From Tessaracoccus oleiagri (GTDB taxonomy: Bacteria > Actinomycetota > Actinomycetes > Propionibacteriales > Propionibacteriaceae), in the NCBI RefSeq assembly GCF_900103275.1, contig NZ_FNGP01000001.1, positions 434,001 to 498,000 on the forward strand: a stretch of 64,000 nt of DNA, written 5' to 3'. The notes below the pieces were generated by a model. The model made no database searches, was not told the DNA's origin, and was given only the letters and a program-made list of their open reading frames with translations. Positions 1 to 64,000 of the stretch are shown piece after piece. Made by a program: the position numbers and the translations under genes. The stretch's first letter is position 1, and each line of letters opens with the position of its first letter.

Positions 1-1
1 C

Positions 2-460
2 ACTCTCAGCTCGCTCTTCCGCCCCGAACCGCCGACGCGGTTCCCAGGATTCGGCCGACCCGTACTCGCGCCGTTGGCGGGCGTCGTCGTCGCGATCGAG
101 GGCTCCGAGCCCGATCACGCCGCCCACCGCGGCCTGCCGTCGGTCGGCTACGCCGTCACCCAGTCCCGCCGGGCCGGAGCGGGGTGGCGAGCGCTTGCGG
201 GGAACCATGTGATGGTCCAGACGGACAACGGTCCGGTCGTGGCGCTGTGCCACCTGCAGCGGGGCAGCGTCCGGGTGAGATTGGGCCAGCGCATCGACGT
301 CGGCCAGATGCTGGCGGCCTGTGGCAACTCGGGAAACAGCACCGAGCCGCACCTCCATCTGCAGGCGATCAGCGGCGCGGACGTGGCACACGCCGTTGCG
401 GTGCCGATCTCGTTCCACGGCGCACTGCCGCGGAACGGCTCGGTGGTGGAGGCGGGGTGA
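2..460 (+). CDS. M23-family peptidase-like protein, 5' end outside window
   Basis: The reading frame is open from the first bases of the window to the stop at 458-460, so the N-terminus lies upstream and the TTG at 74 is unlikely to be the true start. The visible part has the GxPVxAPxxGVV strand of LytM/M23 domains, then a glycine-rich turn and GNSGNSTEPHLHLQ, which matches the G-N-S/T-G-x-S-x-x-P-H-L-H-x motif whose histidines bind zinc or act in catalysis. The first zinc-ligand motif (HxxxD) is not in the visible part and should lie upstream. Members cleave peptidoglycan cross-bridges; some are inactive scaffolds. Composition is less GC-biased than in most of the window. Family assignment is fairly sure, activity is not. 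Confidence 0.75.
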   Translation, partial: TLSSLFRPEPPTRFPGFGRPVLAPLAGVVVAIEGSEPDHAAHRGLPSVGYAVTQSRRAGAGWRALAGNHVMVQTDNGPVVALCHLQRGSVRVRLGQRIDVGQMLAACGNSGNSTEPHLHLQAISGADVAHAVAVPISFHGALPRNGSVVEAG

Positions 461-511
461 CCCGCGATTGGTGCTGAGCCTTGGCAAGGATTGCCCATGC
501 GGAGGGCAGGG

Positions 512-1018
512 TCACATCCAACCCGTCAACTGGATGATCCGCTGCACGCACTCGGCCACAGTCGCCGGGTGGGTGGACACCTGAAAGTGCCGGATCCGCG
601 AGTGATCAGATCGGGCATGGTAGGCGTCCACCCAACGGCGCAGCCCAGCCGCCATCTCCTCGCTGGGTTCCCGCTCCGTGACCCGCTGCTTGAGGATCTC
701 CTCGGGCGCCGTCAATTCGCAGACGATCAACCGCGCACCCGGCAGCACGTGCCGAAGCAACTCGACCTCCTCCTCATCGGCGAAAACCGTGGGGATGATG
801 AGCTTGATGCCGGGCACGGCCGCCACATAGTTCGGCCAGACGACCCGGAGGTTCTCGCGGGCGAATGATCGGCCGGGATAGGGATGGACGAGGCTCAATT
901 CGTCGAGATCGATAACCCCCCACGAGATGTTCGCTTGGCCGAGGGTCATCGCCAATGCTCGCGCGAGCGTGCTCTTCCCTGCCCCGGGAGAGCCGTGCAG
1001 CGCCAGAACATCGGTCAT
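512..1018 (-). CDS. Small P-loop AAA-type ATPase/kinase-like protein
   Basis: 168 residues. The N-terminus carries a Walker A motif, GSPGAGKST, at about residues 9-17, followed by a DLDE acidic stretch near residue 37. This arrangement resembles small nucleotide/metabolite kinases and the AAA_33 group of single-domain P-loop proteins. The middle (IIPTVFADEEEVELL) and the later REPSEE/W..AYHARSD region could form the lid and base-binding parts, but no substrate can be read from the sequence. It is convergent with the M23 fragment and shares no operon. Start is the ATG at 1016-1018, the only one before Walker A. Substrate unknown. Confidence 0.65.
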   Translation of the reverse strand: MTDVLALHGSPGAGKSTLARALAMTLGQANISWGVIDLDELSLVHPYPGRSFARENLRVVWPNYVAAVPGIKLIIPTVFADEEEVELLRHVLPGARLIVCELTAPEEILKQRVTEREPSEEMAAGLRRWVDAYHARSDHSRIRHFQVSTHPATVAECVQRIIQLTGWM

Positions 1019-1169
1019 GGAAATGAGTCTGACTCACGCGGACCCTCGGCTGGCTCGGATTTCAGCAAGACGCGTAATGGACGAAAATTCCGCTGCGTGT
1101 GGAATACGATTGCTGCGGGCAACAAATGAGGCAACGACGCTTCAAATGTCCGCCAGCGAGGGAGGCACC

Positions 1170-1646
1170 GTGGTTGAGCTAGAGGCCCCAGTTCCGCCGA
1201 CGGGGAGCTTGACGCCGTTGCCGACTTGGCGCTTGGTGTACTACGCCTTGGTGTGGGGAGTATTGACCTCCATGTTCACGATGCTCGGGGCGGTGGCCTC
1301 CATTGGCGGCACCACTCCCATCGGACCGGTGGTGGAGCCGAAAGTGATGGGTGCGTTCATTGCCGGAAATTTCGCAGGCATCCTGTTCCTGCACCTCTGC
1401 GGCGAGCGTTGGCGCACCGGCGTGACTGGGGCGGCCTTGGTGATCTTTGGAGCGATGATCTTCCGCGACGGCGAACCCGACCTGCTGCTCTGGGGCACAC
1501 CAGTGCTGATCGCCGTGCTACACGCCCGCCAGCCCCGCCGCTACCGATATTGGCTCGTCGGCTTCCCGCTCGTGGCACTGCTCATCTTCGTGTTGCACCC
1601 GTACGAGTCAGCCATGTCCCGTTGGGTGGATCTGGCATCCCGATGA
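1170..1646 (+). CDS. Hypothetical four-helix membrane protein
   Basis: 158 residues from a GTG at 1170, chosen because GGAGG lies at 1161-1165; an ATG at 1146 in the same frame is a possible longer start. After a short proline-rich N-terminus there are about four hydrophobic segments (roughly residues 24-46, 56-73, 83-105 and 115-135), with an HARQPRRYRYW positive loop before the last helix, suggesting a small integral membrane protein. I do not recognise a family. It is followed 65 bases later by another small membrane protein on the same strand, and both share the less GC-biased composition of this end of the window. Confidence 0.5.
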   Translation: MVELEAPVPPTGSLTPLPTWRLVYYALVWGVLTSMFTMLGAVASIGGTTPIGPVVEPKVMGAFIAGNFAGILFLHLCGERWRTGVTGAALVIFGAMIFRDGEPDLLLWGTPVLIAVLHARQPRRYRYWLVGFPLVALLIFVLHPYESAMSRWVDLASR

Positions 1647-1711
1647 CGCACCTCACTCCGCGCCGAAAGCCCGCCGATACCGCCGGACTTGATTGTACAC
1701 GTTGATACCTG

Positions 1712-2164
1712 ATGGACGCAAAACTAGGACCAAATGCAGGTCCTAAGCCGGGATCGCGCTGGTTCATTCTCCTCGTTATAGCGGCCACACTTACCGCCTT
1801 GAACGGGATCGTGGTCGGTTACGGCGCCGTGTGGTTCCAGTTGTTCGGCGACAGTCCGGATCGTGACGACTACTTGGTGTCCACGGGCGGATACGCTGCA
1901 GCGGCGGTCCTGATCGTTTTCGCGACCTTGTCGAACTTCCTGCGCGGCGGCGCGGCTTGGTTCGGCTACGCCGGATCGGCTGCCGCCGTGGCGCTCGGTC
2001 TCGCAGCCTTGACTTCTTGGTCGAGCGGCCGGAGCGTGGAGGACCTCGGTCCGGGGATCTCCGGCCCCTGGGACGGGGTGGGCGGAGTGATCGCACTGCC
2101 TTGGTCCTGGGCGATCGTCGTGCTGTTCCTCCTCAGCTTCCGCAAACCGGCGGGACGACAGTGA
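1712..2164 (+). CDS. Hypothetical membrane protein
   Basis: 150 residues from ATG 1712. Four hydrophobic stretches are visible (about residues 17-40, 58-76, 83-101 and 124-143), with an acidic loop (DSPDRDDY) after the first. There is no recognisable motif. The C-terminus RKPAGRQ is positive and probably cytoplasmic. Same strand as the preceding membrane protein and close to it, so the two may be co-transcribed. No function can be assigned. Confidence 0.5.
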   Translation: MDAKLGPNAGPKPGSRWFILLVIAATLTALNGIVVGYGAVWFQLFGDSPDRDDYLVSTGGYAAAAVLIVFATLSNFLRGGAAWFGYAGSAAAVALGLAALTSWSSGRSVEDLGPGISGPWDGVGGVIALPWSWAIVVLFLLSFRKPAGRQ

Positions 2165-2380
2165 CCATCGCCTAAGTCCGGACGCTCGAACTCTCGCATG
2201 GGTCACCCGTGGGCCAATGGGGAGCCGGCCGCTGCAGTCTCTCCCACGGTAGCTATCCCCGAGACACCTCCAGCCCGGCGCGCGCGGCGGATCCGGCGCG
2301 TCGCGACGACCTGAAAAGTGCACCGGAGAAGTTCCTCGATCCCTCTTGACAGCGCCGAGGGAGAGGCCCATCCTGAGTCT

Positions 2381-2406
2381 TGTACACGATTACGTAATCG
2401 TGTACA
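2381..2406. promoter_or_regulatory. Perfect 26-bp palindromic operator upstream of lactonase/sugar ABC operon
   Basis: The 13-base half TGTACACGATTAC (2381-2393) is followed immediately by its exact reverse complement (2394-2406). The centre is a C|G step, as LacI-family operators require, and the operon it precedes ends with a LacI gene. It lies 19 bases before the ATG at 2425, between promoter and ribosome-binding site, a position suited to repression. A GntR- or TetR-type site is an alternative reading. The 2165-2424 gap otherwise shows no gene. Confidence 0.7.
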
Positions 2407-2424
2407 GACGAGGAGGAGGGGTCC

Positions 2425-3324
2425 ATGGCGGACTACTCAATCTGGATGCTCGAGTACTCACATTGCCTCACGCAGCCGATGGGCTGCATCTTCTACGGAC
2501 AGTGGAACGCGGGGACTCGGCCGTTCCCCTACAGCTACGTCTACGTCGAGGGCGAGGGCCACAAGATCCTCGTCGACGTGGGCCATGACGACGACGGCAC
2601 CAACCGCGTGCTGTCAGAGCGGTACGACGTCATCGACTGGCAGCCCCCCGCCGAGGTGTTGGGCAAGATCGGTGTGCGCCCCGAGGAGATCGACACCGTC
2701 GTCTTCACCCACGTCCACTACGACCACGCCGGGGCGGCGCGTCGCTTCCCCAACGCCCGGTTCTACCTCCAGCGCAAGGACCTCGAGGGCGCCCAGTGGG
2801 CGCTCGAGAACCGCCGGCTCTTCGAGTCGATCATCGGCGCCATCGACCCCTCCGACGTCGAGATGCTCGTCGGGCTGGAGCGTGAGGGCCGCCTCGAACT
2901 GCTCGACGGCGACCTCGAACTGTTCCCCGGCTTCGAGATCAAGCTCGCGGAGGACACGCACACCTTCGGCTCGCAGTACGTGGTCGTGCGTGCCGGCGAC
3001 GAGCCCTGGGTGATCACCGGCGACAACCTCTACAGCTACGAGAACGCCGAGGGCATCGACCAGAGCGGCGTGCCCGTCAGCATCGGCTTCGGCGGCGGCA
3101 GTTGCTGGAACACGCTGTCCGCCATCGACGAGATGCACCGCACGGCCATCGACTCGAACCGCCTCGTGATCGCCCACGAGGGCGCCACCTTCGACCGGCA
3201 CCCCTCCCGGCTCTACGACGACCGCCTCTCCGTCGCCGAACTCACGCTCGCCCCGGGGGTCGCGAGCCGGATCACCACCCCATCATCAGCGCAACCATCC
3301 ACCACTTTCTCGACGAGGAGCTAG
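2425..3324 (+). CDS. Metallo-beta-lactamase-fold hydrolase, N-acyl homoserine lactonase-like
   Basis: 299 residues with a strong purine-rich ribosome-binding site (2409-2420) before ATG 2425. The dinuclear metal motif HVHYDH (about residues 95-100) matches HxHxDH of the superfamily. A later DTHTFGSQ supplies the next conserved His, ITGDN the bridging Asp, and IAHEG near the C-terminus the last His. Overall order and length resemble the lactonase (AttM/AiiB-like) branch. It is the first gene of a sugar-import operon and its stop lies 2 bases before the next start. That context favours hydrolysis of an imported or extracellular sugar lactone or ester over quorum quenching, but this is inference. 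No signal peptide is seen, so it is probably cytoplasmic. Confidence 0.8.
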   Translation: MADYSIWMLEYSHCLTQPMGCIFYGQWNAGTRPFPYSYVYVEGEGHKILVDVGHDDDGTNRVLSERYDVIDWQPPAEVLGKIGVRPEEIDTVVFTHVHYDHAGAARRFPNARFYLQRKDLEGAQWALENRRLFESIIGAIDPSDVEMLVGLEREGRLELLDGDLELFPGFEIKLAEDTHTFGSQYVVVRAGDEPWVITGDNLYSYENAEGIDQSGVPVSIGFGGGSCWNTLSAIDEMHRTAIDSNRLVIAHEGATFDRHPSRLYDDRLSVAELTLAPGVASRITTPSSAQPSTTFSTRS

Positions 3325-3326
3325 CA

Positions 3327-4352
3327 ATGTCTCTCACCAAATCCCTGCGCATGGCGGTGGCCGCACTCGCGGTCGGCGCCCTCTCCCTGACGGCCTGTTC
3401 CCAGGGCACGCCGACGGACTCCTCCAGCCCCCAGCCCGCGGCGGGCGGCTCGTCGAGCAGCGCCGGCGGCGGCCAGCAGGGCGGCCAGCTGCTCGGCATC
3501 GTCTCGATCACGGCCACGGATTCCAACAACGCCCGCGTCATCGCCGGCGCGACGGAGGCCGCCGAGGCCGCCGGCTGGAAGGTGGAGGTCGTCGACGCCC
3601 AGGGCAACGCCGACACCGCCAACGCCGCGATCCGCAACTTCGTCAGCAAGAAGGCGGGCGCGATCTTCGACCTCGTCTTCCCCGTGTCGTCCCTCGGCGC
3701 CGGACTCCAGGCCGCGAAGGACGCCAAGATCCCCGTCGCCACCTGGGGCGGAGGCCTCGGCGACGGCGTCGTCATGACCACCGGCGACGGCGGCCCGTTC
3801 GCCGAACCCGCCACGCAGGCGATGCTCGACGAGCTGGGCGACTCCGGCTCGGTGCTGGCGCTGACCTACCGCGGCGGCCAGGTCTGCCGCGACCGCGAGG
3901 CCGTGTTCGACGAGATGCTCGCCGACCACCCCGACATCAAGATCACCAAGAGCGAGGTCACGATCCCCGGCTTCCTGCAGGACGGCGCCCGCCACGCCAC
4001 CGCATGGCTCGCCGCGCACCCGGCCGGCAGCGAGAAGCTCGCCATCTGGGGATGCTGGGAGGACCCAACGCTCGGCGCCATCTCCGCGCTGCAGCAGCAG
4101 GGCCGCGACGACGTGCTCACCTACGGCATCAACGGCTCCAGCACCGCGATCAAGGCAGTCCAGGACGGAACCCTGACCGCAACGGTCTACGAGGACGGCA
4201 AGGGTGAGGGCGCGAAGATGTTCGAGGTCGTCCAGGAGGCCATCCAGGCCGGCGACTCGTGGGAGCAGCAGACCCTGGACGTGCCCGGCGTCCTGGTGAC
4301 CGCCGACACCGTCGACGACTTCCTCAAGGAACACCCAGAAGCACTCCAGTGA
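3327..4352 (+). CDS. Sugar ABC transporter substrate-binding lipoprotein (type 1 periplasmic-binding fold)
   Basis: 341 residues. ATG 3327 follows GAGGAG (3315-3320). The N-terminus is a lipoprotein signal ending in LTAC (Cys about residue 23), followed by a Ser/Gly/Pro-rich tether. The mature part has the RbsB/XylF-type organisation: the first strand GIVSITATDSNNARVIAGA, repeated Asn/Asp-rich loops, and a C-terminal YGINGSSTAIKAVQDGTLTATV segment typical of sugar-binding proteins. It should deliver a mono- or small oligosaccharide to the RbsC-like permease encoded two genes downstream. The ligand cannot be read from sequence. Translationally close to both neighbours. Confidence 0.88.
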   Translation: MSLTKSLRMAVAALAVGALSLTACSQGTPTDSSSPQPAAGGSSSSAGGGQQGGQLLGIVSITATDSNNARVIAGATEAAEAAGWKVEVVDAQGNADTANAAIRNFVSKKAGAIFDLVFPVSSLGAGLQAAKDAKIPVATWGGGLGDGVVMTTGDGGPFAEPATQAMLDELGDSGSVLALTYRGGQVCRDREAVFDEMLADHPDIKITKSEVTIPGFLQDGARHATAWLAAHPAGSEKLAIWGCWEDPTLGAISALQQQGRDDVLTYGINGSSTAIKAVQDGTLTATVYEDGKGEGAKMFEVVQEAIQAGDSWEQQTLDVPGVLVTADTVDDFLKEHPEALQ

Positions 4353-4372
4353 CCCAGCAAGGAGTGTTCGAC

Positions 4373-5917
4373 ATGGTCGCCCCACCAGCCGCCACCGGCC
4401 AGGTCCTGCTCACGGCGGAAGGCGTGAGCAAGGCCTTCGGCGGGGCCCAGGCGTTGCGCGACGTCTCCGTCACCATCCGCCCCGGCGTGGTGCACGGGTT
4501 CGTCGGCGCCAACGGCGCGGGCAAGTCCACGCTGATCCGGATCCTCGCCGGCGTCCACCACCCCGACAGCGGATCCATCCACCTCGACGGCCAGGAGGTG
4601 CACATCACCACGCCGCTGGTGGCGTCGCAGCTCGGGCTGGCGTTCATCCACCAGGAGATGAGCATCATCCCCGGGTGGGACGTCCTGCGGAACATGGCGC
4701 TGGGGATGCCGTACCGCACCCGCGCCGGCATCATCGACTGGAAGGCGACGAGGGTCCGCGCGGCCGCCGTGGCGAAGCGGGTGGGCATCCACTTCAGCCT
4801 CGACACCCTGATCGACGACCTCAGCACCGCCGACAAGTGGCTCGTCATGATCGCCCGCGCCCTCATGCAGGACGCACGGCTGATCGCGATGGACGAGCCG
4901 ACGGCGTCGCTCTCGCCACAGGAGTCGAACCGGCTGCACGAGATCATCCGTGAACTCACGGCGGCGGGCACGGCGGTCATCTTCGTCTCCCACCGGCTGG
5001 CCGAGGTCTCCGAACTGTGCGAGGACGTGACCGTCTTCAAGGACGGCCGCGTCGTACGGTCGGCCGTCAACGAGCGGCTCAGCAGCCACGAGCTCGTGCA
5101 GGCCATCGTCGGGCGACGCATGGAGCTGACGCAGCGCCCGGAGCCGCCCACGTCGGTGGGCGACGTGGTCCTCGACGCCCGGCACGTCTCCGACGGCCGG
5201 ATGGTCAAGGACGTGAGCCTGCAGGTCCGGGCCGGCGAGGTCGTCGGGCTGGGGGGCCTCGTCGGCTCCGGCCGCACGGAGTTCGCCCGGCTCCTCTACG
5301 GGGCCGAGCGGATGCGGTCGGGCGACGTGGCCCTCCCCGACGGGGCGGTGCGCTTCGCCGAGCCGGCGGACGCCGTCGCGATGGGGCTGGGCATGGTGCC
5401 GGAGGAGCGGCGCTCGCAGGGCGTCTTCCTGGACAAGTCCATCGACTTCAACATCAACCTCGCCTCGCTCAACTCGCTGCGAGTCAGCCGCTTCGTGCCC
5501 TGGCTGAAGCTCGGCGTCGGCCGGCGTCGTGCCGAGCGCCTCATCAAGGAGGTGGGGATCAAGACCCGCGGAGCCGGCCAACCGGTGGGCTCCCTGAGCG
5601 GCGGCAACCAGCAGAAGGTCGCGCTCGCGCGGTGGCTCGCTGAGGACCGCAAGGTGCTGATCCTCGACGAGCCGTCCCGCGGCGTCGACGTGGGCGCCCG
5701 CGCCGAGATCCATAACCTCATCCGCGAGCTCGCGGCCCGCGGCGCCGCCGTCCTGGTCGTCTCCTCCGACAACGAGGAGCTCGTCGCCCTCTGCGACCGC
5801 GTCGTGGTGATGGCCGACGGGCACGTGTGCGGCGAAGTCGTCGGCGACGACGTCACCATCCAGGCCATTCTCGCCCTGAGCTTCTCTCGGGCGCACCATC
5901 CCAAGGAAGTAGCATGA
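4373..5917 (+). CDS. Sugar ABC transporter ATP-binding protein with two nucleotide-binding domains (RbsA/XylG type)
   Basis: 514 residues. ATG 4373 is preferred because AAGGAG sits 8 bases upstream; a GTG at 4349 overlapping the previous stop is an alternative. The first domain has Walker A GANGAGKST (about residue 47) and Walker B LIAMDEP; its signature LSTADKW is of the relaxed kind usual in RbsA-type first domains. The second domain has a degenerate P-loop (GLVGSGRTEF), a canonical LSGGNQQK signature and LILDEPSRGVDVG. This asymmetric pair is the hallmark of the carbohydrate-uptake-2 family. It energises the adjacent permease at the inner face of the membrane. Confidence 0.92.
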   Translation: MVAPPAATGQVLLTAEGVSKAFGGAQALRDVSVTIRPGVVHGFVGANGAGKSTLIRILAGVHHPDSGSIHLDGQEVHITTPLVASQLGLAFIHQEMSIIPGWDVLRNMALGMPYRTRAGIIDWKATRVRAAAVAKRVGIHFSLDTLIDDLSTADKWLVMIARALMQDARLIAMDEPTASLSPQESNRLHEIIRELTAAGTAVIFVSHRLAEVSELCEDVTVFKDGRVVRSAVNERLSSHELVQAIVGRRMELTQRPEPPTSVGDVVLDARHVSDGRMVKDVSLQVRAGEVVGLGGLVGSGRTEFARLLYGAERMRSGDVALPDGAVRFAEPADAVAMGLGMVPEERRSQGVFLDKSIDFNINLASLNSLRVSRFVPWLKLGVGRRRAERLIKEVGIKTRGAGQPVGSLSGGNQQKVALARWLAEDRKVLILDEPSRGVDVGARAEIHNLIRELAARGAAVLVVSSDNEELVALCDRVVVMADGHVCGEVVGDDVTIQAILALSFSRAHHPKEVA

Positions 5918-6924
5918 CCACCAGCGGACCACTGACCACCGATCAGGCACCTGTCAAGGATCGTTCGCCCATGAAGCGGCTGGTCCTCTCGGCCGTGTCC
6001 AAGTACGGGACGCTCATCGCGATGGCGCTGCTGATCGTGATCTTCACCTTCTCGGTGCCCAACTGGGCCTTCATCTCGCCCAACAACCTGCTCAACATCG
6101 TCAACCAGTCGGCCCTGACCGCCATCATCGCGAGTGGCCTGACGATCGTCCTCGTAGTCGGCGAGTTCGACCTGTCCGTCGGCTATGCCGCCAGCCTCGC
6201 GGGCGTGCTCGTCACCGGCCTGATGGTCAACCAGGGGCTGGCCATGCCGCTGGCCATCATCGTCGTGCTGCTGATCGGCGGCACCGCCGGGGCCGCGAAC
6301 GGCCTGCTGGTGACGAAAGCGAAGGTGAACGCGGTCGTCGCCACACTGGGCATCGGGACGATCCTCGTCGGCCTCACATACGGCTACAGCGCCGGCTCGC
6401 CGATCGTGCTGCTGCCGCCCGAGTTCGTCCAGCTCACGCTGGGCCGGTTCCTGGGGATTCAGAACCCGATCTGGATAATGCTGATCGTCCTCGCGGCGCT
6501 GTGGGTCCTGTTGAACCGCACCCCGATGGGCCAGCGGATCCAGGCGGTGGGCGCCAACGCCGAGGCCGCGAAGCTGGCCGGCATCCGCGTCGACCGCTCG
6601 AAGATCTCCGCGTTCGTGATCGCGGGCGTCTGCGCCGCCCTCACCGGCATCCTGCTCGCCTCCCTGCTGGGCAGCGGCACGATCAGCGCCGCCGACGGCT
6701 ACCTGATGGACTCCTTCGCGGCTGTCTTCCTCGGCTCGGCGACGCTGCGCAACGGCGAGTTCCACATCCTCGGGACGCTGATCGGCGTTCTCGTGGTCAA
6801 TGTGGGCTTCAACGGGCTCAGCATGATGGGGACGGCAACGTTCTGGCAGTACATTTTCAAGGGCGGCATCCTTGTTCTCGCCGTGGCGCTGTCCACCATC
6901 GCGCGAAGGTATGCCCGTGCCTAG
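5914..6924 (+). CDS. Sugar ABC transporter permease (RbsC type)
   Basis: 336 residues. ATG 5914 overlaps the preceding stop by 4 bases (ATGA) with AAGGAAG just upstream, so it is translationally coupled to the ATPase. About nine or ten hydrophobic segments are visible. Conserved family features include VVGEFDLSVG near residue 85, which corresponds to the GxxDLSVG motif, and GxNAEAAKLAGI near residue 210, the cytoplasmic coupling region that contacts the ATPase. It forms the membrane channel of the importer, probably as a homodimer. Confidence 0.92.
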   Translation: MTTSGPLTTDQAPVKDRSPMKRLVLSAVSKYGTLIAMALLIVIFTFSVPNWAFISPNNLLNIVNQSALTAIIASGLTIVLVVGEFDLSVGYAASLAGVLVTGLMVNQGLAMPLAIIVVLLIGGTAGAANGLLVTKAKVNAVVATLGIGTILVGLTYGYSAGSPIVLLPPEFVQLTLGRFLGIQNPIWIMLIVLAALWVLLNRTPMGQRIQAVGANAEAAKLAGIRVDRSKISAFVIAGVCAALTGILLASLLGSGTISAADGYLMDSFAAVFLGSATLRNGEFHILGTLIGVLVVNVGFNGLSMMGTATFWQYIFKGGILVLAVALSTIARRYARA

Positions 6925-6956
6925 CAATCGCCACCCCTTGAAGAAAGAGCGTGACC

Positions 6957-7961
6957 ATGCCCACGATGCGTGACGTCGCTGTCGCCGCCGGCGTCTCGAC
7001 CGCCACCGTGTCCCGCGTCGCCAACGGCGGCCAGGGCGTCGACCCGGACCTGGCCCGACGGGTGCAGGCCGTGATCGACGAGCTCGGCTACCGGCCCAAC
7101 CTGGTGGCGCGGGGGCTCCGGAAGCAGGCGACCCGGCTGCTAGCGCTGGTCATCCCCGACATCGAGAACCCGTTCTTCACCTCTCTCTGCCGAGGCGTGG
7201 AGGACGTCGCCCGGCGCAAGAACTTCTCCGTCATGCTGTGCAACACCGACGAGGACCCGGGCAAGGAGGCCGCCTACCTTGACGTCCTCGCGGCCCATTC
7301 CGTCTCCGGCGTGATCATCAGCGCCGCTTCGGTGAACTCGGACCTCTCGGCGCTGTCGCGGCTCGGGATCGCCGTCGTCGGCATCGGTCGCCGGCTCGGC
7401 CCCGACTACGACTGTGTCCGGTCCGACTCCGAGGCCGGCGCCCGCCAGGCCACCCGGCACCTCCTGTCGTTCGGGGCGGAACGCGTGGCATGCATCACCG
7501 GGCCGGCCGACGTGGTGACCTCCGAGGAACGCCTTGAGGGATACCGGCACGCGCTGGAGCTGTCCGGTCGGCCGATCGAGGACGAGCTCATCATCCATGC
7601 CGATTTCCGGGAGGACGGCGCCTACCGGGCGATGAACCAGCTGCTGGACCTCCCCACGCCACCCGACGGCGTGTTCGTGGCCAACAACCGCATGACCATC
7701 GGCGCGATGCGGGCCTGCCGCGAGCGAGGCGTCCACATCCCCCAGCAGCTCAGCCTCGTCGGCTTCGACGACCTCCCGTGGGCGGACCTCACCTCACCCT
7801 CAATCACGACGATGCGGCAGCCCACTTACGAGATCGGGTCAGCCGCGGCGAAGCTCCTCCTCGAGCGCATCGAGGGTGAGGACGGCCCCGGCAGGGAGTT
7901 GGTCTTCCAGCCGGAGTTGGCCAGCCGCCAGAGTTCCATCCGGCGGGGAAACACCGGCTAA
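6957..7961 (+). CDS. LacI-family transcriptional regulator, last gene of sugar operon
   Basis: 334 residues from ATG 6957; a GTG at 6951 is also in frame. The N-terminal helix-turn-helix MRDVAVAAGVSTATVSRVAN and the hinge segment PNLVARGLRKQ are standard for the family, followed by a type 1 periplasmic-binding-like effector domain (LLALVIPDIENPFFTSL, later SLVGFDDLPWADLTSPSITT). It lies 32 bases after the permease stop, so it is probably co-transcribed and autoregulated. The palindrome at 2381-2406 is the best candidate operator. The effector is presumably the transported sugar or a product of the lactonase-like enzyme. Confidence 0.9.
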   Translation: MPTMRDVAVAAGVSTATVSRVANGGQGVDPDLARRVQAVIDELGYRPNLVARGLRKQATRLLALVIPDIENPFFTSLCRGVEDVARRKNFSVMLCNTDEDPGKEAAYLDVLAAHSVSGVIISAASVNSDLSALSRLGIAVVGIGRRLGPDYDCVRSDSEAGARQATRHLLSFGAERVACITGPADVVTSEERLEGYRHALELSGRPIEDELIIHADFREDGAYRAMNQLLDLPTPPDGVFVANNRMTIGAMRACRERGVHIPQQLSLVGFDDLPWADLTSPSITTMRQPTYEIGSAAAKLLLERIEGEDGPGRELVFQPELASRQSSIRRGNTG

Positions 7962-8171
7962 CCGGTAATGGAAACGGGGCGCCCGCCTCTGCTTCAGCCT
8001 GCAGCTGGTGAAGGGCCTTCGATGGCCGAGTCGGCTGGCTCGTGACGAACGCTGAGCGTAACTTGGTTACCTCTTGAAGCCGCTCGCCACTCCTCCGAGC
8101 TGGGCCGCCGTGGAAGCGCGGCATGAGGGCGACTGCCTAGCGGCTACGCAGACGCGCGATGCAGTGCCTCT

Positions 8172-9311
8172 CTAGACGAGATGTGCTCGTAGGGCGAGAA
8201 CCGATGCTCCCACAGCGGCGGCATCACGCATGTTCAGGGAGATCCCGACTTGGATTGAGTGGGCATTGCGCGAGGCGAAGGCGTGGCCGAGTTTGGAGGA
8301 GATGGCCTGTACATAGAGCGAAGCCACTTCTCCAAACCCGGGGCCAGCCAGAACGACGTGGTCGAGATCCAGCACGTTGGCTAGGGATAGCACTGCGGTG
8401 CCCATGGTGTCGGCTGATGCTTGAATCACCGAAAGCGCTTCCTGATTGTCAGCCAGCGCGGCGGAGCCTATGCGGTGGTAGGACTGTCGACGTCCGGTGA
8501 GGGCTTCGTAGGCCGATTCCACAGCATGCGGGCCAGCTACGGCTTCCAGACACCCTCTTCCTCCGCATCGGCACATCGGCCCGCCGCGGTCGACGGCGAG
8601 ATGCCCAAATTCTCCGGCGTTACCGCTGGCTCCGGCAACTGGTTGACCGTCGAGAATGAGACCGGCACCGATGCCGACGTCCATATAAATCAGGCCCAGC
8701 GCTCGGCTGTTTCGGGCTGCGCCACTCCAGAACTCTCCCGCCGCGGCAGCACTGGCATCGTGGTGCAGGGAGGTCGGAATCCCCGTGGCAGTTGCGAACT
8801 CATCGCGAAGCGGGAACCCCTGCCAGCCGGGGAGATTCCGGGCTGCGTCGAGAGTGCCTCCCGTGTGGTCGAGGGGCCCAGGAGCGGTGACGCCGGCTGC
8901 GACGAGTGCAGCCGGGTCGATTCCCAAGGACGAGACGAGGCCGTGGGCGGCTTCTGCCATTTTCGCCACGGTTTCATGTGGGTCAGCGGTGAGGGAGGAC
9001 CGGGTGCGCGAACGGCCAACGACTGCTCCCCATAGGTTCGAGACGGCCAGAGCGATGGAGCCCCTAGTGAATTGAACACCTAGTCCGTAGCGCGCCTCAT
9101 GGTTGATCTCCAGAAGGACCCGGCGCTTGCCGCCCGTCGATTCGCTGTGCCCGACTTCGGTGACAAGCCCATCGGAGAGGAGCGTGCGGACGATGTATGT
9201 GATTGAGGCCGGTGTCAGCCCCGTCAGTTGCGCGAGTTCTACGCGACTGGTGGGCGCGTGATTACGCACCGCCTCAAGAACTACGGCTCTGTTGTTGGGC
9301 TGGTCAGACAT
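8172..9311 (-). CDS. ROK-family transcriptional regulator
   Basis: 379 residues; ATG at 9309-9311 with GGAGGTG upstream on the minus strand. The N-terminal winged helix-turn-helix (VELAQLTGLTPASITYIVRTLL) is followed by a sugar-kinase-like ROK domain. The zinc site is visible as HLAVDRGGPMCRCGGRGCLE (about residues 246-265), with the CxCGxxGC cysteines, and GIGAGLILDGQ resembles the ROK nucleotide/sugar-binding loop. The family includes NagC, Mlc and XylR repressors. It is divergent from the LacI-like gene at 9407, with about 95 bases between them, and probably controls the sugar transporter at 10.3-13.5 kb. Composition is less GC-rich than the flanking operons. Confidence 0.88.
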   Translation of the reverse strand: MSDQPNNRAVVLEAVRNHAPTSRVELAQLTGLTPASITYIVRTLLSDGLVTEVGHSESTGGKRRVLLEINHEARYGLGVQFTRGSIALAVSNLWGAVVGRSRTRSSLTADPHETVAKMAEAAHGLVSSLGIDPAALVAAGVTAPGPLDHTGGTLDAARNLPGWQGFPLRDEFATATGIPTSLHHDASAAAAGEFWSGAARNSRALGLIYMDVGIGAGLILDGQPVAGASGNAGEFGHLAVDRGGPMCRCGGRGCLEAVAGPHAVESAYEALTGRRQSYHRIGSAALADNQEALSVIQASADTMGTAVLSLANVLDLDHVVLAGPGFGEVASLYVQAISSKLGHAFASRNAHSIQVGISLNMRDAAAVGASVLALRAHLV

Positions 9312-9406
9312 CCGACACCTCCTTCGCTACTTTCGCTTCCTCCGCCTGAATGGTCGTACAGGTGGTCTACGGGGCGCAACAGCGCACTGCTCGATAGGGT
9401 GGCGCG

Positions 9407-10264
9407 GTGGGAACAAGTCATGGGTCCGCTGGCGCGGTTGGATTGGTGTTGCGGCGCTCTGTACGCACGCTCGGCATTGAGGAGTTCTACACGGAGTTCA
9501 TGCGAGGTGTCGAGGACGTTCTGGCCTCTCACGAGCGTCCCTTGATCCTCCAAGTGGTGCCAGACATCGCGAGCGAACTCGACGCTTATAGACGGTGGCG
9601 GGATGGGGGCCGCGTCGACGGTGTGATCCTCGTGGATCTCCTCGTCGACGACGATCCCCGGCTCGCGCTTGTAAGAGAGCTAGGTCTGCATAGCGTCCTC
9701 TTGACACCCGAGCCAGCCGCATCGGGTCATGCTGCCGTCGTGGCCGACGAGCGTTCCCCGATGCTCAACGTTGTCGGTTATTTGGCAGGACTTGGACACC
9801 GCCGGATTGCTCGAGTCTCGGGGCCGACAAGCTTCGCCCATACCGTGAAGCGATCCGAGGCCTTTGACGCCGCGTGTCGAGCGGTCGGACTCGATGGAAT
9901 TGTTGTCGAGGGTGACTACACAGAGGAAGGCGGCCGACGCGCAACCGCAGCTCTGATCAATCAGCTCCCAGCGCCGACAGCGATGGTGTTCGACAACGAC
10001 GTCATGGCTGTTGCTGCGCTGGCTAGCCTTCGGAGCCTGGGCATCGGTGTCCCGGATGATGTCTCCCTTTTTGCATGGGACGACTCGGTAGCCTGCCGGG
10101 TGGCGACACCAGCGGTCTCGGCGCTCAATCGCGATGTGCGTGGCTTGGGCGAGCAAGTCGCTGAAGCCCTGCTGGCCTCAATGGAAACTGGTGTTCCGGT
10201 GGTGATGAGTGCCGCGGATCCGCGGCTGGTGGAGCGAGACTCCACGGCTTCTCCGCGTGGTTGA
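9407..10264 (+). CDS. LacI/periplasmic-binding-like sensor protein lacking the helix-turn-helix domain
   Basis: 285 residues from GTG 9407. The sequence begins directly with the effector-domain strand AVGLVLRRSV and proceeds through the usual LacI landmarks: ANAxxR replaced by a short variant, LGHRRIARVSGP, PTAMVFDNDVMAVAAL, VPDDVSLFAWDDS and the C-terminal ALNRDVRGLGEQVAEALL. The usual 50-60-residue DNA-binding domain and hinge are missing. The 95 bases between this gene and the divergent ROK gene are too short to encode them, and none of the upstream frames contains a helix-turn-helix. It may be a truncated relic, or a ligand sensor that cannot bind DNA and works through a partner. The gene is otherwise intact. 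Confidence 0.75.
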   Translation: MGTSHGSAGAVGLVLRRSVRTLGIEEFYTEFMRGVEDVLASHERPLILQVVPDIASELDAYRRWRDGGRVDGVILVDLLVDDDPRLALVRELGLHSVLLTPEPAASGHAAVVADERSPMLNVVGYLAGLGHRRIARVSGPTSFAHTVKRSEAFDAACRAVGLDGIVVEGDYTEEGGRRATAALINQLPAPTAMVFDNDVMAVAALASLRSLGIGVPDDVSLFAWDDSVACRVATPAVSALNRDVRGLGEQVAEALLASMETGVPVVMSAADPRLVERDSTASPRG

Positions 10265-10301
10265 GCCCCAAGGTCCGGAACCCAACCACGCGCGGCACGC
10301 C

Positions 10302-11600
10302 TCAGCCCTGCATTGCGTCGTCGAGACGTTCGAGGATCTCGCCGGGCGCCAATGTGCCGTTGAAGAGTTCCTGCATCGAGATCATGAACTCCTCCTTGAC
10401 TTGCGTGTTCGGCCATGTCTGGTCCGGGTACACAGTGGCGCGCTTCGATTCCTGTGCCGCGATGAGCGGCTGGTTGATCGCGTCCGCCTCGTACTCCGGG
10501 GCTGGGAGAGCCGGGGTGCTGTTGGAGGCGACAGCGAACAGCGCTTGCCCCTCTGGGGAGGCGGCGTACTCCAAGAAGGCACGGGCTGCCTCGGGATTCT
10601 CGGCCTTGGCGTTCATGGCGAAGTTCAGGCCCGGAGCAACGGGCGTGTAGGTCTCGTCGGCATTGTTGGTGGCGGGGAAGGGCGCCAAGGAGAAGGTGGT
10701 TCCCTCAGGCGCGTACTGCTGCGCGCCAGAAACCGCCTGGCTGACATGGACGGCGCCGAGAGCATCTCCACGCGCCACCAAGGTCATCTGATCGTCATAG
10801 CCGGTGCCGTTGGCGCCTTCATTGAAGCACTGCGCGGCTCGCATTTCGCCGATCTTCACGAGGGCTTCCGACCACCCCGAATCGGCGAACGTGGCGCTAC
10901 CGGCGATCTGCTTCTCGGTGAACTCAGGGTCCGGCCCGTACACGAGCGTGGCAGTCAGGGCATAGGGCAGCAACTGTGCCGTCCAAGCGTCCTTGTTGCC
11001 GAGTGCGTAGGCTACCTTGCCTGCCGATTGAGCGTCAGCGCACAATTCCAGCACCTGATCCCAAGTGTTGGGAGGGGTGGCACCGAGTTCTTGCATGGCT
11101 TGGTCGTTGTAGATGGCGCCAATCCCACCGATCGTGGCCGGCAATGAGTGCAGGGCTCCGTCGCGGCCTGAGAGGCCGCGGAGATTCTCTGGGACGAGAT
11201 CGGCCCACTCTTCGCCGCTGAGGTCCGCAACTAGCCCGTCGGCCGCAACAGAGAGGATGGCCATGGAATCACCTCCGCCGGGCCAGACCTTGAAGATGTC
11301 GGGAGCCGTTCCCGCCGAGAGCTGGGTTCGGATTTGCTGGATGTACGCGGAGTCCTGCTCAATGAAAACCGGCTCTACTCGGTATTCGGGGTGGGCCTCC
11401 TGAAAGCCGTCCAGCAGTTGCTGGGCTGCAGCCTGCTGACCGCTGGCGAATGTGAGTACCGTCTGGCTTGTCCCGTCCGGGGCAGGCGATCCGCTCGAGC
11501 CTTGAGCGGGACTCTCGGTGGAGCAGCCACCGAGCGCCAGCGCCACCGCTACAAGCACCACGGCGCCAGCGGGACGCCCCGTGCGATGCAGTTGATTCAT
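10302..11600 (-). CDS. Sugar ABC transporter substrate-binding lipoprotein (family 1)
   Basis: 432 residues from the ATG at 11598-11600, chosen because GGAG lies 6 bases upstream; a start ten codons earlier is less likely. The lipoprotein signal ends in LGGC (Cys about residue 25), followed by a Ser/Pro-rich tether. The family-1 (MalE-like) landmarks include LTFASGQQAA, a central IYNDQAM, and the C-terminal NPEAARAFLEYAASPEGQ typical of extracellular solute-binding proteins. It is first by function but last by position in the minus-strand permease cluster: the order of transcription is permease (13467), permease (12494), binding protein. Ligand unknown, probably an oligosaccharide or glycoside. 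Confidence 0.88.
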   Translation of the reverse strand: MNQLHRTGRPAGAVVLVAVALALGGCSTESPAQGSSGSPAPDGTSQTVLTFASGQQAAAQQLLDGFQEAHPEYRVEPVFIEQDSAYIQQIRTQLSAGTAPDIFKVWPGGGDSMAILSVAADGLVADLSGEEWADLVPENLRGLSGRDGALHSLPATIGGIGAIYNDQAMQELGATPPNTWDQVLELCADAQSAGKVAYALGNKDAWTAQLLPYALTATLVYGPDPEFTEKQIAGSATFADSGWSEALVKIGEMRAAQCFNEGANGTGYDDQMTLVARGDALGAVHVSQAVSGAQQYAPEGTTFSLAPFPATNNADETYTPVAPGLNFAMNAKAENPEAARAFLEYAASPEGQALFAVASNSTPALPAPEYEADAINQPLIAAQESKRATVYPDQTWPNTQVKEEFMISMQELFNGTLAPGEILERLDDAMQG

Positions 11601-11672
11601 TTTCTTCTCCTTTGGTTTCCGTTGCGCCATTGCTTGGCTTGGGAGGCGTGATGAATGAGGGGCTGCGAATCG

Positions 11673-12494
11673 CTACCCCTTGAGCCCTCCAGCGAAGCCC
11701 TTGATGATGTGCTTCTGGAGGGCGAAGTAGAGGGCCAGGATCGGAATCGCGGTGATGACGAGCGCGGCGAATACCAAGGGCCACTGGGAGACGTACTGCC
11801 CGACGAAGTTGTAGATCGCCACTGGTGCGGTGGTGTTACCGCTGCCGGACAGGTAGAGCAGCGGCGTGAAGAACTCGTTCCATACCCCCACGGAGTTGAG
11901 TACGACGATTGTTCCCGTCACGGCACGAAGCAGCGGGAACACGACGCTGACGAATGTGCGCCCGGGCCCGCATCCATCTACGAGGGCCGCCTCTTCGTAA
12001 TCGAGGGGAAGTTCGCGCAAGAAGGTGGTGTAGAGGAAGATCGAGAAGGGCAACTGACTGCCTATGTTGATGAGAATGAGAGACCATAGGCTGCCCAGGA
12101 GCTCTAGATCACGCATCGTCGTGTAGAGGGGCAGCAGGCCGAGCTGGCTTGGAATGAGCAAGCCGGCTAGGAAGCCGTAGAAGGTGAGACGGGACCATCC
12201 CCGGGCTGTTCTGGCCAGGGGATAGGATGCGAACGCGGCCAGGACTACGACGCCGAGGACGCTGAGCACGGCCACGATGAAACTGTTCGCGATGGCGGCG
12301 CCCAGCGCCCCTTGCTGCCATGCGGCCACAAGATTCTCCAGCGTCGGGGGCAAATCCAGTTCCAGGGCAGAGGTCTGTGACCCACGTGGCTTGAACGCAA
12401 CGTTGACCAATGCGTAGAGAGGGACGAGGAAGGCGACCGCCAGCACGATCAACCCCAGTTCTTGGACCGCGGACTTCCAGGTGTAGCGATGCAT
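11673..12494 (-). CDS. Carbohydrate ABC transporter permease (MalG type)
   Basis: 273 residues, six predicted membrane helices. The EAA loop reads EEAALVDGCGPGRTFVSVVF (about residues 184-203), matching the EAAxxDGAxxxxxFxxixlP coupling helix. The C-terminus FALQKHIIKGFAGGLKG is the classic MalG-type end, R/K-x-(I/F)-x-x-G-x-x-x-G-x-(V/L)-K-G. The start is one base from the stop of the upstream permease, so the two are translated together and should form a heterodimer. No ATPase gene is present in this cluster; these systems commonly use a shared MsiK-like ATPase encoded elsewhere (family knowledge). Confidence 0.9.
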   Translation of the reverse strand: MHRYTWKSAVQELGLIVLAVAFLVPLYALVNVAFKPRGSQTSALELDLPPTLENLVAAWQQGALGAAIANSFIVAVLSVLGVVVLAAFASYPLARTARGWSRLTFYGFLAGLLIPSQLGLLPLYTTMRDLELLGSLWSLILINIGSQLPFSIFLYTTFLRELPLDYEEAALVDGCGPGRTFVSVVFPLLRAVTGTIVVLNSVGVWNEFFTPLLYLSGSGNTTAPVAIYNFVGQYVSQWPLVFAALVITAIPILALYFALQKHIIKGFAGGLKG

Positions 12495-12495
12495 G

Positions 12496-13467
12496 TCAAT
12501 CGGCCTTCCGCAACGTCAACCGGTACTGGATGGTGGCGAGGATGGCGATGACCATCGTCATGACGACGGCCAGCGCTATAGAGACGGGGTACTCCCCAGA
12601 ACTGAAGGCGTTCTTGTAGATGGTCGTGGAAATCGTCTCGGTGGCGATCCCTGGGCCACCTCCGGTCATTGCCATCACTTGGTCGAACTGCTTCAGCCCG
12701 CCGATGAGGGAGAGCATTAGATTGATGACAACCGCCCCGTTGAGGAGCGGAAGCACCACGTTCCAGAATCTGCGCCATGCTCCGGCACCGTCGATCGTGG
12801 CAGCCTCGAGGACGTCTTCGGGAATGGCTTGGAGGCCGGCGAGGAAGATCACCATGGAGTAGCCCGAGAACTGCCAAATGATGGACAAGCAGATGGCGTA
12901 GAGGGCCGTCGCCGGATCACCGAGCCAATCGCGCGTCCAACCCTCAAGGCCCAAGGAGATCAACGCCTGGTTCACGGCACCCCGGGGAGCCAGGAGGTAA
13001 CTCCAGATGTAACCAGAGACCAACGGGGTGAGGACGACTGGCGCGAAGAAGACCACGCGCAACACGAACCGCGACCGGAACACCGAGTTCAGCGCGAGGG
13101 CAAGAAGCAGGCCGATCACGTTCTGGACGATGGTTACTACCGCAGCCAGGACGACGGTGTTCCGGAGGGCAGCCAGCGCCCGCCTATCTGTCACTACCTC
13201 GACGAAATTGGCGATGCCAACGAAGTCCCACTCTGCCGACATCCCGTTCCAGTCGGTGAAGGAGTAGACCGCTCCCCGCAAGCTCGGCACGACGACTACG
13301 AACAAGTACATCGCCGCTGCCGGCACGACGAACCACCAGGGTGCACGCAACCCCGCGGGCCGTCGCGCGCGACGAACCGACCCCCGAGTTGGGCCTCGAT
13401 CCGCCTCCCCGGGAACCGCCACTCGTTGGGCCTCATCCAACCCGAGCACGGAGCCGCCAAGTTGCAT
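12496..13467 (-). CDS. Sugar ABC transporter permease (MalF type)
   Basis: 323 residues; ATG at 13465-13467 preceded by AAGGAG on the minus strand. The long positively charged N-terminus (RGSVRRARRPAGLRAP) precedes the first helix, then six membrane segments. The EAA motif is EAATIDGAGAWRRFWNVVLP. Partner of the MalG-type permease directly downstream. The promoter lies in the 136-base gap shared with the divergent nucleoside-hydrolase-like gene. Confidence 0.9.
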   Translation of the reverse strand: MQLGGSVLGLDEAQRVAVPGEADRGPTRGSVRRARRPAGLRAPWWFVVPAAAMYLFVVVVPSLRGAVYSFTDWNGMSAEWDFVGIANFVEVVTDRRALAALRNTVVLAAVVTIVQNVIGLLLALALNSVFRSRFVLRVVFFAPVVLTPLVSGYIWSYLLAPRGAVNQALISLGLEGWTRDWLGDPATALYAICLSIIWQFSGYSMVIFLAGLQAIPEDVLEAATIDGAGAWRRFWNVVLPLLNGAVVINLMLSLIGGLKQFDQVMAMTGGGPGIATETISTTIYKNAFSSGEYPVSIALAVVMTMVIAILATIQYRLTLRKAD

Positions 13468-13523
13468 GTTAGGACTCCTTCGTCACCTGCGGGCCCGCCT
13501 CGGACTCGCAACAAGCTGACAGT

Positions 13524-13560
13524 AACTGAAGACAGGAACTAATTTCAACTGCTTAACTAA
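13524..13560. promoter_or_regulatory. Possible regulator-binding region with AACT repeats between permease and nucleoside-hydrolase-like gene
   Basis: In the 136-base divergent gap, AACTAA occurs at 13537-13542 and 13555-13560, exactly 18 bases apart, with related AACTGA (13524) and CAACTG (13546) copies. Read on the other strand this gives repeated TTAGTT blocks, similar to half-sites known for some ROK repressors such as XylR. The gap is also AT-richer than its surroundings, as expected of a promoter. This is a weak, pattern-only call. Confidence 0.3.
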
Positions 13561-13603
13561 GTTCGTCCAAGGGACTACAACACCCACACGAAGGGACCAG
13601 ATC

Positions 13604-14467
13604 ATGACCGATCGCGCCCGAACCCGCCTTCTCGTCAGCACAGACGCCAAGAACGAGGCTGACGACCAGTTCGCCATAGTGCACGCACTCCTGTCCCCCA
13701 CACTCGACGTGCGAGGCATCCTCCCTACGCATTTCGGAACAGTGGGTTCTCTTGAGGCCAGCCGCCAAGAAGTCGACCTGCTCCTCGACCTCCTCGACAT
13801 GCAGGGCGAAGTAGCTGTCGCCAACGGAGCGCACCAACGGCTGGCTGACGAGAAACAGGCCGTAGAAAGCGCTGCCGCCCACAAGATCATCGAGGAGTCC
13901 CACCACGCCGGAACTCTCTACGTTGCGGCCCTCGGGCCCCTCACCGACGTGGCCAGCGCGCTCTTGCTCGACCCAACACTTGCCAGCCGCGACGTCGTGG
14001 TCGTCTGGATCGGCGGCCCCCCATACGATGACGTCGAGGCTGTGTACTGGCCGGAGTACAACCTCTCCAATGATGTCGCCGCGGCGAACGTCGTCTTCTC
14101 GTCCGGCATTTCCGTGTGGCAGGTGCCAATGGACGTCTACACGCTAGTAGGCGTCGGCTACGAGGAGCTTGAAGAACGCGTCCGACCCAGGGGCCGAACG
14201 GGCAACTACCTCGTGCAGCAGCTCCTCGAGTGGAACAACAAGAACATGAGCCGCGCTGTCGACTTCCGGTCCCTAGGCGACTCGCCCGCCATCAGCCTAG
14301 TCCTGAATCCCTTCGGGGCCGTCTGGCGCCGACGCCTCGCTCCGAGGTTCGCCGCGGACGGTTCAGTCGTCGAGGCAGTTGCCAAGCACACCATCCGCGT
14401 CTGCGTAAGAGTCGACTCCAGGTACCTCTTGGAGGACTTCTTCGCCAAACTCAAGCGGGCTCCTTGA
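13604..14467 (+). CDS. Nucleoside hydrolase-like protein with variant metal-binding loop
   Basis: 287 residues from ATG 13604 (AAGGGA upstream). The fold signature of inosine-uridine-preferring nucleoside hydrolases is present: an N-terminal Asp-rich loop, a central AALGPLTDVASALLLDP (TxLGPLTNxAxAL in the family) and WIGGPP in place of MGG. The N-terminal loop reads STDAKNEADDQFAI instead of the canonical DTDxGxDDxxA, with two extra residues between the first Asp and the DD pair; this places it in a divergent subgroup. Divergent from the sugar permease, so it probably processes the imported ligand, which could be a nucleoside, a ribosyl compound or a glycoside. No signal peptide is visible. 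Substrate uncertain. Confidence 0.7.
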   Translation: MTDRARTRLLVSTDAKNEADDQFAIVHALLSPTLDVRGILPTHFGTVGSLEASRQEVDLLLDLLDMQGEVAVANGAHQRLADEKQAVESAAAHKIIEESHHAGTLYVAALGPLTDVASALLLDPTLASRDVVVVWIGGPPYDDVEAVYWPEYNLSNDVAAANVVFSSGISVWQVPMDVYTLVGVGYEELEERVRPRGRTGNYLVQQLLEWNNKNMSRAVDFRSLGDSPAISLVLNPFGAVWRRRLAPRFAADGSVVEAVAKHTIRVCVRVDSRYLLEDFFAKLKRAP

Positions 14468-14972
14468 GGAACCGCTCGACGGACGCGTATCGGTCGATGC
14501 ATCGCAACCGTCCTCGATAAACAACGCTCGGAGCAAGATCTGTCAGACGTTCTGAGTCTCTTGAAGGGAAGAATGCCGAGACCACCGCCTGCGGCAGGTG
14601 GGGACGATTGAGGCATATTCTTCCGCCACCTGCGACTGACGCTCTATCCCTCGGGGGCATGTCGTTGGCCGCCACCTCTTCGTGCGACACGATTCGTTCG
14701 AGGACTGCGCGCCATTCGTCGACCATGGGGCCGCCCTCCATGAGGCCGTAGCCACCCCCGTGGCGATCGGCACGGGTCAGGTAGAAGGCCCACCCACGAA
14801 GCAAATCGACGCGGCACCATTCCGGAACCCGACGGGTCCGGCGGTACTCCTGCCGTGCGGGCTCCAGAATCCCGGCAAGATGCTCGGGCGTGCGTGCCAG
14901 CCGGGCGTAACCGTCGTACCGATGAGCCCACTCGATCTGCCTGCTCATCAACCGTTCGAAACCATCGATCAT
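14451..14972 (-). CDS. Hypothetical protein, possibly eroded at the C-terminus
   Basis: 173 residues, ATG at 14970-14972 with AGGAGGA about 11 bases upstream. The first 100 residues look like a real soluble protein (MSRQIEWAHRYDGYARLA, then VPEWCRVDLLRGWAFYLTRA). The last 70 residues lose this character and run 17 bases into the convergent nucleoside-hydrolase-like gene, suggesting a frameshift or a lost ending. I do not recognise the family. It lies in the degraded zone between two sugar loci. Confidence 0.4.
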   Translation of the reverse strand: MIDGFERLMSRQIEWAHRYDGYARLARTPEHLAGILEPARQEYRRTRRVPEWCRVDLLRGWAFYLTRADRHGGGYGLMEGGPMVDEWRAVLERIVSHEEVAANDMPPRDRASVAGGGRICLNRPHLPQAVVSAFFPSRDSERLTDLAPSVVYRGRLRCIDRYASVERFLKEPA

Positions 14973-15038
14973 TCGTGGAAACGTCCTCCTGCTCCGGTGT
15001 CAACCAATCAGCTGCGATGATGTGGCAGTATTCGCTGA

Positions 15039-15392
15039 ATGTCGAGCCTTCTTGCTGCCGCAGAGTTCTGGGACAGGGAAATCGGCCGGTGGGTCAAGGG
15101 CGACCATCGCCTACATCCCGATCTCGAACGTTGGCGTGGCGCCTACTCCGGTAGCGGAGCAGGCGCAGTTGATATGACCGTGATGCCGGAGCCATACATC
15201 GGACCGCTGGCCGCCAAGAGCACGCCGGCGCTCGTCATGCTCGGACTCAACCCCGGCGCACCAGCACCAACCTTCCAGAGCATCGACGGCATCTACACGC
15301 AGCGCGTCCGCGAAACCTCCTACGGAGAAGTCAGATCAGGGCGCGTGAAGGTAGCGTCGGACACGTCGAGGTCTTCCCGATGGGCAGTGTGA
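15039..15392 (+). pseudogene. 5' fragment of a uracil-DNA-glycosylase-like hypothetical protein
   Basis: 117 residues from ATG 15039. The N-terminal part reads as a well-formed protein (AAEFWDREIGRWVKGDHRL, MPEPYIGPLAAKS, PALVMLGLNPGAPAPTFQS). The last motif, hydrophobic strand then GLNPGxxxxTFQ, resembles the active-site strand of uracil-DNA-glycosylase-fold proteins. After TSYGE the sequence turns into low-information Ser/Arg-rich residues and stops. As I recall the family, full-length members are about twice as long, so this is probably a truncated gene. No continuation was found in the next 100 bases. Confidence 0.45.
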
Positions 15393-15490
15393 GAACTTCC
15401 ATCTTCGGAGGGCCTCGACCCCTTCAACCAGACGCCACGCCGCAACCCCCGAACGCGCTACCTACACCCTCGATTGTGAAGAGCCTGTTT

Positions 15491-15563
15491 CGTACGACCG
15501 CAACTCGGCAGTTGCGTACGACCGCAACTCGGGCACTTGCGTACGACCGCGACTCGGCAGTTG
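15491..15563. repeat. Three tandem copies of a 24-25-bp repeat with inverted arms
   Basis: Units at 15491-15514, 15515-15539 and 15540-15563 begin CGTACGACCGCAACTCGG and end in TTG. Unit 2 has one extra base and two changes; unit 3 has one change. Each junction creates GTTGCG-TACGAC-CGCAAC, an inverted pair with a 6-base loop (the third with one mismatch), so the array can form successive hairpins. There are no spacers between units, so it is not CRISPR. Confidence 0.8.
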
Positions 15564-15713
15564 CGGATGTCGGCATCGCCTCCGCCACAGGGCACTGACG
15601 CCTAAGGCGTATGCCCATTCACTGCCGAGTCCCTCTTGTGCTGCTACCGGGGGCCGTGTGCGCTCGGCGATCGAGGCGCTTGCCCAATAGTTAGCTTCCA
15701 CAACAGTTTGGTA

Positions 15714-15768
15714 AAGCGCTTGCACATGACCCGACCTGCGGCGTAACGTCAAATGCGCAAGCGCTTGC
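15714..15768. promoter_or_regulatory. Two LacI-type operators upstream of the beta-glucan operon
   Basis: AAGCGCTT occurs at 15714-15721 and, within the perfect 12-bp palindrome GCAAGCGCTTGC, at 15757-15768. The centres are 45 bases apart. The central CG and flanking A/T pattern are typical of LacI-family operators. TTGCAC (15720-15725) and TAACGT (15744-15749) between them could serve as -35 and -10, so repressor binding would cover the promoter. The second site starts 27 bases before the GTG at 15795. Confidence 0.65.
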
Positions 15769-15794
15769 ATGACATGTCGAGGAGGACTGGGGAA

Positions 15795-16808
15795 GTGGCA
15801 ACGATCTACGAGGTCGCCAAGGAGGCGGGCGTCTCCATCTCGACGGTGTCGCGCGCCCTCCGCAACGATCCCCGCATCTCCGAGCGCACCCGCGGGCGCG
15901 TCCGGGAGGCCGCGGAGTCGTTGGACTACCTCCCGAGTGCCGCGGCCCAGACCCTCGCCGGCTCCAGCGTGCGCTCGCTCGGCATGGTCCTCCCCCACAT
16001 CAAGGGCACCTACTACGCCGAGCTGGCCGTCGGCTTCGAGCGGCGCGCCAGCGAACTCAACTGCTCCGCCGTCCTGCTGCTCGTCGGCGAGGACTCGGAC
16101 CAGCGCCCGGCGGTCCGCCGCCTCGCCGGCGCCGTCGACGGCCTGGCGTTCATGGCCCGGAGCGCGGCCACCGACGAGCTGGTCACCGAGGTGGCGAAGC
16201 GCCGGCCGACGGTCACGGTCGCCCGCGCCCAACTGCCCGGCCTCCCCGCCATCTACGCCGAGTCCGAGGACTCCGCCGCCGAGCTCACCCGGCACCTCGT
16301 CGACATCGGCCGCACCCGGTTCGCGTTCGTCGGCCCCATCGACCACGGCTCGGACATCGCCGCCCGCTACGACGGGTTCGCCCGGGCGCTGAGGGAGGCC
16401 GGCTTCGACGTGCCGCCCGCGATCGAGGTCGAGCTGGAGGAGGGCCCTGGCCTCCAGTTGGCGAGGGACCTCGTCGCCCAGGGCATGCCCTACGACGCGA
16501 TCGTCTGCGGCAACGACGAGATCGCGGTGGCCATCGTCTACGAGCTCCAGGAGCTCGGGGTCGACGTGCCGGCCGCCGTCTCAGTCGTCGGCTGGGACGA
16601 CATCCGGGTCTCGCGCTACCTCCGCCCCGGGCTCACGACCGTCCGCCAGCCGGTCGCCGAACTGGGCGCGATGGCGGCCGAACACCTCCACAACCTGTTG
16701 TCGGGAACCGCGGTGCCCGACTGCACCGCCCTTCCCACCGCCTTGGTGCACCGCGAATCCTGCGGCTGCGGCGAGGACCACCAACCACCGTCCACCACTA
16801 GGGAATGA
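15795..16808 (+). CDS. LacI-family regulator of the beta-glucan utilisation operon
   Basis: 337 residues. GTG 15795 is chosen because GAGGAGG (15779-15785) precedes it and the helix-turn-helix starts at once; the in-frame ATG at 15753 lies upstream of an operator. DNA-binding domain: ATIYEVAKEAGVSISTVSRA, hinge PSAAAQTLAGSSVRS. Effector domain: LGMVLPHIKGTYYAELAVGF, then VSVVGWDDIRVSRYLRPGLT. The C-terminus has a CGCG cysteine pair. First gene of the operon, 7 bases before the binding-protein gene, and likely autorepressing through the AAGCGCTT sites. Inducer would be a glucan oligosaccharide (inference). Confidence 0.9.
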   Translation: MATIYEVAKEAGVSISTVSRALRNDPRISERTRGRVREAAESLDYLPSAAAQTLAGSSVRSLGMVLPHIKGTYYAELAVGFERRASELNCSAVLLLVGEDSDQRPAVRRLAGAVDGLAFMARSAATDELVTEVAKRRPTVTVARAQLPGLPAIYAESEDSAAELTRHLVDIGRTRFAFVGPIDHGSDIAARYDGFARALREAGFDVPPAIEVELEEGPGLQLARDLVAQGMPYDAIVCGNDEIAVAIVYELQELGVDVPAAVSVVGWDDIRVSRYLRPGLTTVRQPVAELGAMAAEHLHNLLSGTAVPDCTALPTALVHRESCGCGEDHQPPSTTRE

Positions 16809-16815
16809 GGAAGAA

Positions 16816-18102
16816 ATGAAGAGCAAGAGCCGTGCCCTCGTGGCATTGACGGCCGCGTTCGCCATGACCGCCGCGCTCAGCGCCTGCGGCCGCGACGGCG
16901 GCGACTCCGGGGACACCGGGGACCAGAGCGACGTCGCACCCATCGCCGACGGGCCCGCCACCGGCACCCTCGAGGTGTGGGCCATGGGCGCGGAGGGCGA
17001 GAAGCTCCCCGAGCTCGTCAAGAAGTTCCAGGAGGAGAACCCCGACGTGACCGTCAACGTCACGCCGGTCCCCTGGGAGTCCGCGCACGACAAGTTCACC
17101 TCCGCGATCGCGGCGGGCACCACCCCTGACGTCGCGCAGGTCGGCACCACGTGGATGGGCGAGTTCGTCGGCCTCGACGCCCTCGACCCGACCCCTGAGC
17201 TGATCGACGTCGACAAGTTCTTCACGGGCGGCCAGGAAACCACCGTCGTCGACGGCGTCTCCTACGCGGTCCCGTGGTACGTCGAGACCCGCCTCGTCTA
17301 CTACCGCACGGACATCGCCGAGCAGGCCGGCATCACCGAGCCCGCGACGGACTGGGAGGGCCTGAAGGAGATGGCCAAGAAGATGCAGTCCGACGGCGGC
17401 GCCGAGTGGGGCATCAGCCTCCAGCCCGGTGGCACCGGCTCCTGGCAGACCGTCCTCCCGCTGATGTGGTCCAACGGCGGTGAGATCGTGAACGACGACA
17501 TGACGGAGTTCACGTTCGACACCGAGGAGAACGTCGAGGCGCTCGAGTACTACAAGTCGTTCTTCGACGAGGGCATCGCCAACAAGTCGCCGGCCCAGGG
17601 CACCACGGAGGCCGACTTCGCCTCCGGCAAGGTGCCGATGTTCATCTCCGGCCCCTGGATGATGGCCGCGGTCGAGGCCGCCGGCGGCGAGGGCTTCGCC
17701 GACAAGTACGACGTCATGGAGATGCCCGAGGCCGAGAGCAGCGCGTCGTTCATCGGCGGCGCCAACCTCGCCGTGTTCAAGAACACCGAGAACCGCGACG
17801 CGGCGTGGAAGCTCGTCGACTTCCTCACCCAGGAGGAGACCCAGGTGGAGTGGTACGACCTGACCACCGACCTGCCGTCCGTGCAGTCCGCGTGGGAGGC
17901 CGAGGCGCTCTCGTCCGACGAGAAGCTCGCCAAGTTCGGCAGCCAGCTCGAGAACGCGTTCGCGCCGCCGTCGATCTCGACGTGGGAGCAGATCGCGACC
18001 GCCTTCGACTCCCAGGTGGAGCGCGTCACCAAGACCGGGTCCGACCCTGCGGAGGCCCTGGCCGCGGTGCAGCAGGAGGCCACGTCCATCGGGATGGGCT
18101 AA
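16816..18102 (+). CDS. Extracellular sugar-binding lipoprotein, candidate sophoro-oligosaccharide-binding protein
   Basis: 428 residues, ATG 16816. Lipoprotein signal ending LSAC (Cys about residue 25), then a Gly/Asp-rich tether. Family-1 solute-binding landmarks: LEVWAMGAEGEKLPELVKKF, VPWESAHDKF, AAGTTPDVAQVGTTWMGEF, and the C-terminal PSISTWEQIATAFDSQVERV. Aromatic residues (W, Y) are frequent in the mid-region, as expected for stacking on glucose units. It heads the transport part of an operon whose enzymes fit beta-1,2-glucan breakdown. In Listeria innocua a binding protein of this class sits beside a homologous phosphorylase and GH3 enzyme (established knowledge); the ligand here is inferred from this context. 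Confidence 0.88.
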   Translation: MKSKSRALVALTAAFAMTAALSACGRDGGDSGDTGDQSDVAPIADGPATGTLEVWAMGAEGEKLPELVKKFQEENPDVTVNVTPVPWESAHDKFTSAIAAGTTPDVAQVGTTWMGEFVGLDALDPTPELIDVDKFFTGGQETTVVDGVSYAVPWYVETRLVYYRTDIAEQAGITEPATDWEGLKEMAKKMQSDGGAEWGISLQPGGTGSWQTVLPLMWSNGGEIVNDDMTEFTFDTEENVEALEYYKSFFDEGIANKSPAQGTTEADFASGKVPMFISGPWMMAAVEAAGGEGFADKYDVMEMPEAESSASFIGGANLAVFKNTENRDAAWKLVDFLTQEETQVEWYDLTTDLPSVQSAWEAEALSSDEKLAKFGSQLENAFAPPSISTWEQIATAFDSQVERVTKTGSDPAEALAAVQQEATSIGMG

Positions 18103-18106
18103 CCCC

Positions 18107-19039
18107 ATGTCCACCGCCGTGGCGACGCAGCCCGCCACCCGCAAGCCTCGCTCGCGTTCCGGCAAACGGAACGCGGCCGAGGCCCGGGCGGGCCTGCTGC
18201 TCGCGCTCCCGTTCGTGGTGCTGTTCACCGTGTTCACGCTGTGGCCGGTGCTGCAGTCGATGTTCATGAGCTTCACCGACACCCGCATCACCGACATCCG
18301 CACGCCCTTCGCGGTGAACTTCGTCGGCCTCGACAACTACGCCAAGGCGCTCGGCGACCCGGTGTTCCGGCGGGCGGCGCTCAACACCGGCATCTTCGTG
18401 GTCATCGGCGTCCCGCTGACGATCGTGGCGGGCCTCGCGGCGGCGGTGGCGCTCGACAAGGGCATCACGAAGTTCCGCAGCGTGTTCCGAATGGGCTTCT
18501 ACACGCCCGTGATCACCAGCATCGTCGCCGTCGCGGTGGTGTGGCGGTTCCTGCTCCAGCCCGACAGCGGCCTGGTCAACACCGTGCTCGGCTGGGTCGG
18601 CATCGACGGCCCGAACTGGCTCGGCGACACCCGCACGTCGCTGCTGTCCCTGATCATCATGGCCGTCTGGCGCAACTTCGGCACCGGCATGATCATCTTC
18701 CTCGCCGGCCTGCAGGCCGTGCCGTGGCAGTTGCACGAGGCCGCCGCCCTCGACGGCGCCACGTCCTGGCAGCGGTTCTGGCACATCACCCTGCCGGTGC
18801 TGCGCCCGACGATGCTGTTCGTGATGGTCACCACGACGATCGGCTACCTGCAGTTCTTCGAGGAGCCGTTCGTCATGACCCAGGGCGGCCCGCTCAACAG
18901 CACGCTGTCCGCGTCGATGTACACCTACCAGCAGTTCGGCTTCGGCAACTACGGCGTCGCCGGCGCGATGGCGTACCTGACCTTCCTGGTGATCGTGATC
19001 GTCACGATCGTCCAGTTCCGGCTGACGAGGGAGAAGTGA
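18107..19039 (+). CDS. Sugar ABC transporter permease (MalF type)
   Basis: 310 residues from ATG 18107, 4 bases after the binding-protein stop. Positively charged N-terminus (RKPRSRSGKRNAAEARAG), six hydrophobic segments, and the coupling motif EAAALDGATSWQRFWHITLP at about residues 212-231. Forms a heterodimer with the next permease. As in the other family-1 system in this window there is no ATPase gene in the operon, implying a shared ATPase encoded elsewhere. Confidence 0.92.
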   Translation: MSTAVATQPATRKPRSRSGKRNAAEARAGLLLALPFVVLFTVFTLWPVLQSMFMSFTDTRITDIRTPFAVNFVGLDNYAKALGDPVFRRAALNTGIFVVIGVPLTIVAGLAAAVALDKGITKFRSVFRMGFYTPVITSIVAVAVVWRFLLQPDSGLVNTVLGWVGIDGPNWLGDTRTSLLSLIIMAVWRNFGTGMIIFLAGLQAVPWQLHEAAALDGATSWQRFWHITLPVLRPTMLFVMVTTTIGYLQFFEEPFVMTQGGPLNSTLSASMYTYQQFGFGNYGVAGAMAYLTFLVIVIVTIVQFRLTREK

Positions 19040-19860
19040 TGGAGCGTTCACGCAGCCGCTGGTGGCTCTACATCGTCCTCACGATCCTCTTCCTGCTCGT
19101 GATCACCCCGTTCCTGTGGATGATCCTCGGCAGCCTCAAGACCCAGGGCGAGCTCCTGCAGGTCCCGCCGACGTGGATCCCCGAGAACCCCACGCTCGAC
19201 AACTTCTCCCGCCTCTTCGACCGGCTCAGTTTCGGCCGCTACTTCTTCAACTCGACGGTCGTCGCGCTCGTGGTGACGATCTCCAACCTGCTGTTCTGCT
19301 CCATGCTCGGCTACGCGCTCGCGCACCTGAACTTCCCCGGCAAGCGGATCATCTTCGGCGCCGTCCTCGGCACCCTGATGATCCCCGGCCTCGTCACCTT
19401 CATCCCGCAGTTCGTGCTGGTGGTCAACCTCGGCCTCGCCAACACGCTGCCCGCGCTGTTCCTGCCGTTCCTCGTCGCCCCGTTCGGGGTGTTCCTCATG
19501 CGCCAGTTCTTCCTCGGCATGCCGCGCGACATGCTCGAGGCCGGCCGGATCGACGGCGCCGGCGAGCTGGGCATCTTCTTCCGCCTGTTCCTGCCGCTGG
19601 CGGGGCCGGCGCTCGCGACGCTCGGGATCCTCACCTTCCTGGCGTCGTGGAACAACTTCCTGTGGCCGCTCGTCGTGGCGTCCACCGAACGCACCTACAC
19701 GCTGCCCGTCGCGCTGGCCCTGGTCTCCACCGGCCAGAACCAGACCGACTACGGGCTTCTGCTGGCCGGCGCGAGCGTCGTCGTCCTGCCCATCATCCTC
19801 GTGTTCCTCTTCTTCCAGAGGTACTTCATCGAGGGCATCGCCACCACCGGAATCAAGTGA
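19039..19860 (+). CDS. Carbohydrate ABC transporter permease (MalG type)
   Basis: 273 residues; ATG 19039 shares one base with the preceding stop (TGATG), so translation is coupled. GAGGGAG lies upstream. Six membrane segments; EAA-type coupling helix EAGRIDGAGELGIFFRLFLP; C-terminal FQRYFIEGIATTGIK is the characteristic MalG-type tail. Second half of the importer channel. Confidence 0.92.
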   Translation: MERSRSRWWLYIVLTILFLLVITPFLWMILGSLKTQGELLQVPPTWIPENPTLDNFSRLFDRLSFGRYFFNSTVVALVVTISNLLFCSMLGYALAHLNFPGKRIIFGAVLGTLMIPGLVTFIPQFVLVVNLGLANTLPALFLPFLVAPFGVFLMRQFFLGMPRDMLEAGRIDGAGELGIFFRLFLPLAGPALATLGILTFLASWNNFLWPLVVASTERTYTLPVALALVSTGQNQTDYGLLLAGASVVVLPIILVFLFFQRYFIEGIATTGIK

Positions 19861-19891
19861 CATCCACCCACCTCCGACAGGAGCCACTGCC

Positions 19892-21412
19892 ATGACCAAC
19901 CTCACCCGACGAACCCTGCTCGGCGCCGCCGCCGGCGCCGGCGCACTGGCCGCCGCCGGATCCCACGCACACGCCAACCCCGTCGGCCGCGGGCGCCCCG
20001 GGGACCACGACGAGACGCTGCTCACCTGGGCGCGCGACACCTGGAAGTCGCTCGTCGCCATGACCGACCCCAACACCGGGCTCGTGGCCGACAACATCGA
20101 CGGCGACCTCACCAACCGCAGCGGCTACACGTCGCCGACGAACATCGGCGGCCTGCTGTGGAGCACGATCGTCGCCCGCGACCTGCGCATCATCAACCCC
20201 GGCGAGGCGCGCAACATCATCGCCCGCACCCTGCGCACCCTGCAGGGCATGGAGCGCCACGATGCGAGCGGCATGTACTTCAACTGGTACGACGAGGCCA
20301 CCGGCGACGTCCTGCGGGTGTGGCCCGAGGACGGCAACCCCGTCGTCCCGTTCGTGTCGTCCGTCGACATGGGCTGGCTGGGGGCCGCGCTCTACGTCGT
20401 CGCCCAAGCGGACCCGTCCAACCGTAAGGCGGCGCTGCAGCTGTTCAACGCGATGCGCTGGGACATCTTCTACGACAAGGACTTCCGCGCCCCGGCCGGC
20501 GCCAACTACGGCGGCTTCTGGATCGAGAACCCCGAGCGGCCCGGCACCGCCCTGCTGCCCCCGACGATCGGCGAGGGCCCCGACCTCTGGTACCACGTCC
20601 AGCACCACTACGACACCGCGATCTCCGAGGCCCGGATGGTCACCTACCTCGGCATCTTCCGTGAGCAGATCCCGCCGATCGCCTACTTCGGCACCTACCG
20701 GACGTTCCCGCCGGACTGGACCTGGCAGGAGATGATCCCGGTCGGTGAGTGGCGCGAGTACCTCGGCTTCCCCGTCTATGAGGGCGCCTACACCTACCGC
20801 GGCTTCCGCGTCGTGCCCGGCTGGGGCGGCTCGATGTTCGAGGAGCTCATGCCGGACATCTTCGTGCCGGAGGCGACGTGGGGCCCGCGCAGCTGGGGCC
20901 GCAACCACCCGCTGCACGTCCGCGCGCAGCGTGAGCACGGCCTCGACGACGCGCAGTACGGCTACTGGGGCTTCTCGCCCTCGTCCAACCCGGCCGGCGG
21001 CTATCGCGAGTACGGCGTCGACGCGCTCGGCATGAACCCCGAGGGCTACTTCTCGGACCAGGAGCGCACCGACTACCACGCCGACAACCCGCCCACCACC
21101 TACGGCGACGGGGTCGTCACCCCGCATGCCGCGTTCCTCGGCATGATGTACGAGCCCGAGGAGGCGACGACGAACCTGCGGAACCTGCAGGCCGACTTCG
21201 ACTCCTACGGCCCCGGCGGCTTCTACGACGCGGTCGCGGTCCGGAGCGGTCAGGTGGCCCGGCGGCACCTGTCGCTCGACCAGTCGATGATCATGGGCGC
21301 GCTCGGCAACGTGCTCCTCAATGGCGGCCTGCGCCGGTGGTTCGCCACCGCCGAGGTGGAGGCCCAGCTGCGCCCGTTGCTCGCGCTCGAAGAGTTCAAC
21401 GCGGGCGAGTGA
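19892..21412 (+). CDS. Tat-exported glycoamylase-domain protein, candidate endo-beta-1,2-glucanase (GH144-like)
   Basis: 506 residues. ATG 19892 follows GGAG. The N-terminus TRRTLLGAAAGAGALAAAG is a twin-arginine signal with an Ala-rich cleavage region. The mature protein is an alpha/alpha-barrel type enzyme. The segment YWGFSPSSNPAGGYREYGVD followed by a DGVVTPHAAF stretch matches the glycoamylase (PF10091-type) core found in GH144 endo-beta-1,2-glucanases, and conserved acidic residues fall in FNWYDEATGD and EDGNPVVPFVSSVDMG. It would cut a glucan outside the membrane, feeding the adjacent importer. GH assignment is from motif memory, and some related proteins have other or unknown activities. 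Confidence 0.7.
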   Translation: MTNLTRRTLLGAAAGAGALAAAGSHAHANPVGRGRPGDHDETLLTWARDTWKSLVAMTDPNTGLVADNIDGDLTNRSGYTSPTNIGGLLWSTIVARDLRIINPGEARNIIARTLRTLQGMERHDASGMYFNWYDEATGDVLRVWPEDGNPVVPFVSSVDMGWLGAALYVVAQADPSNRKAALQLFNAMRWDIFYDKDFRAPAGANYGGFWIENPERPGTALLPPTIGEGPDLWYHVQHHYDTAISEARMVTYLGIFREQIPPIAYFGTYRTFPPDWTWQEMIPVGEWREYLGFPVYEGAYTYRGFRVVPGWGGSMFEELMPDIFVPEATWGPRSWGRNHPLHVRAQREHGLDDAQYGYWGFSPSSNPAGGYREYGVDALGMNPEGYFSDQERTDYHADNPPTTYGDGVVTPHAAFLGMMYEPEEATTNLRNLQADFDSYGPGGFYDAVAVRSGQVARRHLSLDQSMIMGALGNVLLNGGLRRWFATAEVEAQLRPLLALEEFNAGE

Positions 21413-21414
21413 CG

Positions 21415-23340
21415 ATGCGCGCCGAGTTCCTCACCACCACCGACGGCGTCACCTTCCGTGACCTCAACCACAACGGCCGCCTCGACCCGTTCGAGGACCC
21501 GCGGCTGAGCGTGGCGGAGCGGGTCGACGACCTGCTCCCCCGGCTGTCGGTGGAGGAGCTCGTCGGGCTCATGTTCCACACGGTGATCGAGGCCGGGGAC
21601 GACGGGCAGCTGCTCGACGGCCCCGGCCGGATCGCCAAGTCCGGGAGCCGTGACGTCGTCGTCGGCAAGCGGATGAACCACTTCAACGTCCACGCGCTCA
21701 CCAGCGCGCGACAGGCGGCGTCGTGGGCCAACCGGCTCCAGGAGCTGGCCTGCGAGACCCCGCACTCCATCCCCGTCACCATCTCCACCGACCCCCGGCA
21801 CGCGGCCGCCGAGAACGCGGGCACGAGCTGGGCGTCGAACTTCTTCTCCCAATGGCCGGATCCGATGGGCCTGGCGGCGCTCGACGACGTCGGGTTGGTG
21901 TGGGAGTTCGCCGACATCGTGCGGCGCGAGTACGTCGCCGTCGGCATCCGCGCCGCGCTGCACCCCACCGCGGACCTCGCCACCGAGCCCCGCTGGGCAC
22001 GGCAGCGCGAGACGTTCGGCGCCGACCACCGGCTCGTCGCGCGCCTCACCGAGGCCGCCATCCACGGGCTGCAGGGCGACGAACTCGGGCCCCAGTCGGT
22101 GAGCGCCACCACCAAGCACTTCCCCGGCGCCGGCCCCCAGGCCGACGGCGAGGACGCCCACTTCCCCTACGGCCGAGACCAGGTCTACCCGGGCGGACGC
22201 TTCGACGAGCACCTGCTGCCGTTCAAGACCGCGATCGCCGCCGGCACCGCCGCGATGATGCCCTACTACGGGCGGCCCGTCGGCCTCGACCTCGGCATGG
22301 GCCACATCGAGGAGGTCGGCTTCGGCTACAACAAGCAGCTCCTCACCGGCCTGCTGCGCCGCAGGCTCGGCTACCAGGGCGTGATCCTCAGCGACTGGGA
22401 GCTCGTCAACGACAACCTCGTCGGCGACCAGGTCCTCCCTGCCCGTGCCTGGGGCGTCGAGCACCTCTCCCCCGCCGAGCGGATGCTCAAGCTCCTCGAC
22501 GCGGGCATCGACCAGTTCGGCGGCGAGGAGTGCACCCACCTGCTCCTCGAGCTCGTCGCCGACGGCTACGTCTCGCGCGACCGCCTCGAGGAGTCCGCGC
22601 GCCGGCTGCTGCGCGTGAAGTTCCAGCTCGGGTTGTTCGACAACCCCTACGTCGACGAGGAAGCCGCCCCCGCCCTCGTCGGCACTCCCCGGGCGACGGA
22701 GCTGGGCCTGCGGACCCAGGCCCGCTCCGTCGTCGTCCTCGTGGATTCGCCCACCCGGTCCCTGAGGAGCGACGAACACGCCACCCCCCGGTCCCTGAGG
22801 AGCGACGAAGTCGCGTCTCGAAGGGCCGGGACCGCCGCCCTCCCCCTCGCCCCGGGCACCCGGGTCTGGCTCGACGAGGTGCTGCCGGAGGCGGTCAGCG
22901 GCGGGCTCGTCGTCGTCGACCGACCGGAGGACGCCGACGTCGGCCTGGTCCGGTTGAACGCGCCGTTCGAGCCGAGGGACGACCTGTTCCTGGAGTCGTG
23001 GTTCCACCAGGGCAGCCTCGACTTCCCGCCGGGCCTGAAGCACCGGCTCGCGCGCATCCCCTGCCCGCTCATCATCGACGTGAAGGCCGACCGACCGGCG
23101 GTGCTCACCCCGCTCCTCGAGGTGGCCGACGTGCTGACCGTCACGTTCGGCGTGAGCGACACCGCCTGGATCCAGGCCATCACCGGCCAGGTGCCGCCCG
23201 AGGGGCGGCTGCCCGTCGCGTTCCCCGGCTCAATGGACGCGGTGCGCGCCTCGATGCCGGACGTCGCGGGCGACATCGACCCACTGTTCCCGGCGGGCTA
23301 CTCCGCAGCCGTGCCCGCCGATCCCCTACCGACGAGGTGA
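21415..23340 (+). CDS. GH3-family beta-glucosidase, cytoplasmic, carrying an in-frame repeat insertion
   Basis: 641 residues from ATG 21415 (2 bases after the previous stop; GTG 21409 is an alternative). No signal peptide. GH3 landmarks: TEPRWARQRETFGAD (family EPRWGRxxExxGED), KHFPG with the conserved Lys-His, and the nucleophile region GVILSDWEL with Asp near residue 325. The C-terminal alpha/beta sandwich follows, interrupted near residues 446-475 by a Ser/Arg-rich insertion encoded by repeat DNA (22754-22833). In Listeria innocua a GH3 enzyme of the equivalent locus acts on sophoro-oligosaccharides; by analogy this enzyme would release glucose from imported oligosaccharides. The specificity is inferred. 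Confidence 0.87.
   Translation: MRAEFLTTTDGVTFRDLNHNGRLDPFEDPRLSVAERVDDLLPRLSVEELVGLMFHTVIEAGDDGQLLDGPGRIAKSGSRDVVVGKRMNHFNVHALTSARQAASWANRLQELACETPHSIPVTISTDPRHAAAENAGTSWASNFFSQWPDPMGLAALDDVGLVWEFADIVRREYVAVGIRAALHPTADLATEPRWARQRETFGADHRLVARLTEAAIHGLQGDELGPQSVSATTKHFPGAGPQADGEDAHFPYGRDQVYPGGRFDEHLLPFKTAIAAGTAAMMPYYGRPVGLDLGMGHIEEVGFGYNKQLLTGLLRRRLGYQGVILSDWELVNDNLVGDQVLPARAWGVEHLSPAERMLKLLDAGIDQFGGEECTHLLLELVADGYVSRDRLEESARRLLRVKFQLGLFDNPYVDEEAAPALVGTPRATELGLRTQARSVVVLVDSPTRSLRSDEHATPRSLRSDEVASRRAGTAALPLAPGTRVWLDEVLPEAVSGGLVVVDRPEDADVGLVRLNAPFEPRDDLFLESWFHQGSLDFPPGLKHRLARIPCPLIIDVKADRPAVLTPLLEVADVLTVTFGVSDTAWIQAITGQVPPEGRLPVAFPGSMDAVRASMPDVAGDIDPLFPAGYSAAVPADPLPTR
22754..22833. repeat. Dispersed palindromic repeat inserted inside the GH3 coding sequence
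   Basis: A 23-bp unit, CCCGGTCCCTGAGGAGCGAC plus GAA, occurs at 22754-22776 and again at 22787-22809. The second copy continues through GTCGCGTCTCGAAGGGCCGGGACC (22810-22833), whose end is an imperfect inverse of the beginning; GCGAC-GAA-GTCGC forms an inner hairpin at 22802-22814. The first copy is thus a 5' fragment. Repeats of this CCTGAG...TCGAAGGG style are usually extragenic in actinobacteria, so a location inside a gene is unusual. The reading frame is kept open. Confidence 0.75.
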
Positions 23341-23342
23341 TC

Positions 23343-26300
23343 ATGACCGAGCTGACGATACGACCGACGTTCACCAGTGCCGGGGCGCTCGCCCGGCTCG
23401 ACGCCGGCGACCTCAGCCTCCTGCAGTACCCCGCCTCCGAGCTCGAGCCCGGCCCCCATCAGGTCTGGCTGCGGTGGCGCTCCCCCGACGGGCACCGCCC
23501 CCTCGGCCTGACCGGGCCGGCGGGCGGCGGCACCGTCGTGCGGGCCGGCGACGGCATCGTGCTGCGCGGCCGCGAGGACGAAGTCGAGTGGGAGCTGTGG
23601 TGGGACCAGCCCGCGGGCGGCGGTCGGTTTGGCTGGGGGCTGCGGGTGGTCAACCACGGCGAGCACCCCGTCGAGCTGGACGCGGTCTGGACAGTCGACG
23701 CCGCGCTGACGCCTTGGGACGCGCTGCGCCGCAATGAGTTCTACGTCGCGCAGTACCTCGACCTCACGCCCATCTCCGACGGCGACCGCCTGCTGATCGC
23801 GGTGCGGCAGAACATGCCCGGCGACGCGAACCCCTGGCTCGCGCTGGGCGCGACCCGCCGCGTGGTGGGTTGGTGCACCGACGCGCTGCAGCTCCGCCCC
23901 GACGTCCCCGGGACGGGCCTCGACCTGAGCGCCGACCTCCCCGCCGAGCGCCTCCAGCACGAGCACACGCTCGCCGGCCTGCAGACCGAGCCGTGGCGGC
24001 TCGCGCCGGGCGAGGAGGGGTTCGTCGGGTACCGCGGCGTCGTCGTGGCGGACCACCCCGAAGCCTCGTCCGACGAGGACGCCGAACGGGTCCGCGGCGC
24101 GCTGGCCGACGGCTGGGCCGAGGCGGCACCGTCGGTCTCCGGCGACGCGGCCCCGGCCGAGCCGACGCTGTTCAGCCCGCCGCGCTTCGCGCACGGCGAG
24201 GACCTGCACGAGTCCGAGTTCCTGCGGCTGGTGGGCGGTGGGGGTTCCGTCGAGCGCGGGCCCGACGGGGAGGCCTGGTCGTACAGCGTGGGCGGGGCGC
24301 ACGTCGTCGCGGCCGCGAAGGAACGCGCGGTGCTCCGCCCCCACGGGCACATCGTCCGCGCCTCGGCCGGGGCGCGCCCGCAGGACCCGACCGCCGCGGT
24401 GACCGCCTGGATGGGCGGCACCTTCGCGTCGCAGCTCACGCTCGGCAACGCGTCCGGTGAGCCGCTGCTCTCCATCCGGCGCAGCTACCTCGGCCTCGTG
24501 CAGACCGACGGCGTGCGGCTGTTCGTGCGCGACGGCGATGAGGGTTGGCGGCTGCTCGGCCAGCCCAGCGCCTGGGCCGCGGACGACTCGTCGGCCACGT
24601 GGTGGTACCGCCTCGGCGAGCGGACCGTGCAGGTGGAGACCCGGCTGACGCTCGCGCGCCTGACGGTGCGGGTCGATGTCGGCGGGGCGCCGCTCGACGT
24701 GCTGGTCTCGATCTCCACGCCGGACGACTGGCGCACCGAGGAACACCCCGCCACGAGCGGTTTCGCCCTCGAGATCCCCGTCGGCGGGCCCGACGCGCCG
24801 GCCGCCGACGCCCCCGTGCTGCGGCTGCACGGCGACGACCCGACCTCCGAGCGCCTCGACGCGTTCCTGCCGTGGCTCGTCCACAACGCGCACGTCCACT
24901 ACCAGGCGCCGCGCGGGCTGGAGCAGTTCACCGGCGGCGCGTGGGGCACCCGCGACGTCTGCCAGGGCCCGGTGGGGCTGCTCGTCGCCACCGGCCGGCT
25001 GCGCGTGGTGCGCGACGTGCTGCTCGCCGTCTTCGCGGGGCAGCAGGACGACGGCGACTGGCCGCAGTGGTTCCAGTACCTGGCCGCCGACCGCGGCCCC
25101 GGGCACCGCGAGAGCCACGGCGACGTCGTCTACTGGCCGCTCCTCGCGCTCGGCGAGTACCTGCAGATGACCGGCGATCTCGGGATCCTCGACGAGGAGG
25201 TCGGCTGGGTCGGGCAGGCCGAACTGCTGCCCGCGACCCCGCTGCGCGCGCACGTCGAGGCGGCCGTCGACCACCTGCTCTCGGCCCGCAGCGCCGACCC
25301 CCGGCTGCCCGCCTACGGCCACGGCGACTGGAACGACTCGCTCCAGCCCGCGAACCCCGACCTCGCCCGGCAGATGGTCTCCACCTGGACCGCCGAGCTC
25401 GAGGTCAAGGCGCTCAGCACGCTGGCCGACGGACTGGGTTCCGCCGACGCCGAGATGGCGGAGCGGCTCCGCGCGATCGCCGCGGAGACCGAGGCCGCCA
25501 TCCGCGACTCGCTCCTCATCGACGGGGAGCTCTGCGGCTACGCGGTGGTCGCCGACGGGCGGGTCGAGCCGATCGTGCACCCGCGCGACGCGCGCACCGG
25601 GCTGCGACACGGGTCGCTGCAGGTGATCCACGCGATCGCCGACGAGCTGCTCACGCCGGAGGAGGCGGAGTCGCACGTGCGGATCGTCGACGAGCACCTC
25701 GACGGCCCCACCGGCATCTACCTGTTCGACCGCCCGGTGGACTACCACGGCGGCGAGACGCACACGTTCCTGCGGGCCGAGGCCGCGTCGTTCTGGGGCC
25801 GCGAGATCGGGCTCATGTACACGCACGCGCACCTGCGCTGGATCGAGGCGCTGCTGCGGCTCGGGCTCGCCGACCGCGCCTGGCGGGCCCTCGACCTCGT
25901 CATCCCCGACGGGCTCACCGCGGCCGTGCCGGGTGCCCTGCCCAGGCAGTCGAACACCTACTTCTCCTCCGTGGACGCCGCCTTCCGCGACCGCGCCGAC
26001 GCCGAGGCCCGGGCGGACAGGATGTTCGACCCCGAGTTCGGCTTCGAGGGCGGCTGGCGGGTCTACTCGTCGGGCCCCGGCCTGATCCTGCGGCTGGTGA
26101 CCGAGGGGTTCCTCGGGCTGCGTCAGGACGTCGGCGGTCTGCTTGTCGACCCGGTCCTGCCCGCCGGGCGCTACGAGGCGGTCGTGCCGCTGGGCGGCCT
26201 CCGGGTGAGGGCGAGGTACCACGTCGCCGCTCCCGGGCACGGGGTGCAGGGCGTCGAGGTCGATGGGGACGCGGTCGCCACCGAGCCGGTGCCGCGGCGC

Positions 26301-26396
26301 TACCGGGCTGGCGGGGTGCGGATCCCCGCCGACGTGTGGGCGGACCTCGTCGCCGGCCTCGAGGAGCTGATTCTCGACATTCGCGTCGGGGGCTGA
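23343..26396 (+). CDS. GH94 phosphorylase, candidate 1,2-beta-oligoglucan (sophoro-oligosaccharide) phosphorylase
   Basis: 1017 residues from ATG 23343, 2 bases after the GH3 stop. Long N-terminal beta-sandwich domains (to about residue 500) precede the alpha/alpha-barrel. GH94 signatures: AWGTRDVCQGPVGLL near residue 533 (family W-G-x-R-D-x-x-Q), YGHGDWNDSL near residue 660 (the GDWND motif carrying the general acid), and GLRHGSLQV/THTFLRAEAASFWGRE in the phosphate-site part. The size is nearer the 1,2-beta-oligoglucan phosphorylases (about 1100 residues) than cellobiose phosphorylases (about 820). With GH3 and the GH144-like protein this supports beta-1,2-glucan use: chains shortened with phosphate to give glucose 1-phosphate. 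Cytoplasmic; last gene of the operon. Confidence 0.85.
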   Translation: MTELTIRPTFTSAGALARLDAGDLSLLQYPASELEPGPHQVWLRWRSPDGHRPLGLTGPAGGGTVVRAGDGIVLRGREDEVEWELWWDQPAGGGRFGWGLRVVNHGEHPVELDAVWTVDAALTPWDALRRNEFYVAQYLDLTPISDGDRLLIAVRQNMPGDANPWLALGATRRVVGWCTDALQLRPDVPGTGLDLSADLPAERLQHEHTLAGLQTEPWRLAPGEEGFVGYRGVVVADHPEASSDEDAERVRGALADGWAEAAPSVSGDAAPAEPTLFSPPRFAHGEDLHESEFLRLVGGGGSVERGPDGEAWSYSVGGAHVVAAAKERAVLRPHGHIVRASAGARPQDPTAAVTAWMGGTFASQLTLGNASGEPLLSIRRSYLGLVQTDGVRLFVRDGDEGWRLLGQPSAWAADDSSATWWYRLGERTVQVETRLTLARLTVRVDVGGAPLDVLVSISTPDDWRTEEHPATSGFALEIPVGGPDAPAADAPVLRLHGDDPTSERLDAFLPWLVHNAHVHYQAPRGLEQFTGGAWGTRDVCQGPVGLLVATGRLRVVRDVLLAVFAGQQDDGDWPQWFQYLAADRGPGHRESHGDVVYWPLLALGEYLQMTGDLGILDEEVGWVGQAELLPATPLRAHVEAAVDHLLSARSADPRLPAYGHGDWNDSLQPANPDLARQMVSTWTAELEVKALSTLADGLGSADAEMAERLRAIAAETEAAIRDSLLIDGELCGYAVVADGRVEPIVHPRDARTGLRHGSLQVIHAIADELLTPEEAESHVRIVDEHLDGPTGIYLFDRPVDYHGGETHTFLRAEAASFWGREIGLMYTHAHLRWIEALLRLGLADRAWRALDLVIPDGLTAAVPGALPRQSNTYFSSVDAAFRDRADAEARADRMFDPEFGFEGGWRVYSSGPGLILRLVTEGFLGLRQDVGGLLVDPVLPAGRYEAVVPLGGLRVRARYHVAAPGHGVQGVEVDGDAVATEPVPRRYRAGGVRIPADVWADLVAGLEELILDIRVGG

Positions 26397-26406
26397 CTCC
26401 CGGCCA

Positions 26407-26447
26407 GGTGATTGAGCCAGCGAGCGAAGCGAGCGCCGGTCGAAATC
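26407..26447. repeat. TGAG...GTCGAA-type extragenic repeat downstream of the phosphorylase gene
   Basis: GGTGATTGAG (26407-26416) and GGTCGAAATC (26438-26447) bracket a repetitive AGCGAGCGAAGCGAGCG core. The outer GATT...AATC ends are inverse to each other. Layout parallels the repeat inside the GH3 gene: TGAG on the left, TCGAA on the right, variable GC-rich middle. It sits 10 bases after the operon stop and may act as a transcript end or simply be a dispersed repeat. Confidence 0.6.
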
Positions 26448-26517
26448 AACAGCCCGAACCACCGACAATGATCTCAACCATCAATCATCCTGTCCGGCGG
26501 GCCCTGTAGAGCGATCG

Positions 26518-27201
26518 TCACGACCCCGTCCCACCACGGCGGCTCCCCCACGGCCCGAAGCTCGGGCGGCGCAGCGAGACGGACAGCGCCCCGGGCAGCT
26601 GCCAGTTGCGCCACCTGGCGATGAGGCCGAGCGCCGCGGCCGTGAGGATCGCTGTGGCCATGCCGAGCTCGTAGCGGCCGTAGTGCAGCAGGATCGCCAT
26701 CTCGGCGCTGGCGACGACGGCGACCGTCGCGTAGAGCGGGTTGCCGCCGAAGATGCTGGGCACGTCGTTGACCATCACGTCACGCAGCATGCCGCCACCC
26801 ACCGCGGTGATGACGCCGAGCAGGATCGCCGGGGCCCAGCCGAGGCCGGCGCCGAGCGCCTTGGTGGTGCCGGTGGCCGCCCAGCAGCCGAGGGCGAGGA
26901 CGTCGATGACCGCCAATGCGCGCCGGGGCGTGCGGCCGTCGAGCCGGATGACGTAGGCGATGAGTGCCGCGCTCACGGCCCCGACGAGGTAGGCCGGGTC
27001 GGTGAGGGCCACGGGGAAGCCGATGCCGAGCATCACGTCGCGCAACAGCCCACCGCCCAGGCCTGAGGCGATGGCGAGGAACAGGAAACCGATCAGGTCG
27101 AAGCCCTTCGAGCGCGCGACGACGCCGCCCAGCAGCCCGTTGCCGACGACGCCGGCGACATCCACGACCCGGAAGAGCGCGTCCGGTGTCCACTCCTCCA
27201 C
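26518..27201 (-). CDS. TRIC/UPF0126-type membrane protein
   Basis: 227 residues from a GTG at 27199-27201 with GGGAG upstream on the minus strand; longer readings upstream have no membrane-protein character. Two homologous halves of three helices are visible, each with the diagnostic glycine motif: GLGGGLLRDVML (about residue 46) and AVGGGMLRDVMVNDVP (about residue 133). These are the GGG-(L/M)-RD loops of the prokaryotic trimeric intracellular cation channel family, which conducts monovalent cations in characterised members. The role here is unknown. Divergent from the YCII gene. Confidence 0.85.
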   Translation of the reverse strand: MEEWTPDALFRVVDVAGVVGNGLLGGVVARSKGFDLIGFLFLAIASGLGGGLLRDVMLGIGFPVALTDPAYLVGAVSAALIAYVIRLDGRTPRRALAVIDVLALGCWAATGTTKALGAGLGWAPAILLGVITAVGGGMLRDVMVNDVPSIFGGNPLYATVAVVASAEMAILLHYGRYELGMATAILTAAALGLIARWRNWQLPGALSVSLRRPSFGPWGSRRGGTGS

Positions 27202-27342
27202 GGTCGGCTCCCTTCCCTCGGGTCGATCCGAGTCTAGGACGGTGGCCGTTCCCGCAGGATCGGTGTCGATTTCGCGGATCCTCGTTCGTCTAGGGTGTGA
27301 CTGCGCCGCACGGGTGCAGTCGACATCGATGAGGAGTCGAAC

Positions 27343-27690
27343 ATGAAATACGTACTGCTGCTGATGGGCAACGTCGACGGACCACGCTGCGGAGAGGACG
27401 ACGTGCCGGGCATGGAGGAGTACATCGCGTTCCAGCGCGAACTCCAGGAGGCCGGGGTCTTCGCCGACGGCTTCGAGCTCGCCGACCCGCAGGAGACCAC
27501 GACCGTCATGCGTCCGAGCCGCACTGCGGAGCCGGTGGTCACCGCCGGCCCGTACGCCGAGAGCCGAGAGTTCGTCGGCGGCACGTTCATCCTCGACGTG
27601 GAGAACCTCGACGAGGCGCTGCGCTGGGCCGCGAAGTGCCCGGGCGCGATCGACGGGCGTGTCGAGGTGCGTCCCATGGTGGGCGCGTGA
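27343..27690 (+). CDS. YCII/DGPF-domain protein paired with an ECF sigma factor
   Basis: 115 residues from ATG 27343. The sequence KYVLLLMGN... and TAGPYAESREFVGGTFILDV followed by LDEAL match the YCII-related (DGPF) fold, with the eponymous DGPF replaced by AGPY. It overlaps the sigma-factor start by 4 bases (GTGA), so the two are co-translated. Linkage of DGPF proteins to ECF42-type sigma factors is well established, but the biochemical role of the partner is not known. Confidence 0.85.
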   Translation: MKYVLLLMGNVDGPRCGEDDVPGMEEYIAFQRELQEAGVFADGFELADPQETTTVMRPSRTAEPVVTAGPYAESREFVGGTFILDVENLDEALRWAAKCPGAIDGRVEVRPMVGA

Positions 27691-28925
27691 CCCCAGCCGA
27701 CGACGTGCTCGCCCGGGTCCACCGGGAGGAGCACTCGCGACTCCTGGCCACCCTGGTGCGGCGGTTCGGCGACCTCGACCTCGCCGAGGACGCCGCCCAG
27801 GAGGCCATGGAGTCGGCACTCGCGACGTGGCCGCGCGACGGGGTGCCCCGGCAGCCCCTCGCGTGGCTCATCACCGCCGCGCGCCGGAAGGCGCTCGACC
27901 GTGTGCGCCGCGACTCCGTGCTGGCCCAACGGCTGGCCGCGCTGCACGTCGAGGAGGACCGGCGCCCGCAGCCCAGCCCGGATGCGATCGTCGACGGCGA
28001 CAGCCTCCCCGACGAGCGGCTCGCCATGCTGATGGGCTGCTGCCACCCCGCCATTGCGCCGCGCGACCGCGTCGCGCTGATGCTGCGCTTCGTGGGCGGG
28101 CTCAGCACAGGCGAGGTGGCGCAGGCGCTGCTCGTGCCGGTGCCGACCCTGCAGGCCCGGATCACCCGCGCGAAGAAGCGGATCGCGACCAACCGCATCC
28201 CCCTCACCGTGCCCGACGACCCCGACGAGCGGGCGCGGCGGCTCCCGCTCGTGCTGGCCGCGATCTCGCTCATCTTCACCGAGGGCTACGACGCCTCGAG
28301 CGGCGACCACCCGCAGCGCGCGGAGCTCACCGCCGAAGCGATCCGGCTGGCCCGCATCACCGCCGCGCTCGTGCCGCACCACGCCGAGCCGACCGGACTG
28401 CTCGCCCTCCTGCTGCTCACCGACGCGCGGGCCGCCGCTCGGGTGGACACCGACGGCGTGCCGGTGCCGTTGGAGGACCAGGACCGCGCCCGCTGGGACC
28501 GCGAGCGCCTCGTCGAGGGCGTGCGGCTGGCGGAACGGGCCGCGACTATGCCGCACGCCTCCCGGTTCGCGATCCAGGCCGCCATCGCCGCGGTGCATGC
28601 GGAGGCGCCGGCCTTCGCCGAGACGGACTGGGCGCAGATCGTCGCGCTCTATGACCTCCTGCTCCGCGAGGGCGACGACCCCGTGGTCCGCCTCAACCGC
28701 GCCATCGCCGTGGGGCGCCGGGACTCGCCCGACGAGGGGCTTGCCCTGCTGCGGGCGCTCGCCGACGAGCCCGAACTCGTGAACCACCACCCGTACCACG
28801 TGGCGCTCGCGCTGTTCCTTGACGAGGTGGGCGAACACGACGAGGCAACCCGCGCCTGGCAGCACGCGCTGACGCTCGCCGACAACGGCGGCATGCGCCG
28901 GTTCATCGAGCGCAAGCTTGCCTGA
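27687..28925 (+). CDS. ECF sigma factor with C-terminal TPR-like domain (ECF42 type)
   Basis: 412 residues from GTG 27687. Region 2 is near residues 10-75 (ARVHREEHSRLLATLVRRF, LAEDAAQEAMESAL, PLAWLITAARRKALDRVRR), region 4 near residues 120-165 (PRDRVALMLRFVGGLSTGEV, PTLQARITRAKKRI). A long C-terminal helical extension (LTAEAIRLARITAALVPHH ... PVVRLNRAIAVG) has the TPR-like character of the ECF42 group. No anti-sigma factor gene is adjacent; control is thought to be through the extension. Paired with the DGPF gene upstream. Probably directs a small stress or resistance regulon. Confidence 0.88.
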   Translation: MTPADDVLARVHREEHSRLLATLVRRFGDLDLAEDAAQEAMESALATWPRDGVPRQPLAWLITAARRKALDRVRRDSVLAQRLAALHVEEDRRPQPSPDAIVDGDSLPDERLAMLMGCCHPAIAPRDRVALMLRFVGGLSTGEVAQALLVPVPTLQARITRAKKRIATNRIPLTVPDDPDERARRLPLVLAAISLIFTEGYDASSGDHPQRAELTAEAIRLARITAALVPHHAEPTGLLALLLLTDARAAARVDTDGVPVPLEDQDRARWDRERLVEGVRLAERAATMPHASRFAIQAAIAAVHAEAPAFAETDWAQIVALYDLLLREGDDPVVRLNRAIAVGRRDSPDEGLALLRALADEPELVNHHPYHVALALFLDEVGEHDEATRAWQHALTLADNGGMRRFIERKLA

Positions 28926-28935
28926 GCCGGCGCGG

Positions 28936-29259
28936 TCAGGCGGCCGATGGCAGCCTCGCCCGGGCGGACTCGTACGCGATGAGCGCGGTGCTCGCCAGCT
29001 CCGCCGTCGACGGGCGCGGCGCCTTCACCCCGATCCCGGGCCCGGAGACGGTCCAGATCCCGGTGTCGGAGGTGTCCGACTTCGCCACGACAATGAGGCC
29101 TTGGGACGTCGGGAAGGAGAGGCGGGGACGCGCGTCGTCGATGACGACGAGTCGCTCGAGCTCGGGACGCACCGCGATGAGGTGCGACTTCACGGAGTAG
29201 ATCAGCAACAGGTCTGCGATGCCGGTGTCGTTCAGCTCGTCCATGTCACCACACTGCAT
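28936..29259 (-). CDS. Hypothetical small protein
   Basis: 107 residues from ATG 29259 (AGAGGTGG just upstream on the minus strand); an ATG at 29244 would remove five residues. The sequence alternates short beta-like strands (LLLIYSV, RLVVIDD, GLIVVAK) with loops, and includes a SGPGIGV turn. No membrane segment and no family that I recognise. It is convergent with the sigma-factor gene, 10 bases from its stop. Confidence 0.5.
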   Translation of the reverse strand: MQCGDMDELNDTGIADLLLIYSVKSHLIAVRPELERLVVIDDARPRLSFPTSQGLIVVAKSDTSDTGIWTVSGPGIGVKAPRPSTAELASTALIAYESARARLPSAA

Positions 29260-29409
29260 GCCACCTCTGACAGTTTTCGTCCGTCCGTTCTGATTGGCGT
29301 GTTGCGGCGGGTCGATCGACGCGATTCGCCCGCCGCCGGGGGCGGCCGCGACTTAGGCTTTGGATCAATGGCGAGCGGCACGTTGCCGCGATCCCGACAG
29401 GAGCCACCG

Positions 29410-30642
29410 ATGAGCGACCCGACCGTAGCCACCGCCACACCTGACGCCGCCACAGCCCGCAAAATGCTCGTGCTGGCCACCGTCGGCTTCGCCCTCTGCT
29501 TCTGGGCGTGGGCGCTGCTCGCCCCCTTGGCAGTCACGCTCCGGGAGGAGCTCGGGCTCACGTCGCTGGAGCAGTCGCTGGTCGTGGCGACGCCGGTGCT
29601 GGTGGGGTCGCTCGGGCGCATCCCAGTCGGCGCGCTGACCGACCGGCTCGGCGCGAAGGTGATGTTCCCGGCCGTCGCCGGCATCGCCATCCTGCCGGTC
29701 CTGTTCCTCGCCTTCTTCGGCACGAGCCTCGCCGCGCTCCTGATCGGCGGCTTCTTCCTGGGCATCGCGGGGACGTCGTTCGCCGTGGGCGTGCCGTTCG
29801 TGAACGCTTGGCACCCGCCGTCGAAGCGCGGCGCCGCGCTGGGACTGTTCGGCATGGGCAATGGCGGCACCGCCGTCGCCGCCTTCTCGACCCTCCCCCT
29901 CGCCGGCCTGCTCGGCCGCTCGGCGCCGTTCATCCTGGTGGCGATCCTGCTGGCGTCGTACGCGGTGCTGGCGTGGTTCACGCTGCGGACTCCCCCGGGC
30001 CGCCCGCGCGCCGGCGGCGCGAACTGGCTGCGCGCGGCGGCCCACACCCTCGCGCAACCGGTCGCCATCAAGCTGGCCCTGCTCTACGCGATCTCCTTCG
30101 GCGGGTTCGTCGCGTTCAGCGTGTACCTGCCCACCTATCTGGTGAACAACTTCGGCATGGACAAGGGCGGCGCCTCCTTCCGGATGGCGGGCTTCGTCGT
30201 CGTGTCGGTGGTGGCGCGGCCCATCGGCGGCTGGCTGTGCGACCGCTACTCGAAGACCAAGGTGCTCGCCATCCTCCTCGTCGCCACCGGCGCCTTCGCC
30301 CTGCTCGCCACGGTGGTCGGCGCGGGCACGATCGACCTCGCCCTCGAGCCCGTCGGCACCGTCGCCTTCCTCGGCATGGCGGCCGGGCTCGGCGCCGGAG
30401 CGGGCGCCGTGTTCGCGCTCGTCGCGGCGCTGGTGGAGCCGGAGCGGGTCGGCGCGGTCACCGGCGTCGTGGGCGCAGCCGGCGGACTCGGCGGCTTCGT
30501 CCCGCCGCTGCTCATGGGCGTCATCTACGACTCCTTCGGCAGCTACACCCTCGGCCTGCTGCTGCTCGCCATCGTGGCCGTGGCGGGCGGGCTCTACGCG
30601 CTCGTCGGGTTCCGCAAGGAATTGGCCGCGCACCATGGCTGA
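29410..30642 (+). CDS. MFS transporter, nitrate/nitrite (NarK)-like
   Basis: 410 residues. ATG 29410 with AGGAG 6 bases upstream; an ATG at 29368 is in frame but lacks a site. Twelve hydrophobic segments. NarK-like features: an early FCFWAWALLAPLAV helix, GRIPVGALTDRLGAK after helix 2, a GMGNGGTAVAAF glycine-rich stretch (nitrate signature 1-like), SFGGFVAFSVYLPTYL, and GAGAGAVFALVA in the second half. It probably moves nitrate, nitrite or another small anion across the membrane; no nitrate reductase genes are in the window. Overlaps the HIT gene by 8 bases. Confidence 0.8.
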   Translation: MSDPTVATATPDAATARKMLVLATVGFALCFWAWALLAPLAVTLREELGLTSLEQSLVVATPVLVGSLGRIPVGALTDRLGAKVMFPAVAGIAILPVLFLAFFGTSLAALLIGGFFLGIAGTSFAVGVPFVNAWHPPSKRGAALGLFGMGNGGTAVAAFSTLPLAGLLGRSAPFILVAILLASYAVLAWFTLRTPPGRPRAGGANWLRAAAHTLAQPVAIKLALLYAISFGGFVAFSVYLPTYLVNNFGMDKGGASFRMAGFVVVSVVARPIGGWLCDRYSKTKVLAILLVATGAFALLATVVGAGTIDLALEPVGTVAFLGMAAGLGAGAGAVFALVAALVEPERVGAVTGVVGAAGGLGGFVPPLLMGVIYDSFGSYTLGLLLLAIVAVAGGLYALVGFRKELAAHHG

Positions 30643-31057
30643 GCCGCCCACCGACCTCGTCTGCGGCATCGTCGGCGGCGACGTACAGGCCGCGGTCGTG
30701 CACCGCGACGAGCACACCGTCGCCTTCCTCGACCACCGTCCGCTGTTCAAGGGCCACACGCTGGTCTGCCCGGTGGAGCACGTCGACACGCTCACCGACC
30801 TGCCGCCCCACCTCGTCGCGCCCCTCTTCACCGCGGTGCAGCGGGTGGCCGACGCGATGGTCGACACCCTGGGCGCCGACGGCAGCTTCACCGCCATCAA
30901 CACCGTGGTCAGCCAGTCCGTGCCGCACCTGCACGTGCACGTGGTGCCGCGCGTGAAGGGCGACGGGTTGCGCGGCTTCTTCTGGCCCCGCGTGAAGTAC
31001 GAGGAGGGGGAGGCCGAGCGCTACGCGCAGCTGCTGCGGGACTCGCTGAACCGGTAA
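30635..31057 (+). CDS. HIT-family nucleotide-binding protein
   Basis: 140 residues from ATG 30635, inside the end of the MFS gene. The histidine triad is HLHVHVVPR (about residues 99-107), and KGHTLVCPVEH is the conserved strand upstream. Family members hydrolyse or transfer nucleoside monophosphates from dinucleotides or AMP-conjugates. Complete length for a single-domain HIT protein. Confidence 0.9.
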   Translation: MAEPPTDLVCGIVGGDVQAAVVHRDEHTVAFLDHRPLFKGHTLVCPVEHVDTLTDLPPHLVAPLFTAVQRVADAMVDTLGADGSFTAINTVVSQSVPHLHVHVVPRVKGDGLRGFFWPRVKYEEGEAERYAQLLRDSLNR

Positions 31058-31118
31058 CCCCCGACCCGCCGCTGGGGAAGAATGAGAGATCTGAACGATC
31101 GAGCGAGAGGGGCAGTCG

Positions 31119-31652
31119 ATGTTGAGGAAGAACAAGCACAAGAGCAGGACGAAGGGTGCCGCGCCCGAGCCGAAGGTGGTGCCGTTCCTCGGCTCGACCG
31201 CGGCCGTGATCGCCACCGCGCTGGCCGGATCCGTCGCCACCGACCCCAAGAGCGCGTGGTACCGCTCCCTCGACAAGCCGAAGTGGCAGCCGCCCGGCGG
31301 GCTGTTCCCGGTCGTCTGGACCGGGCTGTACACGAGCATCGCGGTGGTCGCCGGCAAGGTCCTCGCCGACGCGGAACGGCGCCACGACGACGAGCGGGTC
31401 CGCCAGTACAAGCGCGCGCTCGCACTCAACCTCCTCCTCAACGCCGGCTGGAGCTTCGCGTTCTTCAAGTTCAAGAAGCTCGGCCTGGCCGCCGTCGTGG
31501 CCGGGGCCCTGTCCGCGAGCTCCACCGGGCTCATGAAGGAATCCGGCAAGACCGACCCCAAGCTGGGGAAGGCGCTGCTGCCGTACGCCGCCTGGACCAC
31601 CTTCGCCACCGCGCTCTCCACCGAGATCTGGACGCGCAACCGCCAGTCCTGA
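31119..31652 (+). CDS. TspO/MBR-family membrane protein
   Basis: 177 residues from ATG 31119 (GAGAGG upstream). Five helices with the tryptophan-rich family pattern: WYRSLDKPKWQPPGGLFPVV (PxWxPP near residue 55), then LNLLLNAGWSFAFFKFKK. An N-terminal lysine-rich extension precedes helix 1. Members bind porphyrins or other planar ligands and influence stress responses. Followed 9 bases later by a large palindrome. Confidence 0.88.
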   Translation: MLRKNKHKSRTKGAAPEPKVVPFLGSTAAVIATALAGSVATDPKSAWYRSLDKPKWQPPGGLFPVVWTGLYTSIAVVAGKVLADAERRHDDERVRQYKRALALNLLLNAGWSFAFFKFKKLGLAAVVAGALSASSTGLMKESGKTDPKLGKALLPYAAWTTFATALSTEIWTRNRQS

Positions 31653-31661
31653 CGCCCAGAT

Positions 31662-31747
31662 TCAAGAAACTTCACTTGCTTGCTCCACCGGGGCCCCGGC
31701 CCCGCGGGGCGCGCCGGCTCCCGCGTCAAGCAAGTGAAGTTTCTTGA
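31662..31747. repeat. 86-bp inverted-repeat element with 21-bp perfect arms
   Basis: Left arm 31662-31682 begins TCAAGAAACTTCACTTGCTT; right arm 31727-31747 is its exact inverse. The 44-base spacer is very GC-rich. The arm aligns to the arm of the 79-bp element that follows: TTCAAGAAACTTCACTTGCT against TTACAGAAAACTCATTTGCT, with small gaps. It lies 9 bases after the TspO stop, so it may also end transcription. Confidence 0.8.
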
Positions 31748-31783
31748 TTTCGGGGGCGGCACGCCGCTTCCGCCCCGGCCGGA

Positions 31784-31862
31784 TTACAGAAAACTCATTT
31801 GCTGGGCGATCTCACCGCTCCGGCCAAGCGTCGAGATCGCCCAGCAAATGAGTTTTCTGTAA
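31784..31862. repeat. 79-bp palindromic element, copy 1
   Basis: Left arm 31784-31813 (30 bases, starts TTACAGAAAACTCATTTGCT and ends GGGCGATCTC) and right arm 31833-31862 are exact inverses; the 19-base spacer is 31814-31832. The arms are identical to those of the copy at 63596-63674, while the spacers differ at a few positions. AT-rich tips on a GC-rich background. No coding capacity. Confidence 0.9.
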
Positions 31863-31919
31863 TTTCGCGGGTCCAAACCTTGACCAGGCCGCCCCGCCCG
31901 TGCTTCACTCTTCAACAGT

Positions 31920-32029
31920 AGGAGGGGAGTACCCCCGAGCGCTTCGTCGTCACTACGGCCCCACCCGGGGTCCGGCGAGCGGGTCCGACAAGGGCTGGGA
32001 GAGACCTCCGATCGCAACGATCGGAAGGT
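31920..32029 (+). promoter_or_regulatory. yybP-ykoY-type manganese riboswitch upstream of terC
   Basis: The two most conserved blocks of the family are visible: GGGGAGTA (31924-31931) and GGGAGAGACCT (31997-32007). GGAGG (31921-31925) can pair with CCTCC (32005-32009) to close helix P1. Immediately after is CCGATC-GCAAC-GATCGG (32008-32024), which extends with ACCT (32004-32007) pairing AGGT (32026-32029), the region of the ribosome-binding site before ATG 32036. The two foldings compete for 32004-32009. This fits translational control in which Mn2+-stabilised P1 frees the ribosome-binding site. TerC-family genes are a known target of this riboswitch. Confidence 0.8.
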
Positions 32030-32035
32030 TTCGTC

Positions 32036-33064
32036 ATGGATGTCCCGTTCTGGCTGTGGGTCGCGGTGCTCGGCTTCATCGTCGTAATGCTCGCCGTCGA
32101 CCTCTTCGCCCACCGCAAGGCGCACGTCATCGGCGTGCGCGAGGCCGCGCTCTGGTCCGTGGTCTGGGTGGCGTTCGGCGTCGGCTTCGGCGGCGTGATC
32201 TGGTGGCTCCACGGCGCCGAGCTCGGCCAGCAGTACTTCGCCGGCTACTTCATCGAGAAGTCGCTCGCCGTCGACAACGTCTTCGTCTGGGCCATCATCT
32301 TCGGCTACTTCGCCGTCCCGCGCGAGTACCAGCACCGGGTGCTGTTCCTCGGAGTGCTCGGCGCGCTCGTGTTCCGCGGCATCTTCATCGCCGGCGGCGC
32401 GGTGCTCATCGAGCGCTTCTCCTGGATCCTCTACGTCTTCGCCGCGTTCCTGCTCTGGACCGGCTGGAAGATGCTCCGCCAGCGCCACGAGCACCTGGAC
32501 CCCGAGCGCTCGCTCGTCCTGCGCTGGTTCCGCCGCGCCGTCCCCATGACCGACGCCTACCACGGGCAGCGGCTCCTCATCCGCCGCGGCGGCGCCATCC
32601 TCGCCACCCCGCTGCTCGCGGTGCTGGTGCTCGTCGAGGCCACCGACATCCTCTTCGCCGTCGACTCCATCCCCGCGATCTTCGCCGTCACCAGCGAGCC
32701 GTTCATCGTGTTCACCGCCAACGCGTTCGCCATCCTGGGCCTGCGCGCGATGTACTTCCTACTCGCCGACCTGATGCACCGCTTCGTGTACCTCAAGGTC
32801 GGGCTCGCGTTCGTGCTCATCTGGGTGGGCATCAAGATGATGCTGAAGGTCGACGTCGTCTACATCCCCACGCCGATCTCGCTCGCGGTGATCGCGACGA
32901 TCATCGTCGCCTCGGTCGTGGCGAGCCTGTACGCCACCCGCGGCCAGGGGCGGCGGGCCCCGACGACCCCGGCCGACGCCCCCTTCCGCACGGCCACCGC
33001 CGACGAGCTCGCCGAGGCCGGACCGCTGTGGCCGAGGCGCGCCCCGTCGCTGCGTAACCGCTAG
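32036..33064 (+). CDS. TerC-family membrane protein (Alx/MeeF-type), candidate Mn2+ exporter
   Basis: 342 residues from ATG 32036. Seven or more helices. TerC signature pairs are clear: YFAGYFIEKSLAVDNVFVW (about residues 67-85) and VLVEATDILFAVDSIPAIFA (about residues 197-216), each with the acidic residues thought to bind metal. The C-terminus is a hydrophilic tail. Control by a yybP-ykoY-type leader supports a role in manganese export or in loading metal during secretion, as shown for TerC proteins elsewhere. Confidence 0.92.
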   Translation: MDVPFWLWVAVLGFIVVMLAVDLFAHRKAHVIGVREAALWSVVWVAFGVGFGGVIWWLHGAELGQQYFAGYFIEKSLAVDNVFVWAIIFGYFAVPREYQHRVLFLGVLGALVFRGIFIAGGAVLIERFSWILYVFAAFLLWTGWKMLRQRHEHLDPERSLVLRWFRRAVPMTDAYHGQRLLIRRGGAILATPLLAVLVLVEATDILFAVDSIPAIFAVTSEPFIVFTANAFAILGLRAMYFLLADLMHRFVYLKVGLAFVLIWVGIKMMLKVDVVYIPTPISLAVIATIIVASVVASLYATRGQGRRAPTTPADAPFRTATADELAEAGPLWPRRAPSLRNR

Positions 33065-33107
33065 TGAACCGCCGAACGTGGCCCCGGTCAGGTGCACCAT
33101 TGCTTCC

Positions 33108-33419
33108 ATGACCGATCCGAAGCAGAAGCTCACCCCCGCCGAGATCGACGACGCCCAGCTGGGCGAGTGGCGCCGCGAGGACGAGACCCTCGTCGCCCAC
33201 TTCGACACGGGCGACTTCACCACGGGGCTCGAGTTCGTGAACCTGATCGGGGACGCGGCGGAGTCGCTCAACCACCACCCGGTGCTCACGCTCACCTACG
33301 ACCGCGTGAAGCTGCGGCTATGGAGCCACGACGTCGGCGGCATCACCATCCGCGACATCGAGCTGGCCAAGGTCATCAACGAGCGGGCGGTGCAGCTGGG
33401 CGTCGACTTCGCCCGGTAG
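33108..33419 (+). CDS. 4a-hydroxytetrahydrobiopterin dehydratase (PCD/DCoH)
   Basis: 103 residues from ATG 33108. The catalytic stretch ESLNHHPVLTLTYDRVKLRL followed by WSHDVGGIT matches (E/D)xxxHHPxxxxxYxxVxxxLxTHxxGG of pterin carbinolamine dehydratases; the tandem His pair and the later His are all present, although T in THD is replaced by S. It regenerates the pterin cofactor or prevents 7-isomer formation. No aromatic hydroxylase gene is nearby. Confidence 0.88.
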   Translation: MTDPKQKLTPAEIDDAQLGEWRREDETLVAHFDTGDFTTGLEFVNLIGDAAESLNHHPVLTLTYDRVKLRLWSHDVGGITIRDIELAKVINERAVQLGVDFAR

Positions 33420-33520
33420 GAGGCGACGGGGAGGGTCTGGGCACGCCCATCTACAATTGAGCCTGCCGACCGATCTCCCCGATTCAGCAGCAGCATCCTG
33501 CGGATCAGAAAGGCCGCGAG

Positions 33521-36500
33521 ATGCTCCAGCTCCTGAGCGTTCGCAAGTCGTACACGACGGGTTCGTTCACGCAGACGGCCCTCGACGACGTGTCGATCGC
33601 GTTCCGGGACAACGAGTTCGTCGCGATCCTCGGCCCGTCGGGTTCCGGCAAGACGACGCTGCTGAACATCGTCGGCGGCCTCGACCACTACGACTCCGGC
33701 GACGTGATCATCGACGGGGTCTCCACCCGCGAGTACCGCGACCGCGACTGGGACGCCTACCGCAACAACCGGATCGGGTTCGTCTTCCAGAGCTACAACC
33801 TGATCCCGCACCAGTCGGTGCTGGCCAACGTCGAGCTCGCGCTCACCCTCGCCGGCGTCTCCCGCGCGGCGCGACGGGCGAAGGCCATGGCCGCGCTTAC
33901 CGACGTCGGGCTGGCCGAGCACGCGCACAAGCTACCCAACCAGCTCTCTGGCGGACAGATGCAGCGCGTCGCGATCGCCCGCGCGCTGATCAACGACCCC
34001 GAGATCCTCCTCGCCGACGAGCCCACCGGCGCCCTCGACTCCACCACCAGCGTCCACGTCATGGACCTGCTCACGCAGATCGCCCGCGACCGGCTGGTGA
34101 TCATGGTGACGCACAACCCGGACCTCGCCGCGCAGTACGCGACGCGCACCGTCGCCCTGAGCGATGGGGCGGTCGTGCAGGACACCGACCCGTACTGGCC
34201 GGCGGAGGTGCCCGACGAGGGCGACGGGCTGCGCCGGACGGCGATGTCGTTCCTGACGGCGATCGGGTTGTCGTTCACGAACCTGATGACCAAGAAGGGC
34301 CGCACCCTGATGACGGCCTTCGCGGGCAGCATCGGCATCGTCGGCATCGCGGCCATCCTCGCGCTCGCCAACGGTGTGGGCCTCTACATCAAGGACATCG
34401 AGGAGGAGACGCTCTCGATGTACCCGCTGTCGATCCAGGCGCAGGGGATCGACATGACCGCGCTGCTGACCGGCGGCGGGGGTGACGACTCCGAGCCGGC
34501 CGGCGACGACGACCCCGGCGGCGGCCCGGTGCGCGAGGTCCCGATGCTCAACCGCGTGTTCTCCGGCGTCAACACCAACGACCTCACCTCCCTCAAGCGC
34601 TACCTCGACTTCGGCGGCGGGGGCATCGATGAGTACACCAACGCCATCGAGTACTCCTACGACGTGACCCCGCAGATCTACCGGCGCGACGTCAGCGACG
34701 GGGTCCGGCAGGTCAACCCGGACACCACGTTCAACTCCATCGGCTTCGGCGCGAGCCCCGACGCGGGCGGGCCCTTCGCGTCGCAGCTGGGCGGCGATTC
34801 GTTCGAGGAACTGATGGACGACCTGTCACTCGTCGAGGAGCAGTACGACGTGGTGGCCGGCGACTGGCCGCAGGGGCCGGACGAGCTCGTCGTGGTGCTG
34901 TCCTCGCGCGGCGGCATCGGCGACTACGCCCTCTACACACTCGGGCTGCGCGACGCCGCGGAGCTCGACCGGATGGTGCAGCAACTGCGCGACGGCGAGG
35001 AGCTCACCGAGCCCGCGCCCGCCGGCACCTACGACTACGACGAGATCCTGGGCGTCACGTTCTCGCTCGTCCACGCCGCCGACTACTACACCTACGACGA
35101 CGCCTACGACATCTGGACCGACCGACGCAGCGATCCCGCCTACCTGCGCGGGCTCGTGGAGGAGGGCGAGGAGCTGCGCGTCGCCGGCATCGTGAAGCCG
35201 AAGGAGGACGCGTCGGCCACCGCGCTCAACCCGGGCATCTACTACGACCCCTCCCTGACCCACCACGTCATGGAGGTGGCCGCCGACAGCACGATCGTCA
35301 AGGACCAGCTCGGCGAGCGCAGCCGCAACGTCTTCACCGGCAAGAGCTTCGGCGACGACGACCCCGAGATCCAGGACTTCGACCTCTCGTCGCTCGTCAC
35401 CATCGACGAGTCCGCCATCGCCGGCGCGTTCAGCGTCGACGAGTCCATGCTCACCATCGACCCCTCCGGCTTCGACCTCGCGATGCCCGACATCGCCCTC
35501 GACCCGTCGCTGATGCCGGCGCTCGACCTGTCGTCGCTCGCCGGGAGCCTCGACCTCTCCGACGTGCTGGTGCTTCCCGAGCCGGCCCCGGCCGAGCCGC
35601 AGCCCTCCCCGTCGCCCTCGCCGATCCCGGACGTGGATCCCGACGAGGCCGCCGCCGCCCTCGGCGGGCTGATGACTGCCTATGCCGACTACGTCGAGGC
35701 GCAGGGCCTTGACCCGGCCCAGTTCGCGGACAACTTCAACCAGTTCGTCGCGAGCGAGGAGGGCTCGGCGGCGCTGGTGGCGGTCGAGGACCTGGACATG
35801 GTGCAGGGGTACCTTGACTTCAGCGTCGGCGACGGGCTGGACCCGCTCGACGTCACCGGCAACCTCCAGCCGTTCCTCGATTCGCTGGCTCCCGCGCCGC
35901 AGCAGGTCGTGCCGGACACCGCCACGACGAGGTTCGCGGAGGACTACCTCCGGTTCGCCGACGACTACTCGCTCGACCCGCTGAACGTGGCCGACAACCT
36001 GCCGCTGTTCCTCGGCTCGCCCGAGGGGCAGTCCGCGCTGGCCGACACAGGGATCCGGCTCGACTTCGCGCCCGTGGAGCGGCAGTTGCAGGCCGCGATC
36101 ACCGACTACATGGGCCAGGTGATGGCCGTCTACACCGAGCAGCTGAGCGGCCAGGTGGCTGACGCGCTGCAGGCGCAGGTGGGCGCGGCGATGGAGTCGA
36201 CGATGAGCCAGCTCGCCGCGACCCTGCCGTCGGCGATGCGCGTCGACGAGGCCGCCCTGCAGGAGGCGTTCCAGTTCAACCTCGACCCCCAGGAACTCAC
36301 GCAACTGCTGGTGGCGATGTCGGCCGCCGAGCAGAACAGCTACGAGCGCAACCTCCGGACGCTGGGCTACGCCGACCCGGATTCGCCGTCGCGGATCGAC
36401 CTCTACCCCGTCGACTTCGAGGGCAAGGAGCACATCACCGACCTGCTCAACGCCTACAACGAGGACCAGCGCGCCAGCGGCAACGACGACCGCGTCATCA

Positions 36501-36958
36501 CCTGGACCGACATCGTCGGCGCGCTCATGTCGTCGGTGACCGACATCATCAACATGATCAGCTACGTGCTGATCGCGTTCGTCGCGATCTCGCTGGTGGT
36601 CTCGTCGATCATGATCGGCATCATCACGTACGTCTCCGTGCTCGAGCGACGGAAGGAGATCGGCATCCTGCGCGCCGTCGGCGCCAGCAAGGGCGACATC
36701 GCCCGCGTGTTCAACGCCGAGACCCTCATCGTCGGCTTCGTCGCCGGCGTGATGGGCATCCTCATCACGCTGCTGCTCACGATTCCGGCCAACGCCATCG
36801 TCGAGTCGCGCTTCGACGTCGCCAACGTCGCCGTGCTGCCCTGGCAGGCCGCGGTCATCCTGGTGTTCATCAGCATGGGCCTGTCGTTCCTCGCGGGCCT
36901 GATCCCGTCGTCGGCCGCCTCCCGGAAGGACCCCGTCGAGGCGCTGCGCAGCGAGTAG
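33521..36958 (+). CDS. Large MacB-like ABC transporter: fused ATPase and FtsX permease with a giant extracellular domain
   Basis: 1145 residues from ATG 33521. Residues 1-220 are a LolD/MacB-type ATPase: Walker [25 protein letters not shown], Walker [15 protein letters not shown] helix near residues 257-285 leads to an extracytoplasmic region of about 700 residues with a Pro/Ser-rich linker (near 690-710) and three copies of a motif around LDPxxxxxNxxxF (near 720, 765 and 808). Three C-terminal helices form the FtsX core, with [19 protein letters not shown]. MacB-type proteins are mechanotransmitters, not classic pumps. Here both domains are in one chain, so a homodimer would be complete. Substrate unknown, perhaps a lipoprotein or peptide. 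Confidence 0.85.
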
Positions 36959-36962
36959 CGCG

Positions 36963-37421
36963 TCAGAGGTTGCCCAGCGACGAGGCCGCCGCGGCCTGCA
37001 GGGTGGCGCGCTCCGCGTCGATCTCCGACTGCGGCACGAGCCCGGTGCTCTCCAGCCACGACAGCGCCCGCAGCTTGGCCTCCGTCTGCCGATACTCGGC
37101 CCACGCGGTCCGGATCCGCTCGGGGGCCTCCTTGATCACGTCGCCGACGTCGCGGAACAGGCGGTGCCCGTCGAGCGCGTCCTCGAGTTCGTCCTTGAGC
37201 GCCGGGTCGGAGACGTGGTCGACGAAGGCCTGGATCTCGCTGTAGCTCCCGCCCGAGCCGGACTCGATGCGGATGGCCTCGTCGCCGGCCTCGTCGCGGT
37301 AGTCGTGGATGCGTCCCGTGGCGGGGTCGAGGTACGCGTCGCCGCCCCGTCGGAGGGCCTCGGCGAGCGCGTCGATGTCGATGGACGCGAGGTGGAGCCG
37401 CTTGTCGCTTGCTTCTTCCAT
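36963..37421 (-). CDS. UPF0158-family protein
   Basis: 152 residues from ATG 37419-37421 (AGGATGG upstream); a GTG six codons earlier is possible. The sequence IDIDALAEALRRGGDAYLDPATGRIHDY is the family N-terminus, followed by EIQAFVDHVSDPALKDELEDAL and RFRxW-like helices (ERIRTAWAEYRQTE). Function of the family is unknown. Convergent with the MacB-like gene, 4 bases from its stop. Confidence 0.75.
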   Translation of the reverse strand: MEEASDKRLHLASIDIDALAEALRRGGDAYLDPATGRIHDYRDEAGDEAIRIESGSGGSYSEIQAFVDHVSDPALKDELEDALDGHRLFRDVGDVIKEAPERIRTAWAEYRQTEAKLRALSWLESTGLVPQSEIDAERATLQAAAASSLGNL

Positions 37422-37458
37422 GTGCCCATCCTGCGCCACGACGGGGGCAGCGGGGCCG

Positions 37459-37980
37459 CTAGTAGCCGATCCGCCAGCCCTCGACGAGGCCCCGCGCGTA
37501 GGCGGCCTGCCCGAGGTGGGCGACCGCGTCGTCGATGAGGCTGATGATCCGCACGCCGCGGGTGGTGGGCGGGTCCCAGGAGTCGTCGACGACGACGTCG
37601 AGGTCCTCCTCGGAGAGGGTGTCGGTGTAGGCGGTGAGGGCGGAGACGACGGCCGCGAGGTAGTCGCCGAGCGCGTCGGGGTCGGCCACCCGCAGTTCGC
37701 CCACGGCGCCGCTGTCGTCGCCGAACCCGAAGGTGTGCGGCCCGCGCTCGACCCCGAGCCGGTCGGCCCAGCCGCCGCGGACCCACTCCTGCTCCTCCTG
37801 GACGAGGTCTGCGAGTTGGACGTCCATCTGGCGGGCGGCGTGCCACACGAGCCAGGCGATCGAGTTGCCGCGATGCTCGGGCATCGCGTGCAGCGCCTCG
37901 GGGGTGATGCCGTCGAGCACCGTGCGGGCGGTGTCGACGGGGCGCTGGGCGGCGTCGGCGAGCAGTTGACGATGGTCCAT
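37459..37980 (-). CDS. DinB/mycothiol-dependent-type four-helix protein
   Basis: 173 residues from ATG 37978-37980. Four-helix layout with DinB-like metal histidines: ALHAMPEHRGNSIAWLVWHA (about residues 30-50) and a C-terminal DDAVAHLGQAAYARGL. Members of this superfamily bind a divalent metal and several use bacillithiol or mycothiol as co-substrate. The specific reaction is not readable. Confidence 0.8.
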   Translation of the reverse strand: MDHRQLLADAAQRPVDTARTVLDGITPEALHAMPEHRGNSIAWLVWHAARQMDVQLADLVQEEQEWVRGGWADRLGVERGPHTFGFGDDSGAVGELRVADPDALGDYLAAVVSALTAYTDTLSEEDLDVVVDDSWDPPTTRGVRIISLIDDAVAHLGQAAYARGLVEGWRIGY

Positions 37981-38038
37981 GGTCGGTCCTTCCCTCGTCA
38001 CCCCATCGTAACGACCGGATGCCCGGCGACCGCCCGAA

Positions 38039-38419
38039 TCAGCCGAGGCGACCCAGCACGGCAAGGGCCTCGTCGAGCCGGTCGATGGGCACGAGCAGGT
38101 GGTCGTGGTGGAAGCCGGCGATGACGTTGCAGCTGATGGACGCGTCGGCCAGGGCCGCGCTGACCGCGGCGGTCAGCCCGACGGCCGCCAGCGAGGAGTG
38201 CACCCGCAGCGTGATCCAGCCGGCGACGAAGTCGTACGCCAGCCCGAGCCGGTCGGCGTCCTCCTGCGCGACGACGACGCTCAGTCCCTCGGGCTCGACG
38301 ACGCTGGCCAGCACCTCGGCCGCGGGCGGCTCGTCGACCGCGGCGAAGACGTACCGCCCCGCGCGGGCCTCCGGCGACATCGTCGCCAACAACTTCCCGA
38401 GGTCCGTCTCACCGCTCAT
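38039..38419 (-). CDS. ACT-domain protein (DUF2241 type)
   Basis: 126 residues from ATG 38417-38419; a GTG three codons upstream is possible. GETDLGKLLATMSPEARAGR is the typical N-terminus of this two-domain ACT group, followed by LSVVVAQEDADRLGL and AVSAALADASISCNVIAGFH. ACT domains bind amino acids or other small ligands. Encoded next to DinB and arsC genes without tight coupling. Role unknown. Confidence 0.75.
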   Translation of the reverse strand: MSGETDLGKLLATMSPEARAGRYVFAAVDEPPAAEVLASVVEPEGLSVVVAQEDADRLGLAYDFVAGWITLRVHSSLAAVGLTAAVSAALADASISCNVIAGFHHDHLLVPIDRLDEALAVLGRLG

Positions 38420-38440
38420 GCCCGCCACCGTAGCCCCGAG

Positions 38441-38453
38441 TTACAGAAAACTC
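38441..38453. repeat. 13-bp fragment identical to the tip of the 79-bp palindromic element
   Basis: TTACAGAAAACTC matches the outer 13 bases of the arms at 31784 and 63596, then similarity stops. It lies between the ACT-domain gene and arsC, 4 bases from the arsC stop. Either a remnant of a lost copy or a target-site-like sequence. Confidence 0.5.
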
Positions 38454-38457
38454 GCGG

Positions 38458-38868
38458 TCAGGCGACCGGCGGCACCCCGAGCGAGGCCAAGAGTTCCTCG
38501 ACGCGGCGGCGGATGTCGTCGCGGATCGGCCGCACCGCGTCGACGCCCTGGCCTGCGGGGTCCTGCAGTTCCCAGTCCTCGTAGCGCTTGCCCGGGTAGA
38601 AGGGGCAGGCGTCGCCGCAGCCCATGGTGATCACCACGTCGGACGCCTGGACGGCCTCGGGGGTGAGGATCTTCGGCTTCTCGGCGGAGATGTCGATGCC
38701 CTCCTCGAGCAGCACGTCGCGGACGGCCGGGTTGATGGAGTCGGCCGGGGCGGAGCCGGCCGAGCGCACCTCCACCGCACCGCCGGAGAGGTGGCGGGTG
38801 TAGGCGGCGGCCATCTGGGACCGACCGGCGTTGTGGACGCAGACGAACATCACGGAGGGCTTTGACAT
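38458..38868 (-). CDS. arsC: Arsenate reductase, low-molecular-weight phosphatase type
   Basis: 136 residues from ATG 38866-38868. The phosphatase loop FVCVHNAGRSQMA (CxxxxxxRS variant with V-H-N-A-G-R-S) is typical of thioredoxin- or mycothiol-linked arsenate reductases. CGDACPFYPGKRYEDWELQDPAGQG carries further cysteines (written here in part: MGCGDACPFYPGKR) and the DPA catalytic Asp region. It reduces arsenate to arsenite for export by the adjacent Acr3 protein. Same strand, 10 bases after the acr3 stop. Confidence 0.9.
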   Translation of the reverse strand: MSKPSVMFVCVHNAGRSQMAAAYTRHLSGGAVEVRSAGSAPADSINPAVRDVLLEEGIDISAEKPKILTPEAVQASDVVITMGCGDACPFYPGKRYEDWELQDPAGQGVDAVRPIRDDIRRRVEELLASLGVPPVA

Positions 38869-38878
38869 GGGGTTCCTC

Positions 38879-39970
38879 TCAGCGGACCGGGACGGTCGGG
38901 TCGTTCTTGAACAGCTTGGGCGCGAGCCACAGGGACACGTAGACCAGCCCGACGAGCACGGGCACCTCGATGAGCGGGCCCACCACGCCGGCGAGCGCCT
39001 GGCCCGAGGTGACGCCGAAGGTGCCGATGGCGACGGCGATGGCGAGCTCGAAGTTGTTGCCCGCCGCGGTGAAGGCGACCGTCGTGGAGTGGGCGTAGTC
39101 GAGGCCCGCTGCGCGGGAGGCCAGCAGGGAGCCGAGCCACATGACGGCGAAGTACAGCAGCAGCGGCAGCGCGATGCGGGCGACGTCGAGCGGCCGGCTC
39201 GTGATCGCCTCGCCTTGGAGGGCGAACAGCAGCACGATCGTGAACAGCAGCCCGTAGAGCGCCCACGGCCCGAGCTTCGGCAGGAAGCGGTGCTCGTACC
39301 ACTCGCGCCCCTTCGCGCGCTCGCCGAAGTGGCGGGTCAGGAAGCCGGCGAGCAGCGGGATCCCGAGGAACACCAGGACGGACAGGAAGATCGCCCAGAA
39401 CGAGAAGTCCGCCGACGTCGTCGGCAGCCCCAGCCAGCCGGGCAGGATCTGCAGGTAGAACCAGCCGAGGAACGAGAACGCGAGCACCTGGAACACGGAG
39501 TTGACGGCGACGAGCACCGCCGCGGCCTCCGTGTCGCCGCAGGCGAGGTCGTTCCAGATCAGCACCATCGCGATGCAGCGGGCGAGACCGACGATGATGA
39601 GCCCGGTCCGGTACTCGGGCAGGTCCGGCACCAGCAGCCACGCGAGCGCGAACATGAGCGCCGGACCGACGACCCAGTTGAGCACCAGCGACAGTCCCAT
39701 GAGCCGCTTGTCGGCCGTGACGCGCCTCGTCTCGTCGTACCGCACCTTGGCGAGCACCGGGTACATCATCACGAGCAGGCCGATCGCGATCGGCACCGAC
39801 ACCGAACCGACCTTGACGGCGTCGAGCGCCTCGTTGAGCCCGGGCACGAGCCGGCCGAGCGCCAGGCCGAGCACCATGGCGCCGATGATCCAGACCGGCA
39901 GGTAGCGGTCGAGGGTGCTCATCTGGCGCGCGACGCCGGTGTGGGGGGCGGGCGAATGCGTGACGGACAC
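38879..39970 (-). CDS. arsB: Acr3-family arsenite efflux permease
   Basis: 363 residues, about ten helices, from ATG 39968-39970. Diagnostic segment VGLARCIAMVLIWNDLACGD (about residues 124-143) contains the conserved RCIAMV/VWN and the essential cysteine of Acr3 proteins. FTAAGNNFELAIAVAIGTFG is the second conserved block. Exports arsenite by antiport. Divergent from arsR; the two operators between them should control both directions. Confidence 0.93.
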   Translation of the reverse strand: MSVTHSPAPHTGVARQMSTLDRYLPVWIIGAMVLGLALGRLVPGLNEALDAVKVGSVSVPIAIGLLVMMYPVLAKVRYDETRRVTADKRLMGLSLVLNWVVGPALMFALAWLLVPDLPEYRTGLIIVGLARCIAMVLIWNDLACGDTEAAAVLVAVNSVFQVLAFSFLGWFYLQILPGWLGLPTTSADFSFWAIFLSVLVFLGIPLLAGFLTRHFGERAKGREWYEHRFLPKLGPWALYGLLFTIVLLFALQGEAITSRPLDVARIALPLLLYFAVMWLGSLLASRAAGLDYAHSTTVAFTAAGNNFELAIAVAIGTFGVTSGQALAGVVGPLIEVPVLVGLVYVSLWLAPKLFKNDPTVPVR

Positions 39971-39984
39971 AATTCTCCTGACGT

Positions 39985-40035
39985 ATTGACGAATGTCGAT
40001 GCCTATCCTCCCAGCGGCGATCGACGCCTGTCAAT
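39985..40035. promoter_or_regulatory. Two matching ArsR operators between acr3 and arsR
   Basis: ATTGACGAATGTCGAT (39985-40000) and ATCGACGCCTGTCAAT (40020-40035) share the form AT-Y-GAC-N4-GTC-R-AT and are inverse-related in their Y/R positions. Centres are 35 bases apart. Each overlaps a likely promoter element of one of the divergent genes. The imperfect dyad with a 4-base centre is typical of ArsR/SmtB-type sites. Confidence 0.7.
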
Positions 40036-40053
40036 GTGACGTAGGATGGCACG

Positions 40054-40425
40054 ATGACCACGCACATCGAACTCACCCCGACGTCCGCCGTCGACTGCTC
40101 GAGCGCCGCGACGGTCATGATGCCCGCCGAGCGCGCCGAATGCCTCGCCGAGATCTTCAAGGCGCTGTCCGACCCCACGCGCGTCCGCCTGCTCGCCTAC
40201 ATCAGCGACTCCATCGACGGCACCGCCTGCGCCTGCCACCTCCCCGACGCGCTCGGCATCAGCCAGCCGACGCTGTCACACCACCTCAAGAAGCTGACCG
40301 ACGCGGGCCTCGTCACTCGACAGCAGCGCGGGCGGTGGGCCCACTACACCGCCGCCCCGAGCGTCCTCGAGGTGGCGCGCGAGTTCCTCGGGGCGTCGAC
40401 GGAGGCCGCCGCCCGCTGCTGCTGA
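40054..40425 (+). CDS. arsR: ArsR-family arsenic-responsive repressor
   Basis: 123 residues from ATG 40054. Winged helix: SDPTRVRLLAYISDSIDG, then ISQPTLSHHLKKLTDAGLV as the recognition helix. A CAC pair in GTACACHLPDALG lies at the start of the DNA-binding helix, similar in placement to the CxC metalloid site of ArsR, and further cysteines occur near the start and at the extreme C-terminus (ARCC). Arsenite or antimonite binding should release it from the two operators upstream. Confidence 0.9.
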   Translation: MTTHIELTPTSAVDCSSAATVMMPAERAECLAEIFKALSDPTRVRLLAYISDSIDGTACACHLPDALGISQPTLSHHLKKLTDAGLVTRQQRGRWAHYTAAPSVLEVAREFLGASTEAAARCC

Positions 40426-40440
40426 GGCCCCGGGCGGGGC

Positions 40441-41064
40441 TCACACGAAGATGACCTGGGCCCCTTCGCTGATCTCGATGAAGTCCGCGGCGCTGATGAC
40501 GCCCTCGACGCCCGGGTGCATGTCCGCCTCGAGCAGCTTCATCATGTCGAACGTGAGCTTGCACGCGTACATGTGAGCCCCCGCCGCCTGCATCAGGTCG
40601 AGGAACTCCGGCACGTCGGGAACGTCCTCCTGGGCCATCATGCGCTTCATCATCCGCGTGGCGTAGCCCGTCATCCCCGGCAGGTTGCCGAGCGCCTGCG
40701 GCATCGAGGCGTGCTCGAGCCCCGGGCGCAGCCGCCCCAGGTCCGGCATGTGCATCGCCGTGTTGGCGGCAAGCGTGAACTGCAGCTTGTGGTTGGTCTT
40801 CATGTTGACGATGTCGAGGCCCCAGAAGGTGAAGAAGATGTGCACCTCGACACCCTCGCCCAGCGCGGCGTTGCCCATGATCAGCGCGGGGTACGCCATG
40901 TCGAGGTTGCCCTTCGAGCAGATGAAAGCAATCTTCCGGGGACCCGCCGGAACCGGGGCCGTGGAGGCCGACGGCGCCGCCGCTGTCCCGGCCTCGGGCT
41001 CGCGCCGGGTGGTCGTCGGGCCGAAGTCCGGGATGATGAAGCCCTCGGGCAGTGTGGTGGTCAT
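40441..41064 (-). CDS. DsrE/DsrF-type sulfur-carrier-related protein
   Basis: 207 residues from ATG 41062-41064 with GAGAGGAG upstream. After an Ala/Pro/Thr-rich N-terminal extension (to about residue 43) the DsrE fold begins: KIAFICSKGNLDMAYPALIM, EVHIFFTFWGLDIV, and a C-terminal AGAHMYACKLTFDMM with a conserved cysteine (ACKxT/S), then ISAADFIEIS. Such proteins take part in persulfide relay or membrane sulfur metabolism. It follows the DsrC/TusE-like gene by 13 bases and belongs to the SQR-like operon. Confidence 0.83.
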   Translation of the reverse strand: MTTTLPEGFIIPDFGPTTTRREPEAGTAAAPSASTAPVPAGPRKIAFICSKGNLDMAYPALIMGNAALGEGVEVHIFFTFWGLDIVNMKTNHKLQFTLAANTAMHMPDLGRLRPGLEHASMPQALGNLPGMTGYATRMMKRMMAQEDVPDVPEFLDLMQAAGAHMYACKLTFDMMKLLEADMHPGVEGVISAADFIEISEGAQVIFV

Positions 41065-41077
41065 TTGCGTGCTCCTC

Positions 41078-41401
41078 TCAGACGCAGCCGACGGGCTTGG
41101 GCAGGCCGGCGAGCCAGGCCATCTTCTTGGCCGGCTTGCCGGGGTAGAGGTCGAAGAGCTCCTTGACCTGGAAGCCGCCGACGGTCTGCATGCGGCGCAG
41201 CGTCGGCGTGACGCCGGTCTTCTTCGAGTCCTCGCGCATGAAGCGCAGGGGGGCGAGGTGGGCCTCGTCGAGTTCGATCCCGATGAGCGGCGCGAGGTCC
41301 GCGGCCAGGGCCTCGTCCCACTCGTCGCGCTTCGTGAAGAACCCCTCGGCGTCGACCTCGAAGGTGCGGCCATTGAGCTGGTTCGTGGGCATCGTCGTCA
41401 C
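41078..41401 (-). CDS. DsrC/TusE-like sulfur relay protein with a single C-terminal cysteine
   Basis: 107 residues. FEVDAEGFFTKRDEWDEALA, then EDSKKTGVTPTLRRM, and the C-terminal arm LAGLPKPVGCV are standard for the family. The penultimate cysteine (CysA) is present. The second cysteine of true DsrC, about ten residues earlier, is absent (sequence KKMAWLAG), as in TusE-type members. The protein should accept and pass persulfide sulfur. Start overlaps the stop of the flavoprotein gene by 4 bases. Confidence 0.85.
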   Translation of the reverse strand: MTTMPTNQLNGRTFEVDAEGFFTKRDEWDEALAADLAPLIGIELDEAHLAPLRFMREDSKKTGVTPTLRRMQTVGGFQVKELFDLYPGKPAKKMAWLAGLPKPVGCV

Positions 41402-42633
41402 TCCTTCGGCCGGCGCTTGCCGGCCATCGACATCTTGGCGGGGACGGGCATCTTGTGCCCCGGGAGCAGGACCTTCCAGTACAGCTGCTCGAACGCGAGC
41501 TTGCCGAGGTGGTTGACCCGCGACGGCTTCAACAGCGTCATCGGCCCCACCCCGGCGAGCGGGTAGCTGCCGAGCAGCGGCTCGGTGTCGTAGTTGAAGT
41601 CGAGCAGCATGGCCTGGCCGCGGCCGGACTCGACGAAGCAGTTCGCGTGCCCGTCGAACTGGTTCGGCAGGGGACGGCCCTCGACGGCGGCGACGAAGTT
41701 GTCGACGAACAGCTCGGTGGCGAAGTGGGCGACCGAGCCGGCCTTCGACGTCGGGATGTCCGAGGCGTCACCGAGGACGAAGATCCGCTCGTGCTCGGTG
41801 GAGCGCAGGGTGCGCTTGTCGACGGGGATGAACCCGGCGTCGTTGCCCAGGCCGGAGTCCATGACGAACTGCTGCCCGACGTTGGGCGGGACGGTGACCA
41901 GCAGGTCGAACGGCAGCTCCCGCCCGTCGTACGCGACGAGCTTCTGCTGCTCGTTGTCGATGCGCTCGACGGCGAAGTCCGCGGCGAGCCGGATGCTGCG
42001 GTCCCTGAGCAGACCGCCCAGTTCGGCGGAGGCCACCGGCTTGGTGAACGCCCCGTCGAGCGGGGTCACGTAGGTGATGTCCACCTTGTGCCGGATGCCG
42101 CGCTTGCGGAAGTGGTCCTCGACGAGGAACGCGAACTCGAGCGGCGCGACGGGGCACTTGATCGGCATCTCCGAGACGTGGACGAGGATCTTGCCCTTCT
42201 CGAACCGGCCGAGCGCCTCCTTGAGCGCCTTCGAGCCCTCAAGGGTGTAGAACTCGTGGACCTTGTCGCGCCACAGTGCGCCGTCGGCCATGCCGGGGAC
42301 CATCGTCGGGTCCGGGCGGGTGCCGGAGGCGATGAGGAGCCAGTCGTAGCCGAGGGTGCGCCCATCGGCGAGGTCGACCTGCCGGTCCTCGGCGCGAACG
42401 AGCTTGACGTCGCCCTCCACGAAGGAGATGCCGTCATTCAGGTACGAGCGGCGGTCGCGGACGACGCGCTCGGCCTTCATCCAGAACGGGATGAACAACA
42501 ACCCGGGCTGGTACACGTGCTCGTCGTCCCGGTCCACCACCGTGATGGACCACGAATCGTCGAGCACCTTGCGCAGGTGGTTGGCGGCCATGGTTCCGGC
42601 CGTTCCCGCGCCAAGGATGAGCAGGGTATTCAT
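41398..42633 (-). CDS. Sulfide:quinone oxidoreductase-like FAD flavoprotein
   Basis: 411 residues from ATG 42631-42633. N-terminal dinucleotide-binding motif LLILGAGTAGTMAANHL, second FAD contact RIFVLGDASDIPTSKAGSV, and a central PIKCPVAPLEFAFL with a redox-candidate cysteine typical of SQR-like enzymes. A C-terminal hydrophobic/basic tail (FEQLYWKVLLPGHKMP) could touch the membrane. It would oxidise sulfide or persulfide, with the DsrC/TusE- and DsrE-like proteins downstream accepting sulfane sulfur. Only some of the SQR cysteines are obvious, so an alternative acceptor is possible. Confidence 0.8.
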   Translation of the reverse strand: MNTLLILGAGTAGTMAANHLRKVLDDSWSITVVDRDDEHVYQPGLLFIPFWMKAERVVRDRRSYLNDGISFVEGDVKLVRAEDRQVDLADGRTLGYDWLLIASGTRPDPTMVPGMADGALWRDKVHEFYTLEGSKALKEALGRFEKGKILVHVSEMPIKCPVAPLEFAFLVEDHFRKRGIRHKVDITYVTPLDGAFTKPVASAELGGLLRDRSIRLAADFAVERIDNEQQKLVAYDGRELPFDLLVTVPPNVGQQFVMDSGLGNDAGFIPVDKRTLRSTEHERIFVLGDASDIPTSKAGSVAHFATELFVDNFVAAVEGRPLPNQFDGHANCFVESGRGQAMLLDFNYDTEPLLGSYPLAGVGPMTLLKPSRVNHLGKLAFEQLYWKVLLPGHKMPVPAKMSMAGKRRPKE

Positions 42634-42680
42634 GTCTCACAGAATACCCCCTACGGTATGTAGTAGGCGGCCGGGGCGAG

Positions 42681-43091
42681 TTAATTCCCGATGACCGCCA
42701 ACAGCTCCTCGCAAGCCTTTTCACAGCGACGGCACGCCTCCGCGCACACCTTGCAGTGCTCGTGCATGCCGGCGTGCTGCTCGCACTCGGATGCGCACTC
42801 GGCGCAGGCCACGCGGCAGGCCTCGAGCTGGGCCTTCACGGTGGTGAGGTCGCTGCCGGTGCGGCGGCTGAGCACCATGCCGGTGGTGGCGCAGATGTCG
42901 GCGCAGTCGAGGTCGGTGCGGATGCAGTCGCGCAGTTCGGCGACCATGTCCTCGGCCAGGCAGGCGTCTGCGCAGGAGGTGCAGGTGGCGGCGCACTCGA
43001 AGCACGCCGCGATGCACTCGGCGAGCTTCGCCACGTCGAGTCCATCAGTGGTGTTCGGGTGGGCGTTGATCATGGCGGTGACGGTGTGCAT
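42681..43091 (-). CDS. Cysteine-rich four-helix-bundle copper-binding protein (DUF326/Csp-like)
   Basis: 136 residues from ATG 43089-43091 with more than fifteen cysteines placed at helical spacing: CIAACFECAATCTSCADAC, then DCIRTDLDCADICATTG, CRVACAECASECEQHAG and CKVCAEACRRCEKAC. This is the pattern of copper storage proteins, whose Cys line the inside of a four-helix bundle and bind many Cu(I) ions. No Tat or Sec signal, so it is cytoplasmic (Csp3-like). Next to the sulfur cluster but with its own spacing. Confidence 0.9.
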   Translation of the reverse strand: MHTVTAMINAHPNTTDGLDVAKLAECIAACFECAATCTSCADACLAEDMVAELRDCIRTDLDCADICATTGMVLSRRTGSDLTTVKAQLEACRVACAECASECEQHAGMHEHCKVCAEACRRCEKACEELLAVIGN

Positions 43092-43139
43092 CGCAGGTCT
43101 CCTTCCATTTCGGGCTCTCGACGCTACACACCGATCGGT

Positions 43140-43769
43140 TCACTCCTCGGGCGGCAGGGGGAAGCCGAGGGTGTAGAGCTTCACGACGCGCACGCCGGGC
43201 TCGTCGGCGACCTCGTCCCGCCGGGCTCGCGCCCGCTTGACGTGGTCGTGCGTGACCTCCGCGAGCGCGAGCTGCAGCTCCTGCAACTCCGGCGCGGTCA
43301 TCCGCACGGTGACGTCGCTGCTGATCGACGCCTCGATCCACTCCCGCTCCTCGCCCGCCTGGCGGTCGATCCACTCGAGCAGGCGGTGGACGCGCTGCTC
43401 CACGAGTTGGCGCTGCACGATGTCCACGGCGGTGCGGGTCTCGGCGCCGGGCGCTTCGTCGAAGACATCGAGGTCGAACGAGAAACCCTCGGACTTCCAG
43501 AAGCGCTCCCTGGCGGTCCCCCTGCCCGGCACCTCGGAGATGAAGCCGTGCTTGGCGAGCTGCCGCAGGTGGTAACTGGTCTGGCCGGTGCTCTCGCCGG
43601 TGACGCGAGCGAGCGTTGCCGACGTGGCGGGGCCGTGGTCGCCGAGGTACTCGTACATCGCCATGCGCAGCGGATGGGCGAAGGCCTTGAGCGCCGCCGC
43701 GCTGACCGACCGTTCGACCATGGGGTGCTTGCGTGGGGTTTCCCCCTCGGAGGGGTTGCCAACCGTCAT
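43140..43769 (-). CDS. ArsR-type winged-helix regulator next to MFS exporter
   Basis: 209 residues from ATG 43769; ATG 43721 (VERSVSAAAL...) is also plausible as neither has a strong ribosome-binding site. DNA-binding domain: LKAFAHPLRMAMYEYLGDHG, SATLARVTGESTGQTSYHLR, LAKHGFISEVPGRG. The remaining half is helical and may bind a ligand or dimerise. Divergent from the MFS gene with 68 bases between them, which contain three regular TTTGCA repeats. Confidence 0.85.
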   Translation of the reverse strand: MTVGNPSEGETPRKHPMVERSVSAAALKAFAHPLRMAMYEYLGDHGPATSATLARVTGESTGQTSYHLRQLAKHGFISEVPGRGTARERFWKSEGFSFDLDVFDEAPGAETRTAVDIVQRQLVEQRVHRLLEWIDRQAGEEREWIEASISSDVTVRMTAPELQELQLALAEVTHDHVKRARARRDEVADEPGVRVVKLYTLGFPLPPEE

Positions 43770-43783
43770 AGTGCAGAGTTACC

Positions 43784-43817
43784 TTTGCATAGAAGTCTTT
43801 GCATCACTTGTTTTGCA
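43784..43817. promoter_or_regulatory. Three TTTGCA repeats at exact 14-bp spacing, candidate operator
   Basis: TTTGCA starts at 43784, 43798 and 43812. The last two are also part of an inverted TTGCA/TGCAA arrangement. The array fills the gap between the ArsR-type regulator and the MFS gene and lies just upstream of the MFS ribosome-binding site. It is the obvious candidate for regulator binding. Confidence 0.55.
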
Positions 43818-43837
43818 ACTTGATTCTAGGAGAAGAA

Positions 43838-45133
43838 GTGCAGGACCGACGACTCTTCAACACGCACCTCGCGGGTGTCGCCCTCAGCAACCTCGCCGAC
43901 GGCATCCTCGCCGGGGCCGTGCCCCTCGTCGCGATCTCCCTGACCCGGGACCCGCTCCTCGTCGGCCTCATCTCCACCTCGATGTGGCTGCCCTGGCTGC
44001 TGGGCGCGCTGCTGGTCGGAGTGTTCGTCGACCGCACCGACCGCGCGCAGGTGCGTCGTCGGGCGCTCCTCGCTCGCGCCTGCGTGCTGGCCGGCGCGCT
44101 CGCCATCGTCGCCGCCGACCTGCTCACCATCTGGGCGCTGCTCGGGGTGATCCTCGCCTACGCGGTCACCGAGGTGGTGTCCGACCTCGCGGCCTCCGCG
44201 CTCATCCCCCAACTCGTCGGGCCCGACGACCTCGCCCACGCCAACAGCCGGGTGATGGGCGTCGAGCGGCTGATGCAGTCGTTCCTGGGGGCGCCGCTCG
44301 GCGGAGCGCTGGTCGCGCTCGCGTCGGCCTCGGCGTTCGGGGCCGCCGCGGGACTCGTCGCGGTGGCGGTCGTCGTGCTGACGCGGCTGCGGCGCCCCGG
44401 CGGGTTCCGCGCCCCGTCGGAGGAGGGATCGGCGCCGTCGGTGCGCGCCGAGATCATGGAGGGGCTGCGGCTCGTCGCCACCCACCGGGTCGTCCGGCCG
44501 CTGGTGGTCATGGCCGTGCTGTCCAACTTCGCGAGCACCGCCTACTTCTCGGTGTTCGTGCTGTGGGCGGTCGGGGAGGGCTCCGCCATCGGGCTGAAGG
44601 AGTGGCAGTACCCGATCCTGCCCGCGGTGCTCACCGCCGGGGCGCTCCTCGGCACCCTCGTGCCGCGACGGTGGGTCCGCCGCGCCGGCGAGGTGCGGCT
44701 CATGACCACGGGACTGCTGGTCAACGGACTCGGGTTGTTCGTGCCGTTCCTGGTGCCGACCTGGTGGGCCGTGGCCGCGACCTTCCTCGTGCTGGGCGCG
44801 AGCAACATGATCGGCAACGTCATCCTGATGAGCATCCGCCAGCGCGTGGTGCCGGGTCGGCTGCTCGGCCGGGTGGGCGGCGCATCTGCGACGCTGGCCT
44901 ACGGCGTGATGGCGATCGCCGGCCCGGTCGGTGGGCTGCTCGCCAGGGCGACCTCCCTCGGCGTCGTGTTCGTCTCCATGGCGGCGGTGGCGAGCCTCAC
45001 CGCGGTCTGGCTGATGACCCGGCTGCGGCAGCGCGACGTGGACGCCGCAGGAGTTCCAGCGGCGCCACCCATCCCGTCGGCATCCGGTCCGAGGGCGGCG
45101 GACCGTAGTCGAACACTGGATCCGCGAGCGTGA
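43838..45133 (+). CDS. MFS efflux transporter
   Basis: 431 residues from GTG 43838, with AGGAG 5 bases upstream. Twelve helices; [19 protein letters not shown] is the loop between helices 2 and 3 (motif A-like), LVGPDDLAHANSRVMGVERL precedes helix 5 and is common in MFS exporters of the enterobactin/macrolide type (MFS_3/EntS). Probably exports a drug or small metabolite under control of the divergent ArsR-type regulator. The last 137 bases overlap the convergent serine-hydrolase gene. Confidence 0.85.
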   Translation: MQDRRLFNTHLAGVALSNLADGILAGAVPLVAISLTRDPLLVGLISTSMWLPWLLGALLVGVFVDRTDRAQVRRRALLARACVLAGALAIVAADLLTIWALLGVILAYAVTEVVSDLAASALIPQLVGPDDLAHANSRVMGVERLMQSFLGAPLGGALVALASASAFGAAAGLVAVAVVVLTRLRRPGGFRAPSEEGSAPSVRAEIMEGLRLVATHRVVRPLVVMAVLSNFASTAYFSVFVLWAVGEGSAIGLKEWQYPILPAVLTAGALLGTLVPRRWVRRAGEVRLMTTGLLVNGLGLFVPFLVPTWWAVAATFLVLGASNMIGNVILMSIRQRVVPGRLLGRVGGASATLAYGVMAIAGPVGGLLARATSLGVVFVSMAAVASLTAVWLMTRLRQRDVDAAGVPAAPPIPSASGPRAADRSRTLDPRA

Positions 45134-45917
45134 CCACCACGAGCCGGTCCGACGGCCGGCACCACAGCAGCTGACCCGCCCAGCCAGCGCCGAAGAAGGC
45201 GCCGTCGGGTTCGAGCCACAGCCCGATGCCGTACGGGCGGCCCTCGGGCGGGCCGCCGGCCGACGTCGGCGTGCGCATCGCGCGGACCCACTCGTCGCCC
45301 TCGTCGAGCAGCAGTTCGCCCAGTCGGGCCAGTGCCACCGCCGGGAGCCGCAGGTGCGCGGGGCCGCTCGGCACACCTGCGGGGTCGGTCATCCATCGCG
45401 GGTCCGGGGCACCGAGCCGGGAGAAGAGGTGCCTCGTCGCGAAGGCTTGGAGCCCGCCGGGGGCCGTGCGGTGCAGGGCCTCGGCGACGAGCTGGCTGGC
45501 GCCGTTGTCGTAGACGAACCGCTCCCCCGGCGCGGCGACCTGCGGGCTGCGGGCGAACGCGGCCGCCCAGTGCGGCTCGGTGACGGCGACGAGGTCGAGG
45601 TCGAACGGCCCGTCCACCTCGGCGCCGCGGGTCATGGTCAGGAGGTGCCGGAGCGTCTGGTCACCGGTGCCGTCGAGGCCGGTGTAGCGGGCGACGGGTA
45701 CGTCGAGGTCCAGCAGCCCGTCGCGGACGGCGAACCCCACCAGCACCGCGAGCACGGTCTTGGTCAGCGAGAAGAGGTCGCGCGGCGCGCCGCCGGTCGT
45801 GGAGTGGTCGGCCAGCACGTCGCCGTCCCTCACGACGAGCACGTCGGTCACCCGCGAGCAACCCGGCTCGGCGAGCACGTCGTCGACGAACCGGCGGGCG
45901 TCGTGGAAGGTGACCAT
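44997..45917 (-). CDS. Beta-lactamase-fold serine hydrolase
   Basis: 306 residues from ATG 45915-45917. Catalytic SxxK is SLTK in LFSLTKTVLAVL (about residue 50), the second motif is YDNGASQL (YxN, about residue 136), and GAGWAGQLLWCRPSDRLVV includes the third-strand region (G-W-x-G in place of HTG). No signal peptide is visible. Family members are esterases or peptidases. The C-terminal Ala/Arg-rich tail lies inside the convergent MFS gene; the true functional end may be earlier. Confidence 0.82.
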   Translation of the reverse strand: MVTFHDARRFVDDVLAEPGCSRVTDVLVVRDGDVLADHSTTGGAPRDLFSLTKTVLAVLVGFAVRDGLLDLDVPVARYTGLDGTGDQTLRHLLTMTRGAEVDGPFDLDLVAVTEPHWAAAFARSPQVAAPGERFVYDNGASQLVAEALHRTAPGGLQAFATRHLFSRLGAPDPRWMTDPAGVPSGPAHLRLPAVALARLGELLLDEGDEWVRAMRTPTSAGGPPEGRPYGIGLWLEPDGAFFGAGWAGQLLWCRPSDRLVVVTLADPVFDYGPPPSDRMPTGWVAPLELLRRPRRAAAAGSSARPR

Positions 45918-45957
45918 GGGTCACAGTATTCCGGCGCGATGTGCAAGAGTGACCCCC

Positions 45958-47058
45958 ATGAGTGAGTCAGTCATGGTTGCCCGGCACCTCTTCGGCCCCG
46001 GCCCCTGCAATCCCTATCCCGAAGCCACCGTCGCCCTCGGCCGCCCGCTGCTCGGGCACCTCGACCCCGTGTTCATCGAGACCATGGACCGCGCCTGCGA
46101 GGGCCTGCGCCAGGTGTGGGGCACGCGCAACGCCCGCACGCTGCCGCTGTCGGCCACCGGCTCGGGCGGCATGGAGGCCGCGTTCGTCAACATGGTGGAG
46201 CCCGGCGACGTGGTGGTCGTCGGCGTCAACGGCCTGTTCGGCGAGCGGATGTGCGACCTCGCGGAGCGCTGCGGCGCCGAGGTGGTGCGCGTCGACTTCG
46301 AGTGGGGCCAACCCGTCGACCCCGAGACCATCACCAGCGCCCACCCCAACCCGAAGATCATCGCCGTCGTGCACGCCGAGACCTCGACGGGCGTCCGCTC
46401 GGACATCAAGGCCATCGGCGAGCGCAAGGGCGACGCGCTGCTGCTCGTCGACGCCGTCACCTCGATCGGCGGCATCGAACTGCTCGCCGACGAGTGGGGC
46501 ATCGACATCGGCTACGCGGGCACCCAGAAGTGCCTCGGCGTCGCGCCCGGGCTCGCCCCGTTCACGATCAGCGACCGCGCCTGGGAGCGTCGCGTGGAGA
46601 AGCCGCGCTCGTGGTACCTCGACCTCGGCATGCTCGGCGGCTACGTCGGCGAGGCCTCCGGGAAGCAGCGCACCTACCACCACACCGCGCCGGTGGGGAT
46701 GGTCGTGTCGCTGGCAGCCGCGCTCGAGCGCATCCTCGACGAGGGCCTCGACAACGTCCGCGCCCGCCACCAGGCCGCCGGCGACGAGCTGCAGGCCGGG
46801 CTGGAGGCGATGGGCCTCGAACTGTTCGCGGCCGAGGGCTACCGCCTCCCCGAGCTCACGACGGTGAAGGTCCCCGACGGCGTCGACTCGGCCAAGGTCC
46901 GGGCGTACCTGCTCGAGAAGTACAACATGGAGATCGGCGCCGGCGTGAAGCAGTTCGCGTCGACGGTGTGGCGCATCGGCCTCATGGGCCCCAACGCCAA
47001 CCCCGGCTCCGTGAAGCTCGTCCTCGGCGCCCTCAAGGACGCGATCGAGAACGCCTAG
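45958..47058 (+). CDS. Class V PLP-dependent aminotransferase (alanine-glyoxylate type)
   Basis: 366 residues from ATG 45958. Fold-type I landmarks: FGPGPCNPYPEATVALGRP, SATGSGGMEAAFVNM, AVVHAETSTGVRSDI, DAVTSIGG, and the PLP lysine in GYAGTQKCLGVAPGLAPF (Lys about residue 191). The pattern is typical of serine-pyruvate/alanine-glyoxylate aminotransferases, involved in glycine/serine or glyoxylate metabolism. Monocistronic; the end overlaps a convergent membrane protein gene by 26 bases. Confidence 0.9.
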   Translation: MSESVMVARHLFGPGPCNPYPEATVALGRPLLGHLDPVFIETMDRACEGLRQVWGTRNARTLPLSATGSGGMEAAFVNMVEPGDVVVVGVNGLFGERMCDLAERCGAEVVRVDFEWGQPVDPETITSAHPNPKIIAVVHAETSTGVRSDIKAIGERKGDALLLVDAVTSIGGIELLADEWGIDIGYAGTQKCLGVAPGLAPFTISDRAWERRVEKPRSWYLDLGMLGGYVGEASGKQRTYHHTAPVGMVVSLAAALERILDEGLDNVRARHQAAGDELQAGLEAMGLELFAAEGYRLPELTTVKVPDGVDSAKVRAYLLEKYNMEIGAGVKQFASTVWRIGLMGPNANPGSVKLVLGALKDAIENA

Positions 47059-47890
47059 TCTCCATCACCCAGAAGGTGGCGAACAGCGCGATCTCCCACC
47101 ACTCGAGCAGCAGCACGAAGTGGTCGGGCGCGACGAGCGCACTCACCACCCAAGTCACCAGCGGGCCGAGCACCATGAGCCCGACGATGACCCGGTAGCC
47201 GCCCTGGGCCGCCACCTCCTCGGGGGTGGCGCCCGTACCGTCGCGGCGTGCGGCCGCCAGCGGCCAGGCGTGGCTCCACACCGCCACGACGAGGGCGGCG
47301 ATGAAGAAGATGGCCGCCACCTCGTGGACCCACGGGAGCGTCACCCGGTCCGCGGGCGGCGCCCATAGCTGCCACAGCATCCACGCCAGGAAGGCGGCCA
47401 GGACCCCGAGTGTGACGACGACGAACGCCTTGGCCCAGCGGTCGGCCGACCCGAGGACGCCGTGCCGGAACCGGCGCCAGAACACTAGCCCGCCGAGCGC
47501 CATGGTGAACGTGACGCTGAACCGCAGCGCCCACACGTACTGCTCAGGGCTGACACCCTCGGGCGACAGCACGTAGCTCGCGCGCAGGTCGGCGAGGATC
47601 TGCTCGAGGCCGGTGGGGACGAGCGCCACCACCATCAGGTAGAGCGCGGCGCCGTGGAAGTTGTACTGCTCGGCGATGGAGTCGCTGCGGTACACGAGGA
47701 GCCCCACGGCCGTCGCGATCAGGACGCCGACGAAGAGGTCGCGCAGCGGGCCGCCGTAGTAGGCGCTGATCGACGACTCGAACTGGCGCGACTGGACAGC
47801 CATCGCCACCGAGGACACGAACAGCAGCGCCGGCAGCGCCACGAGCGCCAGCCGCACCGCGCGGTAGGTGAGCCTGTACCGGTCGTCCAT
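47033..47890 (-). CDS. Hypothetical multi-pass membrane protein
   Basis: 285 residues from ATG 47888-47890. Eight hydrophobic segments are visible, with a YYGGPLRDLFVG loop after the first and YNFHGAALYLMVVALVPTG; the short ISAYYxGPxRDxFV motif recurs in uncharacterised actinobacterial membrane proteins. No transport signature. Convergent with the aminotransferase gene. Confidence 0.6.
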   Translation of the reverse strand: MDDRYRLTYRAVRLALVALPALLFVSSVAMAVQSRQFESSISAYYGGPLRDLFVGVLIATAVGLLVYRSDSIAEQYNFHGAALYLMVVALVPTGLEQILADLRASYVLSPEGVSPEQYVWALRFSVTFTMALGGLVFWRRFRHGVLGSADRWAKAFVVVTLGVLAAFLAWMLWQLWAPPADRVTLPWVHEVAAIFFIAALVVAVWSHAWPLAAARRDGTGATPEEVAAQGGYRVIVGLMVLGPLVTWVVSALVAPDHFVLLLEWWEIALFATFWVMETRRSRSRP

Positions 47891-47909
47891 GGCGCAACGC
47901 TAACGGCGA

Positions 47910-49376
47910 CTACGGCCAGGGATGCTCCAGTGCGCGCTTCGTCGCCGCCTCCCCTTGCGTCCTCGACCGGTCCGCGCTCATCGCCTCGACCCCGACGAGG
48001 ATGCCGTAGGTGAACGTCGGTTCCCCCGCGTCCTGCGCCGCCCGCGCGAGCTCCCGCAGCCGGGCCCGGGCGACGAGCGAGTCCTGCAGCAGGCCGAGCG
48101 TCTCGGTGACCTCCTCCCACCGCTCGGCGGCCTCGACGGCCGCGTCGCCGAAGGCGGGCTCGAGCGCCTCGCAGCCGTAGCGGGCGGCCTTCGACTTCTT
48201 GCGCGTCTCGTGGAGCAGGCGCAGTTGCTCGCCCTCGGCGTCCCTCGAGGCGGACCACTGCTCCTCCGTCCGCGCGATCGCCCGCCGCGCCCGTCGCGGC
48301 AACTCCTTCTTCGCCTTGCGTGACGCCCTGCCCCGCAGGGGCGGGTCCGCGAGGAGGGAGACGAGCGCGTCGCGCAGGGCCGCGTAACGCTCCGAGTCGA
48401 GCACCTCCACGAGCGCCCCATGGGAGTCACGGTGCTGCGCGTCGAGTTCGCTGCCCACGCGGTCGCGGGCGGGTCCGACGATGTCGCCCTCGGCCAGCTT
48501 GTCGATGTGGCCCTGCAGGCGTTCCTTCAGCACCTCGGCGTCCCTCGGCTCGCCGAGCACGGTGCCCAGCCACTTCACCTCGTCGCGCAGCGGGTCCGTC
48601 ACGTCGCGATGGAACAGGCGCCGGAAGGTGCGCAGGGTGCTGCGCAGCCGACGCGTGGCCACCCTGGCCTTGTGGACGGCGTCCTCGTCGTCGCTGCGCA
48701 CCGCGTCCTCGCGACCGATCATCTCGGCGACCTGCTCCGCCGCGTAGGCGAGCACGACCTCCCAGGCCGTCTTCCCCGACCGGCCGTCGAGCGCGCGGGA
48801 CAGCTTCGACGGCGCCTTCGACTTCTTGATGCCCGCGTCCTTGAAGGCCCCGACGATGCGCTCGAGCAGCTCGGGGTCCTCACCTCGCAGCTCCACCTCG
48901 ACCTCCCGCCAGACGTTCCCGTCCGGTTTGACGGTGACGGTGTCGTCGCTGAGCGTGGCCCGCACCTTGCCGGTGGGGTCGACGAGCTTGGTGTCGCGGC
49001 GATGGGTCTCCAGCGTGGCGACGGGGAGCAGCACCCCGTCGGCCCCCTCCGGCAGCTCGTGCCCGACCGCGCGGCGGAGCTCCGCCAGGAGGGTCGACGG
49101 GACCGAGTACGTCCCCGGACCGTCGACGATGGGCCCCGAGATCTCGAGCCGGTCGCCGTCGTCGCGCGGCAGTTTCAGGTGCCAGCCCTCCTCGACCCCG
49201 CCCTCGCGGCGCCGCAGCGTGATGCCGTGGCGGGCGAGGAGGCCGTCGCGGGTGTCGAAGTACACCGCCCGGAGTCGGTGCTCCCTGGTCTCGCCGCGCC
49301 CGAGGATGCCTTCCAGCGACGGCACCTCGTCGGACTTCCCGACCTCGAACTTCCGCTCAATCTCGACGTTCTTCAT
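47910..49376 (-). CDS. CYTH and CHAD domain protein
   Basis: 488 residues from ATG 49374-49376. N-terminal CYTH domain: EIERKFEV (the ExExK signature), LRAVYFDTRDGLLARHGITL with RRR, and DTVTVKPDGNVWREVEVEL. C-terminal CHAD domain (from about residue 205) is helical with conserved histidines in DAVHKARVATRRLRSTLRTF and LLHETRKKSKAARYG. CYTH enzymes act on triphosphates and CHAD domains bind polyphosphate, so the protein probably works on polyphosphate granules. Confidence 0.9.
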   Translation of the reverse strand: MKNVEIERKFEVGKSDEVPSLEGILGRGETREHRLRAVYFDTRDGLLARHGITLRRREGGVEEGWHLKLPRDDGDRLEISGPIVDGPGTYSVPSTLLAELRRAVGHELPEGADGVLLPVATLETHRRDTKLVDPTGKVRATLSDDTVTVKPDGNVWREVEVELRGEDPELLERIVGAFKDAGIKKSKAPSKLSRALDGRSGKTAWEVVLAYAAEQVAEMIGREDAVRSDDEDAVHKARVATRRLRSTLRTFRRLFHRDVTDPLRDEVKWLGTVLGEPRDAEVLKERLQGHIDKLAEGDIVGPARDRVGSELDAQHRDSHGALVEVLDSERYAALRDALVSLLADPPLRGRASRKAKKELPRRARRAIARTEEQWSASRDAEGEQLRLLHETRKKSKAARYGCEALEPAFGDAAVEAAERWEEVTETLGLLQDSLVARARLRELARAAQDAGEPTFTYGILVGVEAMSADRSRTQGEAATKRALEHPWP

Positions 49377-49416
49377 GCCCCATTCTCACCCGCGGGTGAC
49401 GCTATGGGGCCGATTC

Positions 49417-51426
49417 CTACTTCGGCAGCGGGAACCAGGCGAGGTCCGTGCCGTGCATGCCCCAGGTGCCGCGCGCGTCGCCCACGAAGCTCGGCTCGGC
49501 GCGGTTGTAGAAGCCGCCCGGGATCGAGTCGTAGTGGGTGACGACGGTGCCGCCGCCCGCCGTCGACAACTCCTGGATGCGGCCGTGCGTGCCGTTCCAG
49601 ACCCAGGTCCGCCCCAGATGGGTGTCGAGCCCGCCGACACCGCCGATGTCGCCGGTGGCGATGACCTGCTCGGAGGCGAGGTCGAACGCCAGCCAGGCGC
49701 CGCGAGGGTTGCGCCCGGTGGCGAAGAGGATCCCGTCGCGCACCGTGATGTCCTCGTAGGCGGCCCAGGCCACGGGCTCGAAGGTGCGGCGCACCGTGCG
49801 CGTCCGGAGGTCGATCTCCGCGATCGAGGCGACGCTGCGCGGGCCGGGGTTCGACGACGCCTCGGCGAAGGTGTCGCCCGCGACGTAGGCGAAGTCGCCG
49901 ACGACCACCACGTTGCGGATGTTCTGGTCCGGCAGGAAGTCGCGGCGCACGTCGAACGCCCCGGTGACCGGGTTGGCGAACGTGACCGCGCCGGTGTGGA
50001 CCAGGTGCTTGCCGGTCGTCGGGATGAGCACGTCGCCCCGGGCGGGGTCATAGGCGATGGCGAGCGGCCGCATCTGTTCGTTGTCGATCGTGCCGAGGAC
50101 CCGCTGCTCGAGCGTGTCGGACGCGATCGCGATGACCTGCGTCGAGGGGTACATGCCCACCACGACGGTGCCGTCGACGGTCTCCACCATCGACTTCGGC
50201 TCGCCGTTGATCTCGATGAGCTTCGGCGGGACCGTCGAGCCGGTCTGCTGGCGGTTGCCGCGACCGTTGTTGCGGTCCTTCGGCCGGTGGACCGTGATGG
50301 CGAAGTGCCCCGCCGCCCAGACCGACCCGTCGGAGTGCGCGAGCATCGACTGCACCACCTCCGGGTAACCGAAGCCCGTGAGCGCGGTGGAGGTGACGAG
50401 CGCCTCGCCGCCGATCGGGGAACTCCAGACGTGGCCGGCGCCGGTCACGCCCACGACGGTGTCGTCGGTGACCGGGAAGAAGCCGGCGTTCTCGACGTCC
50501 TGCCAGGGGCGGCCGAGATGCTCGAGCCCGTCGGGGGTGACCTCCCAGTAGTTGCTGGTGAGACGCGCGAGCGCGAGCACGCGCCCGTCCGGGGTGACCG
50601 CGAGCTTGTCGACGTAGCGGTCCTCCTCGGCGATGGGCCGGGAGACGCGCTCGGAGCCGTCGGGCTTCATCGAGATGATGAAGCGGCCACAGGAGACGTA
50701 CACGGTGCCGCCGGACACGGCCAGGTCGAGCGTGCCCACCGGCGACGGCTCGAGCAGCGGCGTCAGGTCGGAGACGAGGGCGCCGCCGTGGTCGTAGACC
50801 TTCAGCGCGCCGGGTGCCGCTGTCGAGGCGTAGACGTACTCGTCGTCGACTGCGATGCCGGTGGTGTACATCGAGGTGCCGACGCGCCCGAAGTCGGTGC
50901 GCTCCCCCGTCGCGCGGTGCACGCGGTAGAGGCGGCACGTCGGGTAGGTGCCGATCCAGAGGTGGTCGCCGTGGACCCGCATGGAGTAGGTCCAGGTGTT
51001 GGCGGCACCCACCTCGACGAAGGGCTCCACCGCGGCGGTGGCGGGATCGAAGCGCCAGACGTGGGCGCTGCCGGCCGGGCCGATGTAGACGTAGCGGTCG
51101 TCAGCCACCATCTGGTTGTTGCCGGAGCGGGCGCCGAGGTCGAGGTCGTGGACGGCCACCTCGGCACCGGTGAACGGGTCGAAGACGCCGAGCCGCACGA
51201 CGCCCGGGCCCACCGGGTGGCGAGAGGCGATGTAGACGAGGCCGTCGAGGTACGCCGCGCCGCGCACCGCGGCGGTCCGGGCGGCCGGGCCGTACAGCAG
51301 CGGCTCGCGGGCGCCCTCGTACGGGGCGGCGGTGGCCAGGGTGGCGAGGCCTTGCTGGGTGAGGAGCGCAGTGCCGGCGACCGCGCCGGAGCCGGCGAGG
51401 AACGTGCGTCGGTTGAGTTGGACCAT
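49417..51426 (-). CDS. Tat-exported beta-propeller-like protein
   Basis: 669 residues from ATG 51424-51426. N-terminus LNRRTFLAGSGAVAGTALL is a twin-arginine signal. The mature chain is a run of short beta blades with recurring patterns such as DGLVYIASR, DDRYVYIGP, GTVYVSCGRF and DGSVWAAGHF, about 45-60 residues apart, like PQQ/SMP-30-type propellers with perhaps two domains. No catalytic motif was recognised. An extracellular binding or enzymatic role is likely. Monocistronic, upstream of hipBA. Confidence 0.65.
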   Translation of the reverse strand: MVQLNRRTFLAGSGAVAGTALLTQQGLATLATAAPYEGAREPLLYGPAARTAAVRGAAYLDGLVYIASRHPVGPGVVRLGVFDPFTGAEVAVHDLDLGARSGNNQMVADDRYVYIGPAGSAHVWRFDPATAAVEPFVEVGAANTWTYSMRVHGDHLWIGTYPTCRLYRVHRATGERTDFGRVGTSMYTTGIAVDDEYVYASTAAPGALKVYDHGGALVSDLTPLLEPSPVGTLDLAVSGGTVYVSCGRFIISMKPDGSERVSRPIAEEDRYVDKLAVTPDGRVLALARLTSNYWEVTPDGLEHLGRPWQDVENAGFFPVTDDTVVGVTGAGHVWSSPIGGEALVTSTALTGFGYPEVVQSMLAHSDGSVWAAGHFAITVHRPKDRNNGRGNRQQTGSTVPPKLIEINGEPKSMVETVDGTVVVGMYPSTQVIAIASDTLEQRVLGTIDNEQMRPLAIAYDPARGDVLIPTTGKHLVHTGAVTFANPVTGAFDVRRDFLPDQNIRNVVVVGDFAYVAGDTFAEASSNPGPRSVASIAEIDLRTRTVRRTFEPVAWAAYEDITVRDGILFATGRNPRGAWLAFDLASEQVIATGDIGGVGGLDTHLGRTWVWNGTHGRIQELSTAGGGTVVTHYDSIPGGFYNRAEPSFVGDARGTWGMHGTDLAWFPLPK

Positions 51427-51495
51427 CGTCAGTGACCTTCCAGTGGGGAGTGGCGTCAGTGCCTCCCAGCACCCTAGAAAAGGTTTGCTGTCCTG

Positions 51496-52671
51496 TCAAT
51501 GGTCCAGATCGGCCCTCCGGCGCCGCAGCTGCCGGACCAGCGTGCGGGTGTTCCCACGCGGCAGCGGAAAGGCGCCGGCCTCGATGTCGTCCACCAACGG
51601 CGCGGTCGCACGCAGCGCCTCGTCGATCGCGCCGTTCGCAGCACGCTCGGGCAGCCCCACCTCCTCCGCGAGGCGCAGGAACGTGCGGCGGGTGAGGTTC
51701 TCGCGGCTCCCCGCCACGGTGAGCGCGGCCCTGGTGTCGCCGTAGGGAAGCGTAGACGGGAGGTCGTACATCGGCGCCACACGCCACTCCCCGGAGGGCG
51801 CCCGCAGCACCGACACGTTCTTGGCGTGGAGATCGCCGTTGCCGGTCAGCCACGCGAACACGAGCTGCTGGAACACGGCGCGCCTCGCCACGGCGGCCGC
51901 CGCGCACACCCCGGCCACTACGCGGATGACCTCGGCGGCGGAGAGCCGGTACTTGTCGGCGGGATAGAGCCCCGCCAGCTGGCAGGCGTCCTCTACCGCG
52001 ACGCGCGCCACCCCGTCGCCGGAACGCACGCGGTCGAAGCGCTCGACCACCAGGCCCGGCACCCCGTCGCGGTCGAGGATCAGCTCGGAGTTCGCCACCG
52101 GCTGCCTCAACCTGCGCGCCAGCCGCAGGAAGTAGTGCTCGTTCGCCGTGACGTGCGGGTACTCCGGGGGGTCGAGCTTGACGATCGCCTCCACCCCGCG
52201 CAGCCGGACGGGGAGCGAGATCATCGCGCCGGACGCCTTGTCCTGCACGCCGGCTATGCCGGTGGGCTCGACGAGCCCCGTGGCGGCGCGGAGTTCGGTG
52301 AAGCTGAAGTCGGGAGTGTCGATCAGCGGCGCCACCGGCTGGGGCGATTCGCCCTCCGGCAGCACCACCACGTCGCCCACCGTGTCCGCGCCGACGGCCA
52401 GCAGGAGGGAGAGCTCGTCGTCCGCGCTGGTCTTCACACGATGGCGTAGCGCCGTGAGCCGCCGGCCCTCGGGGAGCAGCCCGCTGAAGAACGGCGGGAG
52501 GGCGCCGGCGAGGGTGGTGACCGGCTCCCGGGTCACCGGCAGCGTGGTGGCGACGGGGCGGCCCGAGTACCCAGGGAGGTAGGCGAAGCGGATCCCCGAC
52601 CCCTCCCTGCTGAGCGTCGCCGCGGGGACGCCGTCCTTGTAGACGACGGCGCGGTCCACGTCCAAGGTCAC
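51496..52671 (-). CDS. hipA: HipA-family serine/threonine kinase toxin
   Basis: 391 residues from ATG 52669-52671. N-terminal HipA subdomain (AVVYKDGVPAATLSREGSG, LPPFFSGLLPEGRRLTAL), then the kinase core: GIAGVQDKASGAMISL as the P-loop-like region, the catalytic loop LTGNGDLHAKNVSVL (GxGDxHxKN), and the metal-binding APMYDLPST. It phosphorylates a translation-related target such as a tRNA synthetase in studied members, causing growth arrest. Overlaps the hipB stop by 4 bases. Confidence 0.9.
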   Translation of the reverse strand: MTLDVDRAVVYKDGVPAATLSREGSGIRFAYLPGYSGRPVATTLPVTREPVTTLAGALPPFFSGLLPEGRRLTALRHRVKTSADDELSLLLAVGADTVGDVVVLPEGESPQPVAPLIDTPDFSFTELRAATGLVEPTGIAGVQDKASGAMISLPVRLRGVEAIVKLDPPEYPHVTANEHYFLRLARRLRQPVANSELILDRDGVPGLVVERFDRVRSGDGVARVAVEDACQLAGLYPADKYRLSAAEVIRVVAGVCAAAAVARRAVFQQLVFAWLTGNGDLHAKNVSVLRAPSGEWRVAPMYDLPSTLPYGDTRAALTVAGSRENLTRRTFLRLAEEVGLPERAANGAIDEALRATAPLVDDIEAGAFPLPRGNTRTLVRQLRRRRADLDH

Positions 52672-52865
52672 GATCCGCCCCTCACCTCGGCGCGCAGCTC
52701 GAGCCCGAGCGCCTCGAGCACCGCCTGCACCCGATCGAGCTGGACGGACTGCTTGCCCGCCTCGAGCGCGCGGACGAACCGCTCCGAGACGCCGGCGAGA
52801 TCCGCGAGCTGGGGCTGTGTCAGTCCGAGTTCACGGCGACGCCTCCGCACATCGTGGGCGAGCAT
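52668..52865 (-). CDS. hipB: HipB-type helix-turn-helix antitoxin
   Basis: 65 residues from ATG 52863-52865 with GAGGAGG upstream on the minus strand. The Xre-type domain covers nearly the whole protein (RRRRELGLTQPQLADLAGVS, then RFVRALEAGKQSVQLDRVQA). It neutralises HipA and represses the operon by binding the three dyads upstream. Precedes hipA in the usual order. Confidence 0.92.
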   Translation of the reverse strand: MLAHDVRRRRRELGLTQPQLADLAGVSERFVRALEAGKQSVQLDRVQAVLEALGLELRAEVRGGS

Positions 52866-52879
52866 TCGGCCTCCTCAAG

Positions 52880-53017
52880 CGGCACGCTCGTGCCGTTCCC
52901 GCCATTCTGCGTCTGCTCCACCGTCCGCGTCAAGGGATAACGGCATGTTCGTGCCGGAATCGTCGGGAATCCTGCCGAACGGCAGCTCTGTGGCACCGAA
53001 CCGGCACGTTCGTTCCG
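52880..53017. promoter_or_regulatory. Three equally spaced HipB operators
   Basis: CGGCACGCTCGTGCCG (52880-52895), CGGCATGTTCGTGCCG (52941-52956) and CGGCACGTTCGTTCCG (53002-53017) are 16-bp dyads whose centres are exactly 61 bases apart. A related half-turn TGCCGAACGGCA (52973-52984) lies midway between the last two. They precede hipB and the first is 15 bases from its start. Cooperative binding by HipB dimers or HipAB is the expected use. Confidence 0.8.
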
Positions 53018-53024
53018 CCTGGTG

Positions 53025-53864
53025 TCAGAGGACGCTGGTGTCGCAGGTCACGTCCGCCGTCACCAGAGCGTGGTCCGAGCCCGCCGCCACCGCAGCGTCG
53101 TAGTCGTAGGTCACGTGCGCGACGTCGAACTCGCGGCTCACCCAGATGGCGTCGAAGCGGCGCGCCGCCCGATCACGGTGCAGCCGGACCGGCTCGTAGT
53201 GCGACACCGCCAGCGGGCCGACGGGCTGGGCGACCGCCGTCGCCTGGAGCAGCCCCGGGTTCTGGTGGAGCCACCGACGATAGGCGTCCGAGAGCTGGTG
53301 CTCGGGACGCCCCCCGAACATCACGTCGTCGCCGCGCGCGCCGTGGAGCCGCCGGTCACCGGTGTGGCAGTAGGTCCGCACGAGATCGGGGTCCGGGTGG
53401 TCCACCTTCGGGGCGTGCGCGTCGGCCCCGAGGATGAGCGGGCCCTGCACCGCGTTCACCCACTCGAGCAGCGCCAGCGCGTGCTCCACCCGTCCGTAGC
53501 CGAAGCCGCTGCCGTGGGGCGCGCAGTACGAGGCGACGGTGAAGCTGCCCGCTCCGGCCTCGACCGTGGCGTACACCATCCGCAGCGGCGACGCGGGTCC
53601 CGGGAGGTGGCCCACCTCTTCCGGTCGGCTGCCCCGCCCGGCGATCGCCGCGAGGGGCTGGCGGCCCACCGTCGGCTCCCCCGGCCAGATGCCGGTGGGG
53701 GTCACCACCCAGTCGAGCCCCGCCGCCTCGACGAGCACGTCGAGCGAGGCGGGGTTGGCCTCCTGGACCAGCAGCAACTCAACGCCGCGGTCGCGCACGA
53801 GCGCGCCCTGCTCCCTGGTGGCGGCCCGCCCCCGGTGGTTGAGGTTCCAGCTGCCGACCCGCAT
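53025..53864 (-). CDS. Endonuclease/exonuclease/phosphatase-family protein
   Basis: 279 residues from ATG 53862-53864. EEP fold motifs in order: GSWNLNHRG (N of the active site), LLLVQEAN with the catalytic Glu, PLILGADAHAPK (GDxN variant), RRFDAIWVS (Asp) and the C-terminal SDHALVTAD (the SDH motif). The substrate may be DNA, RNA or a phosphodiester; not predictable. Ends 8 bases from the third hip operator. 4 bases downstream of the methyltransferase gene, so probably co-transcribed with it. Confidence 0.85.
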   Translation of the reverse strand: MRVGSWNLNHRGRAATREQGALVRDRGVELLLVQEANPASLDVLVEAAGLDWVVTPTGIWPGEPTVGRQPLAAIAGRGSRPEEVGHLPGPASPLRMVYATVEAGAGSFTVASYCAPHGSGFGYGRVEHALALLEWVNAVQGPLILGADAHAPKVDHPDPDLVRTYCHTGDRRLHGARGDDVMFGGRPEHQLSDAYRRWLHQNPGLLQATAVAQPVGPLAVSHYEPVRLHRDRAARRFDAIWVSREFDVAHVTYDYDAAVAAGSDHALVTADVTCDTSVL

Positions 53865-53868
53865 GGCG

Positions 53869-54738
53869 TCACTCCCGCGGCTTCCTGGCCACGACGGTGA
53901 ACGTCACCGGCACGCGCTCGCGGTCCGCGCCCGGCCACTCGTACTCCCCGCCGCCGACGTCGACCATCCGCTTCGAGAACTGCCACGGCAGCGTGCGTCC
54001 CTCGTCGAAGCGCTCCAGCACGAGCCCCTCGGCAAGGAGTACGCCGATCACCTCCGAGACGGGATGCGGCCACTCGTAGGTGCGGCTGTGCGCGACGACG
54101 CCCTCGCCGGCGTAGGTGGACGCGTCGTCCCACTGCTGGGCGCGACCGTTGCCGAAGTAGCGGTAGCGCAGGACGAGCTCGTCGGCGTCCTCGTCGAGCG
54201 CGAGGAGGACGGGGTGCCCGTCGCGGATGTAGAAGACGCCGCCGGGCCGGAGCAGGGCGGCGATCTGGGCGGCCCAGCGCTGGAGGTCCTCGAGCCAGCA
54301 GATGGCGCCGATGCTGGTGTAGACGACGTCGAACTCGCCCTCCACCGCGGCTCGGGCGTCGAGGGCGTCGCTCTCCACCCAGCGGACGTCGGCGCCGACC
54401 TCCTCGGCGAGCCGGCGCGCCACGTCGAGCGCCGCCGGCGAGAAGTCGAGCCCGGTCACGCGGCCGCCCGCGCGGGCGAGGGAGATCGTGTCGGTGCCGA
54501 TGTGGCACTGCAGGTGGAGCACGTCGAGGCCCTCGAGGGGGCGCCCTTCGTCGAGCGCGTCGGTGTCCAGGTGCTGCTCCAGCACCGGCAGGTCGGCCGC
54601 GACCACGTCGGACAGGTGCTCGGGGTCGCGGAACGCCTCGACGCCGTAGGAGTGCTCGTGCAGCACCGCGCGGTCGTCCCAGTTGAGGCGATTCGTGTCC
54701 CGGGCCTCCCCCCAGGTGATGGTGACGTCGTCGTCCAT
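53869..54738 (-). CDS. Class I SAM-dependent methyltransferase
   Basis: 289 residues from ATG 54736-54738. Motif I is VLHLQCHIGTDTISLARAGG (LxLxCHxGxD, about residues 73-92), followed by VTGLDFSPAALDVARRLAEE, FDVVYTSIGAICWL and LRPGGVFYIRDGHP. The H-x-G-T-D variant of motif I is characteristic of a common actinobacterial methyltransferase group of unknown substrate. Confidence 0.85.
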   Translation of the reverse strand: MDDDVTITWGEARDTNRLNWDDRAVLHEHSYGVEAFRDPEHLSDVVAADLPVLEQHLDTDALDEGRPLEGLDVLHLQCHIGTDTISLARAGGRVTGLDFSPAALDVARRLAEEVGADVRWVESDALDARAAVEGEFDVVYTSIGAICWLEDLQRWAAQIAALLRPGGVFYIRDGHPVLLALDEDADELVLRYRYFGNGRAQQWDDASTYAGEGVVAHSRTYEWPHPVSEVIGVLLAEGLVLERFDEGRTLPWQFSKRMVDVGGGEYEWPGADRERVPVTFTVVARKPRE

Positions 54739-54847
54739 AACGGAAGGGTAACTCCCGGCGAGGGCGCTGCAGCGGGCAGCCCGCAGGTTCGTATCACAAC
54801 CTCAACCCCGGGAGGAGGCTGGCCGGAGCCGCCCATAGACTCACGGC

Positions 54848-55282
54848 ATGACCGAGATACCCTTCCGGCCCACCGCCGGGAACCCCCATCCCATGCCGGC
54901 ATCGGTGCCGGAGGGGCTGCGGCTCGAGCTCGGTCGGGCGAAAATCGTGCCCGGCATGGAGCGCGAGGCCGAGGCCTGGATGCGGATGCTGAACGAGCGA
55001 ATCGACGAGGGAGTCGCCACGCTCGCCAAGGAGCGCGCGCCGCTGCAGGCGGCCTTCTTCAACCGCGAGGCCGACGGCTCGCTGTGGATCTACTACCTCT
55101 CGCTGGTGCCCGAGGACGGTCCGGCCTTCGACCCCGAAGCCTCCGACATAGACCGCGCGCACGCCGAGTACGGCGGCCGGGTCAAGATGCCCGGCTGGGA
55201 GGAGCTGCAGCCGAAGCTGCTGCTCGTGCCGGACCACATCCGCGACGCCATGGTCCGCTGGAGCCGCGGGGGCGGCGCCTGA
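54848..55282 (+). CDS. DUF6176-like small protein
   Basis: 144 residues from ATG 54848. The core LGRAKIVPGMEREAEAWMRM and APLQAAFFNREADGSLWIYY resemble the DUF6176 family (a ferredoxin-like small fold). No signal or membrane segment. It is directly followed, 1 base after its stop, by the PaiB-like gene, and so likely co-transcribed. Function unknown. Confidence 0.6.
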   Translation: MTEIPFRPTAGNPHPMPASVPEGLRLELGRAKIVPGMEREAEAWMRMLNERIDEGVATLAKERAPLQAAFFNREADGSLWIYYLSLVPEDGPAFDPEASDIDRAHAEYGGRVKMPGWEELQPKLLLVPDHIRDAMVRWSRGGGA

Positions 55283-55283
55283 C

Positions 55284-56246
55284 GTGCTGACCAACCCCTA
55301 CTACGCGTCCGACGACGTGGCGGAGCTCCGCGCCCTGGTCGACGCCAACCCGTGGGCCACGCTGGTGACCGACACCGCCGACGGGCTGCGCGCCAGCCAC
55401 TACCCGGTGCTCCTCGAGGGCGACGAGGGCGTGACGCTCGTGACCCACGTCGGCAAGCAGGACCGCCGAACGCTCGAACTCGGGCAGCACCCGATGCTCG
55501 TCGTCATCCAAGGGGCCCACGGCTACATCTCCTCCGACTGGTACCCCGAGGGCGAGTTCGTGCCGACGTGGAACCACACCACCGCGCACCTCACCTGCTC
55601 CGTCGAACTGCTCTCCGCGGAGGAGAACTTCACCGTCCTGCAGCAACTCGTCCGCAAGTTCGAGGGCCACCGCCCCGAGCCCAGGCTCCTGGAGCACCAG
55701 GGCGAGGCCGCCCACCGCGCCGCCCGCGGCACCCTGGGGCTCAGGCTGCGGGTGGAGTCGTTCGAGATGCTGCGCAAGCTCAGCCAGAACAAGCCACCCG
55801 AGGTGGTGCGGCGCCTCGTCGACGAGCTCCGCCGCCACCCGCGCGACTACAACGCGATGCTCGCCGACGACATGGAGCGCGCCAACGCCGCCCGCGACCT
55901 GCGCGCCACCCACCTCCAACTGGCCGTGACCGCCGGCCTCCGCGCCGCCCAGCGCACCGGTTACCGGCCCACCGCGTTCATGCGGACGCTCGCCCGGGAA
56001 GGTGTCGTGCCCGCGGTCCGCGAGCACCTCGCCGACGGCACCACCGTCGCCGGGCTGGCGGCGCTGCAGGAGGGCGGGCAGCTCGTCGACTCCATAGAGG
56101 CGCAGGTGGTGCTGCCCTGGTTCGCGCCGCTCTTCTCCGACGACGAGGTCGCCGTCGCCCGTGCCCGCCTCGAGGCGCTCGGCTTCGACGCGACGGCCCA
56201 CGTGGGAGGGACCGAAAGTCCCGATTGGGCAGCGGCCCTCACCTGA
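55284..56246 (+). CDS. PaiB-like FMN-binding protein fused to an extra C-terminal helical domain
   Basis: 320 residues from GTG 55284. Residues 1-195 follow the PaiB split-barrel: ATLVTDTADGLRASHYPVLL, LVVIQGAHGYISSDWYP, PTWNHTTAHLTC, and the end motif FEMLRKLSQNKPPEVV (KLSQNK). PaiB proteins are about 200-215 residues. Here another 110 residues follow, with YRPTAFMRTLAREGVVPAVR, then LVDSIEAQVVLPWFAPLFSD and EVAVARARLEALGF. That segment resembles a small C-terminal domain I recall from unrelated actinobacterial proteins. The fusion partner's role is unknown. Confidence 0.78.
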   Translation: MLTNPYYASDDVAELRALVDANPWATLVTDTADGLRASHYPVLLEGDEGVTLVTHVGKQDRRTLELGQHPMLVVIQGAHGYISSDWYPEGEFVPTWNHTTAHLTCSVELLSAEENFTVLQQLVRKFEGHRPEPRLLEHQGEAAHRAARGTLGLRLRVESFEMLRKLSQNKPPEVVRRLVDELRRHPRDYNAMLADDMERANAARDLRATHLQLAVTAGLRAAQRTGYRPTAFMRTLAREGVVPAVREHLADGTTVAGLAALQEGGQLVDSIEAQVVLPWFAPLFSDDEVAVARARLEALGFDATAHVGGTESPDWAAALT

Positions 56247-56285
56247 TTCCTCGACAATTGCCGTAGGCGGACGAAGGAGGACGAC

Positions 56286-57317
56286 GTGTTCTCGCTGCAA
56301 TCACTGGAGATTCCCATCATCGCCGCGCCGATGGCGGGCGGCGTCAGCACCCCGGAACTGGTCGGAGCCGTGGGCGCGGCCGGCGGGTTCGGCTTCGTGG
56401 CCGGCGGCTACCGGACCGCGGCCCAGCTGAGCGACGACATCGACCTCGCCCAGTCGGCCGAGGTCCACTTCGGCGTCAACGTCTTCCTGCCCGACGAGTC
56501 GCCCTTCCGCCCCGACGTGGAGGCCGCGCTCGCCGTGTTCCGCCAGGAGCTGGCGCCCATCGCGGAGGAACTCGGCGTCGAGGTGGGCCAACCCGTCCAC
56601 GACCGCGACGACTGGGCCGCGAAGGTGGAACTGCTGATCTCCAAGCCGGTCCCGGCGGTCTCCTGCACGTTCGGCACGCCGAGCGAGGAGGTCGTGAGGC
56701 GGCTGCGGGCCGAGGGCACCGCCGTCATGGTGACGGTCACCGACGCGCACGAGGCCAAGCTCGCCGCCGCCACCGGCGTCGACGCGCTCATCGTGCAGGG
56801 CCCGGAGGCCGGCGGCCACCGCGGCACCTTCCTCACCTCCGACCTTCCCGGCACGACGCCGCTGCTCGACCTGCTCGCCGAGGTGCGGCGCGTCGTCGAC
56901 CTTCCGCTCATCGCTGCGGGCGGCCTCACCAACGGCCGGGCGATCCGGGCGGCGCTCGATGCGGGCGCCACCGCGGTACAGCTGGGCACCGCCTTCCTGC
57001 TCTCCGACGAGGCCGGCACCGGCCCCGCCTACCGCAGGGCGCTGCGCGAGCGCTCCTACGCCGACGCCATCCCGACGAGGGCCTTCACCGGCCGCTTCGC
57101 GCGCAGCCTCGAGAACGAGTTCGTGCGCCGCTTCCACAAGATCGCGCCCGCGGCCTACCCGTCGGTGCACACGATGACGCTGCCCATCCGACGTGCGGCC
57201 GCTGTCGCGGGGCGCGCCGAATACCTCGCCATGTGGGCGGGCACGGGTTGGCACGAGGCGCGCGAAGCCCCGGCCGCCCAGATCGCCCGCGACCTCTGGG
57301 AGGACGCGAACCGCTAG
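56286..57317 (+). CDS. Nitronate monooxygenase-family flavoprotein
   Basis: 343 residues from GTG 56286 (AAGGAGG upstream). TIM-barrel with FMN: IPIIAAPMAGGVSTPELVGA at the N-terminus, HFGVNVFLP, DALIVQGPEAGGHRGTF (about residue 168), and PLIAAGGLTNGRAIRAAL followed by GATAVQLGTAFLL, all standard for class I enzymes. It oxidises nitronates such as propionate-3-nitronate, or is a related 2-nitropropane dioxygenase. Not tightly linked to the PaiB-like gene, although both are flavoproteins on the same strand. Confidence 0.88.
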   Translation: MFSLQSLEIPIIAAPMAGGVSTPELVGAVGAAGGFGFVAGGYRTAAQLSDDIDLAQSAEVHFGVNVFLPDESPFRPDVEAALAVFRQELAPIAEELGVEVGQPVHDRDDWAAKVELLISKPVPAVSCTFGTPSEEVVRRLRAEGTAVMVTVTDAHEAKLAAATGVDALIVQGPEAGGHRGTFLTSDLPGTTPLLDLLAEVRRVVDLPLIAAGGLTNGRAIRAALDAGATAVQLGTAFLLSDEAGTGPAYRRALRERSYADAIPTRAFTGRFARSLENEFVRRFHKIAPAAYPSVHTMTLPIRRAAAVAGRAEYLAMWAGTGWHEAREAPAAQIARDLWEDANR

Positions 57318-57341
57318 GACGAGCCGGGGCTCCTTGGACCG

Positions 57342-58448
57342 TCAGGCGCGGGCGGCCTGCAGGGCGTTCTCGACGGACTGCTGCAGCTCGCGCCAGGAGG
57401 CGACGAACTTCTCGACGCCCTCGCGCTCGAGCAGCTCGGTCACGTCGTTGAAGTCGACGCCGACGGCGGCGAGGTCGTCCATCACCTTGTGGGCGTCGAC
57501 GTAGTTGCCGGACACCTTGTCGCCGGCGATCTCGCCGTGGTCGAGGGTGGCGTTCAGCGTCTTCTCCGGCATGGTGTTGACGGTGCCGGGGGCGACGAGC
57601 TCGGTCACGTAGAGCGTGTCGGGCAGCGACGGGTCCTTCACGCCGGTGGACGCCCACAGCGGGCGCTGCACGTTGGCGCCGGCGTCGAGGAGCGCCTTGG
57701 CGCGGTCGGAGGCGAACTGCTCCTCGTAGAGCTCGTAGGCGAGTCGGGCGTTGGCGATGCCGGCCTTCGACTTGAGGGCGAGGGCCTCGTCGGAACCGAT
57801 CGCGGCGAGGCGCTTGTCCACCTCGGTGTCCACGCGGGAGACGAAGAACGACGCGACGGAGTGGATCTTCGACAGGTCGCGGCCGGCGGCCTTCGCTTGC
57901 TCGAGGCCGGTGAGGTACGCGTCGATGACCTCGGCGTAGCGCTCGAGGGAGAAGATCAGCGTCACGTTGACGGAGATGCCCTCCGCGATGACCGCGGTGA
58001 TGGCGGGCAGGCCGGCCTTCGTCGCGGGGATCTTGATGTGCACGTTGGGGCGGTCCACCTTGGCCGAGAGCTGCTTGGCCTGCGCGATCGTCGCCTCGGT
58101 GTCGTGGGCGAGGTCGGGCGACACCTCGATGGACACGCGGCCGTCGACGCCCTTGGTGGCGTCGAAGACGGGCCGGAACACGTCGGCGGCGTCACGGACG
58201 TCGTCGGTGGTGAGCTCGGTGATGGCGTCGTCGGTGGAGACGCCGTCGGCGGCGAGCTGGTTCACCTGGTCGTCGTAGCCGTGGCCCGAGAGCGCGGCGG
58301 CGAAGATGGTCGGGTTGGTGGTGACGCCCGAGATGTTGTGCGACTCGATGAGGCCGGCCAGGTTGCCGGTGGTGATGCGGGGGCGGGACAGGTCGTCGAG
58401 CCAGATGCTGACGCCCGCCTCGGTGAGCTTCTGCGTGGGGGTGCTCAT
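57342..58448 (-). CDS. tal: Transaldolase
   Basis: 368 residues from ATG 58446-58448 with AAGGAG upstream on the minus strand. Family motifs: [41 protein letters not shown] with the Schiff-base lysine (IKIPAT), [18 protein letters not shown], and [12 protein letters not shown]. Transfers dihydroxyacetone units between sugar phosphates in the non-oxidative pentose phosphate pathway. Length matches the actinobacterial type. No transketolase gene is adjacent in the window. Confidence 0.95.
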
Positions 58449-58557
58449 GATTGTGGTTCTCCTTGCCATGAGGTCTGTCACCATCGAGCCTATGTTGCCG
58501 TCGGGTTTCTGGGCAGAGTTGCCATCAAGTGCCTCGTTGCGTGCGTAGCGTGACCGT

Positions 58558-58962
58558 ATGGCACTCAGGTGGTACACGGTGGTGGTCGACTCGCTCGACG
58601 CTCAGGCACAGGCCCGCTGGTGGGCCGAGGTGCTCGACTGGCAGCTGATCCACGACACCCCCGAGGAGTGCGTGGTGATCCCGAAACACGTCGACGAGCA
58701 CCCGCCGCCCGACCTCGAGAGCTGGCTGCGGGCGGGGCAGGGCCTGGTGTTCGTGGCCGTGCCCGAGAAGAAGACCGTGAAGAACCGGCTGCACATCGAC
58801 CTGGCCCCGCACACCTCGCAGGACCGCGACGCGGAGATCCAGCGCCTGCTCGACATGGGCGCCACCACGGCCGACGTGGGCCAGGGCGACGACGTCAGCT
58901 GGACCGTGCTGCGCGACCCCGAGGGCAACGAGTTCTGCGTGCTCTCGAGCCGCGACCTCTAG
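58558..58962 (+). CDS. VOC-superfamily (glyoxalase-like) protein
   Basis: 134 residues from ATG 58558. Two beta-alpha-beta modules: [20 protein letters not shown] and [20 protein letters not shown], ending [16 protein letters not shown] (the DPEGNxF-C/V hallmark). Probably binds a small molecule with or without metal. The stop overlaps that of the convergent hydrolase by 4 bases. Confidence 0.88.
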
Positions 58963-59696
58963 GCGGTTGCCGCGGCCGCGGCGATGACGTCGGCGAGGTC
59001 GCCGGGTCGGCTCCACATGGGCCAGTGACCCGTCGGGAGGTCGACCAGGTCGACGCTACGGAGGTTCGAGACCTCGGCGAACATGGGGTGGCCGGCGCTT
59101 GCGAGCTCCACGATCTGCGCGCTCGGCATCGAACAGCACACCAGCGTGGTGGGGACCGCCAGGCGTGCGTCGCTTGCGAGCTCCACCCGCCCCCGCAGCA
59201 CTCCCGCGGGCTGTGGAACCGCCCTCGCGCGGAAGCGCTCGAGCGCCTCGCCGCTCAGGCCGTCGAGGCTGGCCTGCTGGCCGAGCGCCTCGAAGGGCGG
59301 GAGGGGAAGCTCCTGCACCGCGTAGGGCAGATCCGGCGCGAAGACGGTGCCGGGCGCGACGGGTCCGCTGTCCACCCACACCACGCGGCGCACGAGTTCG
59401 GGGTGGCGATCGAGCACGACGCTGACCGGCGCGTTCGCGCCGCTGTGCGCCACGATGAGCGCAGGTTCGCCGGGCGATGCGCCGATCCGGGCCAGGGTCT
59501 GTTCGATGGCTTCCACCTGGTCATCAAGGGTTCGGGATGCCCGCGCGGGGTCCTCTGGGTCGAGGCCGGGCAGCGTCATCGGGACGGCGGACCAGCCGGC
59601 CGCGGCCAGTGATTCCACCACTTCGTCCCAGGCCCACGCACCCAGCCAGTGGCCCGCGATCAGGAGGATGGTCGGTTTGGTCGTCTTCTCGCTCAT
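58959..59696 (-). CDS. Alpha/beta-hydrolase
   Basis: 245 residues from ATG 59694-59696. HWLGAWAWDEVVESLAAAGW forms the oxyanion-hole strand and helix, nucleophile elbow VAHSGAN (GxSxG variant A-H-S-G-A), and LPTGHWPMWSRP carries the catalytic histidine. A short-chain esterase/lactonase/haloperoxidase-like enzyme; substrate not predictable. Divergent from a WYL regulator that probably controls it. Confidence 0.88.
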   Translation of the reverse strand: MSEKTTKPTILLIAGHWLGAWAWDEVVESLAAAGWSAVPMTLPGLDPEDPARASRTLDDQVEAIEQTLARIGASPGEPALIVAHSGANAPVSVVLDRHPELVRRVVWVDSGPVAPGTVFAPDLPYAVQELPLPPFEALGQQASLDGLSGEALERFRARAVPQPAGVLRGRVELASDARLAVPTTLVCCSMPSAQIVELASAGHPMFAEVSNLRSVDLVDLPTGHWPMWSRPGDLADVIAAAAATA

Positions 59697-59729
59697 ACCC
59701 CGATGCTCGCAGTCGCCTCGGACAACGGC

Positions 59730-59748
59730 ATGTCACGATTTGTGGCAT
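59730..59748. promoter_or_regulatory. Dyad between hydrolase and WYL regulator genes
   Basis: ATGTCAC (59730-59736) and GTGGCAT (59742-59748) are inverse with one mismatch and a 5-base centre (GATTT). In the only divergent promoter gap of this pair, so a plausible operator for the regulator. Confidence 0.5.
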
Positions 59749-59780
59749 CATTTTTGCGTGGCTGCGCAGTGGGCGAAGTG

Positions 59781-60467
59781 ATGAAGAGGTCCGAACGGCT
59801 CCACGCCCTCTCCGAAATGCTGCGGCGCAGCGGGCGGCGTGGATGCACGGCGGAGCGGCTGTCGGCGGAGTTCGGCGTGTCAGTCCGCACCATCAAGCGC
59901 GACATCACCGCACTCGAGAACAGCGGCGCGCCGATCTGGTCGCGCACGGGGCCCGGGGGTGGCTACGGGTTGGTCGCCGGAGGGACGCTCCCCCCGGTCA
60001 GCGTGACGCCGGTGCAGGCGGTGGCGCTCCTCGCGGCGGTGTCCGCCGCTCCTGACGCTCCCTATGCCGATCTCGCACTGGCCGGCGTCCGGAAGATCGT
60101 GGACGTGCTGGACCCCGCCACCCGGGCCAGGGCGGACGAACTGGCGGCACGCATCTGGGTCGAGGCGCCGAAGGTCCCGCGGACGATCAGGTCGGCGCTG
60201 GAGGAGGGGATGACCGAGCAACGGGTGCTGCGCCTCCGGTACACGTCGCTCGACGGCGTCACCACCACCCGCGACGTCGAGCCCGTGATGTTCGCCTCCA
60301 GGAACGGCCACTGGTACCTGATCGGCTGGTGCCGGCTCCGCGACGCCATGCGGTGGTTCCTCGTGTCTCGGATCGAGCAGGCGCGCGTCACCGGTGCGGG
60401 CTGCAGCGGCCACGACATCAGCGAGATCGGCGTCCCCCCGGCGACTGCGAGACCGGTCAACGGCTAG
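59781..60467 (+). CDS. YafY-type HTH and WYL-domain regulator
   Basis: 228 residues from ATG 59781; in-frame upstream starts read through the promoter region. N-terminal winged helix: KRSERLHALSEMLRRSGRRG, GVSVRTIKRDITALENSGAP, GPGGGYGLVAG (standard for HTH_11-WYL proteins). C-terminal WYL-like strand region contains RYTSLDGVTTTRDVEPVMFA and GHWYLIGWCRLRDAMRWFLV. Probably responds to a small ligand and controls the divergent hydrolase. Confidence 0.88.
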   Translation: MKRSERLHALSEMLRRSGRRGCTAERLSAEFGVSVRTIKRDITALENSGAPIWSRTGPGGGYGLVAGGTLPPVSVTPVQAVALLAAVSAAPDAPYADLALAGVRKIVDVLDPATRARADELAARIWVEAPKVPRTIRSALEEGMTEQRVLRLRYTSLDGVTTTRDVEPVMFASRNGHWYLIGWCRLRDAMRWFLVSRIEQARVTGAGCSGHDISEIGVPPATARPVNG

Positions 60468-60503
60468 GGCGGTCGCGCATCCGATCGCCCACCGGACCGG
60501 GCG

Positions 60504-61100
60504 CTAAGCGGGGGCGGCCTCGTCGCGAGTGAGTTTCGCGCGCAACCACCGCCAGCCGCGCCGGATCCTCGACAGCAGCGCCCAAGCGATCCACAGCATG
60601 ACCCCGAGCAGGATCGCGGCGACGATGGCGGCCGCGACGGGGAACGTCGCCGCCAGCGCCGCCACCGACACGACGCCGATGTCCCCCGCCACGGAGGCGC
60701 CGACGTTGCTCACCGGCTCCGGCGACGTGTTGACCGCCAGCCGGATGCCCGCCTTGGTGAGATGCGACACCAGCGCCGTCACGCCGCCCACGGCGGCGAG
60801 GGAGATCGTCAGCAGGTCGCCTTCCGCTCCCGCGATCAGCGCGCCGATGACGGCACCGACGATCGGGCGGATGGCGGTCGACGGCACGTCCCAGAGGGAG
60901 TCGACGACCGGGACCTTGTCGGCGACGAACTCCACCAGGGCCAGCACCCCCATGACGATGAGCACGTCGGTGCGCTGGAGGCCCTCCGGCACCCCGCCCA
61001 CGTCGACGAAGCGGCCGAGCAGACCGAGCACCAGCACCGTCGCGTAGGCGTTGATGCCGGACGCCCAGCCGGAGGCGAACGTCATGCCGAGCAGATCCAT
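60504..61100 (-). CDS. DUF4126-family membrane protein
   Basis: 198 residues from ATG 61098-61100. Several helices with small-residue-rich loops: GMTFASGWASGINAYATVLV at the N-terminus and VEFVADKVPVVDSLWDVPST, typical of this family. C-terminal Arg/Trp-rich tail is cytoplasmic. Function unknown. Convergent with the WYL gene. Confidence 0.8.
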   Translation of the reverse strand: MDLLGMTFASGWASGINAYATVLVLGLLGRFVDVGGVPEGLQRTDVLIVMGVLALVEFVADKVPVVDSLWDVPSTAIRPIVGAVIGALIAGAEGDLLTISLAAVGGVTALVSHLTKAGIRLAVNTSPEPVSNVGASVAGDIGVVSVAALAATFPVAAAIVAAILLGVMLWIAWALLSRIRRGWRWLRAKLTRDEAAPA

Positions 61101-61246
61101 GCCCCGATTATCGGGCGCACCAGGTCCGCGGGCGGGCCCGGGATCGCTTCCTGAGAGAAGTCCTCATCAAAGCGTCTCGCGCGCACGGGAAGTACGGCGT
61201 AGTGAACCTGTGATTGACCTGTGAATCCGCTCGAGGATTTGGATTC

Positions 61247-61264
61247 TTCCTGAGAATCTCTCAG
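61247..61264. promoter_or_regulatory. Small dyad upstream of M23 peptidase gene
   Basis: CTGAGA-ATC-TCTCAG (61250-61264) is a perfect dyad 41 bases before the start codon. TTCCTGAGA at its left edge (61247) also occurs at 61148, 99 bases upstream. This 206-base gap is AT-richer than its surroundings and may be a regulated promoter or a structured leader. Weak call. Confidence 0.3.
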
Positions 61265-61305
61265 AGTGGTGGACGGTCAAAGAAACAGAAGAAGGGAACT
61301 ACTTC

Positions 61306-62376
61306 ATGAACAAGACCGCAATCACGCCACGTCGCGCGATCGGCCACACGCCGTCACCCTCCGCCGGCTGGTGGCGACGCTCTGCCGTGGCCGGACTGGC
61401 CTCAGTCGCGATGGGGCTGAGCGGCATGGCCGTCACCAGCGCCTCCGCCGACGAGACCGTCGAGCCGACGGTGAGCGCCGAGGCCCAGGGCTCCTACGAG
61501 ACCGGCGCCACGACCCGTGACGAGCAGAGCGCCGACGCCGCCGACTACGGCCAGGCGACGGCCGACGAGGCCAACGCCTCCGTCGAGGCCGAGGCGTTCA
61601 CCGAAGAGTCGCAGGAGGAGGCACCCGCCGAGGAGCCCGCTGCCGAGGAGCCTGCCGTCGAGGAGTCGGCCCCGGTGGAGGATGGGGCTCCCGTCGAGGA
61701 GACCGCCCCCGTCGAGGAGACCGCCCCCGTCGAGGACACGGCGACCGAGGAGACCGCGGCAACCGAGCGGCCCGTCGACCAGGCGCCGGCCCCCGCGCCG
61801 AAGCGCGCGGCGTACGGCACCGAGCTGTCGGAGGTCACCTCCGCGGAGACGCCGCGCCGCGCCACCGCCACCGAGCACCGCGGGATCGGCGACCAGGTCC
61901 GCACGCACGTGCAGGACCGCACCGTCGCCTCGAGCGGCGCGAGCAACACCGTCGTCGACGGCGCCTCCCTGCCGCTCAGCGCCGGTAGCTACCGCCTGAG
62001 CGCCGTGTTCGGCGCCACCGGCCTGTGGTCGAAGTACCACACCGGGCTGGACTTCGCTGCGGCCGGCGGGACGGACGTCTACTCCGTCGTCGACGGCACG
62101 GTCGTGGCGGGCTCCGCCGGCGGCTGGGCCGGGCAGCACGTCATCGTCCGCGCCGACGACGGCTCCCACACGCTGTACGCGCACCTCAGCGCCAAGACCG
62201 TCCAAGTGGGCGAACGCGTGGAGGCCGGCCAGCACATCGGCGACGTCGGCAGCACCGGTCGCGCGTTCGGCGACCACCTGCACTTCGAGTACTACCCCGC
62301 CGGCGCCACGCCGGGCGACGTGTACTCTGCGGGCGACCCGCTCGACTACCTGCGGGGTCTCGGCCTCCAGCCCTGA
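61306..62376 (+). CDS. Secreted M23 peptidase with acidic Pro/Glu repeat linker
   Basis: 356 residues from ATG 61306 (GAAGGGA upstream). A long N-terminal signal region (to about residue 49, ASA-DE cleavage) is followed by an acidic Glu/Ala/Pro/Val linker with repeats such as APVEETAPVEETAPVED (about residues 122-147). The C-terminal LytM domain is complete: YHTGLDFAAAGGTDVYSVVD (HxxxD), LYAHLS and FGDHLHFEYYP (HLH). It should cleave cell-wall peptide bridges at the cell surface. The gene ends in a strong terminator. Confidence 0.92.
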   Translation: MNKTAITPRRAIGHTPSPSAGWWRRSAVAGLASVAMGLSGMAVTSASADETVEPTVSAEAQGSYETGATTRDEQSADAADYGQATADEANASVEAEAFTEESQEEAPAEEPAAEEPAVEESAPVEDGAPVEETAPVEETAPVEDTATEETAATERPVDQAPAPAPKRAAYGTELSEVTSAETPRRATATEHRGIGDQVRTHVQDRTVASSGASNTVVDGASLPLSAGSYRLSAVFGATGLWSKYHTGLDFAAAGGTDVYSVVDGTVVAGSAGGWAGQHVIVRADDGSHTLYAHLSAKTVQVGERVEAGQHIGDVGSTGRAFGDHLHFEYYPAGATPGDVYSAGDPLDYLRGLGLQP

Positions 62377-62386
62377 CCCTGTCGCC

Positions 62387-62418
62387 GGGGGCCCGGACGG
62401 TTCGCCGTCCGGGCCCCC
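62387..62418 (+). terminator. Strong GC hairpin terminator after M23 gene
   Basis: GGGGGCCCGGACGG and its exact inverse enclose a TTCG tetraloop (62401-62404), a 14-bp perfect stem 10 bases after the peptidase stop. No long T tract follows, as is common in high-GC actinobacteria. Confidence 0.85.
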
Positions 62419-62436
62419 GTTGCTACCGTTCCACCC

Positions 62437-62973
62437 ATGAGTGATCTGATCGTCGTCGCCGCCCACCAGGAGGCCGCCCACCTCCCCGAGGACGTGCGCC
62501 TCGTGCTCACCGGGGTCGGCATGGTGCAGGCGGCCGTCGCGACGACCCGCGCCATCTGCGAGCACCGCCCGACACGCGTGGTGAACCTCGGCACCGCCGG
62601 CACGCTCGACCCCTCGCTGCGCGGCATCCAGCGCCCCTCTGCCGTCATCAACCGCGACCTCAACGCCGACGCCCTCCGCGCCGCCGGGCTGACCCCCGAC
62701 GAGCGCATCGAACTCGGCGGCGACGGCCCCGTCCTCGGGACCGGCGACTCCTTCGTGGTCGGCGGCCCGGAGCGCGACGGGCTCGCAGCCCGCTGCCAGC
62801 TCGTCGACATGGAAGGGTTCGCGATCGCCCACGCCTGCCGGATGCTCGGCGTCGAGCTGGTCATGGTCAAGCACGTCTCCGACGGGGCCGACGAGGGCGC
62901 GCTGGAGTGGCGCGACATCGTGGACGCCTCGGCCCGTGCCCTCGCCGTCGCCTACGCCGAGCTCCGCACATGA
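62437..62973 (+). CDS. MTA/SAH-nucleosidase-like phosphorylase-fold protein
   Basis: 178 residues from ATG 62437. Short member of the PNP/UDP superfamily: VLTGVGMVQAAVATTRAI, VVNLGTAGTLDPSLRG, GTGDSFVVGG, and LVDMEGFAIAHACRML with the conserved Met-Glu that contacts ribose. Cleaves a nucleoside such as methylthioadenosine or SAH in related enzymes. Overlaps the next gene by 4 bases (ATGA). Confidence 0.83.
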   Translation: MSDLIVVAAHQEAAHLPEDVRLVLTGVGMVQAAVATTRAICEHRPTRVVNLGTAGTLDPSLRGIQRPSAVINRDLNADALRAAGLTPDERIELGGDGPVLGTGDSFVVGGPERDGLAARCQLVDMEGFAIAHACRMLGVELVMVKHVSDGADEGALEWRDIVDASARALAVAYAELRT

Positions 62974-63587
62974 CGCCGGACCTGGTCGACGGCGACCTCA
63001 CCGACCTGCTCGAGCGCGACGACCACGAACTCACCCGCTTCGCCGAGCTGGACCTCGCCGGCCGCCGCCTCGCGGGCGTGACCTTCCTGGAGTGCCGGCT
63101 CGAGCGACTCCGGCTGGGCGACGCCAACCTCAAGGGTGCGCGCTTCGTCGCCACCACGCTCGCAGAGGTCTCCGCCCCCACGCTGTCCGCAGCCCGCGCC
63201 ACACTCCGGGAGGTGACGATCGCCTCGTCGCGGCTGGGCGCGGCGGAGCTCTACGAGTCGACGTGGCAGTCGGTGGTGGTGGAGGACTGCAAGGTCGAGT
63301 GGTTGAACCTCCGCTCCTCGACGCTCCGCGACGTGGTGTTCCGCCGCTGTCAGGTGGCGGACCTCGACCTTGGCGCCGCCCGCGCCACTGGCGTGAGGTT
63401 CGAGGACTGCGCGATCGGCACGCTCACCATCGACGACGCGCGCCTCTCCGAGGTAGACCTCCGCGACGCCCGCATCGACACCGTCAGCAGCCTCGACGCG
63501 CTCCGCGGCAGCACCATGACCCGCGCACAGGCCGACGGGCTCGTGCCCGCCTTCGCGGAGCGGTTCGGCTTCACCATCGAGGACTGA
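62970..63587 (+). CDS. Pentapeptide-repeat protein
   Basis: 205 residues from ATG 62970. Repeated A(D/N)LxX-like pentads run through most of the chain: LAGRRLAGVTFLECRLERLRL, LGDANLKGARF, LRSSTLRDVVFRRCQVADLD, DARLSEVDLRDARID. These form a right-handed square beta-helix. Some members protect gyrase, but most have no known function. Translationally coupled to the nucleosidase-like gene. Followed by a 79-bp palindromic element 8 bases after its stop. Confidence 0.88.
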   Translation: MTPDLVDGDLTDLLERDDHELTRFAELDLAGRRLAGVTFLECRLERLRLGDANLKGARFVATTLAEVSAPTLSAARATLREVTIASSRLGAAELYESTWQSVVVEDCKVEWLNLRSSTLRDVVFRRCQVADLDLGAARATGVRFEDCAIGTLTIDDARLSEVDLRDARIDTVSSLDALRGSTMTRAQADGLVPAFAERFGFTIED

Positions 63588-63595
63588 CCGCAGAT

Positions 63596-63674
63596 TTACA
63601 GAAAACTCATTTGCTGGGCGATCTCGCCGCTCCCGCCCAGCGTCGAGATCGCCCAGCAAATGAGTTTTCTGTAA
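63596..63674. repeat. 79-bp palindromic element, copy 2
   Basis: Arms 63596-63625 and 63645-63674 are exact 30-base inverses and identical to the arms of copy 1 at 31784-31862. The 19-base spacer (63626-63644) differs from copy 1 at three positions (first base, and two C/G or C/A changes). As with copy 1, the element follows closely after a stop codon. Confidence 0.9.
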
Positions 63675-63705
63675 TTCGGCCCCGCTCCCGGGTTAGCGTT
63701 TCGTC

Positions 63706-64000
63706 ATGAGTGAGTACCGCGCCACCTTCGAGGTCGAGTTGCTCCCCACCGAGACGGTGGTGGAGGGGACCGATCGCATGAACCTCACCAAGACGTGGTC
63801 CGGGGACCTCGAGGGCACCAGCCACGGCACCCTCGTCTCCGCGGGCGACCCGGCGCACGGGACCGCCGGCTACGTCGCGATCGAGCGCTTCACCGGCACC
63901 ATCGCCGGCCGGCGCGGCACCGTCGTCTTCCAGCAGTTCGCCACGATGGACGGTGGCGACGCGGCCCTCTACTACGAGGCCACGCCCGGCTCCGGCACCG
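63706..64000 (+). CDS. DUF3224-like protein, 3' end outside window
   Basis: 98 residues visible from ATG 63706 to the window edge, no stop. The strand pattern EVELLPTE, LTKTWSGDLEG, YVAIERFTGTIAGRRGTVVFQ and a terminal ATPGSGT match DUF3224 (a lipocalin-like beta-barrel), including the GRxGxxVxQ and PGSGT segments. Function unknown. Downstream of palindrome copy 2. Confidence 0.8.
   Translation, partial: MSEYRATFEVELLPTETVVEGTDRMNLTKTWSGDLEGTSHGTLVSAGDPAHGTAGYVAIERFTGTIAGRRGTVVFQQFATMDGGDAALYYEATPGSGT

What the first reader, a model, noticed from the sequence alone, without database searches (positions are those of the whole stretch)
15714..26396. Complete candidate beta-1,2-glucan utilisation operon with Tat-exported endo-enzyme
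Seen: LacI regulator, family-1 ABC importer, Tat-signal glycoamylase-domain protein, GH3 and a 1017-residue GH94 enzyme, all on one strand with spacings of -1 to 31 bases, behind two AAGCGCTT operators. Known: GH144 endo-beta-1,2-glucanases share the glycoamylase core, and in Listeria innocua a GH94 1,2-beta-oligoglucan phosphorylase, a GH3 enzyme and a binding protein form a sophoro-oligosaccharide locus. Inferred: this is an actinobacterial version that adds secreted depolymerisation. Both a phosphorylase and a hydrolase are encoded, which may split oligomer use by chain length.
Basis: partly seen in the sequence, partly recalled or inferred. Interest (0 to 1): 0.75.

Follow-up and report, generated by a model that had tools for sequence, protein, structure and literature searches.

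The report
Complete bacterial beta-1,2-glucan eating operon
An actinobacterium carries one tight gene cluster that is predicted to cut the little-studied sugar polymer beta-1,2-glucan outside the cell, import the pieces and likely finish them inside with both a phosphate-splitting and a water-splitting enzyme; each part resembles a known kind, but no paper that I found describes this full set together.

Summary
In detail: seven same-strand genes (15795-26396), gaps of -1 to 31 bases, behind two AAGCGCTT sites. The substrate guess is well supported; the family guess for the exported enzyme is not. That protein belongs with GH193, not GH144: it is about 46% identical over 437 residues to a protein in the same gene slot as Streptomyces griseus SGR_2427 (GH193), keeps the clan's acid (E246) and candidate base (D159), lacks the GH189 nucleophile and models as the clan's barrel. 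The GH94 protein has the SOGP-specific N-terminal domain and 16 of 17 LpSOGP contact residues checked. The GH3 protein is not close to the Listeria sophorose enzyme; its specificity is inferred. Among the closest named relatives the order importer-GH193-GH3 recurs (40 of 55 full-flank loci); GH94 is present in 12 of 55. In 20 loci from a class-wide sample GH3 of this type is found once, GH94 never. The operator core stands before lacI in 66 of 75 upstreams (background 1.6%). So it is a variant: the Listeria set plus a GH193 glucanase. Most novel lead: the cytosolic slot is swapped among GH3, GH94, GH1 and, in 23 loci, GH39.

The parts
15714..15721 (.). operator core 1 (AAGCGCTT), likely LacI site
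   Evidence: core conserved upstream of lacI in 66 of 75 distinct relatives' stretches
15759..15766 (.). operator core 2 (CGCAAGCGCTTGCA; close relatives have TGCAAGCGCTTGCA), 28 bases before the likely GTG start of lacI
15795..16808 (+). LacI-family regulator, 337 aa from GTG
   Evidence: PF00356 and PF13377
16816..18102 (+). solute-binding protein (lipoprotein by inspection) of a family-1 ABC importer
   Evidence: PF01547; best solved relative 5ysb, Lin1841, E 8e-64, closely followed by 3uor at 1.4e-60
18107..19039 (+). ABC permease 1
   Evidence: PF00528
19039..19860 (+). ABC permease 2
   Evidence: PF00528
19892..21412 (+). GH193-type predicted endo-beta-1,2-glucanase with a twin-arginine signal by inspection, 506 aa; D159, E246
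   Evidence: PF10091, likeness to SGR_2427-type proteins, residues, fold
21415..23340 (+). GH3 predicted beta-glucosidase, no signal peptide by inspection; SDW motif (starts at residue 328 of the 643-aa frame from 21409)
   Evidence: PF00933; 9ul7 E 1.8e-234
23343..26396 (+). [quoted passage not shown] catalytic acid D665
   Evidence: PF21958, PF21250, PF17167; 5h3z E 1e-125; residues

Best explanation
This is an operon with its own LacI gene that is predicted to let the bacterium feed on beta-1,2-glucan: a likely exported GH193-type endoglucanase would cut the polymer, an ABC importer would take up the oligosaccharides, and inside the cell a GH94 phosphorylase would release glucose 1-phosphate from chains of three or more units while a GH3 enzyme would hydrolyse the remaining sophorose. 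Shown: gene content, order, domain families, catalytic and contact residues, recurrence of the gene order in the closest relatives and of the operator core. Inferred: export by Tat, importer substrate, GH3 specificity, LacI binding and induction, use of the MalK-type ATPase encoded elsewhere in the genome. No activity was tested.
Against: GH3 is distant from the Listeria sophorose enzyme (57.8 and 61.4 bits to Lin1840 chains against 782.9 to 9ul7). The SBP's lead for Lin1841 over 3uor is small (219.6 against 208.9 bits). The SkSGL sequence, the characterised GH193 enzyme, was not obtained. The endo model is weak at 359-406 and at 239-244, next to the acid. In 20 loci fetched from a class-wide sample, an SBP of this type is near the endo in 12, GH3 in 1 and GH94 in none, so the full cassette is not general. 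Whether the organism uses beta-1,2-glucan is unknown.
Confidence: 0.86

Rival explanations
1. The exported enzyme is a GH144 endo-beta-1,2-glucanase, in the same pathway.
For: Same Pfam family PF10091 and same fold.
Against: GH144 chains score E 5.9e-4 (single sequence) and 1.4e-5 (profile) against 1.1e-11 and 2.5e-33 for GH189; full-length 46% identity to SGR_2427-type proteins.
Confidence: 0.03
2. The operon serves sophorose-bearing plant glycosides or another beta-1,2-linked oligosaccharide, and the polymer is secondary.
For: The GH3's nearest solved relative is a beta-glucosidase (9ul7) listed as Clavibacter michiganensis in a table of PMC13021860, and next come the SN243 chains; none of these is known to me as a beta-1,2-glucan enzyme.
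Against: An exported endo-type clan enzyme and a phosphorylase of the kind that needs three or more units fit a polymer better; endo and SOGP co-occur in the genus.
Confidence: 0.08
3. The exported enzyme is a transglycosylase that cyclises beta-1,2-glucan (GH189-like), and the operon recycles the glucan.
For: GH189 is the closest solved relative.
Against: The GH189 nucleophile and its histidine pair are missing: P363 or a variable residue, L462 and D463; only one PF10091 match in the genome, so no cyclic glucan synthase of its own is seen.
Confidence: 0.03

Closest known systems
Listeria innocua lin1838-lin1843 cluster (LacI, SOGP Lin1839, GH3 Lin1840, binding protein Lin1841, permeases)
   Same: same part list for regulation, import, phosphorolysis and hydrolysis (PMC3960220 and PMC4757417, passages)
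   Different: no endoglucanase in that list; the GH3 here is far from Lin1840
Streptomyces griseus SGR_2422-2427 cluster (esterase, ABC importer, GH1, GH193)
   Same: GH193 enzyme with a Lin1841-like importer in an actinobacterium (PMC12369401, abstract and passages)
   Different: finishing enzyme is GH1 and no GH94 is named; our endo is about 46% identical to proteins of that slot
GH193 SkSGL of Sanguibacter keddieii
   Same: clan GH-S; published acid E246 and base candidate D160 at nearly our numbers E246 and D159 (PMC12102758, sections)
LpSOGP / LiSOGP, GH94
   Same: domain set and substrate residues (PMC5309861, passages)
   Different: from an actinobacterium, and in an operon with an exported endoglucanase

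Membership tests
GH193 (clan GH-S) | groups with characterised or assigned GH193 proteins | tested here: met
   46.0-47.3% over 423-438 residues to four SGR_2427-type proteins recognised by gene order and a GH1 neighbour; SkSGL itself not obtained and no clan-wide tree built
GH193 (clan GH-S) | general acid Glu and candidate base Asp | tested here: met
   E246, D159, 129 of 129 aligned sequences, window included
GH193 (clan GH-S) | no GH189 nucleophile | tested here: met
   position found by counting from E1356
GH193 (clan GH-S) | (alpha/alpha)6 barrel of the clan | tested here: met
GH193 (clan GH-S) | endo-hydrolysis of beta-1,2-glucan with inversion | not testable with these tools
   needs purified protein
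GH144 | closest in sequence to GH144 members | tested here: not met
   much weaker than GH189, and 46% to SGR_2427-type proteins
SOGP subgroup of GH94 | extra N-terminal domain of SOGP homologs | tested here: met
   PF21958 E 1.9e-43
SOGP subgroup of GH94 | catalytic acid and sugar/phosphate contact residues of LpSOGP | tested here: met
   16 of 17 examined; the exception is G623, T here; chain numbers taken as paper numbers plus 1
SOGP subgroup of GH94 | phosphorolysis of beta-1,2-oligoglucans of DP 3 or more | not testable with these tools
   needs purified protein
Lin1840-type GH3 sophorosidase | close sequence relationship to Lin1840 | tested here: not met
   57.8 and 61.4 bits to Lin1840 chains against 782.9 to 9ul7
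Lin1841-type binding protein | sophoro-oligosaccharide contact residues | not tested
   best PDB match but by a small margin; the structure paper is not held

The most novel reading that the evidence does not exclude
Actinomycetota share one beta-1,2-glucan module, a LacI switch with a conserved TGYAAGCGCTTRCA-like operator, an importer and a GH193 glucanase, whose cytosolic finishing slot is swapped between GH3, GH94, GH1 and an unrecognised GH39 sophoro-oligosaccharide hydrolase; the Tessaracoccus-type operon fills the slot twice and so runs phosphorolysis and hydrolysis together.
Probability: 0.5. Interest if true: 0.5.

Novelty: new variant of a known kind. Interest (0 to 1): 0.38.

Why it matters
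If true, it joins two half-pathways known from different bacteria into one route from polymer to glucose 1-phosphate and glucose, with ready test proteins. A match to the exported enzyme in 44 of 393 class-wide genomes suggests that beta-1,2-glucan is a common food for actinobacteria. The swapped slot names enzymes, GH39 above all, whose beta-1,2 activity can be tested directly.

Tried and rejected
GH144 for the exported enzyme was rejected on scores and likeness to SGR_2427-type proteins. Cyclising transglycosylase was rejected on the missing nucleophile. GH94 as a cellobiose or chitobiose phosphorylase was rejected: those chains score 3.7e-6 to 4.2e-4 against 1e-125 for LpSOGP; no laminaribiose phosphorylase chain is among the nine listed, so that one was not compared directly. 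A paper on 9ul7 was sought and only a table row was found. The printed record was searched in an open-licence library only. The repeat inside the GH3 gene was looked for in the window only. PMC12369401 names SGR_2425 as the binding protein in one place and SGR_2424-2425 as membrane subunits in another; my match of gene order takes SGR_2423 as the binding protein, while the GH1-GH193 neighbourhood holds either way.

Full report
What is there. The window comes from a 3.16 Mb genome of 11 contigs. Seven genes on the + strand run from 15795 to 26396: LacI, binding protein, two permeases, a PF10091 protein with a signal, GH3 and GH94. Gaps are 7, 4, -1, 31, 2 and 2 bases. Two AAGCGCTT cores lie before lacI.

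The phosphorylase. GH94 carries SOGP_N, SOGP_2nd and the GH94 catalytic domain and matches LpSOGP (5h3z) at E 1e-125, next best 1.1e-11. Of 17 LpSOGP positions named in PMC5309861 (passages), 16 are identical: N131, Y134, Q528, A533, R537, D538, W663, D665 (acid), R811, R820, E821, Y826, H828, Y908, S909, S910; G623 is T here. It is the only SOGP_N match in the genome.

GH3 and importer. GH3 shows one Pfam domain. Its nearest solved relative is 9ul7 (782.9 bits), a beta-glucosidase listed as Clavibacter michiganensis in a table of PMC13021860 (passages); Lin1840 chains score 57.8 and 61.4 bits. Its action on sophorose is inferred from context. The binding protein's best solved match is Lin1841 (5ysb, 219.6 bits), with 3uor close behind (208.9). 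One OB_MalK match lies outside the window; that ATPase likely powers the importer.

Conservation, for and against. A scan of named genomes gave 532 relatives among 573 pattern matches, the best 80 kept. Of the 55 with full flanks, 50 have the binding protein, 43 a GH3 of this type, 12 a GH94 match of at least 200 bits within about 10.5 kb, and 40 the order SBP-P1-P2-endo-GH3. GH94 follows GH3 in six (L033, L034, L035, L038, L041, L097), lies between endo and GH3 in one (L072), is present without a GH3 of this type in four (L058, L098, L102, L106) and at the locus edge in one (L050). In relatives of the genus it is also divergent and upstream (L131, L132, L133, and L135 where no endo was found). 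These are the closest relatives. In a class-wide sample the endo matches in 44 of 393 genomes; of the 20 loci that I took from it, 12 have the binding protein near, 1 the GH3, none GH94. Of 39 genomes of the window's genus, itself included, 10 have endo and SOGP, 1 only endo (60% complete), 1 only SOGP, 27 neither (counted by me, with the glucan-synthase match of G031 dropped; Fisher p 1.8e-7, which ignores phylogeny). Upstream of lacI the core AAGCGCTT is found in 66 of 75 distinct stretches that passed the filter, as TGCAAGCGCTTGCA in the close relatives and mostly as TGTAAGCGCTTACA-like forms elsewhere; 243 of 15000 random stretches of equal length in the same loci have it.

The swapped slot. 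In 23 of 129 loci with the endo (L105 and L154 are one genome), a match to one GH39 protein lies on the same strand at 17-289 bases from the endo match in 22 and at 1459 in one. Seven of the 23 were scanned and all seven match PF01229. Four were looked at by eye and show no signal peptide at their starts. The one aligned residue by residue (L105) keeps the Asn-Glu of the acid region and a Glu at the second catalytic region against a GH39 xylosidase. PMC12369401 names GH39 only in a reference title. A search for GH39 with sophorose, beta-1,2-glucan or GH193 showed 15 of 27 papers, none of whose titles or abstract openings tells of such an activity. This is a lead, not a result.

How it likely works. 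GH193 outside the cell would cut the polymer to oligomers; SkSGL makes mainly Sop4 at first (PMC12102758). The importer would take these up. SOGP would trim them to glucose 1-phosphate down to sophorose, on which Lin1839 does not act, and the GH3 would hydrolyse sophorose as Lin1840 does in Listeria (PMC4757417, passages). LacI would hold the operon off until a sophoro-oligosaccharide or sophorose arrives. All of this paragraph is inferred for this organism.

Verdict. Parts and pathway are of known kinds; the joining of GH193, SOGP and GH3 in one operon is a variant that I did not find described (open-licence library only). Interest is moderate.

Noticed in passing
L112:7054-8865, L105:11421-13247 and 21 further loci: A GH39 protein with an N-terminal extension sits beside the GH193-type gene, where GH3 sits in the window's relatives: a candidate new beta-1,2-glucoside specificity for GH39.
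   Followed up: partly
22756-22821: Inside the GH3 gene a 21-base stretch (CGGTCCCTGAGGAGCGACGAA) occurs twice, 33 bases apart, and reads in frame as RSLRSDE twice between the two matched parts of the protein; 9ul7 has no counterpart there.
   Followed up: partly
[quoted passage not shown]
   Followed up: partly
L132, L133, L136: The endo gene of some relatives of the genus gives two or three matches in different frames, decay or sequencing error.
   Followed up: no
G502, G573, G628: Two neighbouring GH193-type matches in each of these genomes.
   Followed up: no
L106, L108, L110 (Cellulosimicrobium): GH193-type proteins with about 100 extra residues at the C-terminus and the SkSGL spacing of 86 between base and acid.
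   Followed up: no
10302-14467: A second family-1 ABC importer on the - strand (10302-13467), divergent from a nucleoside-hydrolase-like gene (13604-14467).
   Followed up: no
3327-8440: A ribose-type ABC set followed by its own LacI (6951-7961), with the third AAGCGCTT of the window at 8433 beyond it.
   Followed up: no
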